Of a stretch of DNA of 64,000 bases, positions 1 through 64,000 are shown piece after piece. This stretch comes from Bacteroidota bacterium. Lineage in GTDB: Bacteria > Bacteroidota > Rhodothermia > Rhodothermales > UBA10348. The stretch is from contig JADFHF010000003.1 in NCBI GenBank assembly GCA_022567305.1, positions 62,001-126,000 on the forward strand. The letters are read 5' to 3'. Position numbers and translations under genes: made by a program. The notes below the pieces were generated by a model that made no database searches, had not been told where the DNA came from, and saw nothing but the letters and a program-made list of their open reading frames with translations. Position 1 is the first letter of the stretch, and each line of letters opens with the position of its first letter.

Positions 1-215
1 GCTACGCCTCTGCCCCCACATTTATACGACCATGGCGGATATTGAGAAGACGATCTCGGCCGTAAGAACAGAAATGCAAGCGTAAATCAACCATTGCCCT
101 GCTCAATTCTCTTGCCCTAAGTGTTCGATTCCACCGAATACGACGCGACGCCCGCGTGCGGAGGGCCGCGCCGAAAACAGCGATCCTTGAATTCGATGTT
201 CTCGTTGGGTGGTGT

Positions 216-635
216 TTATCCGAAACGGGCGTCGATGGCTCTACGAATTTGTTCAAGGCTTTGACCCTCCTTAAAACGACCATACACCAGCTTTGCCTCG
301 CGCTGACAAATCTCACACCCGCGAGCCAGGCCATCGGAATAATAGCAGGTCAGGAGTGAACGGTAATTGGGTCGTACCGCACAGCCACAATTGCAGCCAA
401 TACCGTCGGCGATCTCGGGTATTTCACGAATCTTGTCGTACGTCTCCAGGATCTTCTCGGACCATCCTTTGAGTTGCTCTCTAGTCATCACCTTTGAAGC
501 ATCAATTCCCGGACGGGGATCTGGATGCGGCTCAGGCCGGCGAAATCGATTTGGTACGAGCGCGTAGAGTCCGGAAAGGGCCCCACCTGCAAACATCGAA
601 ATGAATGTGCGGCGTGATTGAGATTGTTCTGCCAT
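216..635 (-). CDS. Tat-exported PCYCGC-motif-like cysteine-rich protein
   Basis: 139 aa. The N-terminus SQSRRTFISMF matches a twin-arginine signal (S-R-R-x-F) followed by a hydrophobic stretch, so export in folded form is likely. The mature part carries CNCGC at residues 81-85, C97 and CEIC at 107-110, then a helical tail ending near IRRAID. This arrangement resembles the PCYCGC family (PF13798), small exported proteins of unknown function that are suspected of metal binding. It is a single minus-strand gene with no close partner. The family call rests on the motif pattern only; the Tat signal is directly visible. Confidence 0.7.
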   Translation of the reverse strand: MAEQSQSRRTFISMFAGGALSGLYALVPNRFRRPEPHPDPRPGIDASKVMTREQLKGWSEKILETYDKIREIPEIADGIGCNCGCAVRPNYRSLLTCYYSDGLARGCEICQREAKLVYGRFKEGQSLEQIRRAIDARFG

Positions 636-784
636 GGTCTGGCCGTCTTGATTCCTCTGGTCAGTAGCCGAAATTATACCAAAATACCGAATTTCAGCGG
701 AAGTTCTTCAATCGACCGTTCAAGGCGGACCTCGAAACGAGGAGTAAAAGCGTGTTGGGATAGCTCAATCGGTATACGGTAACC

Positions 785-1132
785 CTAAGCTGTTTTTATG
801 GAGCTGGGCGTTCTTTGATTTCTCCTGCGTGGTCGCGCTTTACGATCCTGAACTTCTAGAGACATGCTGGCTCTTTTCTCAATCCAGCTCGACAAGAAAT
901 GAAGCGTGGCGCGATGCTCGTAGACATTGTCCTGCTCTTTATAGAAACTGCGTCGAAGCTGCCGGGACGCGAAGTCCTGGAGTTTTTTTAGTTCGGTCTC
1001 GGTAAGAATCTCGAGAGCAACTTCTCGCCCGCTACCCGATTGCACAACAAAAGGTCTATTACGACTGATGTCGACGAAAAACTCTCGTCTGGAGAAATTG
1101 GTTAAGGGACTCTGTGTCTTTACGCCGCTCAT
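785..1132 (-). CDS. Hypothetical small protein, weakly Phd-antitoxin-like N-terminus
   Basis: 115 aa, not firmly recognised. Residues about 10-50 have the pattern of a Phd/YefM-type antitoxin (short helix, then strands ending FVVQSG..REVALEIL and an ELKKL helix). The C-terminus is very basic (RKARPRRRNQR). No toxin-like gene is adjacent: the next minus-strand ORF downstream encodes the Tat protein. A perfect palindrome lies 50 bp before the start (1182-1203), which would suit autoregulation. Function is unassigned and the antitoxin idea is speculative. Confidence 0.4.
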   Translation of the reverse strand: MSGVKTQSPLTNFSRREFFVDISRNRPFVVQSGSGREVALEILTETELKKLQDFASRQLRRSFYKEQDNVYEHRATLHFLSSWIEKRASMSLEVQDRKARPRRRNQRTPSSIKTA

Positions 1133-1181
1133 TGATTTATTTCTACTAGTTGACTGACCCTTTCATCATGATATGAATGGG

Positions 1182-1203
1182 GTATGACATAGATATGTCA
1201 TAC
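1182..1203. promoter_or_regulatory. Perfect 22-bp palindrome, putative operator
   Basis: Arms GTATGACATA and TATGTCATAC are separated by GA, with all ten arm pairs matching. It lies about 50 bp upstream of the minus-strand gene that starts at 1132, in an AT-rich region (1133-1358) that also holds a shorter GAATG/CATTC inverted pair. Location and symmetry suggest a dimeric repressor site, possibly for the adjacent gene's own product. Confidence 0.45.
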
Positions 1204-1358
1204 TTAAATCATCCAAAATCATTCTTTTTTCAATGAATGGGTCATTCCCCTATCTAGTAGAGCGAAATATGCCTCAGTTTGTTACATCCCATTCTGAATG
1301 GACGATAAGTTCCGGGCGTGAGAGGTGAATTTCGGGTCGTCGGCGGGCCTACTTTCGG

Positions 1359-1595
1359 CTAAGGTAGGTCCCGTATAGCGCCGTCATCGCGACCCTTGCC
1401 ATTCTTCCCCACAACGATACGGGGAGCAGATTCGTTATTTGTCCTCCAAAGATTCATGACCTGAAGAAAAGCCCTGCCGTAGGAATCCCGGTCCTCGAGC
1501 GGGCGCTGTTTGGCGCTTTCAGTTCCAACCGCACCCGGAATCAGTTCTTCGTAATCGTAGAGTACGGCCGTGCTGAACACATTCTTCAGCTTCAT
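1359..1595 (-). CDS. Hypothetical short protein
   Basis: 78 aa, not recognised. A GGGAG purine run lies 9 bases before the ATG, which supports translation. The protein has no signal peptide, membrane segment or known motif and ends in a basic stretch (VVGKNGKGRDDGAIRDLP). It is flanked by intergenic DNA on both sides. It could be a spurious ORF; only the ribosome-binding site argues for it. Confidence 0.35.
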   Translation of the reverse strand: MKLKNVFSTAVLYDYEELIPGAVGTESAKQRPLEDRDSYGRAFLQVMNLWRTNNESAPRIVVGKNGKGRDDGAIRDLP

Positions 1596-1681
1596 GAATC
1601 CGTTCTCCCGGGAGAAAAAGGGGTCGTCTGACGTGAGAGTGTATTATTTTTTCAGCCTCTCGTCTGACATATCAGCCTCTT

Positions 1682-2275
1682 TTAGTGGTGCCGCGTTCGG
1701 CAACTAATGGGTTCGAGAGTATTTCGATCAAATCCCGGGACCTGATTAAAATCACCTACAATCCCTATTACGCGATCCGGAGACCGGAACTCTGCATCAA
1801 ACATCCTGAAGCTCGGAAGATATACCGCATATGCGTTTCGATCTGAACCGTCACTCAGAATAGAGAATTCGTCATTCTGGAGTGATACCGCCGTTTCCCC
1901 ACACTCGAATGTGAGTTTATTCCCCCGAAAGCGACCGGCCTTACTCGCCAGGTCCAGAGGCTGAGTGCCCACCAGAAAGAGGCCTTGTTGATCTACCCAC
2001 AACATGAAGAGCCAGAACGGTCCATCGTGATCCAACCGTCGGATCCGCGTTGGAAAATCCTGTCCGGATACGGTGAGCGTTGCGTCTATCAACTGAATTC
2101 CTGTTTCCGGAGCCAATCGATCTGCTCTAGCGGTGCCAGATCTGAAAATATTGTCCTCAGCCTCCGTGAGATCAACGCTGTCGCATCCAAAGACGAAGCT
2201 CAGGCAAAGAACTACAGTGATCGAGAGAATGGGAAGCCGCTGGCGGTGGTTAGCGTTTCCTGGAAGGTGAGTCAC
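1682..2275 (-). CDS. Hypothetical lipoprotein
   Basis: Read from a GTG at 2275 this gives about 197 aa. A further in-frame GTG at 2317 would add 14 residues in front of the signal peptide. The N-terminus is a type II signal peptide (hydrophobic ILSITVVLCLSFVFGC with the lipobox Cys), so the protein should be lipid-anchored. The rest looks beta-rich, with motifs such as TLTVSGQDFPTRIRRLDHDG, and matches no family I can name. It is an isolated gene. Lipoprotein status is clear; function is unknown. Confidence 0.55.
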   Translation of the reverse strand: MTHLPGNANHRQRLPILSITVVLCLSFVFGCDSVDLTEAEDNIFRSGTARADRLAPETGIQLIDATLTVSGQDFPTRIRRLDHDGPFWLFMLWVDQQGLFLVGTQPLDLASKAGRFRGNKLTFECGETAVSLQNDEFSILSDGSDRNAYAVYLPSFRMFDAEFRSPDRVIGIVGDFNQVPGFDRNTLEPISCRTRHH

Positions 2276-2794
2276 GGTTATTTCTATTTTTGATACAACC
2301 TTGATAAAACCCAGCACAAATATATCATGTACTGAAGATCCGATTAAAGGTGTTTTCGTCTCCCCTTATTGGTGCCTCGTCCGTATTGAATTGTCTCAAG
2401 TGCCCAGCTGTCATCCATCTCCAGATGCGATACAACTTGATTCAGGTCGCGGTTCATGCCGGGCCGCCGCGGATTCGTCAAGGTTAGACGTTCGATAACG
2501 TCTACTTATCGAACGCCATACCGCGAGAAGATTTAGTTCTTGGGGTAAGAAGAGAGTCTCAATAACTATCAATTATCGCGAATCGAACAGTCGGTTTGCG
2601 GATCTGCAGCGGGGCCTGTGGCGGGGGTTGCCGACTCCGCTCGAAAATATATGGCGGCGGCCGCCGCGGTGACGACCCTGTCAACAGCAAGCGTGGATTA
2701 GCCAGCAGCGAAGCTCACATCTAGCTGGCTTGTGAGGACGATGTGATCTCCCCTCCTACGACCAACACGCCGAACTCGACAAAACGCTGACCCA
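2276..2794. other. Intergenic stretch without a convincing gene
   Basis: About 520 bp between two minus-strand genes. Only short ORFs without family features occur. The visible structure is a pair of overlapping inverted repeats at 2485-2514 and, at 2600-2690, a GC-rich patch (GGCGGCGGCCGCCGCGG) that is out of character with the surrounding AT-richer DNA. Confidence 0.6.
2485..2514. repeat. Two overlapping, mutually exclusive inverted repeats
   Basis: TAGACGTT (2485-2492) pairs with AACGTCTA (2497-2504) across a CGAT loop. GTTCGATA (2490-2497) pairs with TATCGAAC (2507-2514). The arms share bases, so only one hairpin can form at a time. The segment TAACGTCTACTTATCG also resembles the TAATCGTTACTTATCG core of the repeats near 20.5 and 22.0 kb. 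Confidence 0.45.
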
Positions 2795-4174
2795 TTACGT
2801 CGCGACATGCAGCACCTTCGCCGCCATATTTCCGAGATCCTGCATCGCAGTCACGCCGGCGACCTTCTCTCCCGAAAATATCAATATACCGCCGGAGACG
2901 TGGTCTCCCGGGCGTAGATGCGGGCGTTTCGCCTCTATGCTGCCGAGCCGCGGCGAAACGACGGCGCGTGGAAGGATGCCGGCCGCATAGCGGACCAGCA
3001 GGTCGGGAAGTGCTGCCGCGCGCCTTCCGGAGTGCTCGGCCGAAGGCCGGTCGATCGCGACGACCACGGGCCGGCCGGTGTCGACATCGGTCAGTTGGCG
3101 CAACATGGATTCAACCTGCTCCAACATCTGGACCTTACTGCGTCCATTGATCGGCAGGTGGCGGAAAATGCCCCACTGCGGATTTACCCGCAGCGCGGTG
3201 CAGTTCTCGTTGTACGGCAGGAGCTCGCAGGGGCGCCTGACGGGCACGCGTGTCATGCTTCTCCACACGCAATGGATCGCTCTGGTGAGCAGGCTTTCGC
3301 CTAGGCACCCGTTTAGGCGGTTCACAAGCTCCGGCATGAGATGAGAAAGAGTGGAGTTCGGTTCCATGTCGGTCGACGAGAAGACCGCGATTGCCGCATC
3401 CTTCCCTGCCGCCGCGATGAGGTCACCGACCGCGGCGTCTAGATCCTTAAAGATTGTCCGAAGCGGCTCGCCCAGCAGCGCGTTGCGCGCCGCGTTATGG
3501 TCGGCGTGGCGGGGATCGACGAGATCCCAGAGATGGTGGCCGGCGCAATGCCCCTCCTTGAACGCGATCATGAACAGGTCCCACGTCCCGGATGCGAGGT
3601 AGTGTAGGCCAGCGGTGCGCTTCCTGGCGACGGAGGTGCGCAGGTTAGCCACCACCTCACGTACCTCCGCGTCGTTGAGCGCCGGCACTTCATACGCACA
3701 GCGGCTTGGCGGCGCCGGCCCGAACTGCTCGACGACCTCGGCGGCCAAGGACTCCGGGTAGCTCTTCGGCTCGCTGAAATAGCGGCCATGAACCAGCCAG
3801 TCAGCGAGGTGGATGCCGTTGATCGGTTGTGGCAATCCGCATTTCGGTACGTCGAACACCGCCACCCGCAGGCCGTGGCTCGAAAGGGTGTCCCAAAAGG
3901 CTTCGCGGTCGGCCTCGTCGAGATAGGCCATGCCCATCTCGCCGGAGCCGAGTCGCTGGAGCCAGTGGTAGCGACCATGCTCGCCGAGTCCAGCGGCATA
4001 TTTGAACGACGCCCAGAGTGCGTCGTCCGTGATACCCTCCGGAGCTGAAAGGCGTGTTGCCGCGCCGCCAGCCCGGAGCGCCGTGAGGTTTGGCAGCGTG
4101 CCGTCTGCGCTCCACCGGTCGAGCAGCGCTCCATCGGCTCCATCCAATGCGATAATAAGAAAACGTGCGCTCAT
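2795..4174 (-). CDS. Alkaline-phosphatase-superfamily protein (type I phosphodiesterase/nucleotide pyrophosphatase-like)
   Basis: 459 aa from ATG 4174, chosen because GGAG lies 6 bases upstream and the fold begins at once (FLIIALDGADG, Asp11 as first metal ligand). An earlier in-frame start at 4222 lacks this. DDALWASF should hold the nucleophile region, FKEGHCAGHH (about 205-214) supplies metal-binding acidic and His residues, and SSTDMEPN takes the place of the usual SDHGM motif. Members hydrolyse phosphodiesters or sulfates; the substrate cannot be told. No signal peptide is seen, so the protein is probably cytoplasmic. The gene looks distinctly GC-richer than both flanks, which suggests transfer. 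Confidence 0.75.
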   Translation of the reverse strand: MSARFLIIALDGADGALLDRWSADGTLPNLTALRAGGAATRLSAPEGITDDALWASFKYAAGLGEHGRYHWLQRLGSGEMGMAYLDEADREAFWDTLSSHGLRVAVFDVPKCGLPQPINGIHLADWLVHGRYFSEPKSYPESLAAEVVEQFGPAPPSRCAYEVPALNDAEVREVVANLRTSVARKRTAGLHYLASGTWDLFMIAFKEGHCAGHHLWDLVDPRHADHNAARNALLGEPLRTIFKDLDAAVGDLIAAAGKDAAIAVFSSTDMEPNSTLSHLMPELVNRLNGCLGESLLTRAIHCVWRSMTRVPVRRPCELLPYNENCTALRVNPQWGIFRHLPINGRSKVQMLEQVESMLRQLTDVDTGRPVVVAIDRPSAEHSGRRAAALPDLLVRYAAGILPRAVVSPRLGSIEAKRPHLRPGDHVSGGILIFSGEKVAGVTAMQDLGNMAAKVLHVAT

Positions 4175-5233
4175 GGCTGCTCCAATTTTTTCGGTCTGGT
4201 CGCCAGTGAGTTCCGCCCTCATGCTGTCGCCTCAGTGTTGGGCAGCAGAGTCACCCACGGACTCTTGTCCCCCGTGATCGCGGAACGCTCGTGAAGGAGC
4301 CTTCAGGCCTGGACGGAGTTCTGTAGTCAGTGGTGGTCTGGCTAACAGGCATTCTACTAATCGTATGCGTTAAACATTCATATGCATATTCGATCCTTAT
4401 CTGATACAAGTGTAACCACCACAAAGGCATGGTGCAATAAAAGACAGTGGCATCGGGTCGTTGTAATCCTATCACCGGTCGGCATATCTCTCTGCTGTAC
4501 ATCACGCTAAAACAAACGTCGATCTTCATCTTCACGCCGAGCATAAGCGACCGTTGATGCACGGTAATATTGATTTATCGAGAGGGTTTCAGGTGCGGCC
4601 TGTAAGTCTTGGGGGGAGGGGGTGAAGACGAAGGCGTGAGCGATGGCTACCACCTCTTATCATATACGCCACTTTCTCAGCTCTAAAAAGCCCTCCCCAA
4701 TACCGACAACTAAGACCGGTAAGGCCCGCGGCTCCCAAATCCACAAATCTGCCCTGGTGAGTTGGAACGGGTGGTGGGTGCGCGTACGCGGGGATAGAGC
4801 GCATAGCTCGGGGATGAATATCAGTCGGATTACTGCGCCTGCTTAAGCACCTGTCGATCAAGCCGTTCACGCGTATCGTCAACTATGGCTGTAATTCCGG
4901 ATCTGCATCCTTCCAGGTCTCGATCACTCTCGCGTAGAAGCGAATCGCCATCTCATCTTCTTCCTCTCTCTTGATATATCTTTCCTCTCATCAGGTACGA
5001 GGGTGCAATATCCTGCAACATGTAGCGGGTTGGAACCCCACGTTAGACGAACCATCCCCCATGGCTTCCAACCAGCGCAGCGCTTCGTCGGTACGCCCGA
5101 AGCTAAAAACCGGCGCTCGGACAATGATTTCGGGATCGGTGAAAATCAGGCTACAAGTGTACTGCACGGACAGTATCGATCCAAGGTAGACCCACTTTTT
5201 ATCCCATTAGATGCGTCCAGTTCCAATCAATCA
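4175..5233. other. Intergenic region holding one copy of a ~240-bp repeat
   Basis: About 1 kb without a gene I can support. ORFs at 4251-4562 and 4589-4882 have no family features; the first simply reads through the repeat copy at 4344-4585. A G-run (GGGGGGAGGGGG) lies at 4611-4622. The open frame that runs from 5003 into the glycosyltransferase gene has an uncharacteristic N-terminal part and is treated as upstream DNA. Confidence 0.6.
4344..4585. repeat. Dispersed repeat, copy A (left flank of glycan island)
   Basis: Aligns almost without gaps with 20304-20545 in the same orientation (constant offset of 15960-15961). Shared blocks include AACAGG-ATTCTA, GGTGCAA, TATCACC-GTCGGCATATCTCT (21 of 22 identical, 4470-4491) and CCGTTGAT-CACGGTAAT (4551-4568). 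The rest is diverged. No transposase or terminal inverted repeat is visible within it. Confidence 0.7.
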
Positions 5234-6469
5234 ATGGCTCACGGTAACCCTACTGACACCTTTCTACTCGTATCTTCTAATTACCCAATTGCATACAGAA
5301 ATGGGGTTGACAAGCCGAAATGCGGCAAGGACGCGAATCTGGATAAAGAACAGGCTACTGTGGATACGCCCGTTGCCCTAATTCTTTTTAACAGACCCGA
5401 GCCTACGGCCAGGGTTTTCGATTCAATTCGAAAGGCCCGACCGCCACGCTTGTTTCTGATCGCAGACGGTCCAAGGCCTGACCGGCCAGATGACGCTGCA
5501 CTGGTTGCCACAGCCAGGAAAACAACGGACCGTGTTGACTGGCCGTGCGACGTGGTAAAGCTCTTTTCTGATGAAAATCTGGGTGTCGGAAAACGAGTAG
5601 CCAGTGGTATCGACTTTGTATTCGAGTCTGCACCTGAGGCTATCATTCTTGAAGATGATTGTCTTCCCAGTGACAGTTTTTTCCCCTTTTGCGAAACGCT
5701 GCTGAGGCGATATCGAGACAACGAAAACGTCATGCTCATTAGTGGAACCAACAATCTATTGACGTGGAAAGCGGCAGAGCAGGATTACCATTTCTCAGCA
5801 TATGGTAGCATATGGGGTTGGGCTTCATGGAGACGAGCATGGAGACAGTATGATTTTGACCTCAACAGCTTGAGTGATTCCACAACGTGTGAGCGAGTCG
5901 CAGGTTTTCTCTCCGATTCTGACCAATATGAGTACATGTATCACATGTGCGAACAGGTCCGGACTGGAGAGATTGATACCTGGGACTACCAGTGGGCGTG
6001 GGATCGACTCGCAAATCAGGGCCTGGCAATTGTGAGTGCTAAAAACCTCGTCTCCAATCTGGGATTCGGTGACAGCGCTACGCACACCGTAAGACCCAAT
6101 CTGCTCAGTTCTAATCTAAGCCGATTCGAAGCACCCCCCGATCTACGAAAACCCAAAGACTCTAACACGGACCGCGATTACGATCGGAGACTTTTTCAAA
6201 TCTGGCAGGAACAGCCTGAAATAGACTCCCTCATAGAACGGGGTGTGGCCATGATTGAAGGCCACCGTCATATTCACGCCCTCATATTATTTGAAGAAGC
6301 ATCCAAACTGAACCCGGAAAAGTCGGAGCTGCTCTTCTATAAGGCAAAGGCACTGATTGGTCTCCGGAGATTTTCACAGGCACAAACAATCCTCAACAAA
6401 CTAAACGAAATTGCCCCTGATTTCGTCGGTTCTCATGAACTGCTGTCTAGAATCCTGGTGGAGAAATAG
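5234..6469 (+). CDS. HlpA-like GT-A glycosyltransferase with C-terminal TPR-like region
   Basis: About 411 aa from ATG 5234. The frame is open back to 5003, but those residues look non-coding and no ribosome-binding site was found, so the start is uncertain. Core: VALILFNRPEPTARVF, FLIADGPR, then ILEDDCLPSDSFF with the acidic nucleotide-sugar/metal motif, and WGWASWRRAWRQYD, as in glycosyltransferases annotated 'hemolytic protein HlpA-like'. The last ~90 residues are helical and TPR-like (ALILFEEASKLNPEKSELL), probably for protein contacts. First of three same-strand glycosyltransferase genes; the next starts 4 bp after its stop. Confidence 0.7.
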   Translation: MAHGNPTDTFLLVSSNYPIAYRNGVDKPKCGKDANLDKEQATVDTPVALILFNRPEPTARVFDSIRKARPPRLFLIADGPRPDRPDDAALVATARKTTDRVDWPCDVVKLFSDENLGVGKRVASGIDFVFESAPEAIILEDDCLPSDSFFPFCETLLRRYRDNENVMLISGTNNLLTWKAAEQDYHFSAYGSIWGWASWRRAWRQYDFDLNSLSDSTTCERVAGFLSDSDQYEYMYHMCEQVRTGEIDTWDYQWAWDRLANQGLAIVSAKNLVSNLGFGDSATHTVRPNLLSSNLSRFEAPPDLRKPKDSNTDRDYDRRLFQIWQEQPEIDSLIERGVAMIEGHRHIHALILFEEASKLNPEKSELLFYKAKALIGLRRFSQAQTILNKLNEIAPDFVGSHELLSRILVEK

Positions 6470-6473
6470 GGCT

Positions 6474-8042
6474 ATGTCCTCGTCCGACATAATTCGTGTG
6501 TTGCATGTCATTCCTGATCTCACGTTAGGCGGAGCCGGTCGGGCACTCTTCGAACTGCATGAACAAGCCGTCGAAATAGGCGCCGCAATACAAGAAAAAA
6601 TTATTTCGTTGAGCGCAGCAAGCCCGGAGGCGATCCGACAAGCTAAACAAGTCGATATTACAGTACTTGACTGCCCCGATCACACTACGATTATCGACGA
6701 AATCAATGCGTGCGATGTTGTTTTGGTCCATTTCTGGAACTCGCCGGAATTGCACGCGCTGCTCTGTTCCGAGTTGCCTGCCATGAGGATAGTGTTCTGG
6801 TCACACATTTTCGGAGCCCATCCGCCTCATATTATATCCGATGAACTCGTGGCTATGGCAAATATCGTCGTTTCCACTACCCCTTCCACCCAGGATCTTC
6901 CAGCATTCCGATCCCTGTCGCTTTCAGCTGAAGAGAAGGAAAAACGAACGATTCCGGGAATAGGAGATTTTTCCCGTCTGAAGGGATATACGTTCAGGCC
7001 GCACGAAGGAATCAATGTTGGATACGTCGGCACAGTCGATTACGTAAAAATGCATCCACAATTTGCCTCAATGACTACGGCTGTAAAAACACCTGATGCG
7101 AGATTCGTGGTGTGTGGAACCGGAGGAGCATACCACTTACTAATTCAACATGTTCAGAATCAGGGTATTGAGGAACGATTCGACTTTCGGGGCTACGTTG
7201 AAGACATTCTTTCGGTATTAGAGACGCTGGACATTTTTGGATATCCGCTCTGCGAGGACACGTATGCAACAAGCGAGAGGAGCCTCCAAGAAGCCATGTA
7301 TGTCGGTGTTCCCCCAGTCGTATTTCCATACGGCGGAATCCCGGATTTGATCGCTGACAACGATACCGGACTCGTGGTTCGAAGCGAAAAAGAATACGTA
7401 GAGGCAATAGAACATCTGTGTGAGAATCCTGACGAAAGAAAAAGAATTGGCGAGAACGCAAGAAATCTGATCAGGCGAAAGCATAACGAAGGCCAAATGG
7501 CTACCAAGATGATGAACTTATTCGATGAGCTTCTTAGCGTACCAAAGAGAATGCGTAATCGTGAACCCCTCATCGTTGCCGATGCGGTCGATGACTACAG
7601 CAGTGCGTCCCGATTTGATGGAGCAAAACTGTTTATTCGATCGATAGGCGATTCGGCACCTTGGTTCGCTGAGAGCATGGCAGACAATAGTCAAAACTCG
7701 CTGCATAATGCCGACGAACGGATCGCCGCTTCGTCTCCATTATTGTCCAGTGTCGCAAGTGGTGGTATTCTGAACTACCGAAAGAACTTCCCTGATGATG
7801 GATACTTGGCGTTCTGGTCCGGACTTGTCCTTGCCAGGAAAAACCGGCCTGCCCTTGCACTCGCGGAATTTATTCGAGCTAGAAGAAATGGAGTGGACCA
7901 TTGGCGCATCGATTGGCATCTCGCCCGAACCGCCGCAGAATCAGGGGCAGGTAAACTAGGGCTTCAAGCGCTGGATCGACTGATCCAAAAAGCTCCTGAT
8001 CACGAAGGGGTTGATGAACTACGGGCGCGTCTAACCTGGTAA
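6474..8042 (+). CDS. GT4-family glycosyltransferase with TPR-like C-terminus
   Basis: 522 aa from ATG 6474, 4 bp after the previous stop, with GGAG about 10 bases upstream inside the preceding gene. The frame opens earlier (6411), but the fold starts at VLHVIPDLTLGGAGRALFEL, a typical GT-B N-terminus for retaining glycosyltransferases. The C-terminal Rossmann half has GYVGTVDYVK, RFVVCGTG and the donor-binding E-x7-E-type segment ERSLQEAMYVGVPPVV...PYGGIPDLI. The final ~120 residues are helical, with a repeat-like motif (FWSGLVLARKNRPALALAEF). Likely adds a sugar to a cell-surface glycan; the donor is not predictable. Confidence 0.78.
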   Translation: MSSSDIIRVLHVIPDLTLGGAGRALFELHEQAVEIGAAIQEKIISLSAASPEAIRQAKQVDITVLDCPDHTTIIDEINACDVVLVHFWNSPELHALLCSELPAMRIVFWSHIFGAHPPHIISDELVAMANIVVSTTPSTQDLPAFRSLSLSAEEKEKRTIPGIGDFSRLKGYTFRPHEGINVGYVGTVDYVKMHPQFASMTTAVKTPDARFVVCGTGGAYHLLIQHVQNQGIEERFDFRGYVEDILSVLETLDIFGYPLCEDTYATSERSLQEAMYVGVPPVVFPYGGIPDLIADNDTGLVVRSEKEYVEAIEHLCENPDERKRIGENARNLIRRKHNEGQMATKMMNLFDELLSVPKRMRNREPLIVADAVDDYSSASRFDGAKLFIRSIGDSAPWFAESMADNSQNSLHNADERIAASSPLLSSVASGGILNYRKNFPDDGYLAFWSGLVLARKNRPALALAEFIRARRNGVDHWRIDWHLARTAAESGAGKLGLQALDRLIQKAPDHEGVDELRARLTW

Positions 8043-8090
8043 CTATTATCTGGACGATCGTTCTAGTCCGCAGAATGAACTGAGTATGCC

Positions 8091-9344
8091 ATGCAGAATC
8101 TGATGGTGTTCGAAACGTCGTGCTTTGGGCACCACGAATATTATCTACGTCTGCTTGTCGAATACTGGCTGAAAGAAAACAGGTTAGGGCGTTTGGATGT
8201 CGTTGTCTCTCCTCAGTTTTACCGTGAGCATTCAGAGTTTATCCGATTGATTGAATCCAACGACCCCATCCATATGCGAGTAGTTTCATATTCGCAATCA
8301 GAGCATGAACGGCTTCAGAAGGGCAACACGAGCAAGACAATGTCTGTTGCCTCATTTCTGAACTCGGAATTTGATCACGATGAACACTCTACCATAAATT
8401 GGACACTGTTCCAAAGCTATGCTCGAAAACTGTCTACGTCTCACGCAGTGATGATGTATTTCGATGACAGTTACATACAAGTCGCCGGTCATCTGAAATT
8501 TCCCTGCACGTTTTCCGGAATATTCTTTCGACCCACATTTCACTACGCTGTGGATCTAAACAGGTCAGAAGAATCTGTTCAACGCCTGCAGGAAAAGTTT
8601 ACGCTCTCACGTGTCCTGAAACATCCTAATCTCTCGAAACTTTTCTGCCTGGATTCTAACGCCGTCGAAGCGTTTGGTCGTGAAGCCAAAGACAAATTTG
8701 TATGTCTTCCGGACCCTGTTCCCATCCCTAAAAATCTCGAGCCCGATAATGAGCGGTTTCGTGTTGACCTGGGGGTTGATCCGGATCGTAAATTATTACT
8801 CTTTTTTGGCGAACTGAGCCCGCGCAAAGGACTTACACAATTACTTGAAAGCCTGACGATTCTATCCGCTGAATCATCGCGCAGACTTAGCCTGTTGATT
8901 GCCGGGCCGATCAATGCGTACGATCCTGCTGTCCTAGATGCTCTGGTCCAAACGGCGCGGAAATCGAATCCGATACAGATTATTCGCAGACATGAACACA
9001 TCCCGGATGGCGAATTATCAGACCTGTTTTTTGCCTCAGACCTCATCTTGCTCCCGTATCAACGACATGTGGGAATGAGCGGAATCCTCCTGAAGGCGGC
9101 CGCGCATGGAAAGCCAGTCTTAACTCAGGACTACGGATGCGTTGGTCAGATCGTTAGGGACCATTCCCTTGGTCTTACCGTCGATACCACGAACCCAGCG
9201 GCGTTGGCTCAAGCCTTAGTCACGTTCCTGGGTGGTGGATTTCACGGATACGTTGACCGAGGATGCATGACTCAATTAGCCCTGAGACATGAAGAATCTC
9301 AGTTCGCGAAAGTATTCTTCAACGAAATAACTCAAGAGAGTTAG
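8091..9344 (+). CDS. GT4-like glycosyltransferase
   Basis: 417 aa. The GT-B fold is indicated by the second-half motifs FFGELSPRKGLTQLLES, LLIAGPINAYD, IPDGELSDLFFASDLILLPY and GMSGILLKAAAHGKPVL, which together form the nucleotide-sugar donor site. The N-terminal acceptor half (ETSCFGHHEYYLRLLVEYW) is less conserved, as usual. The gene lies 48 bp after the preceding glycosyltransferase on the same strand, ends the plus-strand unit and converges on the HprK-like gene. Likely a glycan assembly step at the cytoplasmic face of the membrane. Confidence 0.72.
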   Translation: MQNLMVFETSCFGHHEYYLRLLVEYWLKENRLGRLDVVVSPQFYREHSEFIRLIESNDPIHMRVVSYSQSEHERLQKGNTSKTMSVASFLNSEFDHDEHSTINWTLFQSYARKLSTSHAVMMYFDDSYIQVAGHLKFPCTFSGIFFRPTFHYAVDLNRSEESVQRLQEKFTLSRVLKHPNLSKLFCLDSNAVEAFGREAKDKFVCLPDPVPIPKNLEPDNERFRVDLGVDPDRKLLLFFGELSPRKGLTQLLESLTILSAESSRRLSLLIAGPINAYDPAVLDALVQTARKSNPIQIIRRHEHIPDGELSDLFFASDLILLPYQRHVGMSGILLKAAAHGKPVLTQDYGCVGQIVRDHSLGLTVDTTNPAALAQALVTFLGGGFHGYVDRGCMTQLALRHEESQFAKVFFNEITQES

Positions 9345-9433
9345 CTCTCGACCGATCTCATCGAGTTGTTCTGGGCGAGATCTCCAGGTTTGCGTTCGAT
9401 TATCACATAGCTATTATCGTCAACGTGCCCGAC

Positions 9434-10513
9434 CTAGGGATTTTTCAGGAGTTCGAGAATCGCTTCAGGAATTTGGGATATGTCCGTACCCACATTCAGC
9501 TGGTAACAGGGCACGGTTCGGAAAAGAGTCGACAAGGTGCTGAATGTAGTCGGACCAGTGCTTGGCCAGCGGATTGACGTATCCGGAGCCAAGGTCAATA
9601 ATCCTCTGGCGGGTGATCCAGCTTCCACCGTGGTGTCACGCAGGCCGGTTACGCGTGGCATTATAATGACCCTTAAAGGAAAGCCCGTAATCATTTTTCC
9701 AGGAAATAAGACGTCCAGGAAAAAGAGAAGTTTGCCGTTTTCCAGATAGGATAGCTTCTCCCGGTGGCGCGCTAGGAATGGAAATCGGTCGATGTCTTCC
9801 GGATGTGTTTTAGCTGTGCTGTAAATACTTTGAACAAACGGCTCCGGACGTGAGCCTACCAAGCAACGATCGTCACCAGCGTAAAAAAGTTCTGAATCAA
9901 GGCAGGATAAGCCTGTATTCGACTTTCCAGACCCACAATCTCCAACTAACAGTGCTCCTCCGTCCGGCAACCCAACCGCTCCCGCGTGAACGTGAACGAG
10001 TCCCCTCTTGCTGAGCCATGAATGAAAAAGTGCGAATAATGGAGATGCCGTTTCGTGATCCGGAACGTCTTCAGCGTTTTTGATCCAGAAGATCCCATTT
10101 TCTCCCTTCTCATCGAATATGGTAAGTGCGTTATGGTAAACGTTATAGTGTGTATACAGGCCCGCAGATATAAAAGACGGGATTTCTCCATTTACCCGGA
10201 GTTCGTCGTCGTTCCACGGTGGAGGCAACATCGAGACACCCGTAGAAACACTATCCCACAGTGAAACGCTTAAGTCTACGCGCTGAGCTGGAGGTACCGA
10301 TAAATGAGCAAGAGCTGGTGTTAGACGAGGCACCAGGGCCGTGCCGGAGAATCGAAACCGGATCAGGTGACCTCTGATTTCATAATACCGCTCGATAATT
10401 TCGTCGGAACGCTTCTCCGCATCCAGTACCCGTCTCGAAAGGGAATAAAAATAATCTTGCGGAGACACCCGAATTTCATCAACGCTAGCACGAATCGTTC
10501 TGTCGGGATGCAC
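9434..10513 (-). CDS. HprK-related P-loop kinase (HPr-rel-A / RiPP-locus type)
   Basis: 359 aa. The C-terminal half resembles HPr kinase: VHVHAGAV (173-180) followed by the P-loop GDCGSGKS (191-198) and AGDDRCLVG (~217-225), which suits nucleotide and metal binding. The N-terminal ~165 residues are a separate poorly conserved domain. Such HprK relatives are typically found beside PqqD-like proteins and PF14907 nucleotidyltransferases, as here; some phosphorylate peptides in lasso-type loci. The gene starts 2 bp after the PqqD-like stop, so the two are almost certainly co-translated. No PTS genes are in the window, so a role in sugar-transport control is unlikely. Confidence 0.75.
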   Translation of the reverse strand: MHPDRTIRASVDEIRVSPQDYFYSLSRRVLDAEKRSDEIIERYYEIRGHLIRFRFSGTALVPRLTPALAHLSVPPAQRVDLSVSLWDSVSTGVSMLPPPWNDDELRVNGEIPSFISAGLYTHYNVYHNALTIFDEKGENGIFWIKNAEDVPDHETASPLFALFHSWLSKRGLVHVHAGAVGLPDGGALLVGDCGSGKSNTGLSCLDSELFYAGDDRCLVGSRPEPFVQSIYSTAKTHPEDIDRFPFLARHREKLSYLENGKLLFFLDVLFPGKMITGFPLRVIIMPRVTGLRDTTVEAGSPARGLLTLAPDTSIRWPSTGPTTFSTLSTLFRTVPCYQLNVGTDISQIPEAILELLKNP

Positions 10514-10515
10514 GG

Positions 10516-11010
10516 CTATGCGTCCTCAGGCGCCCGAGTAGAATCAGCCTGCCTGCCGTCAGCTTGTTCTTTCATATTGGGCCATCCGGACTCATCCACC
10601 TCATGAATGGGATCGAGGAAGAGGAGCTCCTGCATATCTGTAAATTTGCTCAGAACGGGAGCCGTGAATGGCAGTTTGTCAGTAGACGCATGTCCGTCTG
10701 TTGAGATTGGATTCAGCTCTGGGTCAGATTGCTCGGAGTCTATGGCTTCTACGATCAATTTCTCTTCAATCAGTGAATCAATAAACGTTTCGACTGTATG
10801 CGTCAGGTCGACTCCGTTGCTGTTGTATTTGGAATCAATTTGGTCAACGATTTGCTTTGCCGTCATACCCCGCCCAAGTAGTTCCCAAATCTGACTGGCC
10901 ACGAACGTCAAACTGAAATATGTACCAGTCTCGAGATTGATAATTACGACTTCACCATCAATCGTCTCACTGGCCACAGAGGGCTCGTTCATTCGGTACT
11001 GCACTATCAT
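10516..11010 (-). CDS. PqqD-like protein with a 75-residue C-terminal tail
   Basis: 164 aa. Residues 1-90 are a PqqD/RiPP-recognition-like winged helix (YRMNEPSVASETIDGEVVII, TGTYFSLTFVASQIWELLG, then paired helices to KLIVEA). Such domains bind leader peptides for modifying enzymes. After an acidic linker the tail holds PVLSKFTDMQELLFLDPIHE and VDESGWP (about 118-144), an amphipathic motif; I recall similar tails on other PqqD-like proteins but cannot verify this. A GGGAAAGG run adjoins the ATG. The gene is followed after 2 bp by the HprK-like gene. No precursor-peptide gene was found nearby. Confidence 0.75.
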   Translation of the reverse strand: MIVQYRMNEPSVASETIDGEVVIINLETGTYFSLTFVASQIWELLGRGMTAKQIVDQIDSKYNSNGVDLTHTVETFIDSLIEEKLIVEAIDSEQSDPELNPISTDGHASTDKLPFTAPVLSKFTDMQELLFLDPIHEVDESGWPNMKEQADGRQADSTRAPEDA

Positions 11011-11086
11011 CCTTTCCCGGATTTGCCTTGACTAATCTATTACTACCTAAAACGTAGATATTTCCCAGTTTCGCTACTTCCCGGGG

Positions 11087-11812
11087 TCACCGTTCTGTCC
11101 AGGGAGACAGGTCCAGCTGATCGATGCCCATCTCTCTACGGCGATCAAGCGATCGTTTCACCAAAGACAAGAAACTTAGGCTTTGATGGCCCTCTTCTTG
11201 AGTCATGTTACCAGGGTGCCTACGATACAAAATCGTCGTGTTGTCTACAAACCGGGTCGGGATCTTCTGCTCTCGGGTTCTCAGCAGGAAATCGAAGTCT
11301 TCCCCGTATTTGAGCGTTGGATCAAACAATCCAACTTTATCAAACACAGCACGCCGAAAAAGCGCACATCCAATCTGTATAATAAAAAACGGTTCCACAT
11401 ACTCGGTCCAGGCGGCCTTGTCCGCGGTCTGATGGTGCTCGCGGAAGTATTGCGTATTCCCGAGCACCATCTCTACTCCTGTTTCCTCTGCCAACAGTGA
11501 GAGCTGCAGCTCAAGCTTGTTGGCAGGCCAAAGATCGTCAGCATCCAAAAAACCGATCACATCGCCATCTGCGGCTCGTATTCCAGTATTTCGCGCAACT
11601 TGTGGCCCCTGATTCTCCTGAAAGATGTATCTGCACGCAGGAGTGAATTCGCGAATGATAGAAGCCGTTCTGTCTGTTGACCCATCGTCGACAACGATTA
11701 TTTCAAGTGGATTGTATTTCTGGGCCCACACGCTCTTTACAGCCTCCAGAATATAGGCTGACCCGTTAAATACGGGAATCACTACGCTTATGCTTGTTTT
11801 ACCGGCTGTCAT
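11087..11812 (-). CDS. GT2-family glycosyltransferase
   Basis: 241 aa with the standard GT-A features: ISVVIPVFNGSAYILEAVKS, EIIVVDDGSTDRTASI, NTGIRAADGDVIGFLDADD (the DxD metal/donor motif) and the acceptor-region GEDFDFLLR. It is an inverting enzyme that uses nucleotide sugars; no membrane segment is present, so it is peripheral or cytoplasmic. It lies 3 bp after the next upstream GT2 gene (stop 11816), in the five-gene minus-strand run ending with PqqD and HprK genes. The specific sugar is unknown. Confidence 0.85.
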   Translation of the reverse strand: MTAGKTSISVVIPVFNGSAYILEAVKSVWAQKYNPLEIIVVDDGSTDRTASIIREFTPACRYIFQENQGPQVARNTGIRAADGDVIGFLDADDLWPANKLELQLSLLAEETGVEMVLGNTQYFREHHQTADKAAWTEYVEPFFIIQIGCALFRRAVFDKVGLFDPTLKYGEDFDFLLRTREQKIPTRFVDNTTILYRRHPGNMTQEEGHQSLSFLSLVKRSLDRRREMGIDQLDLSPWTER

Positions 11813-11815
11813 AAG

Positions 11816-12517
11816 TTAGGAGCCGCCGTTGTCGGTATTCCGTTGGCGTTCAATCGATCTGCGAAGCAAAGAGAGCAGTTCGTTCGTGTTGCGCGCAGCA
11901 TTATTTGACAAGTTGTCACTGTGAACCCGCTTTTCCAGTAATACTTTTTCGAGTATGTGTCCGCTCGATCCCAAATCCTTGCATCGGGCGAACCAGTCAA
12001 CGTCTGCGGCGATTTTCAGCGATTCGTCAAAAAGACCTACGTCATCGAATAAAGATTTTCTGGCCATGAGTGTACCCGGGATTCGACCGATATAGTCACC
12101 TTCCAACAGTTCCGGCTTAAATCCCGTCGGAATCTGGTTTCCCTTCTCCAGGAAAAAGTGAACGCGCCCGATAACATAGTCCGTGCTCGGACTGGCTTTC
12201 ATGTGCTCAATCTGTTGAGACAATTTGTCCTCGACCCAGAGATCGTCACTCTCAATAAATGCAATTAAATCGCCTGCAGCTTGGCGGATTCCATAGTTCC
12301 AGGCATTGGAAAGACCTTTTCCGTCCTGCGTAAGTAGGCGGACGAGAGCAGACGACTCGGCTATTTCGCGACTTCGGTCGTCTGAATTGCCGTCAACAAC
12401 CAAAATTTCTTCGGGAGGCAAACTCTGGTTTCGAACACTCTCAATAGCAGACGCCAGATAGCGCTCACCATTTAGGACGGGAAGGATTACACTGACGCTG
12501 GAATGATCGGGGTTCAC
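11816..12517 (-). CDS. GT2-family glycosyltransferase
   Basis: 233 aa. GT-A motifs are SVILPVLNGERYLASAIESV, EILVVDGNSDDRSREIAE, WNYGIRQAAGDLIAFIESDD (SDD in place of ADD) and a late IAADVDWFARCKDLG that matches the usual catalytic-base region. It is a paralogue of the two neighbouring GT2 proteins at 11087 and 13649, and together they look like a set of chain-building enzymes. The gene lies in the minus-strand run with 3 bp to its downstream neighbour and 58 bp from the upstream one. Confidence 0.83.
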   Translation of the reverse strand: MNPDHSSVSVILPVLNGERYLASAIESVRNQSLPPEEILVVDGNSDDRSREIAESSALVRLLTQDGKGLSNAWNYGIRQAAGDLIAFIESDDLWVEDKLSQQIEHMKASPSTDYVIGRVHFFLEKGNQIPTGFKPELLEGDYIGRIPGTLMARKSLFDDVGLFDESLKIAADVDWFARCKDLGSSGHILEKVLLEKRVHSDNLSNNAARNTNELLSLLRRSIERQRNTDNGGS

Positions 12518-12575
12518 TTTCCTCTTCTGACACTTTTTCTGAGGTGGCTATTTCTGTGATGGCTATTAAAATAAG

Positions 12576-13505
12576 TTACCAGTATGCCCCATGATCGCAA
12601 ACATCTATCTCCTTAGGACGGTATTCTGTGGGCATATCAATCCAGCTGTCGGTGAAATAACGATCAGCCCAGTCCCCTTCCTCGCGCCATCTTTTGCCGA
12701 TCACGCCGAACAACACCTGCAAATGACCGCCTAAGTCGATCGCGATTTTGCCCATATCCTTGATGGTTGACGCTAGCGGGATGGCTATTCCACCAGCACC
12801 GATAAGCGCGATGTCAAATTTTCGCGTTCGAATTTCGTCATGAATCTCATCAATTAGATTGAGTACGGTCGAATACCGTAAATGCGTCTCTGTGCTGAAT
12901 CCGTAAGGAAACTCGATAGCATCGACTGTCTCTGGATAGAACCACTTTTTCCCCGTTTTTGCCCATACACCGTCAAAATCTGACTTGTTTGCTCGTTGCT
13001 TCAAAAGTTTGGCAAAGGGGCAAATGAGAAGGATTTTTTTACCCCGGAAAAACGGCAGATAACACCGATCTGGTCTTTGGGGAATAGACCGGTCTGGTTC
13101 CTGGTCCATAAAATGAACGAGATTGTGCAGGCCGTAATGGCCGATTACTACATTCTCCATCCGGTCCAAATTCAGGAATACACCCAGGCTATCCATATTC
13201 ATTACATGTGGCACGAAATAATTATTGTATTGCAGATAAAAGTCCAGATCGGCAGGAAACAGGCCAGAGTTCTTGAGAGCGTGATGTTTCAGTTTTTTCT
13301 CAAAATCGAGGATTCCAATGCGACTGGTCCCCTGTTCTTTAAGGACCGGGTAAATCATCCAATGCAGTTCCGATGGTCCCAATTTTCCGGCCGCATATCC
13401 CGACCCAGTTTCCAACGCGTATTTGATTCCGTCGAGTATAAACTGCCTCGAATGAATGGGTCTTCTAAGTAGATCGCCAATTCTCACACGTTCACTTTGG
13501 ATCAT
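12576..13505 (-). CDS. GT-D-like (DUF1792-type) glycan biosynthesis protein
   Basis: 309 aa. The N-terminal ETGSGYAAGKLGPSE resembles the RxGxGE-type signature of GT-D glycosyltransferases. The C-terminus has FDIALIGAGGIAIPLASTIK, AIDLGGHLQVLFGVIGKRW and a final DHGAYW, a pattern I associate with uncharacterised capsule and O-antigen cluster proteins. The middle region is not recognised. First gene of the minus-strand run, divergent from the GT2 gene at 13649, so the 143-bp gap probably holds both promoters. Enzymatic activity is inferred from the motif only. Confidence 0.5.
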   Translation of the reverse strand: MIQSERVRIGDLLRRPIHSRQFILDGIKYALETGSGYAAGKLGPSELHWMIYPVLKEQGTSRIGILDFEKKLKHHALKNSGLFPADLDFYLQYNNYFVPHVMNMDSLGVFLNLDRMENVVIGHYGLHNLVHFMDQEPDRSIPQRPDRCYLPFFRGKKILLICPFAKLLKQRANKSDFDGVWAKTGKKWFYPETVDAIEFPYGFSTETHLRYSTVLNLIDEIHDEIRTRKFDIALIGAGGIAIPLASTIKDMGKIAIDLGGHLQVLFGVIGKRWREEGDWADRYFTDSWIDMPTEYRPKEIDVCDHGAYW

Positions 13506-13648
13506 TCGTTTACCCTTGTCTGTAGGCCAGAAATGTACTCAATCGGCTCTTTTTATCGTACCTATCAGAGTACGTTCAAGGATTCGATTTTGGTCGATCG
13601 TTTCCAGAATGCTTATCTAGCTGAGATACTAACTATCCTCAACGAAAA

Positions 13649-14371
13649 GTGGAGAATCCGTCCGTCGTCAGCGTCGTCATTCCAGTGCACAATGGTGCGA
13701 AATATCTGAAGCAGGCTGTTGAAAGTGTGCGATGTCAGCGATGGCCGAACCTTGAAATTCTGATCGTTGACGATGGCTCGACAGATGACACCGCTGATGT
13801 TGCTCGCTCACTTGGAGCTTCAATACAGCTCATTTCGCAGGAACAGTCAGGAGCTGCTGTTGCCAGGAACCGAGGTGTTGCCGAAGCGCAGGGAAAATGG
13901 TTGGCGTTTCTTGACGCAGATGACCTGTGGACAGAATCAAAGTTGGAATTGCAGATCAACACGCTTCAATCCAATCCGTCGATCGATATCGTTTTTGGAC
14001 ATGTAGTACAATTTATCTGTCCGACTTTATCCGTCAAGGAAAAAGCACTACTCGCCTGTCCTCCGGATGCAGTGCCTGGATTTCACCCGGGTACTATGCT
14101 TTTGGAGAAGGCGACGTTTTTGAACATCGGAGAGTTTGACACGCAATGGGACGTTGGGGAATTCGTAGACTGGTATGCCAAGGCTATTGAAATGGGAGTC
14201 AAATCGACCATGTTAACGGACATATTGATGAAGCGTCGGCTCCACAACACAAATCAGGGTATTTACAAACGAGATAGTTACAGCCGTGATTACCTACGCA
14301 TTTTGAGGGCGTCACTTCTTCGTCGGCGGTCGTCAACCAGTGATAGCTCACCGCAAACTCAGAAAGATTGA
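13649..14371 (+). CDS. GT2-family glycosyltransferase
   Basis: 240 aa from a GTG start. GT-A motifs are VSVVIPVHNGAKYLKQAVES, EILIVDDGSTDDTADVAR, NRGVAEAQGKWLAFLDADD and an acceptor-side GEFVDWYAKAIEMG. The start is fixed by the fold beginning within five residues; the ribosome-binding site is weak (AACGAAAA). It is divergent from the GT-D-like gene and followed by a nucleotidyltransferase-like gene 78 bp downstream on the same strand. Likely role: sugar transfer in the island's glycan. Confidence 0.83.
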   Translation: MENPSVVSVVIPVHNGAKYLKQAVESVRCQRWPNLEILIVDDGSTDDTADVARSLGASIQLISQEQSGAAVARNRGVAEAQGKWLAFLDADDLWTESKLELQINTLQSNPSIDIVFGHVVQFICPTLSVKEKALLACPPDAVPGFHPGTMLLEKATFLNIGEFDTQWDVGEFVDWYAKAIEMGVKSTMLTDILMKRRLHNTNQGIYKRDSYSRDYLRILRASLLRRRSSTSDSSPQTQKD

Positions 14372-14449
14372 CATCCGGCCATGAAGAGATGCGGCACAAG
14401 TCCCCAAACTTTTATAAGAGATTACAGCAACTTCTAGATTGACCATGAA

Positions 14450-15556
14450 ATGAGAGACTGCTGGCCAGACGCTAATCAAATATTACTCCTTCAGGCATCC
14501 GTTGGCCGCGGCGGGCAAGCCATGGAAGCGTGGAAGCAGTGGTCTGGATCTGTTGATTTTGAGGATCTGGACACCGGTTCATACCGCCTATTGCCTCTTC
14601 TCTACAAGAATCTGGAGTCACATCAGGTGTCCGGGCCTATCCATGAAAAATTAAAAGGGATTTTCAGACATACGTTCGTCACTAATCAATTTCAGTTCAA
14701 GTCGCTACAATCGGTCCTCCGAGCACTTCAGCTAAGAAAAGTTCCGGTAATACTGATGACCGACGCGTTTCTGATGGCGAAAGTGTATGAGAACGTCGGA
14801 TTGCGACCACACAATCATCTAAGCATTCTCATTCATCCATCATGCATCGCTGATGCACGTGATATTTTCCAGAGTCTGGGATGGAGAGCGCTGTTCGAAC
14901 CTGATAGCATGAGCCGGCGAATGCAACGGTATAGAGGAATCACTCTAACGGATCCGGACGAGCACGCAATTGAACTGCAGTGGCGTGTGCTGGACGACGA
15001 GTCCGTGAATGGCGATCGGTCATTCAGGGATCACGCCACACGAGAATCGGTTTTCGATGCCGAAGCAATGTGTCCGGATGCTGCCGATGTGCTGCTGCAG
15101 ATTATAGTCGACGGAATCAAGTGGAACGAGGTTGCCCCTTTCCGTTGGATAGCGGACGCTTGTTCACTCCTGGATAAGTTCGAGGTCAATTGGGACTATT
15201 TTTACTCTCAGACAATCGCGTACAAAAAGTCCTTGGTAGTTCAGCGGGGATTAAGATATCTAAACGAATTGAAGCTCATCCACCTTCCGGAATCCGTTCT
15301 TCTGTCCGTAAACGGATTTGAAATTGACCCAGTCGAGAAGAAAGTATTCCAATTTGTAACTACTGCTGCGCGTCCACTATCGCTCTTGAATCGAGTCCTC
15401 TATGTCCAATTGGACTACCTCAAATTGACGGGGCGGCTAACTGTAGTTCCTCATCCGGTTCAATTCGCTCGCTATCTGGCAAACCGCTGGGGTCTGAATT
15501 CTCTAGCTGCAGTTTTCAATACGAGTCTAAGAAAAATCGTCCACAGGAGGGGTTAG
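14450..15556 (+). CDS. PF14907-like nucleotidyltransferase with degenerate active site
   Basis: 368 aa. The overall layout follows the family 'uncharacterised nucleotidyltransferase' (helical N-terminus with LLPLLYKNLES, core nucleotidyltransferase strand-helix unit, then EHAIELQWRVLDDE). The catalytic positions are changed: the usual lysine-glycine is T104-D105 (ILMTDAFLM), and the metal-binding DxD is replaced in LRPHNHLSILIHPS (118-131). It is probably catalytically inactive, perhaps a partner of the intact paralogue at 17423. Its stop overlaps the convergent ABC gene's stop by 4 bp. Confidence 0.7.
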   Translation: MRDCWPDANQILLLQASVGRGGQAMEAWKQWSGSVDFEDLDTGSYRLLPLLYKNLESHQVSGPIHEKLKGIFRHTFVTNQFQFKSLQSVLRALQLRKVPVILMTDAFLMAKVYENVGLRPHNHLSILIHPSCIADARDIFQSLGWRALFEPDSMSRRMQRYRGITLTDPDEHAIELQWRVLDDESVNGDRSFRDHATRESVFDAEAMCPDAADVLLQIIVDGIKWNEVAPFRWIADACSLLDKFEVNWDYFYSQTIAYKKSLVVQRGLRYLNELKLIHLPESVLLSVNGFEIDPVEKKVFQFVTTAARPLSLLNRVLYVQLDYLKLTGRLTVVPHPVQFARYLANRWGLNSLAAVFNTSLRKIVHRRG

Positions 15557-17418
15557 GGAATCCTCCCCGATGGGGACTCTACGGTATACCCGGTTCCACT
15601 TGCAGCCTGGATTTCGTCTTTGTCGATTAAATTCCGAAATAGGCCATCGTGCTGAGGCCCGAGTTCCTCCCAGGGTCCCTGCTCTACAACTCGACCATTC
15701 TTGAGTACGATAACATGGTCTGCATTTCGAATTGTTGAGAGCCGGTGGGCAATTACGACGAGCGTCAATTCTCCCTGCAATCGATCAATGGCCTCCTGGA
15801 TTCTGAGTTCGTTCTCCAAGTCCAGCGCACTTGTAGCCTCATCCAACAGAAGAAGAGACGGGCGGCGAATTAACGCCCTGGCCAAAGCAATTCGCTGCCT
15901 CTCGCCTCCCGAAAGCCTGATGCCTCGATCTCCGACGAGCGTGTCCAGGCCGTCTGAAAGGTTTGCGACGAATTCGTCCGCGGAAGCAGCCGCCAGAGCA
16001 TGCCAGATCTCCGCCTCTGAGGCAGTGGGCTTCCCCCAAAGAATATTAGATCGAATGGTGTCATGAAAAAGGAAAGTCTCTTGGGGTACGTATCCAACAG
16101 AAGAGCGCCATCCCTCCATGTTCACAGCCGAAAGTTCAGTACCATCTATGACAATTTTACCTTCTGTCGGTCGGAGAAGACCAATCATCATATCGGCAAG
16201 AGTTGTTTTGCCTGACCCTGAAGGTCCCACGATCGCAGTCATGTGCTTCGCGGATATTCGGACGTTTATTGAGTCGAGAGCCGGATAATCTACTGAGCCA
16301 TACGTGTATGCGACGTGGTCGAAGATTATCTCCCTATCCACGGAAATCGCTTTGGCTGGACATTCGCCACGACTCTCCTGTCCGGCTTCAAGTTTCTTAA
16401 GCAGTCTCAAATACGCCTCGTATGAGGGCATTTCATGGATCAGCCGATGCCAATTATTAAGAAGCGCCGAGAACTGCGGAAAAACCCTTGAAAACAGCAG
16501 AATCAGCAATATCAATTCTGGGACGGGGAGCTCCAGCACAGCAACTCCGACATACACAAACGCACTTAAGGCAGCAGCAACGCCGATTTGTTGAAGGAGT
16601 TTTCCTGCCTCTGCTGTTCGGGTAAAACTGACCGAAGCATCAACGAGATCAGTTCCCAGCTTCTTGAAACGATTGATGTATTCTGATTCGAGTCCATAGC
16701 TCTTTGAGATTTTCAGACCGGCAAGATGATCCGTAACGGCGCTGTAAATACCCATCCACGATGTGTGCCGTTTTGCCCCGGACTCTCTCACCTTCTTGGA
16801 AAATGGCCTCAGTAGAACCAGGAGAAGAACACCTGAGACGAGAGTGATAAGAGTGGCTGGGATCGAGATAAAGCCTGCAATTGCAATGTTTGCCAGGAGA
16901 AGGAGTATCGTTCCCATAATCGTTTGAACATCACGCGTAGAAGTTGCGATTGAGGATACATCGCCGTGAATGGTGTGATGAATGCTGGAGGCCTTCATTC
17001 CAACAATAATAGACCAGCGCGCATGAGCCATGGCTTCATAAACCCGGTCGCGCAGTCCCCTGGTGAACTCTTCTACAATGACTGTCTGAAGAATGGACTG
17101 ACGGTAGCGAACCACGGCGTGGAGTACAATGACTCCCACAAACAGCAACAACCCGGAAGTCAACGTTAGATTTATTCCAGCCGATTCAACTGCTCGAACG
17201 GCCAGCCGCATTATTTGGCTGTCAGCTTGATTCTCAGACACCCCAACCACATATAAAAACGGAATAAGCATTAGCAGCCCGATACCATTTAACAGGCTGA
17301 CTATCAGCTGTAAAGCGATCGTCACGTAGGCTGATAAACCCGTTTTTTTAAAGTAAAACACGGCAAAATGCAGGGGCTGAAATCCCGCGAGATATGTTCG
17401 GATACTTTGCCTCGTCAT
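15553..17418 (-). CDS. ABC exporter, MsbA/flippase-like (fused permease-ATPase)
   Basis: 621 aa half-transporter. The N-terminal ~330 residues carry about six membrane segments (e.g. FAVFYFKKTGLSAYVTIALQ, LLLFVGVIVLHAVV, ELILLILLFSRVF). The ATPase has Walker A GPSGSGKTT (398-406), Q-loop PQET (Q446), signature LSGGERQR (from 502) and Walker B LLLLDEAT. It should act as a homodimer in the inner membrane, moving a lipid-linked glycan or peptide outward. There is no peptidase C39 domain, so it is not a bacteriocin-type processing exporter. The gene starts 4 bp after the PF14907 nucleotidyltransferase stop and shares its transcript. Confidence 0.88.
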   Translation of the reverse strand: MTRQSIRTYLAGFQPLHFAVFYFKKTGLSAYVTIALQLIVSLLNGIGLLMLIPFLYVVGVSENQADSQIMRLAVRAVESAGINLTLTSGLLLFVGVIVLHAVVRYRQSILQTVIVEEFTRGLRDRVYEAMAHARWSIIVGMKASSIHHTIHGDVSSIATSTRDVQTIMGTILLLLANIAIAGFISIPATLITLVSGVLLLVLLRPFSKKVRESGAKRHTSWMGIYSAVTDHLAGLKISKSYGLESEYINRFKKLGTDLVDASVSFTRTAEAGKLLQQIGVAAALSAFVYVGVAVLELPVPELILLILLFSRVFPQFSALLNNWHRLIHEMPSYEAYLRLLKKLEAGQESRGECPAKAISVDREIIFDHVAYTYGSVDYPALDSINVRISAKHMTAIVGPSGSGKTTLADMMIGLLRPTEGKIVIDGTELSAVNMEGWRSSVGYVPQETFLFHDTIRSNILWGKPTASEAEIWHALAAASADEFVANLSDGLDTLVGDRGIRLSGGERQRIALARALIRRPSLLLLDEATSALDLENELRIQEAIDRLQGELTLVVIAHRLSTIRNADHVIVLKNGRVVEQGPWEELGPQHDGLFRNLIDKDEIQAASGTGYTVESPSGRIP

Positions 17419-17422
17419 TGTT

Positions 17423-18556
17423 CTAGTTCGCTACGGCATCTTTATTCCACACCATCGTTCTGCGCAATCCAGCGACGCTTGCGTATCGAGCTTTGGCGCG
17501 GATCGACCCATGGGTGGAGAACTGAAGTCTGATTCGATCTTTAAATCCAACGGTGCCAAGTATATACTGGTGAGGCAAACGCTCCAGAATAGAATTAACT
17601 GTCACTTGCACGGCTTTATGGACTCGTAGATTGGAATGAACCAATTCCGGGAAAGGTGCATCAAGCACACGATTGGCCAGCGAGAGTCCAATCAACAAGA
17701 TTTCATACCCTCCGCGAGATTTGGCCTCGTCGATGACTGATCCAAAATCCAGATTCGGAAATGAACGTACTAACTCGGCTACGTCGCACACATATTTTAG
17801 CGTTTCCCATCGATTTTTATGACCGTGGAAACATAGAATTTGAAGCATCAGCTCGGGCTCCGGAAAACTAAACGCCTCTGCTCCAAGGTCCAGAGTAGTA
17901 GATCTCTGAATCAGCTCCGCTGCATCAGGCCTAAATCTGAAATGAAGCGGCATGACGTGAGTGTGAATATCGAGGTTGAAGAATTGCCTCCCTCGTACAT
18001 AAGAAACCTGTGATCCTATTAAAATCCGCCATCTGCGGACCCATTGGGATGAACTCGCCAGTTCAGGATGCAATTCATACCCAATCTCTGACAGGACTTC
18101 GCCGATCCGGTGGATGTGTCGCGTTGGAACGACCACGTCAAGGTCTCCGTATTGCCGCAAACCAAGACTTCCATATGCAGCGTACGCTAGTACCGGGCCT
18201 TTAATCGAGATCGCCTGTATGCCATGCGCTGTCAAATGGCTGAACACGCGACTCAGTTCAGCTACAAGAAACTGACTCTTGAACGAGAGAGTCCGCATTC
18301 GATGCTGAAGAAACTCATAGACATATGTCGGAATAGATGGTTCTTCAATGTGACTAAAATGTCGATCTACGAGCGGTAACAGATTGTGATACTGTACCGA
18401 GCCGAGAAACACGTCCCAATTGATCCCTTCCCGGAGAAGAGACCTGGCAAATTCCTCGTCTGAGTCTCGCAGGATCGTTCGTGAAAGGCACGTGAGCAGC
18501 CCAAATTCGTTTGTTGGGGAATTAATCAATTGAACGTGCTTCCGTTTAGCTGTCAA
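17423..18556 (-). CDS. PF14907-family nucleotidyltransferase, intact active site
   Basis: 377 aa. It has the family's catalytic features: HGIQAISIKGPVLAYAAYG with K119-G120 and LGLRQYGDLDVVV with D138/D140. A helical C-terminal region includes LQILCFHGHKNRWETLKYVC. These enzymes are predicted to move a nucleotidyl group to an unknown acceptor and are often found in PqqD/HprK loci. The ATG overlaps the sugar-dehydrogenase-like stop (4-bp ATGA), and the ABC gene follows after 4 bp, forming a three-gene unit. Contrast the degenerate paralogue at 14450. Confidence 0.78.
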   Translation of the reverse strand: MTAKRKHVQLINSPTNEFGLLTCLSRTILRDSDEEFARSLLREGINWDVFLGSVQYHNLLPLVDRHFSHIEEPSIPTYVYEFLQHRMRTLSFKSQFLVAELSRVFSHLTAHGIQAISIKGPVLAYAAYGSLGLRQYGDLDVVVPTRHIHRIGEVLSEIGYELHPELASSSQWVRRWRILIGSQVSYVRGRQFFNLDIHTHVMPLHFRFRPDAAELIQRSTTLDLGAEAFSFPEPELMLQILCFHGHKNRWETLKYVCDVAELVRSFPNLDFGSVIDEAKSRGGYEILLIGLSLANRVLDAPFPELVHSNLRVHKAVQVTVNSILERLPHQYILGTVGFKDRIRLQFSTHGSIRAKARYASVAGLRRTMVWNKDAVAN

Positions 18557-19881
18557 TCGACAGTTGCTCTCAGTTCGGCAAAATCGCCTTCTTCCAGAAA
18601 AAGTAAGATAGAACCGTCCTGCCTTTGTATTAACGTCCTGATGCGTCTACCGATCGAGATAGGTTCGACAAATTCTACACGGCTATCGTCGAGACGTATC
18701 CGAAAAAGTGATCCCGCAACAAGAGTGGATATCAACAGATCACCACTCCACTCGCGCGGCCAATCTTGAATTTGAATGATATCGGATGGTGCAATCGAAG
18801 GCACCCAAGAGAAAACGGCTGGTTCCAACTCAATCGAATCTGGGGCTGACCCCACCAGCGGCCACTCCAGTGAGCCATAATCCGTTCCGTGTGTCTCAAA
18901 CGGCCAACCATAATGCTTGCCGATCTTAAGGTTCAATAATTCGTCTCCTCCTTCCGGACCGAAATCAGTTACCCAAATCTGACCGGCCGCACTTCTAATA
19001 AGACCGCCTGGATTTCTAAATCCTCTTGCATATTCAGTGACATTCAACGATTCCAGATTTATTTCAACAATTTTTCCCGCGCTCAAAGAATTATCCTGTG
19101 TGGCATCTGGATGCTGGACACCATCCAAATTGTAATCACCGGCAGCGAATAGGATAGAGCCGTTTTCGGTAATAAGCAGACCGCCCCCTGAATGATATCC
19201 TGCGAAAGAAGCACCCTCGTCGTCTGCGAATGTGATCAGCGGAGAAGTCTCATGAATGACCTCCCACTCGTCAGACCGTATCCGTAGAAATAAATTAGCC
19301 AAAGCGTCGGTTTCTTCACTCGACAGGGTGCGTCGAGCAATCCGGCTTGTTCTTCCTAATAAAAGATCATCCCAATGATCATAAGAAATGTATAACGTTG
19401 TATTCGAAGACTGTTCTACTGCAAGAAAATCAAGAACACGAAATGCCTTCCTATAAGACCAATCAAGATCGGAACGCAGACGTTGTTCCTTCAGATACTG
19501 AAGAAACGCTTCTCGATTTGTTGGCACGTCTATCTCGAGATAGTTGATCTGTCCTCCGCCCTCGTATGTGAAGAATTGTCCAGCACCATCTACACCCACC
19601 AACGAATTTCCGACATAACTAAAACCACCTCCGAACCCGTTCAGCTCAGAATCTTTCGGGCCATCATAAGTCTGCATGTCCAGCACGACGTGCGATGTAG
19701 TGATTCGACGAAATCCTGATTCGGAGTTTTTCATTCCAACGCTTGATGCAACGACGTCAAAAGTATAATTCAGCATCCGATGCGGGAATAATTGAAATTT
19801 CCCGACAACGACGCCGAATCCAAACGACGCGATCACCAGGAGCCCTGTTATCAGGCGATATTTAGACTGGATCTGGGGCAC
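18553..19881 (-). CDS. Membrane-anchored PQQ/sorbosone-dehydrogenase-like beta-propeller
   Basis: 442 aa. The N-terminal hydrophobic anchor (LITGLLVIASFGFGVVVGKF) is uncleaved-looking; the rest is periplasmic. Propeller motifs resemble glucose/sorbosone dehydrogenases: GGGLLITENGSILFAAGDYN, ITPH-like QHPDATQDNSLSAGKIVEIN, ARGFRNPGGL, WVTDFGPEGGDELLNL and GKHYGWPFETHG. It may oxidise a sugar or simply bind the glycan outside the membrane; PQQ use is not provable here. First gene of the minus-strand unit with the nucleotidyltransferase and ABC exporter, so it probably acts on the exported product. Confidence 0.65.
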   Translation of the reverse strand: MPQIQSKYRLITGLLVIASFGFGVVVGKFQLFPHRMLNYTFDVVASSVGMKNSESGFRRITTSHVVLDMQTYDGPKDSELNGFGGGFSYVGNSLVGVDGAGQFFTYEGGGQINYLEIDVPTNREAFLQYLKEQRLRSDLDWSYRKAFRVLDFLAVEQSSNTTLYISYDHWDDLLLGRTSRIARRTLSSEETDALANLFLRIRSDEWEVIHETSPLITFADDEGASFAGYHSGGGLLITENGSILFAAGDYNLDGVQHPDATQDNSLSAGKIVEINLESLNVTEYARGFRNPGGLIRSAAGQIWVTDFGPEGGDELLNLKIGKHYGWPFETHGTDYGSLEWPLVGSAPDSIELEPAVFSWVPSIAPSDIIQIQDWPREWSGDLLISTLVAGSLFRIRLDDSRVEFVEPISIGRRIRTLIQRQDGSILLFLEEGDFAELRATVD

Positions 19882-20244
19882 AACTCGAACACTTTCTGCG
19901 CGAAAAAGACTTGTTACCTACCTGTAGGGACTGACCATGGGCGCACCCGCTATATATACGTAAACGGCCTTTTTATTGAATTTGGGTCTCAACGCAGTCA
20001 AAAGAGAAGATATTCGAAATTTGCATGCTTATAGACGATAGGCATGCCGCCGCCGCCGAGTGCGGAAAATCGGGGTATTGCCCATTAGGAAAGTTCAATT
20101 TGCTGCGTTCCAACGAATCGTCCCCATCTTTCTGGTACGTTGTCTTCTCCGTCTTTCAAGATCAGCAATAGGACTTCGCGTAGATTTGATGCCAGTTCAT
20201 CTACGGATTCGCCTTGGAATAGCTTCTTCTTGTCATTGTCGTGT

Positions 20245-20280
20245 CACTCAGTTTGACGAAAAATAGGAAATAACTGAGTG
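20245..20280. repeat. Hairpin-forming inverted repeat
   Basis: CACTCAGTT (20245-20253) and AACTGAGTG (20272-20280) pair perfectly around an 18-nt loop, about 25 bp before repeat copy B. No T-run follows, so an intrinsic terminator is not supported. It could mark the repeat's edge. Confidence 0.4.
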
Positions 20281-20303
20281 TCCACTTTATTGACGTAAGG
20301 TCA

Positions 20304-20545
20304 AACAGGTATTCTATGGAACCCTTGTAACTAAAATATCATTGCGCGAACGATCCTCAATTGATTCATGTGTAACATCCACCAAGATTTGGTGCAACAG
20401 AAAGAGGTGGCAACTTGGTCCTTGTATGCGTATCACCAGTCGGCATATCTCTAAGATGCATATCACCCATAGCTGAACATTGGTTTGCATCTTAGAGCTG
20501 AGCGGCAACATCCGTTGATTCACGGTAATCGTTACTTATCGGGAG
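20304..20545. repeat. Dispersed repeat, copy B (right flank of glycan island)
   Basis: Same orientation and nearly gap-free alignment with 4344-4585; the 22-bp block TATCACCAGTCGGCATATCTCT at 20431-20452 differs by one base from copy A. Its right end runs into a 50-bp segment (20525-20574) that recurs with three differences at 22031-22080. Confidence 0.7.
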
Positions 20546-20574
20546 CCAACCGGGAATTGATTAAAGCGCTAATC
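20525..20574. repeat. 50-bp repeat, copy 1
   Basis: Begins GTAATCGTTACTTATCGGGA and ends near AGCGCTAATC; matches 22031-22080 at 47 of 50 positions by direct comparison, in the same orientation. It lies at the right edge of repeat copy B and downstream of the secreted-protein gene at 20710. Confidence 0.75.
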
Positions 20575-20709
20575 GGACGGAGGCGGATCTGCGTAACTAC
20601 CGTGTGGGCACAGGTCTAGAACATGGTCACAATATTTTGGTCCGTGGCTCGGCGAGCGGGCGCGGCGCCATCCGAACCCGCTGCCGGTTTTCCACACATG
20701 CTCGAAAAA

Positions 20710-21630
20710 CTAGATGGTCGTGACCGCGCCATCTACGATCTCGATCTTCAGCCACCCTCCAGCGACTCGTACGGCGTACACTCCAATCGGCAAAGCAATC
20801 GTGGCTGTACCGTACGTATCGTTGAACCGCGTCTCCTGCGCTTCATCAAATACCTCCCAGTGAGAGCCATCACTAAGATTAACGCTCAGCGCCCCGCAGC
20901 GGATAGTCGTATCCATCTGCCGGTTCACCGTCGCGTCCGTCACCAAAACACCATTTAGCTTGATATCATAGCTGCCGGGTAACAGATCCACCTTCGCATT
21001 TCCGTACCAGTCTTTTAAGCGCTCGCTTGTTCCTGCTGTAAAAACCTCCACATGAAAACTCGCCACTTCCTCAAGAGCGTCAACAACAACGCGGCCACTT
21101 ACGCCTGAAAGTTCGGGATTTGAGGTGACTTTGAAGGGGAAGTCAAAGCGCAGTTTTGATGATCCAACGTCCAAAACATCGTTGCCTGCCTGAACCCCAG
21201 GGGGCCGAACTATCCAGTTACTCGAATCTGCCCCAACGTCAATAATAGCGTTGCCTGGCGGAATCCCGGGGGGCCATTCAAGATCGTTGCCTGGGCGAAT
21301 GATCGTCGCGTAATCGCGATCAGCGCCGGCAATACTCGTTACAACAACCATGTCGTCCGTGAATCTAGCACCAACCTTATCTCCAATTCTAACGCTACGA
21401 ATATCAACCTCATCGACACCAAACTGTAGCACACGTCCGGTTTCCATATGGCGTGCATAGACTATTTGGTTTTCTCCATCAATGGAGATGATGTCGCAGC
21501 AGTCGTCGAGCTTTAGCACCTGACCCTTTCTCTCCTGACACTGCGCGTTTCCAATGAACAAAAAACAGGCGGTAGTAACGGCTAAAAGATGCAATCTGCT
21601 TCGGACGCGGTACGAAGAAAGTCTGCTCAT
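20710..21630 (-). CDS. Hypothetical secreted protein with duplicated beta-rich C-terminal domain
   Basis: 306 aa from ATG 21630, fixed by AGGAGG 7 bases upstream. It starts with a cleavable signal peptide (LLAVTTACFLFIGNAQCQ). A region with repeated PPG..AGND-type segments (GNDLEWPPGIPPGNAIIDVG, VRPPGVQAGNDVLDVG) follows, then two tandem beta domains, FHVEVFTAG...DLLPGSYDIKLNG and LSVNLSDG...ALPIGVYAVRVAG. It should be periplasmic or surface-located and non-enzymatic. Not recognised as a named family. It is an isolated gene in a repeat-rich area. Confidence 0.65.
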   Translation of the reverse strand: MSRLSSYRVRSRLHLLAVTTACFLFIGNAQCQERKGQVLKLDDCCDIISIDGENQIVYARHMETGRVLQFGVDEVDIRSVRIGDKVGARFTDDMVVVTSIAGADRDYATIIRPGNDLEWPPGIPPGNAIIDVGADSSNWIVRPPGVQAGNDVLDVGSSKLRFDFPFKVTSNPELSGVSGRVVVDALEEVASFHVEVFTAGTSERLKDWYGNAKVDLLPGSYDIKLNGVLVTDATVNRQMDTTIRCGALSVNLSDGSHWEVFDEAQETRFNDTYGTATIALPIGVYAVRVAGGWLKIEIVDGAVTTI

Positions 21631-21928
21631 AGGTACACCTCCTATAGACTTTGTGGCAGGTAAGGGCGACAATGGTGTCGCGCGCCGATGGCGCCATAGC
21701 TACAAAATGATCGCCCAGTGGGATCCTCAACTCGTTTGGGCATCACAATCAGACACAGTCGACAAAATTATCCATAAGTGCAAGTCCTAGGTTACATCCG
21801 CGTAGAGCTACGTACACTGAAAAGGGGAAGCTAGATGTCACGCAGCCCGTCCCTTGTTGCCAATGCCACCCCGACCTTCATGGGTGCTCAACCCGGGCGT
21901 GTTTTCAGTGGAGAAATCGCCTGCAAAT

Positions 21929-21992
21929 CTGGGTGTGATGATGGACGGAATCACATCGGGGGTTTACGATAACGGTCAATGATCGGAAATCA
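21929..21992. repeat. 64-bp repeat, copy 1 (left of the 22206 gene)
   Basis: CTGGGTGTGATGATGGACGG continues through AATCACATCGGGGGTT and GATAACGGTCAATGATCGG. It matches 22995-23058 in the same orientation with few differences. TGTGAT and ATCACA inside it form a short hairpin. Confidence 0.75.
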
Positions 21993-22030
21993 CAAAGCGA
22001 GAGAATTTACTTCTCGCGAAAAGGCTGTCA

Positions 22031-22080
22031 GTAATCGTTACTTATCGGGAGCCAACTGGGAATTGATTAGAGCGCCAATC
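22031..22080. repeat. 50-bp repeat, copy 2
   Basis: Same sequence as 20525-20574 apart from three transitions. The core TTATCGGGAGCCAAC resembles the TGATCGGGAGTCAT end of the 64-bp repeat, so the two repeat types may be related. Confidence 0.75.
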
Positions 22081-22205
22081 ACGCGGACATGAGAACAATC
22101 CGTATCTACGACGAGCGCGATTGGGTTGTACGACGGACGTCGGTTGAGCAGATAGTATATTGAACACCTTGCTTACCTACCCACCACAACACATTGGAGA
22201 ATGCC

Positions 22206-22961
22206 ATGACCAGACACCTAATAATCTCAATCATCATGCTCCTCGTTCTGGTGCTGGCCCCACCGGCTTCCAAGGCGCAGCCCCAGGAGCCGACGATCTA
22301 CACGTTCACAGCCCATTTTGACGTGCCCCGTCCCCAGTGGGCTGAGATGACAACGAACGTGGAGCAGAACGTTCGCCCGGTTATGGAGCGCATGTTGGCT
22401 GATGGCACGATTGAGTCCTGGGGAAACGAAGAAAGGATCATCCACGAGGAGAACGGCACGACCCACGGGCTTTGGTGGGCGGCAACCAGTATTGCAGGAC
22501 TTGAGCGGGTCCGGGAAGAACTTATAAAGATTCCGTCAAGCCCGGCTTTAAACAACCCCCATCACGACCACCTGATGGAGTCAATCATCCATCGAGGTAA
22601 AACGGCTGGCCCCACCGGCGGCTATTTGTACGTCGAAATCATCAAGCTTCGACCCGGTAGCGGCCAGACTTGGCGTCAGTTGTGGGAAAAATACTTCAAG
22701 CCCACGTACGATGAGTTGCTGGATGACGGCACCATCCTGTCTTACGAGGTCTCGAATGAATACGTACACCACGGTGACCCGCGCTTTCGCTCTATCTTGA
22801 CCGTCACACCCAGTGCGGAGGCGCAAGGCAAAGTGGATGCAGCATACAACGCTATTTTCGAGAGGGGTGGGGCGGCCATCATCGCTGCCTTGAACAGTGT
22901 TTCCATCAGGAGTGAGCACCGGGATGTCTTTGCGCGTGTGCTCAACTACGCACATAAGTAG
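22206..22961 (+). CDS. Hypothetical secreted protein with two similar domains
   Basis: 251 aa from ATG 22206, with GGAG 7 bases upstream (an in-frame TTG at 22194 is less likely). Signal peptide: LIISIIMLLVLVLAPPASKA. Two halves align by eye: FTAHFDVPRPQWAEM...MLADGTIESWG and YVEIIKLRPGSGQTW...LLDDGTILSYE, each followed by strands. The layout recalls ferredoxin-like or dimeric alpha-beta barrel repeats, but I cannot name the family. Probably periplasmic. The gene sits between two direct copies of a 64-bp repeat. Confidence 0.65.
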   Translation: MTRHLIISIIMLLVLVLAPPASKAQPQEPTIYTFTAHFDVPRPQWAEMTTNVEQNVRPVMERMLADGTIESWGNEERIIHEENGTTHGLWWAATSIAGLERVREELIKIPSSPALNNPHHDHLMESIIHRGKTAGPTGGYLYVEIIKLRPGSGQTWRQLWEKYFKPTYDELLDDGTILSYEVSNEYVHHGDPRFRSILTVTPSAEAQGKVDAAYNAIFERGGAAIIAALNSVSIRSEHRDVFARVLNYAHK

Positions 22962-23399
22962 AGTTTCTTTCTAGGAGGCCAGGGCGTAGCGAAACTGGGT
23001 GTGATTATAGACGGAATCACATCGGGGGTTCGGGATAACGGTCAATGATCGGGAGTCATACCGTTACGCTTTGGTTGGTAGCGACTCCATGGAATTGGGG
23101 CGACAAAATTACGTACCCAATTGACTGGTACGCCAATATGTGGGGAGGCAGGAGCGTGATGGCTTCCTACCGTTACTCGGGCGATAATCTGTCTCCAATT
23201 AGGTTGGATTTTCTGAATAGACACCAGAGACCTTTACCATCGAAAATATGAAAGCCGCTAAATGCCTAGGAAATAGTGGCTTATAAGAAATTATATGCTC
23301 CCTGGGGAGAGGTGCAACGTGATTCGAACGATAACGAACACGCCCAGCAGAGACACGAGTATTTCGCGGCCTGCCGCTCGCGATCCTGGGCCTCTTCCT
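22962..23399. other. Intergenic region with repeat copy and no clear gene
   Basis: About 440 bp. The 64-bp repeat copy 2 occupies 22995-23058. Short ORFs (23045-23251 plus, 23042-23224 minus) overlap each other and show no recognisable features. Position 23399 is followed at once by the stop of the MoaD-like gene. Confidence 0.55.
22995..23058. repeat. 64-bp repeat, copy 2 (right of the 22206 gene)
   Basis: Direct copy of 21929-21992. Here TGTGATT (23000-23006) and AATCACA (23015-23021) form a perfect 7-bp stem with an 8-nt loop. It begins 33 bp after the stop of the secreted-protein gene and continues into GATCGGGAGTCAT. Confidence 0.75.
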
Positions 23400-23684
23400 T
23401 CATCCACCCGATACCGCTTGGAGAACCGTGATCGTAGTTGGGCTATTCAGTTCGGCATCGAGCCCACCGAGCCATCTCAGATCCTCGTCTCCAACGTAGA
23501 CCAGCACATGTTGTCGAACCGCTCCCTGCTCGTCCAAAATATGGACTCTGAGCGAGGGCTCCTGGTCGAAGAGGTGTTCGAACACGGAATTTACCGTCGA
23601 GCCGATGCACCGGAATTTCTTTCGGCCACCAGTAACCATCGCCAGCACGCTCGATACATTGATTTCGATTTCCTGCTCAGGCAT
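23400..23684 (-). CDS. MoaD/ThiS-like ubiquitin-fold protein
   Basis: 94 aa, short beta-grasp-like protein: starts EIEINVSSVLAMVTGGRKKF, has VFEHLFDQEPSLRVHILDEQ and ends TITVLQAVSGG. The terminal GG is the feature that lets MoaD/ThiS proteins be adenylated and carry sulfur. The ATG lies inside the end of the BNR-protein gene (overlap ATGCCTGA, 8 bp), so translation is coupled. There is no molybdopterin or thiamine gene nearby. It could be a sulfur carrier or a protein modifier; the partner enzyme is unknown. Confidence 0.72.
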   Translation of the reverse strand: MPEQEIEINVSSVLAMVTGGRKKFRCIGSTVNSVFEHLFDQEPSLRVHILDEQGAVRQHVLVYVGDEDLRWLGGLDAELNSPTTITVLQAVSGG

Positions 23685-24741
23685 CGCTCTCGGAAAACAC
23701 TTTCACGGTAAGAATTCGGGGGAATATATCCGGAAGCGACTGCCATTGTTCACCCCGGTCATTGCTGTAGTGAACCGTTCCGGACGTCGTACCGAAATAA
23801 ATCCCACACGGGTCATGGCCATCGATATCCATGGCTCCCCGAAGAACGCCTGCGTGATATCGTGACTCCGGTAACCCATTACCGAGCGGATGCCACGAAT
23901 CGCCTTGGTCTTGGCTTCGGTAAACCTGGCATTTTCCGTCCACGGGGAGTCGGAATTCGTCGCTATGCAACGGGAATGAATAGAGCCACTTCGTGTGCGG
24001 ATCGACCACGATTGGAAATCCGAAGGTGGACGGCAAGCCATTTTGAATGGACTCCCATCTGTCCCCGCCGTCGCGAGTTCTGTACATCCCGGAGTGATTC
24101 TGTTGCCAGATCACGTTCGGATCGTCCGGATCCTGGGCCAGTGCGTGAACGCAGAAACCGATCTCAGAATCGTCCTCATCGGGAATGACCACCTTGATCC
24201 CCTGATTTTTCGGTGTCCACGTTTGACCGCCGTCCTCAGTTCGAAATACGCCGACCGCGGAAATTCCGCACCACATACGATCCGGATTTTGGCTATCTCT
24301 AAGGAAGGCATGGGCGCACATGCCGCCCGCTCCGGGACACCAACCGGATCGGGTCTCGTGTTCATTGAGCCCTGAAACAGGCAACCACGAGTCGCCATGG
24401 TTCGTGCTCTTAAAAAGTCCGGCTTCGTCAACACCGGCGTAATAGTCATCCGCTTCCGTAGCAAGAAACCAGATTTGATTCAGCTTTCGTTGGGCCTCCT
24501 CCTCGAACTTGGGACCGTCCACAATCTGCGTCCAATTCTCCAGGTCAGCGCTTCGATGGATGGCATGCCCATAAGTATCACTGGCCGTAGCCAGAAAATA
24601 TTCGCCGTTTGAGTTTCTCGAAGCCGTGGTAACCTTCCAACCCTTGAAATGCGGGCCATCTACGGTCCAGGAGTTACGTTTATCGTCGGAGCGAACCAGA
24701 AAAGCACCTTTTACGGTACCTACAATGATGAGAACACCCAT
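23677..24741 (-). CDS. BNR-repeat (sialidase/VPS10-like) beta-propeller protein
   Basis: 354 aa. Asp-box-like repeats: IHRSADLENWTQI, LFKSTNHGDSWLPV, VFRTEDGGQTWTPK, MYRTRDGGDRWESI, VYRSQDQGDSWHPL and VHYSNDRGEQWQSL, six blades in all. No cleavable signal peptide is visible (MGVLIIVGTVKGAFLVRSDD goes straight into the first strand), so the protein is probably cytoplasmic. Its 3' end overlaps the MoaD-like gene, and ArsC lies 108 bp upstream on the same strand. Enzymatic activity cannot be inferred; such propellers may bind ligands or proteins. Confidence 0.75.
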   Translation of the reverse strand: MGVLIIVGTVKGAFLVRSDDKRNSWTVDGPHFKGWKVTTASRNSNGEYFLATASDTYGHAIHRSADLENWTQIVDGPKFEEEAQRKLNQIWFLATEADDYYAGVDEAGLFKSTNHGDSWLPVSGLNEHETRSGWCPGAGGMCAHAFLRDSQNPDRMWCGISAVGVFRTEDGGQTWTPKNQGIKVVIPDEDDSEIGFCVHALAQDPDDPNVIWQQNHSGMYRTRDGGDRWESIQNGLPSTFGFPIVVDPHTKWLYSFPLHSDEFRLPVDGKCQVYRSQDQGDSWHPLGNGLPESRYHAGVLRGAMDIDGHDPCGIYFGTTSGTVHYSNDRGEQWQSLPDIFPRILTVKVFSESDA

Positions 24742-24849
24742 GAGCCTCTCGGTTGATTCTTGGAAATCGTACGAAGCTGACCCGTGCGCAATTAAATGAA
24801 TAATTGCGAATCGGACAATATCGATTCTAAGGAATGCGTCAACCGAGAA

Positions 24850-25200
24850 TCAGATGATGGAAAGGATATTCTCCGGAGGTCGTCCGACGGCTGCCTTCCC
24901 GTCAATTATGACGATGGGACGCTCAATAAGTTTTGGGTGATTGGACATGATGGAAATCCACTCTGCGGCTGAGCGCTCATCGGTGAGCGAGAGACCCAAG
25001 TCCTTGAACAAGGGCTCTTTCGATCTAAGGATGCCGGTGGGATGCACGCCGAGCAGTTTGCAAATCTCTGTGAGCTCCGATTCCGAGGGTGGGGTCGTCA
25101 GGTACTCAACCACCGGCACCTCGATACCCCTTTCTTCGAGGAGAGAGAGTGTCTGGCGACTCTTGGTACACCGTGGATTATGGAAAATCTTATTGTCCAT
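24850..25200 (-). CDS. ArsC-family reductase (glutaredoxin-like)
   Basis: 116 aa from ATG 25200. Motifs are KIFHNPRCTKSRQTLSLLEE with the single nucleophilic Cys, VEYLTTPPSESELTEI, LLGVHPTGILRSKE and RPIVIIDGKAAVGRPPENI, the standard arsenate-reductase layout and usual length. It may reduce arsenate with glutathione or another thiol, or be the Spx/YffB type. The frame is open up to 25281, but that part only overlaps the upstream gene; starting at 25200 leaves 22 bp after its stop. No ars transporter is nearby. Confidence 0.82.
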   Translation of the reverse strand: MDNKIFHNPRCTKSRQTLSLLEERGIEVPVVEYLTTPPSESELTEICKLLGVHPTGILRSKEPLFKDLGLSLTDERSAAEWISIMSNHPKLIERPIVIIDGKAAVGRPPENILSII

Positions 25201-25222
25201 AGTATGTGAACCGGCGAGTTGT

Positions 25223-25828
25223 TTAAGCGTGTTGCCAATTATCCGGGTCATCCGAATCGCCGGGTGACATGCCCAGAACATCCCCTTCGGTCGAGCAACC
25301 CAATCCTAGAACGGTTCGGTTGGCGTAGGCAAAATAAGAGGCAGTCTGGTTGATCTCCAGGATCTCGCCGTCTGACACCCCGATCGCCCGAAGCAATTCA
25401 ATGTTTTTCTCCGTCAGCTTGTCAGGGGTTTCGGTTAACAGTTTTACGTAATCGAGAATGCCCTCCTCCCGCGGGTCAAATGCCGCTGGCAGGTCTCCAG
25501 ATTCAAGGGCGGTGCGGATGGCATCGGCCCGTTTGTCGTCATTCAGTAATCTTTTCAATCCGTGGAAGTGGTGTTCGACGCAGTAATCGCATCGGTTCAA
25601 GAGGCTCACGTAGATTCCAACCGTCTCTAATAGGGATTTGGGCAGTTCGTTCGCCGAGTGGTGCAGCACGTTTTTATAGAGCCGCATATGTCCGTCCAGC
25701 GTGTGAGGGCGGAGGCTGTGGAGCCTTAATATGTTGTCTATGTATCCATTTGGACCCTTTACGCGATTGTATGCCTTGCGGAGGCGTCCGGATGATCGCT
25801 CGTAAGGGATCGTTTCAATCCAACTCAT
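25223..25828 (-). CDS. AhpD-like / carboxymuconolactone-decarboxylase-family peroxidase
   Basis: 201 aa. The alpha-helical AhpD core has the redox motif CDYCVEHHFHGLKRLL (CxxC with downstream His), preceded by LPKSLLETVGIYVSLLNR and followed by FAYANRTVLGLG. This matches 'peroxidase-related' members of the family, which reduce peroxides or act as disulfide carriers. First gene of a likely minus-strand operon with ArsC, BNR and MoaD-like genes, and divergent from the ImuB gene; the shared 172-bp gap holds the LexA-like palindrome. A redox or sulfur theme for the operon is an inference. Confidence 0.78.
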   Translation of the reverse strand: MSWIETIPYERSSGRLRKAYNRVKGPNGYIDNILRLHSLRPHTLDGHMRLYKNVLHHSANELPKSLLETVGIYVSLLNRCDYCVEHHFHGLKRLLNDDKRADAIRTALESGDLPAAFDPREEGILDYVKLLTETPDKLTEKNIELLRAIGVSDGEILEINQTASYFAYANRTVLGLGCSTEGDVLGMSPGDSDDPDNWQHA

Positions 25829-25970
25829 CGTCTTGCTCGGTTGTTTGGTGGGAATCTAGCATCCATTCGAACCATTTGGATGCTGTCAGGCCGTTCTTCT
25901 CACCCCTTTCATGGCGCTTTTTGAGCGAAAAGCAGCGACTTCCTGTTTTTTGTTGCATCTATTTTATATA

Positions 25971-25982
25971 GAACATATGTTT
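25971..25982. promoter_or_regulatory. LexA-like SOS box upstream of imuB
   Basis: GAACATATGTTT matches the Gram-positive/actinobacterial-type LexA consensus GAACNNNNGTTC with one mismatch and contains a perfect AACATATGTT palindrome. It ends 18 bp before the ATG at 26001 and directly follows a TATATA stretch, a position that would block transcription of the polymerase gene. Y-family imuB genes are commonly SOS-controlled. LexA specificity in this lineage is not known to me, hence moderate confidence. Confidence 0.55.
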
Positions 25983-26000
25983 AACACATGTAATTAATAA

Positions 26001-27170
26001 ATGAAGTATAAATGTGCGATATATGTGTATTGCTTATATGTGCCAGAATACCCCGCCTGGACCTTTTCCAGGGCCATTTCGAAGACATTTGCCAAGCGGC
26101 TTCCCATTGTTGTAGTCTCTGGCGGACGGGTTGTGGCCCGTACGCGCTCCCACCGCCTTCGAAGCGTAAATCTTGGTGATACGGCCGACCGCGCACGGCG
26201 ATTATGTCCAGAAGCGGTCATTCGTGTCCGCGATGTGCAGTTGGAACGAACATGTTGGGAAGCCGTGCTTCGGGAGATCAATATTGTTACACCCTTTATC
26301 GAGGCAAGTGAGCCACCCTTCGTGAATTTCTCGGAGTGTAGTTTTCCGGACGCCCGTTCGCTGGCCATTCGATTGTCAGCGCAGGTCGGGGCGGGGAAAC
26401 ACCGATCGGTAGCCCGGTTTGCGGCGCTTCGTTCTGCGAGAGGACACGTACTGCGGGTTCGTGCCCAGCGGTGGGTGCCTTTTCTTCGACGCTTTGAAGT
26501 AGGGCGTTTGGAAGAACTGAGTTTCTCGGAGGACATGCTGGAGCAGCTCCGCCTGTTTGGATACGGTACATTGGATGGTGCGCGACGACTGAATGCCAGG
26601 CAGATGGAAGCACAGTTTGGTGAAGAGGGACAGCGCTTGTACGAAATGCTGCATCCGGGGAACGAAGACCGCATCCCCCTCTATGTGCCACCGTCGGCCG
26701 TCGAAAGGTGGTATGCATATGACGATCCGGTAGCCGCAGAGCCCGGTATGTTGGAGCCGGTGTTAGAGAAACTCATCGACCAGGCGGTCGATGGGCTGGG
26801 TGTTTATCGTTCTCAGCGCATTCGACTCGGAGTTCACGCTGAAGGAGTAAGAGAGCCCCGGTGGGCGGAACGAATCCTTTCTTCTCCTCAAAGGACTCCG
26901 GGGACCCTGTTTCGACTAACGGTTCCAATGGTGGGAGGTCTGCTCGAATCGGGGATGGAAGTTGACCGGGTGGGAATTCGCCTTGAGTCACTACGCCCAC
27001 CGAGTATCCGTCAGTCGGCTCTGTTTGATGAACGTCCTGCGGTTCTGGGGGCTGTTCGAACCGTTCACAGGCGCTATCCCGGCTTTATTCGTCGCGCCGT
27101 TGTGAACGAACATGCGCTCTTTGAAGAGGACGAAATGGCTTTGGAAGTGCGAGCTGAGGACCATTCCTGA
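26001..27170 (+). CDS. imuB: ImuB-type catalytically degenerate Y-family DNA polymerase
   Basis: 389 aa. It has Y-family features: PIVVVSGGRVVARTRSHR, MLEQLRLFGYGTLDGARRLN (helix-hairpin region), EPVLEKLIDQAVDGLGVYRS. The catalytic acidic positions are absent: the N-terminal Asp/Phe motif is YVPEYPAWTF, and the usual SIDEAF segment reads VNFSECSFPD. This matches ImuB, which supports error-prone DnaE2 as a non-catalytic adapter. No imuA or dnaE2 lies in the window. The extended N-terminus lacks a clear ribosome-binding site. A LexA-like box precedes it. Likely role: SOS mutagenesis. Confidence 0.75.
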   Translation: MKYKCAIYVYCLYVPEYPAWTFSRAISKTFAKRLPIVVVSGGRVVARTRSHRLRSVNLGDTADRARRLCPEAVIRVRDVQLERTCWEAVLREINIVTPFIEASEPPFVNFSECSFPDARSLAIRLSAQVGAGKHRSVARFAALRSARGHVLRVRAQRWVPFLRRFEVGRLEELSFSEDMLEQLRLFGYGTLDGARRLNARQMEAQFGEEGQRLYEMLHPGNEDRIPLYVPPSAVERWYAYDDPVAAEPGMLEPVLEKLIDQAVDGLGVYRSQRIRLGVHAEGVREPRWAERILSSPQRTPGTLFRLTVPMVGGLLESGMEVDRVGIRLESLRPPSIRQSALFDERPAVLGAVRTVHRRYPGFIRRAVVNEHALFEEDEMALEVRAEDHS

Positions 27171-27213
27171 AAAAGTCAGACATTTCTGCTGAAAAATTCT
27201 GAGGAAAACTGAC

Positions 27214-27780
27214 TCACCTGAGCGTCAGCGCCTGCTGCGTGCGAATCTCGAACGATTGAGAAACGCGGTCCGAGAGCGGTAACAACGTGCTCGGCGCCTC
27301 TTCGACGAGGTGGTTCGTGAAAATCATCCTCTCCAATCTATACGTACCGTCCACCGGGATTCCGCTTTCCCACCGTACGACGGGGATGACCTGTGGGTCG
27401 AGAACGGCGTGGACTCGAAGCGTGTCCTGATGCGATTCTCCGGGTTTGATGAACCAGGGTGGACTGATGCATTCGGGTTCGATCGCGGCATAAACCACCG
27501 TCCAAATTCCGTCGAGTCGCTTTTGGAGTACTGGAAGGGACGGATTGATACAGCCCTTAAGTACGACATCCTGACCGCCCTGATTTTCCAATACAGTCGC
27601 GATGTCGAAATCCATCCGAACCGTGATTTCCGTAATGATGATCGGTTCGTACAGATCCTGATTGGCACGAAACCGAACCGAGTATCTGTTCTCGCTCGAG
27701 TCGACCAGTGCGCAACCGGGAAATAGTGAGATAACGATCGCGCCGATCAAAGCGCTCTTTTTCAGATCGAATTTCTTCAC
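27214..27780 (-). CDS. Hypothetical lipoprotein
   Basis: 188 aa with a type II signal (ALIGAIVISLFPGC, lipobox Cys at about 23), so membrane-anchored. The mature part is beta-rich (VRMDFDIATVLENQGGQDVV, DGTYRLERMIFTNH), suggesting an Ig-like or jelly-roll fold; family unknown. Convergent with imuB (44 bp between stops). It lies 118 bp downstream of the DUF1080 gene, perhaps at the end of that operon. Confidence 0.6.
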   Translation of the reverse strand: MKKFDLKKSALIGAIVISLFPGCALVDSSENRYSVRFRANQDLYEPIIITEITVRMDFDIATVLENQGGQDVVLKGCINPSLPVLQKRLDGIWTVVYAAIEPECISPPWFIKPGESHQDTLRVHAVLDPQVIPVVRWESGIPVDGTYRLERMIFTNHLVEEAPSTLLPLSDRVSQSFEIRTQQALTLR

Positions 27781-27898
27781 CAGACCCTCCCGGACGAATG
27801 TGCGAACAACCGAATAATATCCTGGCTTGTTCAGGCGGAGAGAATGTTGACGGGAGAGGTGGGTTCCGGGAAAAATGAATACCCCACAGGAACGCTGA

Positions 27899-28516
27899 TT
27901 AGAGGCGAGTTACCTTAATATTGCGCCAGCGAACCCTGATTCCACCTCCGCTGTGAATCTGCAGGGCAATCCGACCTTTAGCTTCTGCGATGAGGTCGTC
28001 CTCCAGTTCGATCATTTGAGTACCGTTCAACCAGGTAATCACGTGACCACCGGCCACTCGAATCCGCATCTGATTCCACTCACCTTCTTTCAGAACATCG
28101 TCCTTCTCCGGCTCGGGTCGGACGAGCCATCCGCGACCGTATGATTCGTAAACCCCGCCCGTGTTGTTACCAGCAGGGGCTACTTCAACCTGCCAACCCT
28201 CGATAACCGTGCCGTGCACCCATGACCGAAAGAAGACACCGCTGTTTCCGTTGGCCTCTTGAAGAAACTCCAACGAGAGCTCGAAGTCGGTGAACACCTC
28301 GTCGGTCGCCAGATATCCGTATTCGGCGTCCGGACCACTCTCGCAAACGAGTTCTCCGTTTTCAACGTACCAACGCTCCGTTCCGTAAATCTGCCAGCCG
28401 CTGAGATCCGTCCCATTGAACAGTGCGTCGGTCTGAGCCGAGGCGAATTCCGGTATCCCTGCTAAGAGAATACCTGAGACTAACGTAAGAAGAGCTGTTT
28501 GGCTGGCGGCGTTCAT
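27899..28516 (-). CDS. DUF1080-family secreted protein (3-keto-disaccharide hydrolase-like)
   Basis: 205 aa from ATG 28516 with a cleavable signal (ALLTLVSGILLAGIPEFASA). The lectin-like DUF1080 domain fills the protein: ALFNGTDLSGWQIYGTERWY, YLATDEVFTDFELSLEF, NGNSGVFFRSWV, WNQMRIRVAGGHVITWLNG and GRIALQIHSGGGIRVRWRN. Some family members hydrolyse 3-ketoglycosides; others only bind sugars. It lies 29 bp after the ornithine-cyclodeaminase-like stop on the same strand. Location periplasmic; substrate unknown. Confidence 0.82.
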   Translation of the reverse strand: MNAASQTALLTLVSGILLAGIPEFASAQTDALFNGTDLSGWQIYGTERWYVENGELVCESGPDAEYGYLATDEVFTDFELSLEFLQEANGNSGVFFRSWVHGTVIEGWQVEVAPAGNNTGGVYESYGRGWLVRPEPEKDDVLKEGEWNQMRIRVAGGHVITWLNGTQMIELEDDLIAEAKGRIALQIHSGGGIRVRWRNIKVTRL

Positions 28517-28545
28517 ACGAGGAGGCTCCAAGAGGATGTTAGATA

Positions 28546-29508
28546 CTATTTCTGCAGACGACTTCTGTAGACAGCTTCCGCAATCTTGATGTCCTGCACG
28601 GCCACTCCCGTTAAATCGGCGATGGTGATTTGATAATCTGAAGTACGTCCGGTGGTCGTTCCGTCAATGATATTACCCAGCTCGACAAGTTCGTTTTGAG
28701 ATAGATGTCCAGACTTGATGGCCTGGTGAATTTCACCCCTAACAAGGCATTGAGAGATACTGTCGGCTACGACCACGTCAGCCTGCTCCAAAATGGCAGC
28801 GTCTACTTCCTGCTTCTCTGCCGTGTCTGATCCCACGGCAGTGATGTGGATACCGGTCTGTTGAACGCCCTGTAAATCGGAGTGAAGAAGCAGAGGCGAT
28901 GTGGCCGGTGTGGTCGTAACCACCAGGTTGCACGTACGAAGGATCAGGGCGATGTCCGTCGTCGTTTCAATTTGAAAGCTGTGTTTCTCCATATCGTCTC
29001 GATACTCGGTCAACTGCTTCTCACCCCGGCCCCAAACCAGAACGTCACGGCATGCAACGACCGGCTTCAGGTACATCAGCTGCAATCTGGCCTGTATCCC
29101 GGTACCCACAATGCCAATTCGTTCCACGTTTTTGGGTGCCAGGTATTTGGCCGCAATGGCGCCAGCGATCGCCGTTCGGGTATCCGTTAAGAACGCTTCG
29201 TCAAGCAGAATGCTAACCATTTCCCCGGTTTGTTGACTGAAGAGTAGCATTAAACCGTTTCCGGACGGAAGGCCCAGGGAAGCATTTCCATAAAAGCCCG
29301 AGGCGATCTTTATGACATAGTATTCATCACCTTTGATATAGCCATACTTGATGTGGACCTCGCCTTTTTCGAGCAGAAGTTCTCCGACCGGCGGTACAAC
29401 CGCCCGTTCCGAAGAATAGGCTACAAAGCCCTGCTCAATTATGGGCAAGAGATCAATGGATGAAACGATTTTTTTGATCTCTTCCAGAGAAATGATGGAT
29501 AGCTTCAT
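28546..29508 (-). CDS. Ornithine cyclodeaminase / mu-crystallin family protein
   Basis: 320 aa, full family length. Substrate-side residues are in VHIKYGYIKG, YYVIKIASGF and LLDEAFLTDTRTAIAGA; the NAD(P) site is IGIVGTGIQARLQL (131-144); VGSDTAEKQE carries the conserved Asp, and LGNIIDG is typical of the family. Members are ornithine cyclodeaminases, ketimine reductases or amino-acid dehydrogenases, and sequence alone does not separate them. The aminotransferase stop lies 12 bp upstream, which suggests a joint amino-acid pathway. Confidence 0.85.
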   Translation of the reverse strand: MKLSIISLEEIKKIVSSIDLLPIIEQGFVAYSSERAVVPPVGELLLEKGEVHIKYGYIKGDEYYVIKIASGFYGNASLGLPSGNGLMLLFSQQTGEMVSILLDEAFLTDTRTAIAGAIAAKYLAPKNVERIGIVGTGIQARLQLMYLKPVVACRDVLVWGRGEKQLTEYRDDMEKHSFQIETTTDIALILRTCNLVVTTTPATSPLLLHSDLQGVQQTGIHITAVGSDTAEKQEVDAAILEQADVVVADSISQCLVRGEIHQAIKSGHLSQNELVELGNIIDGTTTGRTSDYQITIADLTGVAVQDIKIAEAVYRSRLQK

Positions 29509-29520
29509 GGATTGATCCAG

Positions 29521-30657
29521 CTAAACGGCCTGACCACTCATTTCAAGAGTCAATTCGTGAATGCGCTCCAGCGCAGGAATAAGGGTTTCGGGCGGCAAAC
29601 CAAAACTGATCCGCAGATAATGATCCAGTCCGAAATGATCTCCGGGTACAATCAGGACGCTCTTTTCCTTACGCAGGCGTTCAGTAAACACGGTCGAGTT
29701 GACATCCATATGATTACGAACGAATGCAATCGCCGCCGCATCAGGCGGACTGATGGAAAAAAGATTGCTGTGAGTCTCGACCCATTCGTGTAAGATCGGA
29801 TAGCCTCGCCGAATGTACTCGCGCGTTCTTTGAAGCAATCGGGGGCGTACTTCTGCCGAAAGGGCCAGTGCAGCCAGTTTATTGGACAACATGGTTGCAC
29901 TGAGCGTTAAATATTCGCGCCGGGCCGACATCTCGTCAAGGGTGTCCGTCGGTCCGACGGCCCAGCCAATACGTAAACCGGGGAGACCATAGGCTTTACT
30001 CATACTCCCGATGGCCAGGACTTTATTATAGCGTCCATAGAACGATGGGTTTTCCTCATCTGATGCCCGTGTTGCTCCACGATAGACTTCGTCGGCGAGG
30101 ATCCAGGCCCCAACCCGATCCGCGCAAGTCACCATCTTATCCATTTCGGGTTCCGTCAAGATTCGGCCCGTTGGATTGTTTGGATTACAGATGGCGATCA
30201 ACTTCGTATCTGGACCCACCGCCGACTCAAGTTCGGCGATATCGGGCGCCCAGCCGTTTTCCTCGAGTAAGTGGAATAATTTGACACTTAGATCGTGATT
30301 TTTCGCAACCCCCCAAATCTGCATATAATTTGGCGACATGATGACGATTTCATCGCCTGCCGATAGCAGCGTCCGAATAGAAAGGAAGTTTGATTCGATC
30401 GCCCCGACCGTAACTAACACGTTTTCAGGCGAAGCACCGTCGTAGAGCTTGGAAATATTCTGACGGAGTTCGGGGATGCCGCTGACATGAGGGTAGTTGA
30501 GATCTGTGGCTAACAGGCCCTCAATCATCTCAGGAGCGTCACCCAGGAGTTCGCTGAGCAATAGAGGGTGAACACCGCTTTCCGAGAGGTTATAATCGAC
30601 CTCTTGTTCAAACTGCGTCATCATTCGTTCCATGACGAAAGGCTGAAATTGAGTCAT
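29521..30657 (-). CDS. Class I/II PLP aminotransferase
   Basis: 378 aa. PLP motifs: NPNNPTGRI (from N159), ILADEVYRGATR with D189 and Y192, and GSMSKAYGLPGLRIGWAVG with Schiff-base K221, plus a late DHYLRISFG carrying the Arg that holds the substrate carboxylate. Cytoplasmic; transfers an amino group between an amino acid and a 2-oxo acid. Co-transcribed with the ornithine-cyclodeaminase-like gene downstream (12 bp) and probably with the GNAT and M24 genes upstream. The substrate is not predictable. Confidence 0.88.
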   Translation of the reverse strand: MTQFQPFVMERMMTQFEQEVDYNLSESGVHPLLLSELLGDAPEMIEGLLATDLNYPHVSGIPELRQNISKLYDGASPENVLVTVGAIESNFLSIRTLLSAGDEIVIMSPNYMQIWGVAKNHDLSVKLFHLLEENGWAPDIAELESAVGPDTKLIAICNPNNPTGRILTEPEMDKMVTCADRVGAWILADEVYRGATRASDEENPSFYGRYNKVLAIGSMSKAYGLPGLRIGWAVGPTDTLDEMSARREYLTLSATMLSNKLAALALSAEVRPRLLQRTREYIRRGYPILHEWVETHSNLFSISPPDAAAIAFVRNHMDVNSTVFTERLRKEKSVLIVPGDHFGLDHYLRISFGLPPETLIPALERIHELTLEMSGQAV

Positions 30658-30723
30658 ATCATCCCATGTTTAAAGTGGTATTCCGTCAAAAAGTCCATTC
30701 GTCGTAGAGCCTAAGTGAACACC

Positions 30724-31296
30724 TTATTCGCCATCAATTGCCAACCGCATGATGACCTTTGCCTTGGAAGCCTGCTTACAGACTTGAAACCCCACTCGTT
30801 CGAATGGCTCCGGTAAGCCGGTAAAAACGGATACGGCAGCGAGCCGATCCGTCACCGCCGTGTGCGGATAAGCTTCCACGACTTTCCCGCCGTTCGCTTT
30901 GACGTGCCCGACGGCCGCTCGAATGAGATGCTCCATCAAGCCCTGGTTTCGATGAGACTTGGCGATAAAAAAACAGGTGATCGACCAGACGGGTACATCA
31001 TCCAGTCTCTTGAGAATGCGTGAACGGTTTAGCGTTTCGAGTTCATCTCTAGGTGCGACCGCACACCAGCCAACAGGATCTGTGCCGTCGTAAGCCAGAA
31101 TTCCGGGCACAACACCTGATTCGATCAGTGTGTGCATGGCTGCCTTGTTTCCCGCGCTCTTGTTCGCGTCTACCTCTTTCCGAGGAAGGCGCCACCACAT
31201 GCACCAGCATCCGCAAAAAGCACCGCTGTTGCCGAAAAGGTGTTCAAGATCCTGCCAGCGAGTCTTCGTAACGGGATGAAAGGTGAAGTCTTGCAC
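30724..31296 (-). CDS. GNAT-family N-acetyltransferase
   Basis: About 190 aa from GTG 31296, two bases after the M24 stop at 31298; the longer frame from 31359 would overlap that gene by 62 bp. Core strand-helix unit: VPGILAYDGTDPVGWCAVAP, WSITCFFIAKSHRNQGLMEH (acetyl-CoA binding R/Q-x-x-G) and AAVSVFTGLPEPFERVGF. The early GAFCGCWCMWWRLP is characteristic of a GNAT subgroup. Acceptor unknown. Third from last in the peptide/amino-acid operon. Confidence 0.8.
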   Translation of the reverse strand: MQDFTFHPVTKTRWQDLEHLFGNSGAFCGCWCMWWRLPRKEVDANKSAGNKAAMHTLIESGVVPGILAYDGTDPVGWCAVAPRDELETLNRSRILKRLDDVPVWSITCFFIAKSHRNQGLMEHLIRAAVGHVKANGGKVVEAYPHTAVTDRLAAVSVFTGLPEPFERVGFQVCKQASKAKVIMRLAIDGE

Positions 31297-31297
31297 G

Positions 31298-32662
31298 CTA
31301 GTATGGGTTCGTTCTTGAAAGTGCGGCTGCGATTTCGGCAGCTGAATACGGAAGTCCATTGCTGAGTATTTCGGCGCCGCGCCCGGTTATCAGAATCATG
31401 TCCTCCAGATAGTAGGAGTCATTCTTCCATCGAAACATCGGTTCATACGCCAGAACCACTCCCGTTTCGAGTGTGGGTCCGGGCGCTTCTCCACTTTCGA
31501 TTCCCACACCGTGAATATGCCAATTGACACCCGAGGACTCGTCCAACATGGACTCTGCGATGGTTCTGATGTTCGGATCGCCTGCCCTTTGGTTGGCTTG
31601 TCGGATGGCCGCCTTACTCGCTTCCCGAACCTCATCGAGGCTCATCCCGGGTTGCATAGCGTCGATACCCGCCCGGTAGCCTGATACGAGCAGATTCCAG
31701 ACCTTTACCTGTTCATCTGAAAAGCTCCCGGAGACCGGAATGGTCCGACCCACGTCGCCACCATAGTAGTCCGAGGCGCATCCGACATCGACCCGAACCA
31801 ACTCACCCGACTGCATTTTCCGATTGAGGCCGTTGTAGTCATAGAATGACCGAACAAGATGCTGGAAATGCGTGTTGGGACCGGCCATGGTCCACGGCCA
31901 GAAGGAGGGTCCTTGCGCTCCAGATTCCAGGCACCCAGCCACGACTGCTGATTCCACTTCGCGTTGAAACACGCCTGGTCTGATTGCTCTCGCTCCAGCC
32001 ATCATGGCATGACTCGTCATGGCGGCATTTGATCGAAGAATCTTGAGTTCCGCCTCAGACTTCACCCAGCGCATCTCGGAAATCTTTTCGGTAATGGAGA
32101 TGATTTCTACGTCCGGGAAAGCCTCCGAGACGCTTTGCTCCCAGAGGAGAAATCGACCTGAAACAGCCGTCATCCCATCAGGATTTCCGCTGGGTCCGGG
32201 CCTACGAGACTTTTCCAGATAGAGCCGGGTTATTCCCTCTTCCATCCGTTTTTCGATGTACGCTTCAAAGCCATCCCAATCTCGGACCGAATTCAGACCG
32301 AGTGCTTCCGCTGATTCAGCACCCGGAGTTTGACTCAGATTCTGAACAGGTACACCAAACGAGAGCGGAGCTGGTGGTACGAACAAGTGCGTTTCCTGAT
32401 GGGGTCCGTCAAGAACGAGGATCGCAGACGGTTGATCGCCCAGGCCTGTGAAATAGTAGAATGCGGCGTTTTGAATCCACCCCCACTGTTCCATCTCCTT
32501 TTCCGTCGCATTGGCTTTTAGTAGGATGATTCCGTCACGGACCTGATTCAGGAGATTTACCCTTCGTTCTTGATATTCGTCCAACGGGACTTGCGCGAGT
32601 GTAATCGACGCCATCGTCATCATGACAAGAATAGTGGAAGGCCATTTTAGATGTGAAGACAT
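31298..32662 (-). CDS. Exported M24-family metallopeptidase (Xaa-Pro aminopeptidase-like)
   Basis: 454 aa from ATG 32662, chosen because the signal peptide (WPSTILVMMTMASITLAQ) begins there rather than at 32719. All five metal ligands are visible: VDVGCASDYYGGDVGRT (two Asp), HIHGVGIESGEAP (His), VLAYEPMF (Glu) and YYLEDMILIT (Glu). It should cleave N-terminal residues before proline from peptides, outside the cytoplasm. First gene of the minus-strand operon reaching to the DUF1080 gene, which suggests uptake of liberated amino acids. Confidence 0.87.
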   Translation of the reverse strand: MSSHLKWPSTILVMMTMASITLAQVPLDEYQERRVNLLNQVRDGIILLKANATEKEMEQWGWIQNAAFYYFTGLGDQPSAILVLDGPHQETHLFVPPAPLSFGVPVQNLSQTPGAESAEALGLNSVRDWDGFEAYIEKRMEEGITRLYLEKSRRPGPSGNPDGMTAVSGRFLLWEQSVSEAFPDVEIISITEKISEMRWVKSEAELKILRSNAAMTSHAMMAGARAIRPGVFQREVESAVVAGCLESGAQGPSFWPWTMAGPNTHFQHLVRSFYDYNGLNRKMQSGELVRVDVGCASDYYGGDVGRTIPVSGSFSDEQVKVWNLLVSGYRAGIDAMQPGMSLDEVREASKAAIRQANQRAGDPNIRTIAESMLDESSGVNWHIHGVGIESGEAPGPTLETGVVLAYEPMFRWKNDSYYLEDMILITGRGAEILSNGLPYSAAEIAAALSRTNPY

Positions 32663-32830
32663 GCCAGCGGGAGAAATCGTTATACAGGGAATCGTCTCGG
32701 AAAGTACAAATCCTAGCATATTCGAAGCGGCCCCTCGATAGATTGGGTTAATAAATTCGCGTCAAGTGAACCAAATCGATGTTACATCCGACTCTATGGC
32801 AGACAGAGTAAATAAACGGCGTTCCTTTTC

Positions 32831-33364
32831 GTGAGAACACGGTCTGAAATACTGACAGAGTTATTGGTACTGCGGGTACAAAATGGAGAAAAGGAAGCAT
32901 TCGAGCTCCTCGTAACCCAATGGTACCAACGGCTCGAAAGACGAGCCTACCAACTAACGAAAGACATCGATGCCGTCAGGGATATTTCTCAGGATTCCTG
33001 GGTGGCCATCATCAAAGGCATTCGAAGGTTGAAAGACCCGTCACGTTTTCAGAACTGGGTGTATCAGATCGTCCGAAACAAATGTATGGACTGGATTCGG
33101 AAACGAAAATCAGAACGCACATTCAAGGAGGCATACCTCGCGAATTTCGACGATAGAGTCGAGGTCCAGTCGAATGAATTGATTGACTCGATTCGACGGT
33201 TGATCGGACAATTATCCAACGATTACCAAACAGTGCTCACGCTCTTTTATCTCGGGGAGATGGGTGTTCAGGAGATTGCCAGGCGTCTGAGTATTCCAGA
33301 AGGAACCGTCAAATCAAGATTGTATCACGCACGCAAGATGCTTACAAAAGCGTTGGAGGGATGA
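32831..33364 (+). CDS. ECF-type RNA polymerase sigma factor
   Basis: 177 aa from a GTG start. Region 2: AFELLVTQWYQRLERRAYQL and DISQDSWVAIIKGIRRL with FQNWVYQIVRNKCMDWIRKR; region 4: LSNDYQTVLTLFYLGEMGVQ, EIARRLSIPEGTVKSRLYHA. Length and both regions are standard. Divergent from the M24 operon and followed 3 bp later by a DUF6768-like membrane protein. This pairing suggests that the downstream product controls the sigma factor, but an anti-sigma role is an inference. Confidence 0.9.
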   Translation: MRTRSEILTELLVLRVQNGEKEAFELLVTQWYQRLERRAYQLTKDIDAVRDISQDSWVAIIKGIRRLKDPSRFQNWVYQIVRNKCMDWIRKRKSERTFKEAYLANFDDRVEVQSNELIDSIRRLIGQLSNDYQTVLTLFYLGEMGVQEIARRLSIPEGTVKSRLYHARKMLTKALEG

Positions 33365-33367
33365 ATA

Positions 33368-33766
33368 ATGACAAACACAGATAAAAACATTGACAAGCTG
33401 ATCCGTGCCGCTTTGAACGAGGAAGAACTGGAGGCCTATGAGGATTTGGGCGAACAGGGTATCGTGGATATGGCGTTTGGCGCCTTCTCCGGACGAAACA
33501 AAGTCCTTTCGATCCTGATGATGTTTATCGCCGCCGTATTTTTCGTTCTGGCAGTGTACAGCGCAGTTCAGTTCTTTACGGTGGAAACAACCAAGGACCT
33601 GATTATGTGGGCTTCAGGGTTCTTTTTCTTCATGATGGGCACCGCCGTGATGAAAATCTGGTGGTGGATGGAAATGGAGAAGAATGCCACGGTTCGCGAA
33701 ATCAAACGCGTGGAACTACAGCTGGCCAATCTCACTGCCCTAATTACAGAGCGGTCGAACAGCTGA
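33368..33766 (+). CDS. DUF6768-like membrane protein
   Basis: 132 aa. A cytoplasmic acidic N-terminus (NIDKLIRAALNEEELEAYED) is followed by two membrane segments (VLSILMMFIAAVFFVLAVYS and LIMWASGFFFFMMGTAVMKI) and a C-terminal helix rich in basic and acidic residues (REIKRVELQLANLTALI). This matches the DUF6768 proteins that follow ECF sigma factors in Bacteroidota-like genomes. It may transmit envelope signals or hold the sigma factor at the membrane. A strong hairpin at 33779 ends the unit. Confidence 0.7.
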   Translation: MTNTDKNIDKLIRAALNEEELEAYEDLGEQGIVDMAFGAFSGRNKVLSILMMFIAAVFFVLAVYSAVQFFTVETTKDLIMWASGFFFFMMGTAVMKIWWWMEMEKNATVREIKRVELQLANLTALITERSNS

Positions 33767-33778
33767 CCCAAGCTGCAC

Positions 33779-33802
33779 GGGGTGCCTGTCTGCAGGCACC
33801 CC
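33779..33802. terminator. Hairpin between convergent genes
   Basis: GGGGTGCCTG pairs perfectly with CAGGCACCCC around a TCTG loop. It lies 12 bp after the stop of the plus-strand membrane protein and 22 bp before the minus-strand amidase stop at 33825, so it could end both transcripts. There is no T-run, so termination would depend on stem strength or Rho. Confidence 0.6.
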
Positions 33803-33824
33803 TGCGAGGGGTTGTTCTGATCGT

Positions 33825-35384
33825 TTATTGGAGTTCACGAAACCGAGCCGGAGGCTTTCGGTGGCGCGTCGCCTGCTCGTATGAATAGGCGAATCCGATC
33901 AATAGAGGCTCGCTGTACTCTCGGCCCATGAAGGTCACACCCGCCGGTAACCCATCATACGTGACACCCATTGGAACCGTGATGGCGGGAAATCCTGTAT
34001 GCGGAGACAGATGCTGGCTATTGTCTCCCGCCGGACTTTCCATATCTCCGATCATTCGGGGAGGGTTGCTCCACGTTGGATAAATGAAGGCGTCCAGTTC
34101 GTTTTCATCCATCATGCGCGACACCGCTTCGCGAAACGCGATGTTGGCCGGTGTACTGAAGATATCGGCACAAATCGGATCACGATCTTCAGGCGCCTCA
34201 GTGATTTCAAGGGCCCGACGAAGTCGACTTTCGATGTACGGTGCGTAGCGTCCGCTTTCGACGACGGAGGCAAGCGTCCGATGTAGTGCTGCATCTCCGA
34301 GGGAGGCCAGATACAGATTTACATCGTGCTGAAACGTGTTGCACCAGAGATTGGCCGTTAATTCAGGATAGTCCGGGATGTCGACGGGGTCGACGATCTT
34401 TGCGCCGAGATCCATGAGATCGGAAATCGCTCGTGCCATTACGGTCCGAATTTCGGGGTCAGTGGCCTCGGCGTCGATGTATCGGCGAAAAACACCAATT
34501 CGTACTCCCTCCAGTGCTCCGGTGTGAAGAAATTCCAGGTAGCTCTCGGGAATATGGCCACTAGATCGCTTGGTAATCGGATCGGCTGGATCGTTGCCCG
34601 CAATAAGCTCCAGCACCCGAACGGCATCTTCTACCGTCCGTGCCATGGGTCCGCCTACGTCATTTCTGGCGTAAAGCGGTATGATTCCATCAATACTGGT
34701 CAGTCCTTTGGTTGAGCGAATCCCCACGAGCATGTTGTGTGACGACGGCCCCCTAATGGAATTTCCGGTATCCGTTCCGAGCCCGATCATACCAAAGCTG
34801 GCGGCCACCGAAGCGGCTGTTCCCCCACTTGATCCTGCCGGCACTCGTTCCAGATCGTACGGGTTTCTCGTTGTCCCGGCTAGAGAACTCTCCGTGACAT
34901 ACGGACTGAAAGCCCACTCTGCCATGTTGGATTTTGCGAGCACGATGGCCCCTGCTTCTTTCAGGCGAGCCACCTGGAAGGCATCGTCCGGCGGCGTTGA
35001 GCCTTTCATGGCTTCGGAACCCGCAGCGGTTTGGAGTCCAATCGTATCGTAATTGTCTTTTACGATGATGGGGATGCCGTGTAGCGGGCGCAATTCGCCT
35101 GTTCGCTCAAATTCTTCATCCAGAGCATCGGCTTCTGCGAGCGCATCAGGATTTGTTACCACAATCGAATTCAGGAGAGAAGACTGATCGTACTGGCGAA
35201 TACGATCGAGATAGCCCTCAACGAGTTCTCGACTCGTGAGTGTTCCCGCCCGCATCGCTTCATGGGCCTGAGATACGGTTGCTTCTACGAATCGGAATTT
35301 GGTAACGGTGTCCACGCTCGTGCTGCACGCTATTGCGAATAGGCCGACCACGGCAATGTAGTGGGAGAAGAGTCTCAGGTGCAT
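33825..35384 (-). CDS. Lipoprotein amidase (amidase-signature family)
   Basis: 519 aa. The N-terminus is a lipobox signal ([12 protein letters not shown], Cys20). The amidase-signature triad is K109 in [13 protein letters not shown]185/S186 in [12 protein letters not shown] and nucleophile S209 in [14 protein letters not shown] (Gly replaced by Asn in the usual GG-S). The remaining catalytic fold is full length. It hydrolyses amide bonds of an unknown substrate outside the inner membrane. Isolated minus-strand gene, divergent from the pirin gene. Confidence 0.85.
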
Positions 35385-35531
35385 GCCAACCTCTTGCTAC
35401 GGGTGGGGTATCCAATTTACGTGGTCAAACTATCGCAAGACATCCCATTCAATATCGGGAACGGAATCGAGCGTCGATTCTACCAGTCTCTGGTTTATGG
35501 ACGATGAAAGAAAGGAAACTGGTACTGGACG

Positions 35532-36242
35532 ATGAACACGGTTTTTCATCCCGGCTCTGAGCGAGGAATTGTTGACCACGGCTGGTTACAGGCACGCCAT
35601 TCGTTCAGTTTTGCAGGTTTTTTCAACCCGGATCGGATGAATTTCGGAGCACTCCGTGTTCTCAACGACGATATCATCGCGCCCGGGAAAGGCTTCGGGA
35701 CCCACCCGCACGATAATATGGAAATCGTAACGATTCCGCAGTCGGGTATTGTAGAACACAAGGACAGTATGGGACACGTGCAGCAATTGTTGCCCGGGGA
35801 GGTTCAGGCGATGTCAGCGGGTTCGGGAATCCAGCATTCCGAGTACAATGGTTCGTCATCTGAACCGCTTAAGCTCTTCCAGATCTGGGTTCTGCCAAAG
35901 GAAAGAAACGTCAAACCTCAGTATGACCAGCGTGCGTTTCTAGAGGAAGATCGAAAGAACAGGTTTCAGTTTGTAGCGTCGCCCAACGGGATCGACGAAT
36001 CGCTCTCGATCAATCAGGATGCGTTTTTTTCACTCGCGGATTTCAATACCGAGAGCTCCCGGACGTACGAAATTCAAATGCCCCCAAACGGTTGTTACCT
36101 GTTTGTGATCGAAGGAACGATCCAGGTCGAAGGAGAAACACTGGGACCAAGAGACGCTTTTGGATTCTGGGACGCTCCGTCGGTCGACTTTCTGCCCACT
36201 GAAGACACACGGCTCCTTTGCATTGAAGTACCGATGCTCTAG
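35532..36242 (+). CDS. Pirin-family protein
   Basis: 236 aa. The cupin N-domain has GFGTHPHDNMEIVTIPQSG, VEHKDSMGHVQQLLPGEVQA and GIQHSEYNGS, giving the three His and one Glu expected for iron or nickel; LFQIWVLPKERNVKP follows. The C-domain resembles YhaK-type pirins (GCYLFVIEGTIQVEGETLGP). Members have quercetinase or redox-sensing roles. Single gene; a short leader separates it from the divergent amidase gene. Confidence 0.87.
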   Translation: MNTVFHPGSERGIVDHGWLQARHSFSFAGFFNPDRMNFGALRVLNDDIIAPGKGFGTHPHDNMEIVTIPQSGIVEHKDSMGHVQQLLPGEVQAMSAGSGIQHSEYNGSSSEPLKLFQIWVLPKERNVKPQYDQRAFLEEDRKNRFQFVASPNGIDESLSINQDAFFSLADFNTESSRTYEIQMPPNGCYLFVIEGTIQVEGETLGPRDAFGFWDAPSVDFLPTEDTRLLCIEVPML

Positions 36243-36328
36243 TCGCCGTTGTTATTTTCAATCTGTGCATACATTTCGATCACTCTCCGTACCACCCTCG
36301 AATGATTTCACCAGATAAAGAGGACTCA

Positions 36329-37144
36329 ATGAAGATTCACAATTGCAATTTTTCTCTGGCTATGGCACTGCTACTGATCGTAGGGACGGGTTGCGCTTCA
36401 ACCCAGGAGGTGACCCGGGCAATGCACGATTGGGAAGAGGGCCACACGGTTGCATATGAACTGGTTCGGGACCAAAACCAGATTTTGGAAATTCCCGGCC
36501 AGGGTACTCAGGAAACCCCCCGGTCTACCACAATCGGAATGTCGGTCGTCTCAACGGGTCCCTATCAGTTCATTATCTCAGTAACGGACGCGGAGGCCGT
36601 AAGATCGCCAACTCCGATTTCTGGACTCGTCGGGCTCGAAAGCGCGATTGTACTTGATGCGAATGGCCGTATCGTGACTGCTTCAGGGCTCAGTGATAAT
36701 TCCTACGTGACAGCAACAGGGGGAAGTGAGCAATTTCAGGAGCGTCTTCAGGGAATTTTTCTAGTGCTCCCGGATGAGCCGCTTGCAGCGGGCGTCTCGT
36801 GGACGCGAAAAACCACGATTCCGTTCTCGCAATCGGGACTAGACGGTACGAGCGAAACGACTGACAAATATCGTTGCACTGGACTCACCTCCTACCAAGA
36901 TGTCTCGGCTTTCGAGATCGAATTAACCAGCGAAGTTTCGCTGATAGGATCTGGAAATCAGGGAGGGGGAGAGATGGACGTTACGATGAGCGGTACTTTG
37001 AAAGGAACCCTCTATGTTGATGCATCTTCAGGAATACTATTGAGCGCTCACCAGTCGGGTGAAATATCGGGTATGATCGACATGGCTCAGATGTCTCTTC
37101 CCATGACCCTTGAACAAACGATGTCGATTAGCAGGGAAGAGTGA
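36329..37144 (+). CDS. Hypothetical lipoprotein
   Basis: 271 aa from ATG 36329 (GAGG 5 bases upstream). Type II signal SLAMALLLIVGTGC with lipobox Cys. Beta-rich body with GPYQFIISVTDAE, DEPLAAGVSWTRKTTIPFSQ and a final SLPMTLEQTMSISREE, reminiscent of DUF6263-like lipoproteins, which I cannot confirm. Convergent with the TetR gene; a 28-bp palindrome lies between the stops. Confidence 0.65.
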   Translation: MKIHNCNFSLAMALLLIVGTGCASTQEVTRAMHDWEEGHTVAYELVRDQNQILEIPGQGTQETPRSTTIGMSVVSTGPYQFIISVTDAEAVRSPTPISGLVGLESAIVLDANGRIVTASGLSDNSYVTATGGSEQFQERLQGIFLVLPDEPLAAGVSWTRKTTIPFSQSGLDGTSETTDKYRCTGLTSYQDVSAFEIELTSEVSLIGSGNQGGGEMDVTMSGTLKGTLYVDASSGILLSAHQSGEISGMIDMAQMSLPMTLEQTMSISREE

Positions 37145-37190
37145 GGGCCAAGGATTTATTGGTAGACGCTCTTTCTGGTGACGACGAGCG

Positions 37191-37218
37191 GTATTATTGA
37201 ACTATCGTTCAATAATAC
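37191..37218. promoter_or_regulatory. Perfect 28-bp palindrome downstream of tetR-type gene
   Basis: GTATTATTGAAC and GTTCAATAATAC flank TATC. It lies between the convergent stops at 37144 and 37222. Read on the other strand it matches 37840-37867 at 22 of 28 positions, so it is more likely a second operator than a terminator (AT-rich stem, no T-run). Confidence 0.5.
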
Positions 37219-37221
37219 TCT

Positions 37222-37803
37222 TCAATACAGCGGGCCCAGGGCCGAGGAGGCCATATCCACCAGTTCGCGGCGGGTGGCTCCGGCTTTCGAGGCGACCGCC
37301 ATACCGAGTATCGTGCAGGTCAGAGAGCTGGCAACGGCCGTGATATCAAGCGATTTCGACAGCTCACTACGTTCGGAGGCATTTAAAATCGCACGGCGAA
37401 AGCTCGTGTCCAGTCTTTTCATATAGAATCGAGCCTTCGTGGCCGCCGCTACGACGTGTTTGGATGCCTCAACAGCAGTGTTCGCAATCATGCATCCCTT
37501 TCTCGGCGTCTGGAGGTCGTAAAACTCGACAGCGAAAGCAAGGAATCGAACGATTTCCTGTTTTGAAGCCTCATTTCGTTCAAGTTCTTGGAAGCGCGGA
37601 TCCAAAATCGAACTTTCGTACCGTTCCAGGGCCTGTACAAAAAGCGATTCTTTGTCGCCGAATGCATTGTAAATGCTCTGACGACCCAGGCCCAGCGCTT
37701 CGACAATGTCTCGGGTCGTTGTCGCAATGTACCCATTCGCCCAGAACAGCGTCATTGCCTTTTCCAGTGCAATCTGTACGTCAAATTCGCGTGGCCTGGC
37801 CAT
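37222..37803 (-). CDS. TetR/AcrR-family transcriptional regulator
   Basis: 193 aa. The N-terminal HTH is clear: IALEKAMTLFWANGYIATTT, RDIVEALGLGRQSIYNAFGD and KESLFVQALERYE. The C-terminal ligand domain is all-helical with SLTCTILGMAVASKAGATRR. A palindrome of the same sequence class lies 37 bp upstream of the start and another just after the stop, pointing to autoregulation. No obviously regulated divergent gene is present, so the effector and regulon are unknown. Confidence 0.87.
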   Translation of the reverse strand: MARPREFDVQIALEKAMTLFWANGYIATTTRDIVEALGLGRQSIYNAFGDKESLFVQALERYESSILDPRFQELERNEASKQEIVRFLAFAVEFYDLQTPRKGCMIANTAVEASKHVVAAATKARFYMKRLDTSFRRAILNASERSELSKSLDITAVASSLTCTILGMAVASKAGATRRELVDMASSALGPLY

Positions 37804-37839
37804 ATTGCTAATTCTGATGTCTACAACACTCAGGTCCCA

Positions 37840-37867
37840 ATATAATAGAACGATAGATCAATAATGA
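37840..37867. promoter_or_regulatory. Putative TetR operator upstream of regulator gene
   Basis: Imperfect palindrome containing TAGAACGATAGATCAATA (37846-37863), with the centre GAACGATAGATC. It shares 22 of 28 positions with the reverse complement of 37191-37218. It sits 37-64 bp upstream of the TetR start at 37803, over its likely promoter. Confidence 0.55.
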
Positions 37868-37904
37868 ATTCAATATCTCTAGCCTGTGGCTTACCACCAG
37901 ACCT

Positions 37905-39329
37905 TTATCGAAGCAAAACGATTGGCATCGTCTCCGTAGCTCCGTCAACCCGGAGCATAAAGAAGTACAGACCATTTGTCAGACGGCGTCCGTTAGCACT
38001 GCGACCGTCCCACATCTCTTCGAAACCACCGGGTGCCCTCGGCTCATCGACCAGCGTTCGCACGACGACCCCGAGTGAATTGTACACTTTCAGAACTATG
38101 CGGGCAGATTGCTGAATTGAAAATCGGATACGGGTCGCCTGCCTGAATGGATTAGGGAAACTTTGAGAAAGCTCGTATTCACGTGGAGTCCCCGGATACA
38201 AATCAACAACCGAGGTGCTCTCATTTTCATCATAGCGATATACGTATCTACCGACCGCGTACGCGAGCGTCTCATTGACGACGTGTATTCGGCTGATGCT
38301 GCCGTCGAGTTCTCCGCCCGTGCTTATCGGACTGTACGGAGTAAGCGATTCCCAAAAAACGCCCCCGGTAATGGTCACCGAGCTAATCCCATGACCGCTG
38401 GTCCATCCGGTATTCTCTGTAACAAACCCAATCGCTTGAAGGCCAAACGGTACGATGTTGTCGATCACCTCGATTTCAGCCCAATTAATTCCCATATCAG
38501 CCGTTTTCATGACCTTCGAATACCGATTCTTTCGATTGTTCAGGTACTCGATCGACAGATACCCGGCCGTTGAATTCGGAAACGAGAATTGGGCTCCCCA
38601 TTCTCCGTCTACACCCGTCTTCTTGAATGTCGGAATCACTTCATGCCAGGTATCTCCGCTGTCCTCGGTTCTGAGTATGACTGCATCCCCGAAAAAGTCC
38701 TCTCTCGTTCCTCCAGTGATGAGTCCAAGCTGATTATCGACGAAATAGATATCCAGAGCTGTTTGTGCTTGAACACCGATTCGTTTTCCGATCCATGTTG
38801 CTCCACCAGTCGAGGAGGCCAGAAACCACGGACCCCCTGTCGTAGAACCCGTGGCATAAATCACCAGGTCATTTACGACCCAGATTGCGCTAATCCCAAA
38901 CGGAATCGCTCCTTCGATTCGGCCTGTGATATCTGTCCATGTCTCACCGCCGTCATGCGTTTCAAATAGGACATGTCCCTTGGTTTCCGAGCCGACCCAT
39001 CCAGTCTGTTCATTCGCAAAGGCGACCGCGCGAAATTCGATCTCGTTCTCATCTTGGAACTGTTTTAGCCACGTCTCTCCTCGGTCATCGGTCCGGTAAA
39101 TCTGGCTTTCATCGTCTACCAGCCAGCCCGTTGACTCGCTAATAAAGAAGATGTCACGATGACGACTGCCCTCGCCAGCATCTGGGGAGTCGGGTAGATA
39201 CTTCCACGACCCGGGAGGAAACTGAGCATGTATCCGAACCGGCATCACCAGGCACCAAAAGACGCCAAGGGCCAACAGAATGCGCAGGGTTGCCCGATGA
39301 TTGGGCCCTTTTAGAGCCTGAAAAAACAA
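37905..39329 (-). CDS. Secreted BNR-repeat protein with T9SS-type C-terminal sorting domain
   Basis: 474 aa. Signal peptide: LALGVFWCLVMPVRIHAQ. Propeller blades carry Asp-box motifs (IYRTDDRGETWLKQ, LFETHDGGETWTDI, ILRTEDSGDTWHEV, VMKTADMGINWAEI). The C-terminus has YELSQSFPNPFRQATRIRFS, VYNSLGVVVRTL, NGLYFFMLR and a final VLLR, the type A sorting and FlgD-like layout that anchors proteins at the surface in Bacteroidota relatives. Tandem paralogue of the next gene upstream (39414), same order of features. Confidence 0.8.
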   Translation of the reverse strand: MFFQALKGPNHRATLRILLALGVFWCLVMPVRIHAQFPPGSWKYLPDSPDAGEGSRHRDIFFISESTGWLVDDESQIYRTDDRGETWLKQFQDENEIEFRAVAFANEQTGWVGSETKGHVLFETHDGGETWTDITGRIEGAIPFGISAIWVVNDLVIYATGSTTGGPWFLASSTGGATWIGKRIGVQAQTALDIYFVDNQLGLITGGTREDFFGDAVILRTEDSGDTWHEVIPTFKKTGVDGEWGAQFSFPNSTAGYLSIEYLNNRKNRYSKVMKTADMGINWAEIEVIDNIVPFGLQAIGFVTENTGWTSGHGISSVTITGGVFWESLTPYSPISTGGELDGSISRIHVVNETLAYAVGRYVYRYDENESTSVVDLYPGTPREYELSQSFPNPFRQATRIRFSIQQSARIVLKVYNSLGVVVRTLVDEPRAPGGFEEMWDGRSANGRRLTNGLYFFMLRVDGATETMPIVLLR

Positions 39330-39413
39330 AATAAGAGGTCCTCCGCGTATCTGGAGGTGAGAATGAGGAAGCTACAAGGTTTGGGACCTGTGGTCACAAA
39401 TTTCAATCCGGGC

Positions 39414-40865
39414 TCAACGAAGAAGCACGGCTTGCTTCATCTCGATCTGCTCACCGATATCCATCAGGTACAGGTAGGTTCCGTTTGCCAGTCTGGACCC
39501 GGCATCATTCCTACCGTCCCACGTCAAGGTGTACTTTCCGGGCGATTGAAATTCACTCATGAGCGTCCGAACTTCTCGTCCAAGAATGTCGCGGACCGTA
39601 ATACGCACGTCAACATTTTCGAAGAGCGTATAACCGATGGTTGTGCTTTTCTGGAATGGGTTCGGATAGTTTTGATCCATCCGGAATTGAGCGGGGCGTT
39701 CAGGGAAATTCTCGGTTATGTTGTTTACGGGTATCGTGCCTTCGAATTTATACGTGAATTTGCCTACCGCATAGGCCATCGTGTTATCGAGCACAAAGAT
39801 TCGATTCGTCCTACCGTCCAGCTCCCCGTTGGGATTGTTTTCAGGATTGTAGTCGGGAATTTGTCGCCACGTAATTCCGCCGTCGATGGTCACAGAGGTT
39901 TGGCCGCGACCCGTGGCCCATCCGATGTCCTCCGTGATGAACCCGATGCCTTGAAGCCCTGCCGCCTGCGTGCTGCCCGGAATATGATGTTCAGTCCACG
40001 TGAGACCCCCGTCCACCGTTTTGAGGTATTTAGCAGGCTCGTTGTTGCTACTCCCATTGTATTCAAGGGATACGTAGCCAACCATGTCGCTGGGGAAAGA
40101 GATTTTCCATCCCCACTCCCCTGGAACGTTAGAACTGCGACTCGTCTGATGCACCTGCGTCCAGTTGGATCCGCCGTCGGTCGTTCTCAGAACAACGGCA
40201 TTGCCGTGCAACATTTCGTCGGTGCCAGCCGTGCCGCCTACTGCATAACCCTCATTTTTGTTTTTGAAATACACGTCGACGAGAGCCTTGGCTCCGGCGC
40301 CGACCACTTTGCTGGTCCAGGTTAAACCCCCATCTTCGGATTTTACGAACCACGGCCCTCCGAAATAGGCTCCAACACCGAATATCGTTTTCTCATCGAC
40401 TGCCCACAACCCGCAAATGGACTGAGGTGCAGTTCCCTTTATTCGTGACGTGAGATTGATCCAGTTTCGGCCTCCGTCAAAGGTTTGAAAAAGAACGCGT
40501 CCCGCGTTAAGAGATCCAACAAATCCGATTCGATCATTGACGAAAACCGTGCTTCGATATTGTAAAAACAGATCGGAGTGAAGTAATTCCCAGGTCGTAC
40601 CGCCGTCTTTCGTTCCGTGAACCTCACCACTGCGGTTCACGACCCAGCCTTCGTTTTCATTAATAAAGACGACGTCGTCGTGTCTTTGAATTGCCTCAGG
40701 ACCTTCCGGCAGCACTTGCCAGCGGCCTTCAACAGCCTGGGCAGATGATTCTGCTACGAACACGAGCCCAATACATAGCGTGCAGATTATCCCCCAAATC
40801 GCTGGAATGTTGGGCCTGATCTTAACTTGAGAGGAGATCATAAGTCTGGAAAATGATATAGTCAT
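39414..40865 (-). CDS. Secreted BNR-repeat protein with T9SS-type C-terminal sorting domain
   Basis: 483 aa (a later ATG at 40841 is also possible). Signal peptide: IWGIICTLCIGLVFVAESSA. Blades include GTKDGGTTWELLH, LFQTFDGGRNWINL, VLRTTDGGSNWTQV and YLKTVDGGLTWTEH. The C-terminus has FRMDQNYPNPFQKSTTIGYT, VRDILGREVRTL, NGTYLYLMD and VLLR. It closely parallels the protein encoded at 37905, so the pair arose by duplication. An antisense 322-aa ORF over it is not a gene. Confidence 0.8.
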   Translation of the reverse strand: MTISFSRLMISSQVKIRPNIPAIWGIICTLCIGLVFVAESSAQAVEGRWQVLPEGPEAIQRHDDVVFINENEGWVVNRSGEVHGTKDGGTTWELLHSDLFLQYRSTVFVNDRIGFVGSLNAGRVLFQTFDGGRNWINLTSRIKGTAPQSICGLWAVDEKTIFGVGAYFGGPWFVKSEDGGLTWTSKVVGAGAKALVDVYFKNKNEGYAVGGTAGTDEMLHGNAVVLRTTDGGSNWTQVHQTSRSSNVPGEWGWKISFPSDMVGYVSLEYNGSSNNEPAKYLKTVDGGLTWTEHHIPGSTQAAGLQGIGFITEDIGWATGRGQTSVTIDGGITWRQIPDYNPENNPNGELDGRTNRIFVLDNTMAYAVGKFTYKFEGTIPVNNITENFPERPAQFRMDQNYPNPFQKSTTIGYTLFENVDVRITVRDILGREVRTLMSEFQSPGKYTLTWDGRNDAGSRLANGTYLYLMDIGEQIEMKQAVLLR

Positions 40866-40946
40866 TCAGGAAATAGTAAGTAGAAGACGGTTAATGCGTC
40901 AGGTCATTTAGAACGCCCTAAAGACAAGCCCGCGGTCAACAACCCA

Positions 40947-41988
40947 CTAATCTACCGATTCGAGCGTTTTTGGTAAGAAAAACTTTACGATGATGGGGCT
41001 TACGATTTGAGGTTGCTCCAAATGCGGTAGATGTGCGGCCTGAGCCACCGGGTTAAACTCGGCGCCCGTGATCTCTGCCACGACTCGGCTTTCGATGAAG
41101 GGTAAAGTCACGTCATGTTCTCACGAGAGTAGTAAAATGGGCTTGTCGGTCGTTGCCCGGAATCGAAAATTTTCTTGATGGTCGATCGTCGCGAAGTTGT
41201 AACACGTCGAGATTCGCGAATGGCGAACCCCCCTGAATCGGATCTGAATCTTGTCTCGATCCAGTCTGGAAAGCGGTTCGGGATGAGAAAATCAATCGAC
41301 TGACCTTCGGCCGTGGCGTCCTGTTGGGAGAGAACAAAGGTATTTTGGAAAGCCATTCAGGGAGGCCGGATGGTGGAAATTGTCGGTACGCGGGAACAAC
41401 GAATGCGATTCGCCTCACGTCGCCCGGATTTACCGATGCGTACGACGCGGGGACCAATCCCCCCAGAGACAGGCCCATTGAATCGTATGGTTTTCGTGGT
41501 CCGAGATTGTCTACTCATTTCGAAATTCGTCGTTCGTAGAGCGCCCGATCATAGCGAACGATCGACTGATCTGAAAAACCTCGTCCATAATAATTGTATC
41601 TGAGGACCCGAAATCCGGCATCCACGAGGCCGTCGTACGTGACATCGAAGATGTAGTCGAGCAGGCTCGCCCTGGAAATCATGATGACTGTCTGTGCGGA
41701 GTCCGCTCCCGAAAGTTGATATTCGGTAATCCTGTCCGACAGCGTGACATCGGACTCATCCGTAGTCGCCCGAATTTCGTCCGATACGACGGCCTTCTTC
41801 CCATCGAGCGATACATACAGAAGAAGTGGAACACCGACACCAAGCGCTAGAACGACAGCGACGGCGCGACGAATACGAGTAGAAATTTGAATACGAATGG
41901 CTAACGGGAAATAGGTCGCCGCTACAAGAATTTGGCAAACCAAGCATTTAACGCTACCGGGCAGAAGACAGGCTGACAACCGTTTCAA
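40947..41988 (-). pseudogene. Frameshifted alpha/beta hydrolase
   Basis: Pieces of one alpha/beta hydrolase lie in several minus-strand frames. 41515-41988: N-terminal membrane segment and TVIMISRASLLDYIFDVTYD with YNYYGRGFSD. 41113-41478: the nucleophile elbow MGLSLGG and AFVVPAYRQ. 41108-41356: LSQQDATAEGQSIDFLIPNR. 40947-41110: VTLPFIESRVVAEI and AQAAHLPHLEQPQIVSPIIV, the C-terminal His region, ending at TAG 40947. At least three frame changes are needed to join them, so the gene is dead unless the assembly is wrong here. Confidence 0.7.
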
Positions 41989-42045
41989 TGAATCACGGTT
42001 TGTTGGTCCGGTAGGCCAGCGGCCGACTCAATGGTTTATTTCCAC

Positions 42046-43014
42046 CTATAGATTTTTGGCCGCCTCGATAAGCAGCGCTACGTTTCTCATTCCCTCGTGG
42101 CCATCCACTTCCGGTGCGCGACCGTCTCGAATGGCCTCGACAAAATCTCGAATCTCTCCCTCGTACGGATTTACAACTTCATACTCGAGAGGTGAACCGT
42201 TAAATAAAATCGCACCCGCTCCGTGTCGGCCCAGCGTGTCGTCACATATCACGGTTCCATCCGATCCGTAGATTTCAACGCGCGAAGCCGAATCGAAAAG
42301 AACGGACGTACAGAATTCGGCCGTAGCACCTGACTCAAATCTAGCCGAAACAATGGCCGTTTCATCGTGTGGGGTCTCCCAAACCGAGCCACCTGTTACC
42401 GCCTGAATGGCAACGACTTCACCTGCTTCAGGGCGAAGCATCCATCGAATCAGATCCAGACAGTGTGTTCCATTTGCCGCAAGGCTCCACCAGCGCCCTG
42501 TTGCGGCGAAAGCCCGCCAATCGGAATCGTCAGCGGCCCTGAAGGTCCAATGTACGCGGATGTGTCGAACGGACCCGATTTCTCCTTGTTGAATGCGATC
42601 CCGGACAGTCCGGAGACCCGTGTGCCATCGGAGGTGGTATGCAATCGCGAGCACGCGCCCGCCCGTTTGGCATGCATCAATGATAGATTGTGCTTCTGCT
42701 ACCGATGTCGCCATCGGTTTTTCCACAAATACATGTTTGCCTGCTTCGGCCGCCGTGCAGGCCTGCTCGGCGTGAAAGCGATCCGGGGTCGCAATGATTA
42801 CAGCATCCAATTCGGAATCGGCGAGCATAGAGCTGAGATCCGTGTGCGCAGGGTTCGGAGAGATGGCTCCATGTTTTTCGGCAAAGTTGGACGCCCGCCG
42901 AAGATCTCGGCTCAGGACGCTCCATAATACGGCATCGTCTAAGGCTCCGATGCCGGGCGCCAGCTGATCGTCTGAGATTCTGCCGGGTCCAATAATTCCA
43001 ATTCGAATGCTCAC
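42046..43014 (-). CDS. Gfo/Idh/MocA-family oxidoreductase
   Basis: 322 aa. The N-terminal Rossmann fold has IRIGIIGPGRISDDQL, DAVIIATPDRFHAEQA and HVFVEKPMATSVAEAQSIID (the EKP motif). The C-terminal alpha/beta domain includes RWWSLAANGTHCLDLIRWML and GMRNVALLIEAAK. It should use NAD(P) to oxidise or reduce a sugar or cyclitol. Short protein for the family but complete. Divergent from the ada-type gene over about 145 bp. Confidence 0.87.
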   Translation of the reverse strand: MSIRIGIIGPGRISDDQLAPGIGALDDAVLWSVLSRDLRRASNFAEKHGAISPNPAHTDLSSMLADSELDAVIIATPDRFHAEQACTAAEAGKHVFVEKPMATSVAEAQSIIDACQTGGRVLAIAYHLRWHTGLRTVRDRIQQGEIGSVRHIRVHWTFRAADDSDWRAFAATGRWWSLAANGTHCLDLIRWMLRPEAGEVVAIQAVTGGSVWETPHDETAIVSARFESGATAEFCTSVLFDSASRVEIYGSDGTVICDDTLGRHGAGAILFNGSPLEYEVVNPYEGEIRDFVEAIRDGRAPEVDGHEGMRNVALLIEAAKNL

Positions 43015-43066
43015 GTTGAACGCTTTTCAAAAAGTTGTGACGCAGAATTCCGTACCGGAATCTGTG

Positions 43067-43106
43067 GCAAAAAAATCCACCGCAAATAATTCAGTGCGAA
43101 AAAATC
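43067..43106. repeat. Two 11-bp direct repeats in the ada-type promoter
   Basis: GCAAAAAAATC (43067-43077) and GCGAAAAAATC (43096-43106) differ by one base and are 29 bp apart, about 55-95 bp before the ATG at 43161. CCACCG/CGGTGG flanks also form a 6-bp inverted pair. Position suits binding of the encoded activator, but this is not shown. Confidence 0.4.
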
Positions 43107-43160
43107 GGTGGCCACCCCGCAGGGAGGCATCGTACCTTGATTTCAAAATTGAGCACGAAT

Positions 43161-44291
43161 ATGAACACCATTGAGCCCCGATCGCGCGAACTACCATCCC
43201 GCTCTGAAATGATAAGGGCTTTCGAGTCCAGAGACTCGTCCTATGATGGTATTTTTGTTACGGGTGTTAAAACGACCGGGATTTTCTGCAGACCGACTTG
43301 TTCAGCGAAAAAACCACTCGTTGAAAACATTGAATTTTTTGTCTCACCGCGTGAAGCGCTCTTCGCGGGATTTCGCCCGTGCAAGCGTTGCAAGCCGATG
43401 GAATCGGCGGCTCAGCCGCCCGAATGGCTGACCCCACTCCTGGAGAAAATTGAAGGCGACCCTTCTCGTCGGTGGCAGGATGGAGACCTCCGCGAATTCG
43501 GTTTGCAACCCGATCGCGTGCGAAGGTGGTTTAAGAAACACCACGAAATGACCTTTCAGGCGTACAGTCGGGCGCGACGATTGGGAACGGCCCTCGGCCA
43601 ACTTCAGCTGGGCGAAGAGGTAACGTCCGCGGCCTACGAGGCGGGATTTGAGTCGCTTAGTGGATTTAATGATGCCGTACAAAGACTCCATGGAACGGCG
43701 CCATCCAATTTACGCGAGTCTCGTACGCTTTGGACGACGCGCCTGCCGACACCTCTCGGACCGATGATCGCGTGCGCGACAAACGAAGCCCTCTGTCTCT
43801 TAGAATTTGCCGATAGACGAATGTTGGAGACACAGCTAAAGCGAACACAGAAAAGATTGGATGCCGTACTCGTCCCTGGAGAAAACGATGTATTGCAAGC
43901 GGTTGCCGAGGAACTAAAGAAATACTTTTCGGCCAGACTGCAGACGTTTTCTACACCGTTAGAGTTGAAGGGAACGCCGTTTCAAGAAGAAGTATGGCGG
44001 CAGCTCCTAGAGATCCCATTTGGCACGACCACGTCATATGCCGAGCTCGCAGAATCCATTGGCCATCCGAAAGCCGTGCGAGCGGTTGCCCGGGCGAATG
44101 GGGACAATCGAATGGCCATTATCATTCCGTGTCACCGCGTGATTGGTCAAGATGGGACGCTTACGGGATACGGAGGAGGATTATGGCGAAAACGTCGTCT
44201 CCTCGATCTGGAAACAGGGCAATTGGTCTTGGGTGAGGAGCTGGAATCAAGTCTCGCTCGAGCCGGTAGGTTCAGCCTTTCCCCTCACTAG
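43161..44291 (+). CDS. ada: Ada-type DNA repair protein / transcription activator
   Basis: 376 aa from ATG 43161. N-terminal zinc/methyl-acceptor domain: TTGIFCRPTCSAKKP, FFVSPREALFAGFRPCKRCK (four Cys). A reduced AraC-like helix-turn-helix follows (LREFGLQPDRVRRWFKKHHE, AYEAGFESLSGFNDAVQRLH), then the O6-alkylguanine transferase with GTPFQEEVWRQLLEIPFGTT and active-site IIPCHRVIGQDG. It repairs alkylated DNA and probably activates its own promoter. Its 3' end overlaps the convergent zinc permease gene by 45 bp. Confidence 0.9.
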   Translation: MNTIEPRSRELPSRSEMIRAFESRDSSYDGIFVTGVKTTGIFCRPTCSAKKPLVENIEFFVSPREALFAGFRPCKRCKPMESAAQPPEWLTPLLEKIEGDPSRRWQDGDLREFGLQPDRVRRWFKKHHEMTFQAYSRARRLGTALGQLQLGEEVTSAAYEAGFESLSGFNDAVQRLHGTAPSNLRESRTLWTTRLPTPLGPMIACATNEALCLLEFADRRMLETQLKRTQKRLDAVLVPGENDVLQAVAEELKKYFSARLQTFSTPLELKGTPFQEEVWRQLLEIPFGTTTSYAELAESIGHPKAVRAVARANGDNRMAIIIPCHRVIGQDGTLTGYGGGLWRKRRLLDLETGQLVLGEELESSLARAGRFSLSPH

Positions 44292-45086
44292 TCGAACGAT
44301 GGATGCGAGGACGAACACAACCCCCAACATCGCGACGACTGACGATCCCGCCGGAAAGTCGAACTGAACGGAAAAATAAATCCCCAAAAAGCCACCGAGG
44401 GCGGACAGAGAAAGGGTCAGAGGAATCAACGCGATCTTACTCCGAGTTATCAGAATCGCGGACACGGGCGGGACGACAAGGAAACTGAATACAGGAATGA
44501 CTCCACCCACGTTAACGGCCAGGACGATGGCCAATCCGATCGAGATATAAAACAGGAAATTCCAAAGGTTAAATGAACCCAGGTCGTCGATCTCCCGATT
44601 CCCAAATTTTTCTGTAAGCTCAAAGAACTGGCGTCGGAAAATGAAGTGGACGACGCCAAGAATTCCAAATACGATCGCCATAGAAGTGATTTCGGAATCG
44701 GTGACCGTAAAGAGACTTCCAAAGAGCACTTCCTGAATATCTGAATCGCCATGAGCAGCTTTTGAAATGAGAAGCACCGTCAGGGCGGACGAGACCGCGT
44801 ATAGAATTCCTATTATGGCTTCCTGCTTGAGACGCTTATCCGTCACTTTGATAAACGACATCAGAAGAGCGCCGACGAGCGTAAAGACCATCGAGACGGT
44901 CGTGGGTTCGAGTGCTAAGTAGGCGGCAACCGCCACGCCAAGCATCGAGATTTGACCCAGGGCTAGGTCAACGAAAACAATCCCGCGCCCAACCACATGC
45001 GTTCCCAAATACGCAAGGAGCAACCCCATGATGATCGTAACCAGTAATGCCGATCGAACAAATTCAAGGGCGAATAGATCGGGCAT
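44247..45086 (-). CDS. Metal (zinc/manganese) ABC transporter permease
   Basis: 279 aa. About eight membrane segments: SALLVTIIMGLLLAYLGTHV, LALGQISMLGVAVAAYLALE, VSMVFTLVGALLMSFIK, IIGILYAVSSALTVLLI, IVFGILGVVHFIF, NFLFYISIGLAIVLAVNVGG and FSFLVVPPVSAILIT. This is the ZnuB/MntB (ABC-3) layout. It forms the inner-membrane channel for the substrate-binding protein encoded 21 bp upstream. No ATPase gene is in the operon. Confidence 0.87.
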   Translation of the reverse strand: MPDLFALEFVRSALLVTIIMGLLLAYLGTHVVGRGIVFVDLALGQISMLGVAVAAYLALEPTTVSMVFTLVGALLMSFIKVTDKRLKQEAIIGILYAVSSALTVLLISKAAHGDSDIQEVLFGSLFTVTDSEITSMAIVFGILGVVHFIFRRQFFELTEKFGNREIDDLGSFNLWNFLFYISIGLAIVLAVNVGGVIPVFSFLVVPPVSAILITRSKIALIPLTLSLSALGGFLGIYFSVQFDFPAGSSVVAMLGVVFVLASIVRLVRGKAEPTGSSET

Positions 45087-45107
45087 ATCGGGAACGGTGA
45101 AGGTTAA

Positions 45108-46046
45108 CTACTCAGTCGCTGACTCAAACGCGTTAACCATCAACTCGACGTTGTAATCGAATAGGTCGAACACGGTGTCGATACCGTCATAGGCACCAAC
45201 GGATGATGCGAGCGGTACGACAACGCCGTTTACTCGACTCACGACTAGATTTGCAGCATCCTGTTTATAGTAGGGAGCAATAATAAGGACCTTCAAATTA
45301 TCCTGCTGCATATGACGAATGATCAGCGCCAGCTGGGATGGCGTGGGAGGGATACCAGGCTTGGGCTCCAGAAAGTCGGCGATATCCAGACCAAACGCTT
45401 CCTCGAAATAGGGCCATTGATTGTGATAGGCAACAATGTGAGCTCCTCTGTAGGGCTCCATTCGCTCTTTCCATTCGACGTAAAGACTGTCGAGACGGGT
45501 ACTGAAATGCTCGAGATTCTCATCGAACTGGCTCTTGTTGGCCGGCAAGAGGCGATTCAGGGCCTTCGTGATGTTCCGAGCGACGATCTGTACTCGGTCT
45601 GGATCCAGCCAATAATGAGGATTGCCGAAGATATGGATGTCTCCTTCTTCCCGGCTCGCACGGGTTGGCACTTCCAGAAGAGGTACATCGATCGATGCAT
45701 CTACATATCCTTCGCCACCTGGCTGAATGCGCGAGTTTCGAGCGCTGTTGAGCAGGGCCGGAACCCAACCCAGTTCGAGATCGAGGCCGACCGTAATAAA
45801 CATGTCGGCACGAGTCAGCTTCAATATATAGCTGGGTTTCGGATCGACGAAATGGGGGTTTTGGTAGCCCGTAGCAATCGAAAACGTCTCGACCAGGTCG
45901 CCGCCAATCTCGTTGGCTAGATACGCCAGGTCGGGAAGCGTTGTGACAATTCGAAGCTTTTCCTGTGCGGCTGCACGACTCGGCACAAGCAAAAATAGAG
46001 TCAGGATTATGCACCCTGTTAACCCTCTTCGTTTCATTTTTCTCAC
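45108..46046 (-). CDS. Zinc-type ABC transporter substrate-binding protein
   Basis: 312 aa; an alternative ATG lies two codons in. Signal peptide: LTGCIILTLFLLVPSRAAA. Metal-site regions of the cluster A-I family: TTLPDLAYLANEIGGD, ATGYQNPHFVDPKPS, HIFGNPHYWLDPD, VAYHNQWPYFEEAFGL and IIAPYYKQDAANLV. The usual His-rich loop is absent. It captures Zn2+ or Mn2+ in the periplasm and hands it to the permease. It sits between the outer-membrane protein gene (18 bp) and the permease gene (21 bp). Confidence 0.85.
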   Translation of the reverse strand: MRKMKRRGLTGCIILTLFLLVPSRAAAQEKLRIVTTLPDLAYLANEIGGDLVETFSIATGYQNPHFVDPKPSYILKLTRADMFITVGLDLELGWVPALLNSARNSRIQPGGEGYVDASIDVPLLEVPTRASREEGDIHIFGNPHYWLDPDRVQIVARNITKALNRLLPANKSQFDENLEHFSTRLDSLYVEWKERMEPYRGAHIVAYHNQWPYFEEAFGLDIADFLEPKPGIPPTPSQLALIIRHMQQDNLKVLIIAPYYKQDAANLVVSRVNGVVVPLASSVGAYDGIDTVFDLFDYNVELMVNAFESATE

Positions 46047-46064
46047 GGAAATGGGTGTTCGAAA

Positions 46065-47222
46065 TTAATATTCGTGTGCGCCATGCGTGCCCATGACAAA
46101 GACGGCCCTGACCACTCCAGTATACATGCTGTCGAAGTGCTCGCTCCATCTACGCCTGATACCGAACTCAATCTTCTGAAATTCCGTCACGTACCATGTG
46201 AGGGTTGCAGAGAAGCCATTTTCATTCCAATCTGGATCGTCCGGGAGGTCTGAATGATCAAATCGACCGGTAAAGAACCATCGCCCGGCGAATTGGTAGC
46301 TCGCAAGGGCATAGAACCCCCACGTCGATATGTCGTCATCATTTGTTTCCATCTTACTGAGAAACACCTCCATCTGCGCGGTAAAGGACTGATAGGTGTT
46401 GAATCGAACGGGTTTCCACTTGTAAGTCAGATCTGCACCTCCCAGAAACGACGTCATTCCTCGCTGATTAGGTCCTGAAAGTCCGGAGACACCCAACTCC
46501 AGTGTCGCGTCCGCTGAGAGATCCCAGAAATTTTTCAGGTGGGTCGTATAGAGAAATCGATTGTTTCCAGCCACATCAAAACTCGGACTATGATGAGGGC
46601 CTCGCGTGATCTCCAACGACACTTCCTGATAAAAGGAGTTGTTCGGAATGAGCCAACTCAGGCCTACACCCTGATCATTCAATCCCTCAAGGCCAAAATA
46701 ATTCTCGTAGACGAGAGGGATGTCAGGAAACGGAAGAGCGTGCGGATGAATGCGATTAATTTTGCCCACGTTGCTTCGAAACTTCCCTGCTTTTAACTGA
46801 AGCTGATGGGGGAGAGCGAGCGTCGTGAGGTATGCCTCCTCCAGCTCAAACTCAATGTCGCCGTCTTCGTTGTGGGCGGCTATATATATTTCCGCTCGGG
46901 CAAACGGGTCGATCACGGACTTGAACGCAGTTTCAACTTCGTGAAGTTCGAAATCGAAATTCCGTTCCCCCTCGGAGAAGATAAGCGCCCGTATATCTCC
47001 AATGACTGAGATGTCCGGATTGGTCGCAGGTCGGGCTCGAAAGGTGTTCTGACGAGGTAGCGATGGAGTCAAAGCGCCCAAATCTCGCTGAAGTTCCAAC
47101 AGAAGGGAGTCCACGGCTACGACGGAATCTGGATCCTGAGCGACAGCGGAATAACTGAAGAGTGCCCACAACGTGAAACATGTGAGCGTGCGAATCACGA
47201 ATTTATTTAGATTCGTAGCCAT
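46065..47222 (-). CDS. Outer-membrane beta-barrel protein of zinc operon
   Basis: 385 aa. Signal peptide: RTLTCFTLWALFSYSAVAQ. The rest is built of alternating strands typical of porins (FDFELHEVETAFKSVIDPFA, HQLQLKAGKFRSNVGKINRI, FQKIEFGIRRRWSEHF) and ends with an aromatic (HGAHEY). The family is not named here; its place 18 bp before the binding-protein gene suggests a porin that lets metal through the outer membrane. No TonB plug is visible. Confidence 0.65.
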   Translation of the reverse strand: MATNLNKFVIRTLTCFTLWALFSYSAVAQDPDSVVAVDSLLLELQRDLGALTPSLPRQNTFRARPATNPDISVIGDIRALIFSEGERNFDFELHEVETAFKSVIDPFARAEIYIAAHNEDGDIEFELEEAYLTTLALPHQLQLKAGKFRSNVGKINRIHPHALPFPDIPLVYENYFGLEGLNDQGVGLSWLIPNNSFYQEVSLEITRGPHHSPSFDVAGNNRFLYTTHLKNFWDLSADATLELGVSGLSGPNQRGMTSFLGGADLTYKWKPVRFNTYQSFTAQMEVFLSKMETNDDDISTWGFYALASYQFAGRWFFTGRFDHSDLPDDPDWNENGFSATLTWYVTEFQKIEFGIRRRWSEHFDSMYTGVVRAVFVMGTHGAHEY

Positions 47223-47243
47223 CCTCGAACACCTGATCCAAGT

Positions 47244-48119
47244 TCATGCGATACCGTCAGGATGGTCTTCAGCTACTGGATCTTCCGAAAACTTCGAACC
47301 GGACGGAGCCCGATACTCCTGAAAAGGAATGGCTAACAAGTTTATGAGATCGTTGTTCTCTTCAGGCTTCATATGCGTATCGATGCCGTAGTGAAGTTCA
47401 GTTGTTTTCTCAACTTCGGTAAAAGTCCCAAACATTCTGTCCCAGATAGAGAGGACATTTCCATAATTTGTATCCGTCAGCGGCTGCGAAAAATGATGGT
47501 GCACCTTGTGCATGTTTGGTGTGACGAAGACGTATGAAACGATCTTGTCAATCGCTCGTGGGGATTGGATGTTTGCATGAGTGATCTGAGTAAACAAGGC
47601 GGAAATCGTTTGATATAGGAGAACAACGCCTATCGGAACGCCTGCAACCAAGACGCCGAGTATAGTAAACGCGGCCCGAAAGACCGATTCTCCGGGATGA
47701 TGGCGCAGTCCCGTCGTCACGTCGACGTGGGTATCGGTGTGATGAATCAAGTGGAACTTCCACATCCATTTGATGCGGTGCTCGATCCAGTGGATGAAAT
47801 ATGCCCCAATCAAATCGAGTAACATGAGACCCAGAACGACGTGCAGCCAGGTGGGTAAAGAGACGTAATAGAGCACCCCGATCCGATTCGACGCCGTGTA
47901 GTCCGCGGACGCGACCAATAAAAACGCCAGGGAGAAATTGACGACCAGGGTCGTGAGCGTAAAAAATATATTCAGTGCAGCGTGGCGAATTCGGTGTTTC
48001 GAAAATGAGAATAGCGGTATCGCGCTCTCGAGCATCCAGAACGCCATCAGGCCGCCTACCAAAGCTGCGGTCCGATAGGTGGGAGGGATCGTCTCGAAAA
48101 AGTCCAGAAAAGATTCCAT
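47244..48119 (-). CDS. Sterol desaturase / fatty acid hydroxylase family membrane protein
   Basis: 291 aa with four to five membrane segments and the diiron His clusters HWIEH, HLIHHTDTHVD, HANIQ and HKVHHHFS; WMWKFHLIHH and FGTFTEVEKTTELHYG are typical of the family. It oxidises C-H bonds in lipids. It lies in the same closely packed minus-strand run as the zinc genes (21 bp to the porin-like gene), so expression is probably shared; a link to zinc is not obvious. Confidence 0.87.
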   Translation of the reverse strand: MESFLDFFETIPPTYRTAALVGGLMAFWMLESAIPLFSFSKHRIRHAALNIFFTLTTLVVNFSLAFLLVASADYTASNRIGVLYYVSLPTWLHVVLGLMLLDLIGAYFIHWIEHRIKWMWKFHLIHHTDTHVDVTTGLRHHPGESVFRAAFTILGVLVAGVPIGVVLLYQTISALFTQITHANIQSPRAIDKIVSYVFVTPNMHKVHHHFSQPLTDTNYGNVLSIWDRMFGTFTEVEKTTELHYGIDTHMKPEENNDLINLLAIPFQEYRAPSGSKFSEDPVAEDHPDGIA

Positions 48120-48137
48120 GTTAACAGCCGGGGATGA

Positions 48138-48794
48138 TCATCTGGAATAGTTTACGACGTAATCGGGAACCGCAATTCCTTCGGTCAGCCTTTCGTCGTC
48201 GATCGGCGGCAGCGTCTGCTGCCTCATTGGAATGACACCGGCCCATACGGGAAGATCGTAGTCTGCATCGTCGTCACCCGGGTGGCCCGTTCGAATTTTT
48301 GCCGTGCCTTCGTCAATGCTCATGGAGATTAGCGTCGTGGCGTTCAATTCTTGTTCAGAGGGTAGCCTTGCATCTTCCCATCGCCCGGGAACTAGGTGCT
48401 CTGTCAGCACTTTCAAGCCATGCATTTTTTGATCCCGTTCTTCTACGATACGTCCGTTTCCAAAGAGAACGACTGAGCGATAGTTCATTGAGTGGTGAAA
48501 AACCGATCGCGCCAGAACGAGGCCGTCCAACAGTGTGATTGTAACGCAAAGATCATGGCCTTCTTTGAAATGCTTCAGCATCCTGCTTGCCGACGAACCG
48601 TGAAGAAGCAGGCGGTTGCCATCTCTAGCGTGGATGCTGGGAATAACAAATGGTTTGCCATCCACCACGAATCCAATGTGACAGATCAGCGCCTCATCGA
48701 TGATGCCGAAGATCGTATGCTCGTCGTATTTCGCTCGTTCCGGAAGACGCGTGACCCTGTTCCGTTTCGTCTGTTCAAATTCTGACATGGGCAT
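48138..48794 (-). CDS. Pyridoxamine-5'-phosphate-oxidase-family (NimA-like) flavoprotein
   Basis: 218 aa (ATG at 48788 is an equally good start). Split-barrel flavin fold: TIFGIIDEALICHIGFVVDG, KPFVIPSIHARDGNRLLLHG, SASRMLKHFKEGHDLCVTIT, LLDGLVLARSVFHHSMNYRS and VVLFGNGRIVEERDQKM. Members bind FMN or F420 and reduce varied substrates. First gene of the five-gene minus-strand run (gaps of 18-21 bp) ending with the zinc permease. Confidence 0.8.
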   Translation of the reverse strand: MPMSEFEQTKRNRVTRLPERAKYDEHTIFGIIDEALICHIGFVVDGKPFVIPSIHARDGNRLLLHGSSASRMLKHFKEGHDLCVTITLLDGLVLARSVFHHSMNYRSVVLFGNGRIVEERDQKMHGLKVLTEHLVPGRWEDARLPSEQELNATTLISMSIDEGTAKIRTGHPGDDDADYDLPVWAGVIPMRQQTLPPIDDERLTEGIAVPDYVVNYSR

Positions 48795-48968
48795 TTCGAC
48801 AATGCATAAGCAATAAAGTGTTAAAGGTTCAAAATATTAAAGATTCGGATGCTTTGTGGACGAGTGATCGGTTCGGACTCCATCGTGGAATACAGATGAT
48901 TTTACGAACGGATGCACTCTTTACGATGATTGTATAGTTTTCGGGGGATAAACACACCTTTCAAGCAG

Positions 48969-49559
48969 ATGAAACGATTCAATATTCTTGGCCTGGCTAT
49001 GCTCCTGGCTGCCTGTTCACAGGCGCAGGTCCCGCCAGCTCAAGACCAAGTCAGTGGTGCCATATTGGCTGCACCCGAGGCGGATCGAGCCGAAGTAACG
49101 GTTATTGGGTACATAAGCCCGGGTAGGATGTCGATATTAAAACAGGGATCCAACGAATTGATTTGTGTGGCCGACAATCCGGATCGAGAGGGATTTAACG
49201 TGGCCTGCTATCACAGGGATCTTGACCCGTATATGGCTCGAGGACGTGAACTACGCCAGGAAGGTGTCGGCGGGAACGAAAACCTTGCAACACGGGCGGC
49301 TGAAGTTGAGGCAGGGACGCTCTCGTGGCCCTCGCATTCGTCGACGCTATATGTGCTCTCCGGTGATGAAGGTGCTTTCGATCCCGAGACGGGCACAGCC
49401 GAGACGGCTCATCTCCGGTACGTCATCTACGTCCCTTACGCGACCAGTGAATCGATCGGGCTATCAGAGACACCAACGGCACCCGGCGCTCCGTGGTTGA
49501 TGAATTCCGGTTCGTATAGAGCTCATATCATGATCGTTCCGTCGGGAACGGATCGCTAA
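48969..49559 (+). CDS. Hypothetical lipoprotein
   Basis: 196 aa from ATG 48969. The type II signal FNILGLAMLLAACSQA contains the lipobox Cys. The mature protein repeats no known domain; it has AGTLSWPSHSSTLYVLSGDE and ETAHLRYVIYVPYATSES. A single plus-strand gene divergent from the flavoprotein and convergent with the M55 gene. Function unknown; location is probably the periplasmic face of a membrane. Confidence 0.6.
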   Translation: MKRFNILGLAMLLAACSQAQVPPAQDQVSGAILAAPEADRAEVTVIGYISPGRMSILKQGSNELICVADNPDREGFNVACYHRDLDPYMARGRELRQEGVGGNENLATRAAEVEAGTLSWPSHSSTLYVLSGDEGAFDPETGTAETAHLRYVIYVPYATSESIGLSETPTAPGAPWLMNSGSYRAHIMIVPSGTDR

Positions 49560-49570
49560 TACGGAAGCGG

Positions 49571-50452
49571 TTACCAGCTGATGTACTTGTACATCAAACG
49601 GATCAGGCGGTATGCTTCGTCCATGGTATCCGCATCGTATTCAACCGTATAACCGTCGATTCTCTTCATTCCGGGGACGGCCTGGAGAATGTCTGGGCGC
49701 GTCGTACTTGCGAAGCGCATCCGAATCGTAACAGGCGAGCCAATATCAAAAATCTGACTCTGTGACAGGTTTTCAAGCGCTTTAGTCGTTCCCTCGTGGA
49801 GTCTGCGGTTCACTTCATCGGGGTGTACAAGACGAGCAACCTGTTGGCCGATCGCGACTTTCGTACTGATCGTCACGGCGCCGGTCAGAGCGGCAAATTG
49901 ATCGGCGAAAGCCTGATCACCGGCTGCAAAGATGACTGGAACGCCTAGAGCCCCGGCAAAACTCGCATTCAATCCTCCTTCTCCGACTTCCGTGTTGTTC
50001 AACCAGAGTCCTTTGACAGAGCCAGACCCCGTGTGAGCAATAAAAGCATTTTCGGTTCCGGCTCGAGCGTGATACCCGATGAAAATCGCCGCATCGAACG
50101 AATCATCCAGCCCTTGTACCATACCAAGGGGTTTGATATTTCCCTGGATGTATTCGACATCCGGATGCAGTTTCATATGTCGAAGGTTCTGCATATCCCC
50201 ATGCGAGTCATTTACCAGAATGGTAGCTGGACCGTGTTCAAGAATCGCGTCGATTACGGTATTTACTTCCCGGGTCATGAGCTCACGACCCGTGTCGTAA
50301 TCCTTTCCGCTACTGGACGTCATCTTCCCCGTGCCGATTCCACCAATACCCTCCATATCCACGGAGATGAAAACGTTCAACGGAGAATTCTGAGCAAATC
50401 CCGTTTTGTGTCCTGCAAACAGAACCAGAAGAGTGAGCACATATTTTGACAT
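49571..50452 (-). CDS. M55-family D-aminopeptidase (DppA-like)
   Basis: 293 aa with a signal peptide (VLTLLVLFAGHKTGFAQ). Metal ligands are in NVFISVDMEGIGGI (Asp, Glu), ILVNDSHGDMQN (His) and IFIGYHARAGTENAFIAHTG (His), followed by KGLWLNNTEVGEGGLNASFA and the C-terminal MRFASTTRPDILQAVPG. Such enzymes cleave N-terminal D-amino acids from peptides, probably cell-wall fragments. The exported form is less usual than the cytoplasmic DppA. A 5' leader carries a tandem 18-bp duplication. Confidence 0.87.
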   Translation of the reverse strand: MSKYVLTLLVLFAGHKTGFAQNSPLNVFISVDMEGIGGIGTGKMTSSSGKDYDTGRELMTREVNTVIDAILEHGPATILVNDSHGDMQNLRHMKLHPDVEYIQGNIKPLGMVQGLDDSFDAAIFIGYHARAGTENAFIAHTGSGSVKGLWLNNTEVGEGGLNASFAGALGVPVIFAAGDQAFADQFAALTGAVTISTKVAIGQQVARLVHPDEVNRRLHEGTTKALENLSQSQIFDIGSPVTIRMRFASTTRPDILQAVPGMKRIDGYTVEYDADTMDEAYRLIRLMYKYISW

Positions 50453-50455
50453 GAA

Positions 50456-50491
50456 TCTGATGGTCGGGGGGTGTCTGATGGTCGGGGGATA
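50456..50491. repeat. Tandem duplication in the M55 gene leader
   Basis: TCTGATGGTCGGGGG occurs twice head to tail (unit length 18) just before the ATG of the M55 peptidase gene. It would place repeated CCCCCGACCATCAGA in the mRNA leader. Confidence 0.6.
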
Positions 50492-50525
50492 CCTTCGTCC
50501 CGGCGGACGTATTAAAATTGCTTGA

Positions 50526-51029
50526 CTAGGTTTTGTAGCGTCGCCCGCGATCCTCTTTTCGCCTTTCCCTCACAAAATCCATCACGGGTATCGTATATCC
50601 ACAGCTTGTCATCGTTCGTTCGACGTCCATCACTACGATTTGTCGATCGCGCATGATCGGATCATCGCCCACGCCGTTTCTTACGATGGCTTCAAGTTCT
50701 GAATCCTGGATCGATTCCGTAGTGGTCTTGCCATACAGGCGCACGATGGCGGCTTCTTCTTGTTCAAACGAGCAAATCATGATCGTAGCGGGTCCGTTCA
50801 GGCTGGCGTGCCGTGCCGTCTCGTTCCCGCTTCCTCCGAAATCAAGATAAGCGACGCGGTTGGGTCCCAAAATATGAAGCGGTGTACCGCCTTTCGGTGA
50901 CAGATTCACCGGTCCCACACCATCGGGTCCATCGGTTAATTCTGAACCGATACTCGCGATGAAGAATACATGCGAGTTTCTGATCAATGCGGCCTGTTTT
51001 TCCGTTATTTCATGCTCAACTCCAGCCAT
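50526..51029 (-). CDS. Pyridoxamine-5'-phosphate-oxidase-family flavoprotein
   Basis: 167 aa. Split barrel motifs: QAALIRNSHVFFIASIGSE, GVGPVNLSPKGGTPLHILGP, RVAYLDFGGSGNETARHASL and ATIMICSFEQEEAAIVRLYG, ending MTSCGYTIPVMDFVRERRKE, a C-terminus common in one FMN-binding subfamily. Substrate unknown. Isolated from neighbours by 70-80 bp on each side, all on the same strand. Confidence 0.8.
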   Translation of the reverse strand: MAGVEHEITEKQAALIRNSHVFFIASIGSELTDGPDGVGPVNLSPKGGTPLHILGPNRVAYLDFGGSGNETARHASLNGPATIMICSFEQEEAAIVRLYGKTTTESIQDSELEAIVRNGVGDDPIMRDRQIVVMDVERTMTSCGYTIPVMDFVRERRKEDRGRRYKT

Positions 51030-51105
51030 ACGAACACCGTTAAGATATTATAAATGAATAGCTAAGCATTATTGATCATATGATCAATAAATAATTTCGT
51101 CCGTC

Positions 51106-51297
51106 TCAAGTAAATGTCCCGAGTCCCCCTGAGAATCCCACGGTAAGGAAGACGATAATCATCGCCACGATATAAATCGGGATGGTGACGATGATGACGG
51201 CCAATATCCATTTCCATGCAATTCTTAGCACGTCGGAGAACGGAATATCGAGCCCGGAAATAGTGACTTCTTGATGTGAATATCCACGGTCTTCCAT
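51106..51297 (-). CDS. Small single-pass membrane protein
   Basis: 63 aa. A soluble N-terminus (MEDRGYSHQEVTISGLDIPF) leads into one long hydrophobic segment (ILAVIIVTIPIYIVAMIIVF) with a glycine-rich C-terminus. No family recognised. It lies 19 bp after the GNAT stop on the same strand, so it is probably co-transcribed. Confidence 0.55.
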   Translation of the reverse strand: MEDRGYSHQEVTISGLDIPFSDVLRIAWKWILAVIIVTIPIYIVAMIIVFLTVGFSGGLGTFT

Positions 51298-51316
51298 AGC
51301 GGTTTCTCAGTTGGGT

Positions 51317-51865
51317 TTAAGTTTCGATGGTTACATACTCGGAATGATTCTCAAGAGCATACCGAAGGCAATCCTGCCGATGTTCCGGATGCAAAATAAC
51401 ACCTATTCGGAGAAGACCGAATCTCGCAGCCAGTCTTTGAGCGAGGTAGTTGTCCAGGTGCACAAATGCCACGATCGTCGATACAGACATTTCTTTGAAT
51501 GCATATCGGATCAGCACGTTCATGGCCTCCTGCGCAAAGCCCATCTTCCAATATTTCGGGACGAGGGAACCGTAGCACTCGATCTCACCTTGTGATTCCA
51601 GTCGGGACAGACCACATGATCCGACAAATTCGTTGGTCTTTCTGTCTGCGATACACAAGGCAACGACGGGATCCTCGGAGAAATATGATCCGATCACCCC
51701 GTAAAACAACTGTTTTGCACCGGATTCGGTTTTTTGCTCATTCGTAAATGTCAGAAACTGCGTTGCCTCCGGATGGGTCATGAAACGAATAAATCCTTCT
51801 TGGTCGCCATTCTGAAATGGTCTGACGATCAGGCGTTCTGAGAAAAGGGGGCCGGGTAGTTTCAT
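51317..51865 (-). CDS. GNAT-family acetyltransferase (RimJ/RimL type)
   Basis: 182 aa. Typical opening FSERLIVRPFQNGDQEGFIR, then EFVGSCGLSRLESQGEIECY and PKYWKMGFAQEAMNVLIRYA (acetyl-CoA motif), STIVAFVHLDNYLAQRLAAR. Length and order match RimJ/RimL-like enzymes that acetylate protein N-termini or small molecules. The start at 51865 is near-canonical. Follows the P1 peptidase gene by 37 bp. Confidence 0.85.
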   Translation of the reverse strand: MKLPGPLFSERLIVRPFQNGDQEGFIRFMTHPEATQFLTFTNEQKTESGAKQLFYGVIGSYFSEDPVVALCIADRKTNEFVGSCGLSRLESQGEIECYGSLVPKYWKMGFAQEAMNVLIRYAFKEMSVSTIVAFVHLDNYLAQRLAARFGLLRIGVILHPEHRQDCLRYALENHSEYVTIET

Positions 51866-51902
51866 CTATACAGCAGTGCTTTCGACGTTTGAAACTTGCG
51901 TC

Positions 51903-53117
51903 CTACTCAATCAGTCGATTGTACTTGCGAAGTATGTCTCTGAGACGATCATGTGGGATGGCAAAGGATGTGTTTCCATCCACACCTATTGTGGTTTCGG
52001 CAGCAACCATGGCATTCAGGATCGCTTCCTCTGTTGCTTCGATGGTTGCATTGAAAAGAGGTCCGATCCGGTCATTCGGTATCATTGCGAGTTCTTGAAT
52101 ACCACGTCGGGTGTGGGCGCCTTCATTGGCCGTGGAAAATGCGATAAAGATGTCCCCAGATCCGTTCGTGCCCTGGCCGCCCATCCTTCCGATGCCGAGC
52201 GGGATTCTACGTGCCAGTCTTTTTAGCTGATGAGGAAGAAGGGGGGCATCCGTGGCGATCACCACGATGATAGAGCCCCGTGCGTCATTCGATTGATCGG
52301 TCGGATTAAAAATGTATCGGAGATCTGTAATCTCTCTGCCAACCGGAACACCGGCGATCCTGAGTTGATCGCGCCCACCATAGTTCGCCTGTACGAGTGC
52401 ACCGACTGTGTATGTACTCCCGTCGACCTGGAGGACCCTCGATGACGTACCGGTTCCGCATTTGAAACCGTGACAGTTCATCCCGGTCCCCCCACCAACG
52501 ACTCCTTCGACAACAGGTCCTGATTGTGCAGAGTCCAGAGCCTCCAACACATGTTCTTCCTTCACATGTTGTCCGACGATGTCATTGAGCAATCCATCAT
52601 ACGTTTCAGCAACCAAAGGATAGGTGTACCAGAATCGCTCACCGTCGAACCAGTGCTTTGCGAGCCATGCGATGGTGGCATCTCTCACGACCCCGACACT
52701 GAACGTGTTGGTGATCAGTATGGGCGTCTCCAGAAATCCAGATTCTTCGACCCACGTCGTCCCCGTCATCTCCCCATTGCCGTTCAGTGTATACCAGCCT
52801 GCGAAGACAGGATCGCTGTTCATACCACGGGGCAGAATCGCTGTGACGCCCGTTCGAGCAGGGCCTTCGCCGACAACCAAGGGTCCTTCCCCGTGAATGA
52901 TCGTCGAGAAACCAACGGTAATCCCCGGGACATCCGTTATGGCGTTGTAAGCGCCCGGGGTGCCGTCGAGAGGAATGCCGAGATCTCTTGCTCTCGGTTT
53001 GTCTTGCGCATTGGCTGAAATGGCGCGGTTTCCAAGAAGAACGAAAGCGAACAGCACGATCGCACCCAGGATCTGTGCCGGTCGTGGACTAGATTGGGTG
53101 AGCTGAATTCTTAACAT
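51903..53117 (-). CDS. P1-family (DmpA-type) aminopeptidase
   Basis: 404 aa with a signal peptide (ILGAIVLFAFVLLGNRAISA). Family features: DLGIPLDGTPGAYNAITDVP, GPARTGVTAILPRG, GGTGMNCHGFKCGTGTSSRV and LARRIPLGIGRMG leading into TNGSGDIFIAFSTAN. The Gly-Ser in NGSGD is the autocatalytic cleavage and nucleophile site of this group, so the protein probably splits into two chains. Substrates are N-terminal amino acids or beta-peptides. A 21-bp-periodic repeat lies upstream. Confidence 0.87.
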   Translation of the reverse strand: MLRIQLTQSSPRPAQILGAIVLFAFVLLGNRAISANAQDKPRARDLGIPLDGTPGAYNAITDVPGITVGFSTIIHGEGPLVVGEGPARTGVTAILPRGMNSDPVFAGWYTLNGNGEMTGTTWVEESGFLETPILITNTFSVGVVRDATIAWLAKHWFDGERFWYTYPLVAETYDGLLNDIVGQHVKEEHVLEALDSAQSGPVVEGVVGGGTGMNCHGFKCGTGTSSRVLQVDGSTYTVGALVQANYGGRDQLRIAGVPVGREITDLRYIFNPTDQSNDARGSIIVVIATDAPLLPHQLKRLARRIPLGIGRMGGQGTNGSGDIFIAFSTANEGAHTRRGIQELAMIPNDRIGPLFNATIEATEEAILNAMVAAETTIGVDGNTSFAIPHDRLRDILRKYNRLIE

Positions 53118-53182
53118 GGTGGGTCACCAGATAAAGTTCTTGTTACAGCGTAAGGAGTTCTATTCAAATAGTGTACTCCGAA

Positions 53183-53271
53183 TACTCTCAGATCGTGTAT
53201 GCGTGCTCCCATGCCACGTATTCGTGCTCCTACACTAAGTAACCATGCTCCCTTGGACAAGATCGTGCTCC
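53183..53271. repeat. Degenerate 21-bp-spaced TGCTCC repeat
   Basis: TGCTCC occurs at 53204, 53225, 53246 and 53266, with a related TACTCT at 53183; spacings are 21, 21, 21 and 20 bp. It lies upstream of the P1 peptidase gene (start 53117) and after the carbonic anhydrase stop (53301). A spacing of two helical turns would place sites on one DNA face. Confidence 0.5.
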
Positions 53272-53300
53272 GTAAATATCTGTATCACCTTGCGGCTTAT

Positions 53301-54089
53301 TTACTGCTGAACAACGACTCTTCCATTCAGAGGTTGGAGGGGGCGAATATTTTCTCCAAGTACATTTTCGAAAAACTGAAGCTGATTGGTTGACAGTTCA
53401 ATCGATTGCCGGAGCACGACCCATGTTACGCTCTCCGTGCAGGGGGGCTCTGAGAGGGATCCGTCATACCGAAAATAGTCTCCAGATTCAGGAAGAAAGT
53501 CGCGTGCCCTTACAAACGTGGACGGATCATCAAAAGTCTCGTTGTCCACGATGGGCATGTTCGCCAGGATGATCGGTAAATCTTTGTGCTCCGTGCCTTC
53601 GGTAATCCAGACCGCAACGACGGCAAAATTCCCTGCTGCACTTTCGTGGACGAAGTGGATTTCCCCGTCAAACGGATTACCTTGATAGTAGTGCTCGCTC
53701 GATACATGAATGTGAAACGACTTAAGTTCAAACGCAACTCCTGAATCAACGATCGAACTTCCAGGGTTATATAGGACATGTATGTTGCGGCCGTCGTTTA
53801 TCATTTTTAATGTGGACGCCCCCCAGTTAAATTGCCATGCCGGAGCATCATCGATCCGATCGTCAAGAATATCGATGGGCGACTGCTGTGTCCCCGAGCC
53901 ACAAAGCGCGAAATCTACCGACAACGAGGCCCAATTACTCGGTCCAAGGCTTCCCGAGCCATAATCCCACAGCAACCCAACAGGGTCGTCTGTGTCGTCC
54001 GAACTTGAGCTGGAACAAGCACCGAGTATGATACAGATCGATACGAACAGTATAAATACGAGCACCCGTTTATTCGAGAAAAAAAACAT
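53301..54089 (-). CDS. Alpha-type carbonic anhydrase, lipoprotein
   Basis: 262 aa from ATG 54089 with lipobox signal VFILFVSICIILGAC. Alpha-CA features: WASLSVDFALCGSGTQQSPI, MINDGRNIHVLY, SFHIHVSSEH giving zinc ligands H126 and H128 with the Glu-His pair after, and GEIHFVH with H145; SLSEPPCTESVTWVVL holds the substrate-side Thr. It converts CO2 and bicarbonate at the periplasmic face. Longer start at 54128 is less likely. Single gene on the minus strand. Confidence 0.88.
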   Translation of the reverse strand: MFFFSNKRVLVFILFVSICIILGACSSSSSDDTDDPVGLLWDYGSGSLGPSNWASLSVDFALCGSGTQQSPIDILDDRIDDAPAWQFNWGASTLKMINDGRNIHVLYNPGSSIVDSGVAFELKSFHIHVSSEHYYQGNPFDGEIHFVHESAAGNFAVVAVWITEGTEHKDLPIILANMPIVDNETFDDPSTFVRARDFLPESGDYFRYDGSLSEPPCTESVTWVVLRQSIELSTNQLQFFENVLGENIRPLQPLNGRVVVQQ

Positions 54090-54185
54090 ATTAATAAGTG
54101 TCAGGCGTTTAAGGATTTCGTCAGTCACGAACTCGCGCTCGAGAGATCATAAATAAATGCGGGATATATAAGTTCAGGAAAAATC

Positions 54186-54683
54186 CTACCCTTCATTCTC
54201 AAGTTCGCGAATTCTGGCAACGAATTCTCTCGCAAGTTGATTCGGAACCGGAATGGTGAGGTTATACTGAGAAATGGTCCACTCGCCGTTTTCTTTGACA
54301 AGAACACCGGTCCCTCTGGTCACTCCCAAATTTTCGTTGTCAAGCAATTCGTCAAACCACGCCGTCGTACCGCTCTCAGAGATATAGATGTTTCGCGAGG
54401 TCATGTGATAGGTCCAACCTCGACCCGTGTCGAAACGCGATTTGGTGTATTCCCTGAACTCGGCAATGGGCCAACGCTCGGTGGCATCCGTACCCAGAAA
54501 GACTGCGTCGTCATGGTAGAGCGCGAAATACTGCTCATAATTCGCCTCTGAGGCAAGCCGATGCAATTCATCCAACTGGTGATTTATTGCGGCTTCGTCA
54601 CCTCGGAGAGCCTGCGCGTTTACATACGTGATCGTTCCCAAAAAGAGAGCAATGCACAACAAGATGCGAAGTGAATGTTTCAT
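54186..54683 (-). CDS. Secreted SnoaL/NTF2-like protein
   Basis: 165 aa. Signal peptide: LRILLCIALFLGTITYVNAQ. NTF2-like fold: AAINHQLDELHRLASEANYE, YFALYHDDAVFLGTDATERW, WTYHMTSRNIYISESGTTAW and GTGVLVKENGEWTISQYNLT, as in SnoaL_3-type proteins. Usually a small-molecule-binding or isomerase fold; function here unknown. It follows the DUF1326 gene by 9 bp and is probably co-transcribed. Confidence 0.78.
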   Translation of the reverse strand: MKHSLRILLCIALFLGTITYVNAQALRGDEAAINHQLDELHRLASEANYEQYFALYHDDAVFLGTDATERWPIAEFREYTKSRFDTGRGWTYHMTSRNIYISESGTTAWFDELLDNENLGVTRGTGVLVKENGEWTISQYNLTIPVPNQLAREFVARIRELENEG

Positions 54684-54692
54684 GAGAGGATT

Positions 54693-55352
54693 CTATGAGT
54701 TCATCTGCGGATAAATGGACTCTTTGACCATTCCGTACGGTCCGTAGGTCACGAAGGTGAGAAAACCGTAACGATCGGAATGTGATTGACTGATGCGGCC
54801 TTCGCTCGTAAATGTCGCACTCGCCATTTCCGCTTCACGAAACTCAAATCCGTCCGGAAGCTTGATGAGAGCGCGGTGAGATGCACCCGTAACCGCATCT
54901 CGGACCGGTTCAAGCGAACAATTCAGTACGCTTTCGACCGACAAGGTCGCCGTCCGCTCTTTAAGATCGAATTCGAAGTTGACCGGAGCGATGATTGGAT
55001 CGAACCCCTCATCAATCGTCGACCCATTAATATTGAATCCTGTCTGCGGTTCTTGCTCTTTCCCAGACAAAATGGAAAAGAGAGCATCTCTCTGGGCGTC
55101 CGTGACTCGATCATCAATGACGACCTGGGTTCGGCCTCCTCCTTCATGCACCGGCCCGGGCCATGAATACACACCGGCAATGCGGAGACCGTCCAATCGG
55201 GTTTCGCCGAAATATCCGTCCACGATGTCCAACGCTTCAACTCCCTCGCATGGTACTCGAGTCGGTGGAGGATTGAATTCGCACGGACAACCATGATCGC
55301 AGCTGCAGGTCGCAATTCGCCTGCACGAGATCTGCTGGTCCACGTAACTCAT
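54693..55352 (-). CDS. DUF1326-family protein
   Basis: 219 aa. Cys-rich start QISCRRIATCSCDHGCPCEF is the hallmark of DUF1326; the body has GGGRTQVVIDDRVTDAQRDA, FDPIIAPVNFEFDLKERTAT and GFEFREAEMASATFTSEGRI. Function is unknown; the Cys cluster suggests metal binding. It lies on the minus strand before the SnoaL-like gene. Confidence 0.82.
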   Translation of the reverse strand: MSYVDQQISCRRIATCSCDHGCPCEFNPPPTRVPCEGVEALDIVDGYFGETRLDGLRIAGVYSWPGPVHEGGGRTQVVIDDRVTDAQRDALFSILSGKEQEPQTGFNINGSTIDEGFDPIIAPVNFEFDLKERTATLSVESVLNCSLEPVRDAVTGASHRALIKLPDGFEFREAEMASATFTSEGRISQSHSDRYGFLTFVTYGPYGMVKESIYPQMNS

Positions 55353-55443
55353 CTAATGATAAGACTTTCGTTCACGGTGTCTCGAAAATCGAGAAACGTA
55401 ATATCGTCGCAAATAAAGGGATTACCAACCCAATTTGGACGAT

Positions 55444-55474
55444 CCTTCTGTACCGGAAAACGTTGTACAGAAGG
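55444..55474. terminator. Hairpin downstream of the DUF5916 gene
   Basis: CCTTCTGTAC (55444-55453) pairs with GTACAGAAGG (55465-55474) around an 11-nt loop, 24 bp past the minus-strand stop at 55499. No T-run; a stem-type or Rho-assisted terminator is likely. Confidence 0.5.
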
Positions 55475-55498
55475 AAGGTTTCACCTGGATCGAACCGC

Positions 55499-57757
55499 CT
55501 ATTCGAACACGTCGAACAGATGCGTGTATTTGACCGTCAGGCCCTTGTTGAGCACCGGGCCAGGCCATCCATCGATCATATTGGTCTGATTGTAGACGAC
55601 GAAGAGTCCTGTATTGGCGGCTCTTAGCCAGCCGAACCGAACGTTCGCGGACCAGATGTCATCGCTGTCGTTGTATTGGCCTAGCAGCTGGACGAAGATG
55701 CGCGTAGAGAACGAATAATTAACACGGACGCGAAATAGATTCGTCGTAAACGCTCCACCGGGGATGTTAACGTCGTTGTGGCTGAGACTGAATTCGGTCG
55801 ACAGTGCCTCGTCGTATCTGACTTTCAGCGACGGTGACACAGAAACCTTATCCCCACCAAAAAAACCGCCGATCGTGGTCCGTACACTTAGGTTTATCGG
55901 ATCGCTCTGATCCGTCTGGGCAACGATTTGAATTTCGGTGTGATCGTACGTATCTGCCGGGACCACAACGCCATCTGAAATTTCGAACTCTTCTCTAACT
56001 CCCTCGCGCCTGAGATTATACCCGGTGTGGATCTCCCAGGCATTCTTAAACTCCCAATGGGTATCGATATGCACGTAACCTGTTTCCTGGAAGGCATCAT
56101 CACGGCCCCAGTACCCCCACATGTTGGTGTGTGGCCGGATCTCTTGCAGTGAAAGAAAATTCTCAGGACGGAAGCGCGAGAAAATCGAGAGCGATGCCTT
56201 GCGATAATTGCTTCTCCGTAGAAAACCAATCTCTGGATTAAAATTACTCGCTACCTCTGTATATCCACCCGAGAGCGTGACAGTTTCTGTTGAATAGGAT
56301 CCATCTGCCCTGAAGGCAAATTCGTTGTCACCAATATCGGGAGAGGAGGACTGGGCGAAAAATCCCTTGACGTGACCGTTTTCTCCAACACCCAGCTGGC
56401 CATCCACTGCGAAAAGACGATTGTAGTCATTCTCGTCAGCGAAGCTGCCCGTTCCCTGGCGGTTCGTGAACAGCACACCAAGGGACGATCTGTTCGGAAA
56501 CTCCTTGACGACGCGGGCGACACCGAAGTTGTTCGCCTGAAGCTCGTCGCCTACGGATTCGGTCTGCATCTCAAGTAGGCCTACTTTAAAATCGCCAACT
56601 TGACCGGAGAGACGACCGCCTCCGACGATAGGCACGGATCCACCGTTCTCGTCGATACCTATTCGACGGCTGAAAAAGAGTTCAACTTCGCCTCTCTCGC
56701 CAACAGAGAAGAGTCCGGCATTTTCTAAGAAAAACGGACGTTTTTCCGGAAAGAATAGCGAGAATCGATCGAGATTAACCTGCTGCTCGTCAACTTCTAC
56801 CTGTGCGAAATCCGTATTGTATGTGGCATCCAGTGTCAGACTCGACGTTAAGCTGTACTTCACGTCAATTCCAAACTCGCCGGTGTTCTCAAGTTTTGAA
56901 TCTTCAATCTCATAGTCCCGCTGGGTGCTCGATAGTGCGTACGGCATGACTTTAAGGTTTCGGGACTTGGGCACCCGAATACCGTTAATTTCACCCGCGA
57001 GGGAAACTCGTGTCAGGTTGTATTGCCGCGGAAGCTGAGCCCAAAATGACTTTTCGTTTCTTCTTCGAATATTTCGTTGAAAGTTGATTCCCCAAGTCTG
57101 AACGTCACTGCTTGGAAAACGGAGCGTGCGAAAAGGGATTGCAAATTCAACACTCCAACCAGACTCGTTGATCACCGTTGCCACTTCCCAGGAGCCATCC
57201 CAGTTGAGATTGAGACCGCCTCCGGATCCGCGTCGTTGCCTCCCCCCGCCAAAACTTCCACCGCCTCCGCCGAACCCACCTTGTCCGGCATTCGTGACCT
57301 GGGCGTCGTATTCGATACCGGCTGGATTCGTACCGAATACGAAACCGTTCTGGCTGTCACGAAATGTGTCGAGAATAAACCGAAAACTGTCTGTATCGTC
57401 GAGTGATGCGTCCCTTCGACTGTCAGAGACGATGATGGCCTCCGGGTTTCGATCAAAAAGAATGGCCGAGACGTAAAAAATGTCCTCTGTGTAGGCAATG
57501 CGTATCTCCGTTCGCTCGGAAGCCGGCTCGCCGTCGTTCGGGGCCTGCTGCCAAAAGGTGGATACGGCCCGAACATTATGCCACGCCGGATCACCGGATA
57601 CGATCCCATCCAGGACCGGGGCTTCCGATAGCGGCACCGCCGACATGACTGGACGTTCAGAATCGTCAAATTGGATTTGACGACCGAAAGAGGAAACTAA
57701 GAATAGATGCGTTACCGCAAATACAGACGCAGTTTGTGCGAACACTTTAAAGATCAT
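55499..57757 (-). CDS. DUF5916 / CBM9-like outer-membrane protein
   Basis: 752 aa. Signal peptide region MIFKVFAQTASVFAVTHLFL. The N-terminal CBM9-like domain has EAPVLDGIVSGDPAWHNV, TEIRIAYTEDIFYVSAILFD and DDTDSFRFILDTFRDSQNGF; the C-terminal ~500 residues are a DUF5916 beta-barrel (DRFSLFFPEKRPFFLENAGL, ELFFSRRIGIDENGGS, SGGYTEVASNFNPEIGFLRR). A Gly-rich loop (GQGGFGGGGGSFGGGRQRRG) lies near residue 155. Likely an outer-membrane protein, substrate unknown. Divergent from the esterase gene. Confidence 0.85.
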   Translation of the reverse strand: MIFKVFAQTASVFAVTHLFLVSSFGRQIQFDDSERPVMSAVPLSEAPVLDGIVSGDPAWHNVRAVSTFWQQAPNDGEPASERTEIRIAYTEDIFYVSAILFDRNPEAIIVSDSRRDASLDDTDSFRFILDTFRDSQNGFVFGTNPAGIEYDAQVTNAGQGGFGGGGGSFGGGRQRRGSGGGLNLNWDGSWEVATVINESGWSVEFAIPFRTLRFPSSDVQTWGINFQRNIRRRNEKSFWAQLPRQYNLTRVSLAGEINGIRVPKSRNLKVMPYALSSTQRDYEIEDSKLENTGEFGIDVKYSLTSSLTLDATYNTDFAQVEVDEQQVNLDRFSLFFPEKRPFFLENAGLFSVGERGEVELFFSRRIGIDENGGSVPIVGGGRLSGQVGDFKVGLLEMQTESVGDELQANNFGVARVVKEFPNRSSLGVLFTNRQGTGSFADENDYNRLFAVDGQLGVGENGHVKGFFAQSSSPDIGDNEFAFRADGSYSTETVTLSGGYTEVASNFNPEIGFLRRSNYRKASLSIFSRFRPENFLSLQEIRPHTNMWGYWGRDDAFQETGYVHIDTHWEFKNAWEIHTGYNLRREGVREEFEISDGVVVPADTYDHTEIQIVAQTDQSDPINLSVRTTIGGFFGGDKVSVSPSLKVRYDEALSTEFSLSHNDVNIPGGAFTTNLFRVRVNYSFSTRIFVQLLGQYNDSDDIWSANVRFGWLRAANTGLFVVYNQTNMIDGWPGPVLNKGLTVKYTHLFDVFE

Positions 57758-57960
57758 GTGAGCCTGCTTTGAACAATGAGAGCGAGAAATATACGCCCCA
57801 AGCCAACCTCGAATGGCTGGAAGTCCCCCAAATGGTTGCCACTGCCGACCGAACTGACGGGAACGGTCCTGTCGCGACAGCTTCTGGTCAATCCAGCAAC
57901 TAGTTTCCTGGGCATACGTATGGCGACATTCCGATCACACTGAATGTTTTCGTCGATTTC

Positions 57961-58758
57961 ATGCGTTCCCAAATTCAAACAGCCACTCTGGCCTCCGCTT
58001 TCGCGGCGTTCATAGGCATCTTCCCCGCCACGCAATCCGCCTCCGCGCAATCCACGTCTGGGCCCTCGGGTACGCTGACCGACAATCAGATCATTACGAG
58101 TGATGTACTCGGGTACGATCTGCAGTACCGGGTGTATTTGCCGAGTGGGCATCTTGCGATGCACGACCTTCCGGTCATTTACGTGACGGACGGGCAGTGG
58201 TATATCGGCCAGGGGGAGATGCCGGCTCTTCTGGATCGATTGATCGAGAGCAATGAAATCGAGCCCGTAATTGCCGTATTCGTTGACAATCGGGATCCAC
58301 ACAACCTCTCGAATAACCGAAGAAACAGCCAGTTCATGTGCAATACGGAGTACGTCAGATTCTACTCCGACGAACTGATTCCGCACATAGACAGCGCATA
58401 CCATACCGGGGCACATCGCACCGAGCGGGTGATTCTCGGCCTGTCGTTCGGCGGACTGAATTCGGTATGCTTCGGCATACATGGACACGATTCCTTTGCG
58501 GGTATAGCCATTCAGTCGCCGGCAATGCGACCCGTGCCTTCGGTCTACTCGAGCTACGAAGACTCAACAAAACTTCCCATTAAAATATTTCTCAGCTCAG
58601 GGACATTTGGCGACAATGAAGACAGCACCAGACGTCTAAAGCGAATCCTCGAATCCAAAGGGTATGAGATGAAATATCTCGAAGTGCCTTTTGAGCATAA
58701 CTGGGGAAACTGGAAGCCGCTTCTGGACGACGTTCTGTTGTACTTTTTCTCCAATTAG
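57961..58758 (+). CDS. Exported esterase, Fes/enterochelin-esterase-like
   Basis: 265 aa. Signal peptide: TATLASAFAAFIGIFPATQS. Alpha/beta hydrolase core: LPVIYVTDGQWYIGQGEMPA, IAVFVDNRDPHNLSNNRRN, VILGLSFGGLNSVCFG with nucleophile Ser in GLSFGG, and a C-terminal FEHNWGNWKPLLDDVL with the catalytic His. It hydrolyses an ester outside the cytoplasm. An overlapping antisense frame (57754-58488) is not a gene. A 9-bp hairpin follows the stop. Confidence 0.8.
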   Translation: MRSQIQTATLASAFAAFIGIFPATQSASAQSTSGPSGTLTDNQIITSDVLGYDLQYRVYLPSGHLAMHDLPVIYVTDGQWYIGQGEMPALLDRLIESNEIEPVIAVFVDNRDPHNLSNNRRNSQFMCNTEYVRFYSDELIPHIDSAYHTGAHRTERVILGLSFGGLNSVCFGIHGHDSFAGIAIQSPAMRPVPSVYSSYEDSTKLPIKIFLSSGTFGDNEDSTRRLKRILESKGYEMKYLEVPFEHNWGNWKPLLDDVLLYFFSN

Positions 58759-58792
58759 GCCATGTTTCGCTCGCCTGCTCCCCAACATGGCC
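58758..58792. terminator. Hairpin between convergent esterase and trans-sulfuration genes
   Basis: GGCCATGTT (58758-58766) pairs with AACATGGCC (58784-58792) around a 17-nt loop, starting at the last base of the esterase stop and 23 bp before the convergent stop at 58815. No T-run is present. Confidence 0.5.
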
Positions 58793-58814
58793 CGAATCGC
58801 TTCTAATGGCCTTG

Positions 58815-60017
58815 TTAGAGCGAGTCCAGCGCCGCGCTCAAATCCTCTTGAAGGTCTTCGAGATCTTCGATTCCGACGGAATACCGGACCAGGTTTTCAG
58901 GAATTCCCAACAGGGCGCGCTCTTCGGCTGTGGTCTCGCAGTGACTCGTCGTTTTGGGCGGACCCACGACCGTTTCGACTCCACCAAGATGCGCAGCAAG
59001 GTGGGCAAAACGGAGTTTCTCCAGGAAAGCGCCAACCACCTGTTCGCCTCCCTGAAGCGAGAAACTGAGGACGCCACCAAAACCACGCATTTGAGATACT
59101 GCCGTCTCGTGCCCGGGGTGAGTTTCAAGGCCGGGGTAGAAGACCTCGTCAACGCCTTCTTGCGACTGAAGGAATCGGGCCAGGGCCAATGCACTCGCAT
59201 TCTGACGTTGGACTCGAAGTTCCAACGTTTTCAGTCCTCGAATGAGTAGGTACGCAGCCATAGGGCCCAGACTGGCCCCGTTTATTTCGCGAAACTGAAA
59301 GACCTGTTCAACCAGATCCGATCGACCGCATACAATGCCACCCATGGCATCGGAATGGCCCCCCAGAAACTTGGTCGCGCTGTGAATGACCAGGTCAGCA
59401 CCCAAGGTCAACGGGTTCTGATTAATGGGTGTAGCCATCGTATTGTCAACGACAACGGGCGCGTTTTTTGTTTTTGCCGCTTTCGAAAGTCGAGCAATGT
59501 CGAGCACCTTGAGCGTTGGATTAGTGGGCGTTTCCAGGTAGAGCAGGTCGCATCCCTTCTCAATCTCGCGCTCGAACTCCTCGAAATCGGTCGTATCGCA
59601 CATCACTACCTCGACACCAAATCGGGGTAGAAAGTCCAAGAATAGCTTACTGGTGCCACCGTAGGAGTCCTTTTGAGATACAATTCGCTGCCCGGGGGAG
59701 AGCAGTGCGAAGAACGTGTTGCTGATCGCGGCCATCCCGGTAGCCGTACTGGTCGCAGACTCGGCGGCCTCGAGATGACGAACTTTTTCTTCAAAGACGG
59801 CCACTGTCGGGCTGGAATTTCTTCCATAGATATGACCCTCGGCCTCTCCTGCGAGGACAGCCGTCCATTCATCCAGGTTCTCATAGGCGTAGGCAACGCT
59901 ATGAACGACCGGTGTCTGGGTGGCACGCTTAAATCCCTCCTCCGTCTCGCCCGCCCAGACGGCCGCCGTTCCGGCTCGCGACTCGAAGTTCTTTTCTGGT
60001 CTCGTTTTTTTTGGCAT
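58815..60017 (-). CDS. Trans-sulfuration-type PLP enzyme (Cys/Met metabolism family)
   Basis: 400 aa. PLP features: ATGMAAISNTFFALLSPGQR, YGGTSKLFLDFLPRFG, LYLETPTNPTLKVLDI, VVDNTMATPINQNPLTLGAD and the Lys site VIHSATKFLGGHSDAMGGIV. This covers cystathionine gamma-synthase, gamma-lyase and methionine gamma-lyase; the exact reaction is not decided. It lies 6 bp after the YdeP-like stop and ends the minus-strand operon. Confidence 0.88.
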   Translation of the reverse strand: MPKKTRPEKNFESRAGTAAVWAGETEEGFKRATQTPVVHSVAYAYENLDEWTAVLAGEAEGHIYGRNSSPTVAVFEEKVRHLEAAESATSTATGMAAISNTFFALLSPGQRIVSQKDSYGGTSKLFLDFLPRFGVEVVMCDTTDFEEFEREIEKGCDLLYLETPTNPTLKVLDIARLSKAAKTKNAPVVVDNTMATPINQNPLTLGADLVIHSATKFLGGHSDAMGGIVCGRSDLVEQVFQFREINGASLGPMAAYLLIRGLKTLELRVQRQNASALALARFLQSQEGVDEVFYPGLETHPGHETAVSQMRGFGGVLSFSLQGGEQVVGAFLEKLRFAHLAAHLGGVETVVGPPKTTSHCETTAEERALLGIPENLVRYSVGIEDLEDLQEDLSAALDSL

Positions 60018-60023
60018 GCCGGT

Positions 60024-62216
60024 CTATATCGCGCGGTCAGTTTCAATAAAGATATGTGCGCCTTTGAATGCAGGTGTTCGACTGCTGGCGTCGACCCCCC
60101 GATCCAGTATTTGATTGGATTCTGGAAAGTACATCGCCGCGTTTGTGGGTTTGATGGACTTGAACGCCGTGGCTCGGATGTTTTTCATCGTACCTGCAGG
60201 TCCTCGCACGGCGATGCGATCCCCGTCATGAATTCCCAGGTCTCGGAGGTCGGCAGGATGGATCAAGATGACGTCACGACGATCCACCCCCCGGTACAGG
60301 TCATAGTCTTCGTAAACCACGGTATTGAACTGGCCTTCACTCCGAATCGTCATTAGCCGTAATTCGTTCTTCGCGAGTCCAGGATTGGAGACGAGCGAAT
60401 GGGTATGTAAGGTAGCGCGACCATCCTCTGTATTGAATGAGGGCGTATGAAACGTACGTCCTCCAATCTGAAACTCTTCTTTGGAATCATCGATGGAGGT
60501 CATGGCTTCGAAGCCCGGAACGACTCGCCCGATAACGTCTCGGATATTTCTGGTCCGTCGCATTTCCGTCCAGTTGATCGGAGTCGAATTTCCGAGCACC
60601 CGTTCAGCTAGTGTGGCGATGATATCAATTTCACTTCGAGGGCCAAGATGACGGGCAGGTCCTCCGTCGCTCATTCTGACATAGTTGAACATAGATTCCT
60701 GAGTGGTGGGCTCGGGCTCCTCGTCACGTACGAGTGTCGGAAGAATGATTGTTTGTTTGGCCAACCCCCATGCATGTCCGGTATTAAGCTTCGTACTCAC
60801 ATAAACCAACAAATCCAGATTGGAGAGAGAACGACTGGCAAACGACGCATCAGGGTTGGAGCCAAATAAATTGCCGCCCAGGCAGAATCCGATACGGAGA
60901 TCTCCCGCGGCCGCTCCTTCTATGCATGCCATCGTATCGAGTCCGGCAACCCTCGGTAATGTCAACTCGTAATCTTTCTCCAACCGATCAAAAATGGCCT
61001 GTTTCAGTTGCGGTGTAACGCCGACGGATCCTACTCCTTGTACGTTGGAATGCCCGCGTATCGGCATGAGGCCACACCCTTCCTTGCCGATCATCCCCCT
61101 CAAGAGCGCCAAATTTGCAATAGCCTGGACATTCTCGGTTCCTCGCCGATGGTGGGTAATTCCCATCGCCCAGCTGAAAACGACTTGTTTGGCTTTCATG
61201 TACTCGTTGGCAACGGCATCGATGTCTTCAGCAGAAACGCCGCTTTGTTCGACGATCTCGTTCCAAGAGAGTGATTCCAAATGGGACAGGAGCTCGTCTG
61301 AGCCTGAGCAGTGATTCTTTAGAAACTGAACGTCGTGGCCCCCTAATTCAACGATTCGCTTTGAAACTCCACTTAGAAACGCAAGATCACCGCCAATATT
61401 CGGTTGGATGTACAGGCTGGCGATTTCGCTGCCGAATAGGAGGCTTCGGACACGGCTCGGGATTTTGAAACGAACCAGTCCCGTTTCTCGAATCGGATTA
61501 ACCACGATCACTTTTCCTCCCTTCCGCCGGATTTGAGCCAGAGAACTCATCAGTCGCGGGTGATTGCTGGCCGGATTCGCTCCAATCACAAATACAAGGT
61601 CAGCTTGCTCGAGATCTTCCAGAACAATGGTCGCCGACCCGCTACCGATCACCGATGAGAGAGCCACCCCACTGGCCTGATGACAGTAATAGCTGCAATT
61701 GTTGACGTTGTTGGTACCATAAAGCCGTGCGAATAGCTGAAGGAGGAACCCAGCCTCATTACTGCTCCGGCCACTGAAATACCAAAACGATTGGTCGGCT
61801 TCCGATTTGACCAGCTTCTCTGAGATCAGGTCGAACGCTTTTTTCCACTCGATCCTCTTGTATTTATCAGTATTTCGCTCATAAAGAAGAGGCTCCACCA
61901 GGCGACCCATTGAATCGAGCTCCCGAGGTGAGAGCTTCCTCAGTTCCGAAACCGTGTTGTCGGACCAGAAATTCCGAGGGATCCCATCCTGCATGTCCGC
62001 CGCCATGGCCTGCATACCCTTCTTACAGATCTCCGGGAAATGCCCAAGTTCGTTGACCATGCCGCCTTTCTGACCACCCATTCCGAGTGCGCACGTTTTG
62101 CATGTATTTTTCGTCCGCAGAGCCCGCCAGAACTTCAGTACGCCACCGGACTCTCGTGCCTTTCGATAGGAGTAGGCGATGGCCGACCACCCACCGCCGG
62201 AGTGGACCTTCTTCAT
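60024..62216 (-). CDS. FdhF/YdeP-family molybdopterin oxidoreductase
   Basis: 730 aa. VHSGGGWSAIAYSYRKARES and the N-terminal cluster motif TCKTCALGMGGQKGGM begin the protein. MGD-binding regions follow: WYFSGRSSNEAGFLLQLFAR, NNVNNCSYYCHQASGVALSS, LVFVIGANPASNHPRLMSSL and SWAMGITHHRRGTENVQAIA; the C-terminal barrel has VILIHPADLRDLGIHDGDRI. It uses Mo/W-bis-MGD; substrate unknown, formate being only one option. The ATG overlaps the stop of a Lys-rich 28-aa ORF (ATGA), so translation is likely coupled. Confidence 0.87.
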   Translation of the reverse strand: MKKVHSGGGWSAIAYSYRKARESGGVLKFWRALRTKNTCKTCALGMGGQKGGMVNELGHFPEICKKGMQAMAADMQDGIPRNFWSDNTVSELRKLSPRELDSMGRLVEPLLYERNTDKYKRIEWKKAFDLISEKLVKSEADQSFWYFSGRSSNEAGFLLQLFARLYGTNNVNNCSYYCHQASGVALSSVIGSGSATIVLEDLEQADLVFVIGANPASNHPRLMSSLAQIRRKGGKVIVVNPIRETGLVRFKIPSRVRSLLFGSEIASLYIQPNIGGDLAFLSGVSKRIVELGGHDVQFLKNHCSGSDELLSHLESLSWNEIVEQSGVSAEDIDAVANEYMKAKQVVFSWAMGITHHRRGTENVQAIANLALLRGMIGKEGCGLMPIRGHSNVQGVGSVGVTPQLKQAIFDRLEKDYELTLPRVAGLDTMACIEGAAAGDLRIGFCLGGNLFGSNPDASFASRSLSNLDLLVYVSTKLNTGHAWGLAKQTIILPTLVRDEEPEPTTQESMFNYVRMSDGGPARHLGPRSEIDIIATLAERVLGNSTPINWTEMRRTRNIRDVIGRVVPGFEAMTSIDDSKEEFQIGGRTFHTPSFNTEDGRATLHTHSLVSNPGLAKNELRLMTIRSEGQFNTVVYEDYDLYRGVDRRDVILIHPADLRDLGIHDGDRIAVRGPAGTMKNIRATAFKSIKPTNAAMYFPESNQILDRGVDASSRTPAFKGAHIFIETDRAI

Positions 62217-62299
62217 TTCTTTTGGCCCTTCCGTACGTATTTCTTCGAGCCTTTCTTCGGACCCTGCTGCAGGTATTTCTTCGGGCCATGGTCAATCAT
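62213..62299 (-). CDS. Lys-rich 28-residue peptide upstream of YdeP-like gene
   Basis: 28 aa, fully basic: starts MIDHGPKKYLQQGPKK and ends YVRKGQKK. Four G-x-KK units (GPKK, GPKK, GSKK, GQKK) repeat. A strong GGAGG lies 7 bases before the ATG, and the TGA overlaps the molybdoenzyme ATG. It is either a translation-coupling leader, a small basic protein, or an N-terminal extension joined by frameshift. The codon pattern and ribosome-binding site support translation. Confidence 0.6.
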   Translation of the reverse strand: MIDHGPKKYLQQGPKKGSKKYVRKGQKK

Positions 62300-62334
62300 C
62301 AAGATTCCTCCGCCACGCGCCGTGCCACGACGCC

Positions 62335-64000
62335 TTATTGGACTATCTTTAACGCACGTTCTGAGGACCTGTGTCCTTGCGAAACAACCACGTGGTATTC
62401 GCCTGTACCGGCGGGGGCGGAATCGTCTCCGTCGTCGAGCATTAAATCCCAGTCCGCATAGTTGAGTCCCGAATCACCGGTTCCACTGATCGATCCTATC
62501 TCGTGACCCTCCTCATTCTGGATCGAAACGCTCACCTCTCCACTCTGCTTCAGGTGATAGTAGATTCTCGCCGAATGGCTACCGCTTCGAGCCGGTTCTA
62601 CGTCGAAAACGTAGATATCTGCGTCCACGACGTCCTCGGTCATTTTCTGAAGGATGCGAACGTCCAGCGCATACATGCCGCGGCCGTGAGTGGAGGCAAC
62701 CAGGATGTCATCTCGCGGATGGACCTTCAAGTCGCTGACAAATGTGGACGGTAAATCTCTCGCCAGCACGTGCCAGTTCTCCCCTCCGTCGAGCGAGACA
62801 TAGGCGCCAATATCCGTTCCCACGTAAAGCACGTTCTCGTTCTTTGGATCTTCCCGCACCACGTTTATGGGGCCGGAGGGAATCCCATCAGAAATGCTGT
62901 CCCAGGTCTGCCCAAAGTCTGTCGACCGATAGAGGTACGGAGTAAAGTCATCGTCTCGCTTCCCATTTTGGGCCAGATAAACCGTGCCCTCGTCAAATGC
63001 CGAAGCGACCATTCCGGAAATCCATTTTTTGTAGGGTAAGCGACCGGTGAGTTCCGTCCAGCTTTCCCCGTGATCGCGCGTCATATGGATACGGCCGTCA
63101 TCGGTGCCCACGTAGATAAGCCCAAACTGGAATGGTGATTCGGTGATGGAAAACAGCGTCTGATACCGTATATCTCCCAGTTCATCCAGATTATTGTGAG
63201 TCAGATCGGGGCTGATCACCTCCCAGTCCTTTCCTCGATCCATGGATCGGAAGAGATAATTCATCCCGTGGTAAATGACCCGAGGATTATGGGGTGAAAT
63301 GATAAATGGCGCAAGCCACTGTCCTCGGAGACTGTAGTCTTCGTCCACGCGATCGGGCATGATCGACGTGCGTTTGTCAGTCGACATAACCGTCCGGGAA
63401 ATCGTCCCGTAAAATCCAGCCGAATACACAATATCTGGGTCGGTTGGGTCGATGGCCTGACGGCTGCCTTCGCCGCCCGGTGCACTTCCCCAGGAAACAG
63501 CTGGGATGCGGTGGCGCCCGCGACTCAAATCAACGACGCCTCTTCGGCTACCGTGATCCTGGATGGAGCCGTATGCCCGAAACGGTTCGTCCATATCAAG
63601 CGACACATTGAAAAACTGAACCAAAGACAAATCTTCGTAGAACGTGCGCCAGTTGTCGCCAGCGTCGTACGAGATGGCGACACCGCCGTCATTTACGTTG
63701 ACCAGGTAATCTGAATTCTCCGGGTCTATCCAGAGTCCATGGTGGTCTCGGTGCATCCCGGGAAGTTGACGAAACGTTTTTCCACCGTCTTCGGACACGT
63801 TGAGCGCCAGCCCCATCACATAGATTTTGTTTTCGTCGTTCGGGTCTACGCGCATTTGTCCAAAGACCCACCCATACGTTCCGGACAAGCCTTCCATATA
63901 ACTGTTGGTTTCACTCATCTGGCGCCAGCGACCCCCGCCATCGTCGGAGCGAAAAACGGTTGCCCCCTTGATGACAGGACCGCGAGGCCGACCGTATGCA
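62335..64000 (-). CDS. BNR/VPS10-like propeller protein, 5' end outside the window
   Basis: At least 555 aa; the frame stays open to the right edge (upstream residues read AYGRPRGPVIKGATVFRSDD before the apparent Met at 63918), so the start is not in view. Blades: NVSEDGGKTFRQLPG, AISYDAGDNWRTFY, LFRSMDRGKDWEVIS, HMTRDHGESWTELTG, LYRSTDFGQTWDSIS and YVSLDGGENWHVLA. The C-terminus adds a FlgD/Ig-like domain (YYHLKQSGEVSVSIQNEEGH). Matches large secreted 'glycosyl hydrolase' BNR proteins. First gene of the operon with the Lys-rich peptide. Confidence 0.82.
   Translation of the reverse strand, partial: AYGRPRGPVIKGATVFRSDDGGGRWRQMSETNSYMEGLSGTYGWVFGQMRVDPNDENKIYVMGLALNVSEDGGKTFRQLPGMHRDHHGLWIDPENSDYLVNVNDGGVAISYDAGDNWRTFYEDLSLVQFFNVSLDMDEPFRAYGSIQDHGSRRGVVDLSRGRHRIPAVSWGSAPGGEGSRQAIDPTDPDIVYSAGFYGTISRTVMSTDKRTSIMPDRVDEDYSLRGQWLAPFIISPHNPRVIYHGMNYLFRSMDRGKDWEVISPDLTHNNLDELGDIRYQTLFSITESPFQFGLIYVGTDDGRIHMTRDHGESWTELTGRLPYKKWISGMVASAFDEGTVYLAQNGKRDDDFTPYLYRSTDFGQTWDSISDGIPSGPINVVREDPKNENVLYVGTDIGAYVSLDGGENWHVLARDLPSTFVSDLKVHPRDDILVASTHGRGMYALDVRILQKMTEDVVDADIYVFDVEPARSGSHSARIYYHLKQSGEVSVSIQNEEGHEIGSISGTGDSGLNYADWDLMLDDGDDSAPAGTGEYHVVVSQGHRSSERALKIVQ

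Follow-up and report, generated by a model that had tools for sequence, protein, structure and literature searches.

What do PqqD, HprK-like and PF14907 genes act on when they stand among glycosyltransferases with no evident precursor gene? The question is raised by a stretch of 64,000 nucleotides from a Bacteroidota bacterium (the window). In it the first-pass annotation had recognised seven glycosyltransferase-type genes, a PqqD-like protein, an HprK-related kinase, two PF14907 nucleotidyltransferases and a flippase-type ABC exporter, with no B2 protease, asparagine synthetase or recognisable precursor. Pfam and NCBIfam models bear out the PqqD gene, both PF14907 genes and the exporter (Table 1). 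The same models identify two GT4, three GT2 and one GT-D-like glycosyltransferase, whereas the seventh supposed glycosyltransferase has TPR matches only. No PADLOC model for anti-phage defence was matched.

Table 1. Features of the locus, numbered from the first letter of the window.
Feature	Position	Strand	Evidence
Putative glycosyltransferase-like protein, C-terminal TPRs; GT assignment unconfirmed	5234..6469	+	TPR matches only
GT4 glycosyltransferase with TPRs; accessory	6411..8042	+	PF00534 79 bits
GT4 glycosyltransferase; accessory	8091..9344	+	PF00534 64 bits
HprK-like kinase	9434..10513	-	His176, Lys197, Asp214, Asp215 kept; PEPCK/HprK fold in AF2 model
PqqD-type RRE (about residues 9-89); precursor-like tail fused at its C-terminus	10516..11010	-	PF05402 45 bits; TbiB1 similarity; tail conservation
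Tail peptide: leader-like FTAPVLSKF, then core-like TDMQELLFLDPIHEVDESGWP	10576..10671	-	Tail profile match 75 bits (contig 72576-72671)
GT2 glycosyltransferase	11087..11812	-	PF00535 125 bits; 37-43% identity (blastp) to GT2 half of HprK-GT2 fusions elsewhere
GT2 glycosyltransferase	11816..12517	-	PF00535 98 bits; 32-37% to fused GT2
GT-D-fold-like glycosyltransferase, probable operon partner	12576..13505	-	PF22882 37 bits
GT2 glycosyltransferase	13649..14371	+	PF00535 115 bits; 30-37% to fused GT2
PF14907 nucleotidyltransferase-like, without DxD motif (degenerate paralogue)	14450..15556	+	PF14907 94 bits; HLS replaces DLD
ABC exporter/flippase, MsbA/PglK/HepA-like, without C39 peptidase domain	15553..17418	-	Pfam/NCBIfam
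PF14907 nucleotidyltransferase, DLD intact	17423..18556	-	PF14907 145 bits
Glucose/sorbosone dehydrogenase-like beta-propeller, N-terminal hydrophobic segment; accessory, membership uncertain	18553..19881	-	PF07995 123 bits; PDB sugar dehydrogenases

The HprK-like gene has no Pfam match, and its NCBIfam matches all lie below cut-off. Its product is a genuine member of the HprK superfamily, as had been proposed, because its family profile finds PDB entries of HPr kinases (E 6e-6), its AF2 model (pLDDT 91.7) falls in the PEPCK/HprK fold class and the His-Lys-Asp-Asp residues are kept. In the HPr-rel-A system, to which the locus had been likened, an HprK-related kinase and a PqqD-family protein are neighbours close to polysaccharide genes. 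The gene pairing here is alike; however, the label fails on its own models, since TIGR04352 (HPr-rel-A kinase) gives 17.3 bits against a cut-off of 200 (at most 36 bits for other members) and TIGR04353 (HPr-rel-A PqqD partner) is unmatched at E 0.1.

The PqqD protein is a discrete RRE of the lasso type (B1). Its RRE shares 35-37% identity with TbiB1 (phmmer E 2e-11, Foldseek E 1e-5), and its best Foldseek matches are the lasso RRE-leader complexes 5v1u/5v1v. It scores 50 bits on the lasso model NF033536 (cut-off 80) and 13 bits on TIGR03859, the model for PqqD of PQQ biosynthesis (cut-off 46). Behind the RRE follows a tail of 75 aa, in which a leader-like FxxPxLxK motif (in relatives, more fully FxxPxLxK[YF][TS]DM) precedes a near-invariant LLxLDPIH[E/D]VDxxGWP. 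A precursor-like leader and core are thus present after all, fused to the PqqD C-terminus, and what is absent, as the first-pass annotation had noted, is a separate short ORF. Searched alone, the tail matched no NCBIfam family and nothing meaningful in the PDB; the genome holds one copy by the tail profile and one PF05402 gene.

Conservation reaches 0.85 in the core, compared with 0.51 in the RRE and 0.15 in the variable linker. At positions outside both scan patterns, F/Y-10 is kept in 81 of 86 sequences, P-7 in 83 and GWP in all 86. A second core class, DPP[ML]PD, retains the leader half. YxxP leaders are known to occupy the leader cleft of lasso RREs (PMC12710340), and in the AF2 model the leader-like part lies docked against the RRE of its own chain (pLDDT 96 for residues 111-120, with a strand at 120-123), a placement which may mirror alignment conservation. 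Beyond the strand the tail, core included, is disordered in the model. Throughout the 86 sequences the core has no invariant Ser. The Thr/Ser that precedes DM in 79 of 86 was considered as a phospho-site and set aside, as about 8% of the sequences are without this residue and the kinase is not consistently lost there.

How far the arrangement extends was examined in other genomes. A contig scan with the window's PqqD protein as single query returned no relatives, and an alignment query was needed; the database scan then gave 239 relatives. The 80 kept all carry the tail and represent at least 10 phyla, as taken from record titles; virus contigs yielded no relatives. The recurrent set comprises the PqqD-tail protein, the HprK-like kinase, PF14907 and GT2, often with an ABC exporter, and since it recurs across many phyla, its association lies far beyond chance. 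Searches that started from the kinase and took no account of the tail recovered it at each of the 13 testable loci beyond the window and starting set. Within the window's own phylum it was present at 5/5 testable loci, the window counted, and within the cyanobacterial phylum at 8/8 newly fetched loci, in addition to those already known. The kinase cluster is not nearby at 7 of the 51 loci having 5 kb on both sides. L169 and L170, further HprK/PqqD pairs from the window's order, have no tail and no obvious glycosyltransferases, and seem to be organised differently.

Kinase and GT2 form a fusion protein at 17 loci, the GT2 half resembling those of the window (up to 43% identical), and at locus L188 RRE, tail, a second RRE and HprK are joined in a single protein. 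The tail there is internal in a longer protein, and its release is not obvious. From these 17 fusions and the single protein of L188 it follows that the kinase and the glycosyltransferases work together. Together with the recurrence across phyla, they argue that PqqD, HprK-like kinase, PF14907 and glycosyltransferases form one functional unit, as had been supposed.

It could be asked whether the cassette acts instead on a separate precursor encoded elsewhere in the genome, with the fused tail as a pseudo-leader that competes with this precursor or regulates the RRE. LPP and lasso systems do use separate precursors, but no conserved small ORF occurs near 86 loci and leader motifs are not in excess there (83 observed vs 92 in shuffles), a search that is non-exhaustive for remote unlinked precursors. 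The single tail copy in this genome also speaks against such an arrangement, which we regard as improbable. All 57 tail occurrences in 50 genomes lie in frames of at least 144 aa; neither these 50 genomes of tail-bearing loci nor 245 genomes of the class contain a stand-alone tail gene. Processing genes were sought as well. The whole genome has no B2 (PF13471) or SpI-type (TIGR02228) leader peptidase, and its sole Asn-synthase match is weak and on another contig, in agreement with the absences first noted at the locus. Near the relatives' loci no Asn synthetase recurs, no peptidase, leader peptidases included, and, within 8 kb, no radical SAM enzyme. Among the relatives, PqqD and HprK genes are therefore neither always apart from glycosyltransferases nor always accompanied by a standard precursor and synthetase.

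We lean towards the reading of a phospho-glycopeptide-type (RiPP-like) cassette, whose RRE protein bears its own precursor. The cassette is widespread and apparently undescribed. The PqqD tail is the candidate substrate that we infer, and the kinase, nucleotidyltransferases and glycosyltransferases probably modify this peptide. Judging from the model, the leader-like part would dock in cis on its own RRE and the core would be presented. By analogy with relatives, the HprK-like kinase may then activate the tail by phosphorylation, PF14907 and GT2 enzymes may assemble a sugar chain where the tail has been activated, and the product may leave through the ABC exporter. The core would be either cut from the RRE or kept attached as a reusable carrier. 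Homologous kinases, PadeK/PsmK and LppK, phosphorylate Ser on peptides (PMC9266682, PMC13381572). PsmN is required for hexose addition in pseudomycoidin, whose peptide is phosphorylated before the hexose is added (PMC9266682). It counts against the reading that LppK rejects Thr in its own substrate and that LppN has no detectable activity in the published LPP system (PMC13381572).

The closest parallel is the linear polyphosphorylated peptides (LPP), described in 2026 from Bacillota only, where an RRE, HprK kinase, NTP transferase and MsbA-like exporter lie within capsule loci (PMC13381572). The earlier suggestion that a system of this kind would be new was overstated, because this related phosphopeptide system had already been described. 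Both have a discrete RRE, the same enzyme and exporter types, a Y/FxxP leader motif, polysaccharide-rich loci and a patchy distribution, and neither has a macrolactam cyclase. LPP precursors are separate (YxxPxVLxHQxIxFETxxS), with a Ser target and an SpI-like leader peptidase (PMC13381572), whereas here the precursor-like peptide with its FxxPxLxK[YF][TS]DM motif is fused to the RRE, SpI is absent, the near-invariant core is without an invariant Ser, and the kinase, often GT2-fused, is spread over many phyla. Paeninodin and pseudomycoidin lasso clusters (B1, K, N) share the B1-type RRE, the HprK-like kinase with His-Lys-Asp-Asp and a nucleotidyltransferase-type enzyme; B2, cyclase, separate precursor and conserved C-terminal Ser are lacking here. 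Borosins carry their substrate peptide in cis at the C-terminus of the modifying methyltransferase. The logic is alike, although the fusion partner here is a recognition domain. Mycofactocin loci likewise combine a conserved peptide end and an RRE with GT2 and SDR enzymes, and differ from the present ones, where no radical SAM enzyme recurs.

RiPP cores are usually more variable than the near-invariant core of these tails. Against the tail as substrate stand this near-invariance, the core without an invariant Ser, the lack of a recurrent leader peptidase and the internal tail of L188. The same features would suit a docking or scaffold arm, whose leader part clips to the RRE and whose core recruits and orders kinase, PF14907 and GT2, the product being an ordinary surface glycan or glycolipid; so would the glycosyltransferase-rich setting with its flippase-like exporter. 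Nevertheless, tested HprK-like kinases and PF14907 partners act on RRE-presented peptides, a cis substrate would be expected to take this form, with a leader-like motif joined to an RRE, and the DPP[ML]PD class, in which the leader half stays the same, fits a changeable core, so that we hold the docking arm to be possible but rather doubtful. A tentative proposal of similar standing is that the tail serves as a peptide primer or carrier for a conserved glycan or small molecule, tethered to the RRE and with no need of peptide release; RRE, leader and core would form one chain, and a kinase-GT2 fusion would work on the near-invariant peptide. That a lasso-tailoring remnant (PqqD, HprK, PF14907) was stranded by chance in a polysaccharide locus might be argued from the RRE, closest to lasso RREs, and from the missing cyclase and protease; this is extremely unlikely, being refuted by the same set in at least 10 phyla, by the invariant tail, by kinase residues that remain intact and by the fusions of kinase and GT2.

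If the phospho-glycopeptide reading is true, phospho/glyco-RiPP chemistry reaches from Bacillota to many phyla, and the PqqD-tail protein is an example of an RRE bearing its own substrate. If the primer or carrier proposal is true, the loci represent a widespread pathway tethered to the RRE, whose recognition domain comes with its own substrate. No RRE-precursor fusion was found in the part of the literature covered by our search. Of the PF05402 proteins, 21% reportedly exceed the length of a bare RRE and lack any further annotation (PMC12710340); PqqD-tail proteins account for one class of these. Genome mining keyed to short precursor genes will overlook such loci. With a candidate substrate, kinase and GT2 now named, a direct route to testing PF14907 function is available. 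Variable accessory sugar enzymes, including GT4, SDR, SMP-30/GSDH propellers and sulfotransferases, may join the pathway; the GT4 cluster occurs at 12 loci and SMP-30 propellers at 16 other loci.

The PqqD protein of the island is 164 aa long, compared with the ~90 aa expected for PqqD, and its C-terminal tail, FTAPVLSKFTDMQELLFLDPIHEVDESGWPN, is present again in full-length relatives. This tail, a leader-like FxxPxL part followed by a core-like part, was overlooked in the first-pass annotation, which had reported no recognisable short precursor in the gaps of the island. Scanning of a genome-contig collection with a six-sequence alignment revealed 239 relatives, and all of the 80 kept carried the tail. 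Record titles of tailed relatives include Cyanobacteria, Nitrospirota, Chloroflexota, Deltaproteobacteria, Acidobacteria, Bacteroidetes, Verrucomicrobiota, Lentisphaerae, Candidatus Brocadiia, Bipolaricaulota and Intrasporangium (Actinobacteria), among others. By mean frequency of the commonest residue, the core-like part scores highest (0.85), ahead of the leader-like part (0.59) and the RRE (0.51), with low values for the linker (0.15) and for the stretch beyond the core (0.13). The invariance of DPIH and DM is partly built in because the scan patterns lay inside the core; outside these patterns, F/Y-10 was found in 81/86, P-7 in 83/86 and GWP in 86/86 sequences. All 57 occurrences of the tail in 50 genomes lie in frames of 144-274 aa, none being a short gene, and the surroundings of the loci showed neither a conserved small ORF nor leader motifs in excess.

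Free of the scan-pattern bias, the kinase-family profile was run alone as query against 394 genomes from the phylum to which the window belongs. Six strong matches (>300 bits), including the window, were obtained, the next best scoring 72 bits; tailed PqqD was found at 5/5 of those with PqqD-side sequence, and the sixth stops at a contig edge. Among 292 genomes of the cyanobacterial phylum, 11 kinase matches occurred in 9 genomes, three of them from genomes already in the set, and tailed PqqD stood at 8/8 newly fetched loci. Pairwise distances of PqqD and kinase were correlated (0.76). The gene set recurs elsewhere: within 8 kb of 86 loci, many truncated by contig ends, kinase was found at 70, GT2 at 67, PF14907 at 62, ABC exporter at 32, SDR at 21 and SMP-30 propeller at 14, and no other Pfam family exceeded 4/90 of the other neighbours scanned. 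The kinase has a PEPCK/HprK fold, and at 17 loci a single protein combines it with one or two GT2 domains; one window GT2 shares 37-43% identity with these fused domains. Its family retains His176, Lys197, Asp214 and Asp215, matching the His-Lys-Asp-Asp required by lasso kinases (PMC9266682).

In the AlphaFold2 model of PqqD-tail, built on 70 sequences, pLDDT was >92 for the RRE, ~62 for the linker and 96 for residues 111-120; residues 120-123 form a strand, whereas the core is disordered. In the PDB, PqqD best matches complexes of TbiB1 with leader, from lasso biosynthesis (35-37% identity), and YxxP, a known lasso recognition sequence, binds the alpha3/beta3 cleft (PMC12710340). Docking of the leader-like part in cis on its own RRE is therefore likely, although it is a prediction from the model.

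In the paeninodin, pseudomycoidin and linear polyphosphorylated peptide (LPP) systems, RRE-adjacent HprK-like kinases phosphorylate a Ser of the core, and hexose addition requires PsmN, which is annotated as a nucleotidyltransferase (PMC9266682, PMC13381572). By analogy, the cassette most likely follows paeninodin/pseudomycoidin/LPP logic with its precursor in cis: the RRE would hold its own leader, the kinase would activate the core, PF14907 and GT2 would add sugars, and the ABC exporter would remove the product. Nevertheless, because the core has no invariant Ser, leader peptidase is absent and the tail is internal in L188, a relative encoding RRE, tail motif, second RRE-like domain and HprK-like kinase in a single frame, there is room for the tail to be read otherwise; it may be a carrier that stays attached, or it may serve as a docking arm only.

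The cassette was also compared with known systems. The window genome (96% complete) contains one PqqD gene, the tailed one, and two PF14907 genes, both in the island; B2 and SpI-type peptidase are absent throughout, extending the first-pass observation of no B2 protease. Likewise, the reported lack of asparagine synthetase in the island holds, the sole genome match being weak and on another contig. Unlike lasso systems, the cassette has no B2, cyclase or separate precursor, and this assignment was rejected. LPP shares its enzyme core and polysaccharide setting, whereas SpI and a separate precursor are missing from the cassette, so LPP was rejected as well. HPr-rel-A, the type named in the first-pass annotation for related PqqD/HprK pairs, was rejected since the cassette fails HPr-rel-A models.

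The tail is patchy, occurring in 7/245 genomes of the class, which suggests its transfer between lineages; none of the same-family genomes among those listed carries it. In a second core class (L143, L144, L189), DPPLPD/DPPMPD replaces DPIHEVDxxGWP with the leader half unchanged, and these loci adjoin kinase, GT2, GT4 or PF14907 genes. An extra WP repeat, e.g. SGWPNVDDKKGWPTRNPD, extends beyond the usual core in L067, L068 and L095. L190, from a 1.9 Mb genome in the cyanobacterial phylum sample, shows a divergent tail, NFILELKEYNDAQELLLADPIHEVKDETGWTP, and a weaker kinase match. In L169 (G028) and L170 (G042), from the window's order, a tail-less PqqD (90 aa in L170) lies beside a divergent HprK-like gene, with no obvious glycosyltransferases or clear precursor.

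Coordinates of features in the window and in related loci
Sequence	Positions	Strand	Feature
Window	5234-19881		Island
Window	5234-6469	plus	TPR protein
Window	13505 to 9434	minus	Run of GT-D-like, GT2, GT2, PqqD, HprK-like; intergenic gaps 2 to 76 nt
Window	9434-10513	minus	HprK-like kinase
Window	10516-11010	minus	Tailed PqqD
Window	11087-11812	minus	GT2 resembling kinase-fused GT2
Window	14450-15556		PF14907 paralogue
Window	19881 to 15553	minus	Run of glucose/sorbosone-dehydrogenase-like gene, PF14907, ABC exporter
Window	18553-19881	minus	Glucose/sorbosone-dehydrogenase-like propeller
Window	23677-24741		Sortilin/BNR-type propeller
Window	37905-39329		Sortilin/BNR-type propeller
L143	6078-6509		Second core class
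L144	5785-6264		Second core class
L189	2168-2659		Second core class
L188	7174-9156		Single frame with internal tail
L190	8510-9001		Divergent tail

The island is real and mostly as first described, except that its leading gene, taken for a glycosyltransferase, encodes a TPR protein whose glycosyltransferase identity was not confirmed. Its plus strand also carries two GT4, one GT2 and the second PF14907. This second PF14907, the paralogue, has HLS where DLD is expected and thus lacks DxD; at cyanobacterial loci, too, an intact copy is accompanied by a similar one that has no DxD. The glucose/sorbosone-dehydrogenase-like propeller shares a run with the PF14907 and ABC exporter genes; the genome has no PqqD-family gene besides the tailed one. 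Two sortilin/BNR-type propeller proteins are encoded close to the island.
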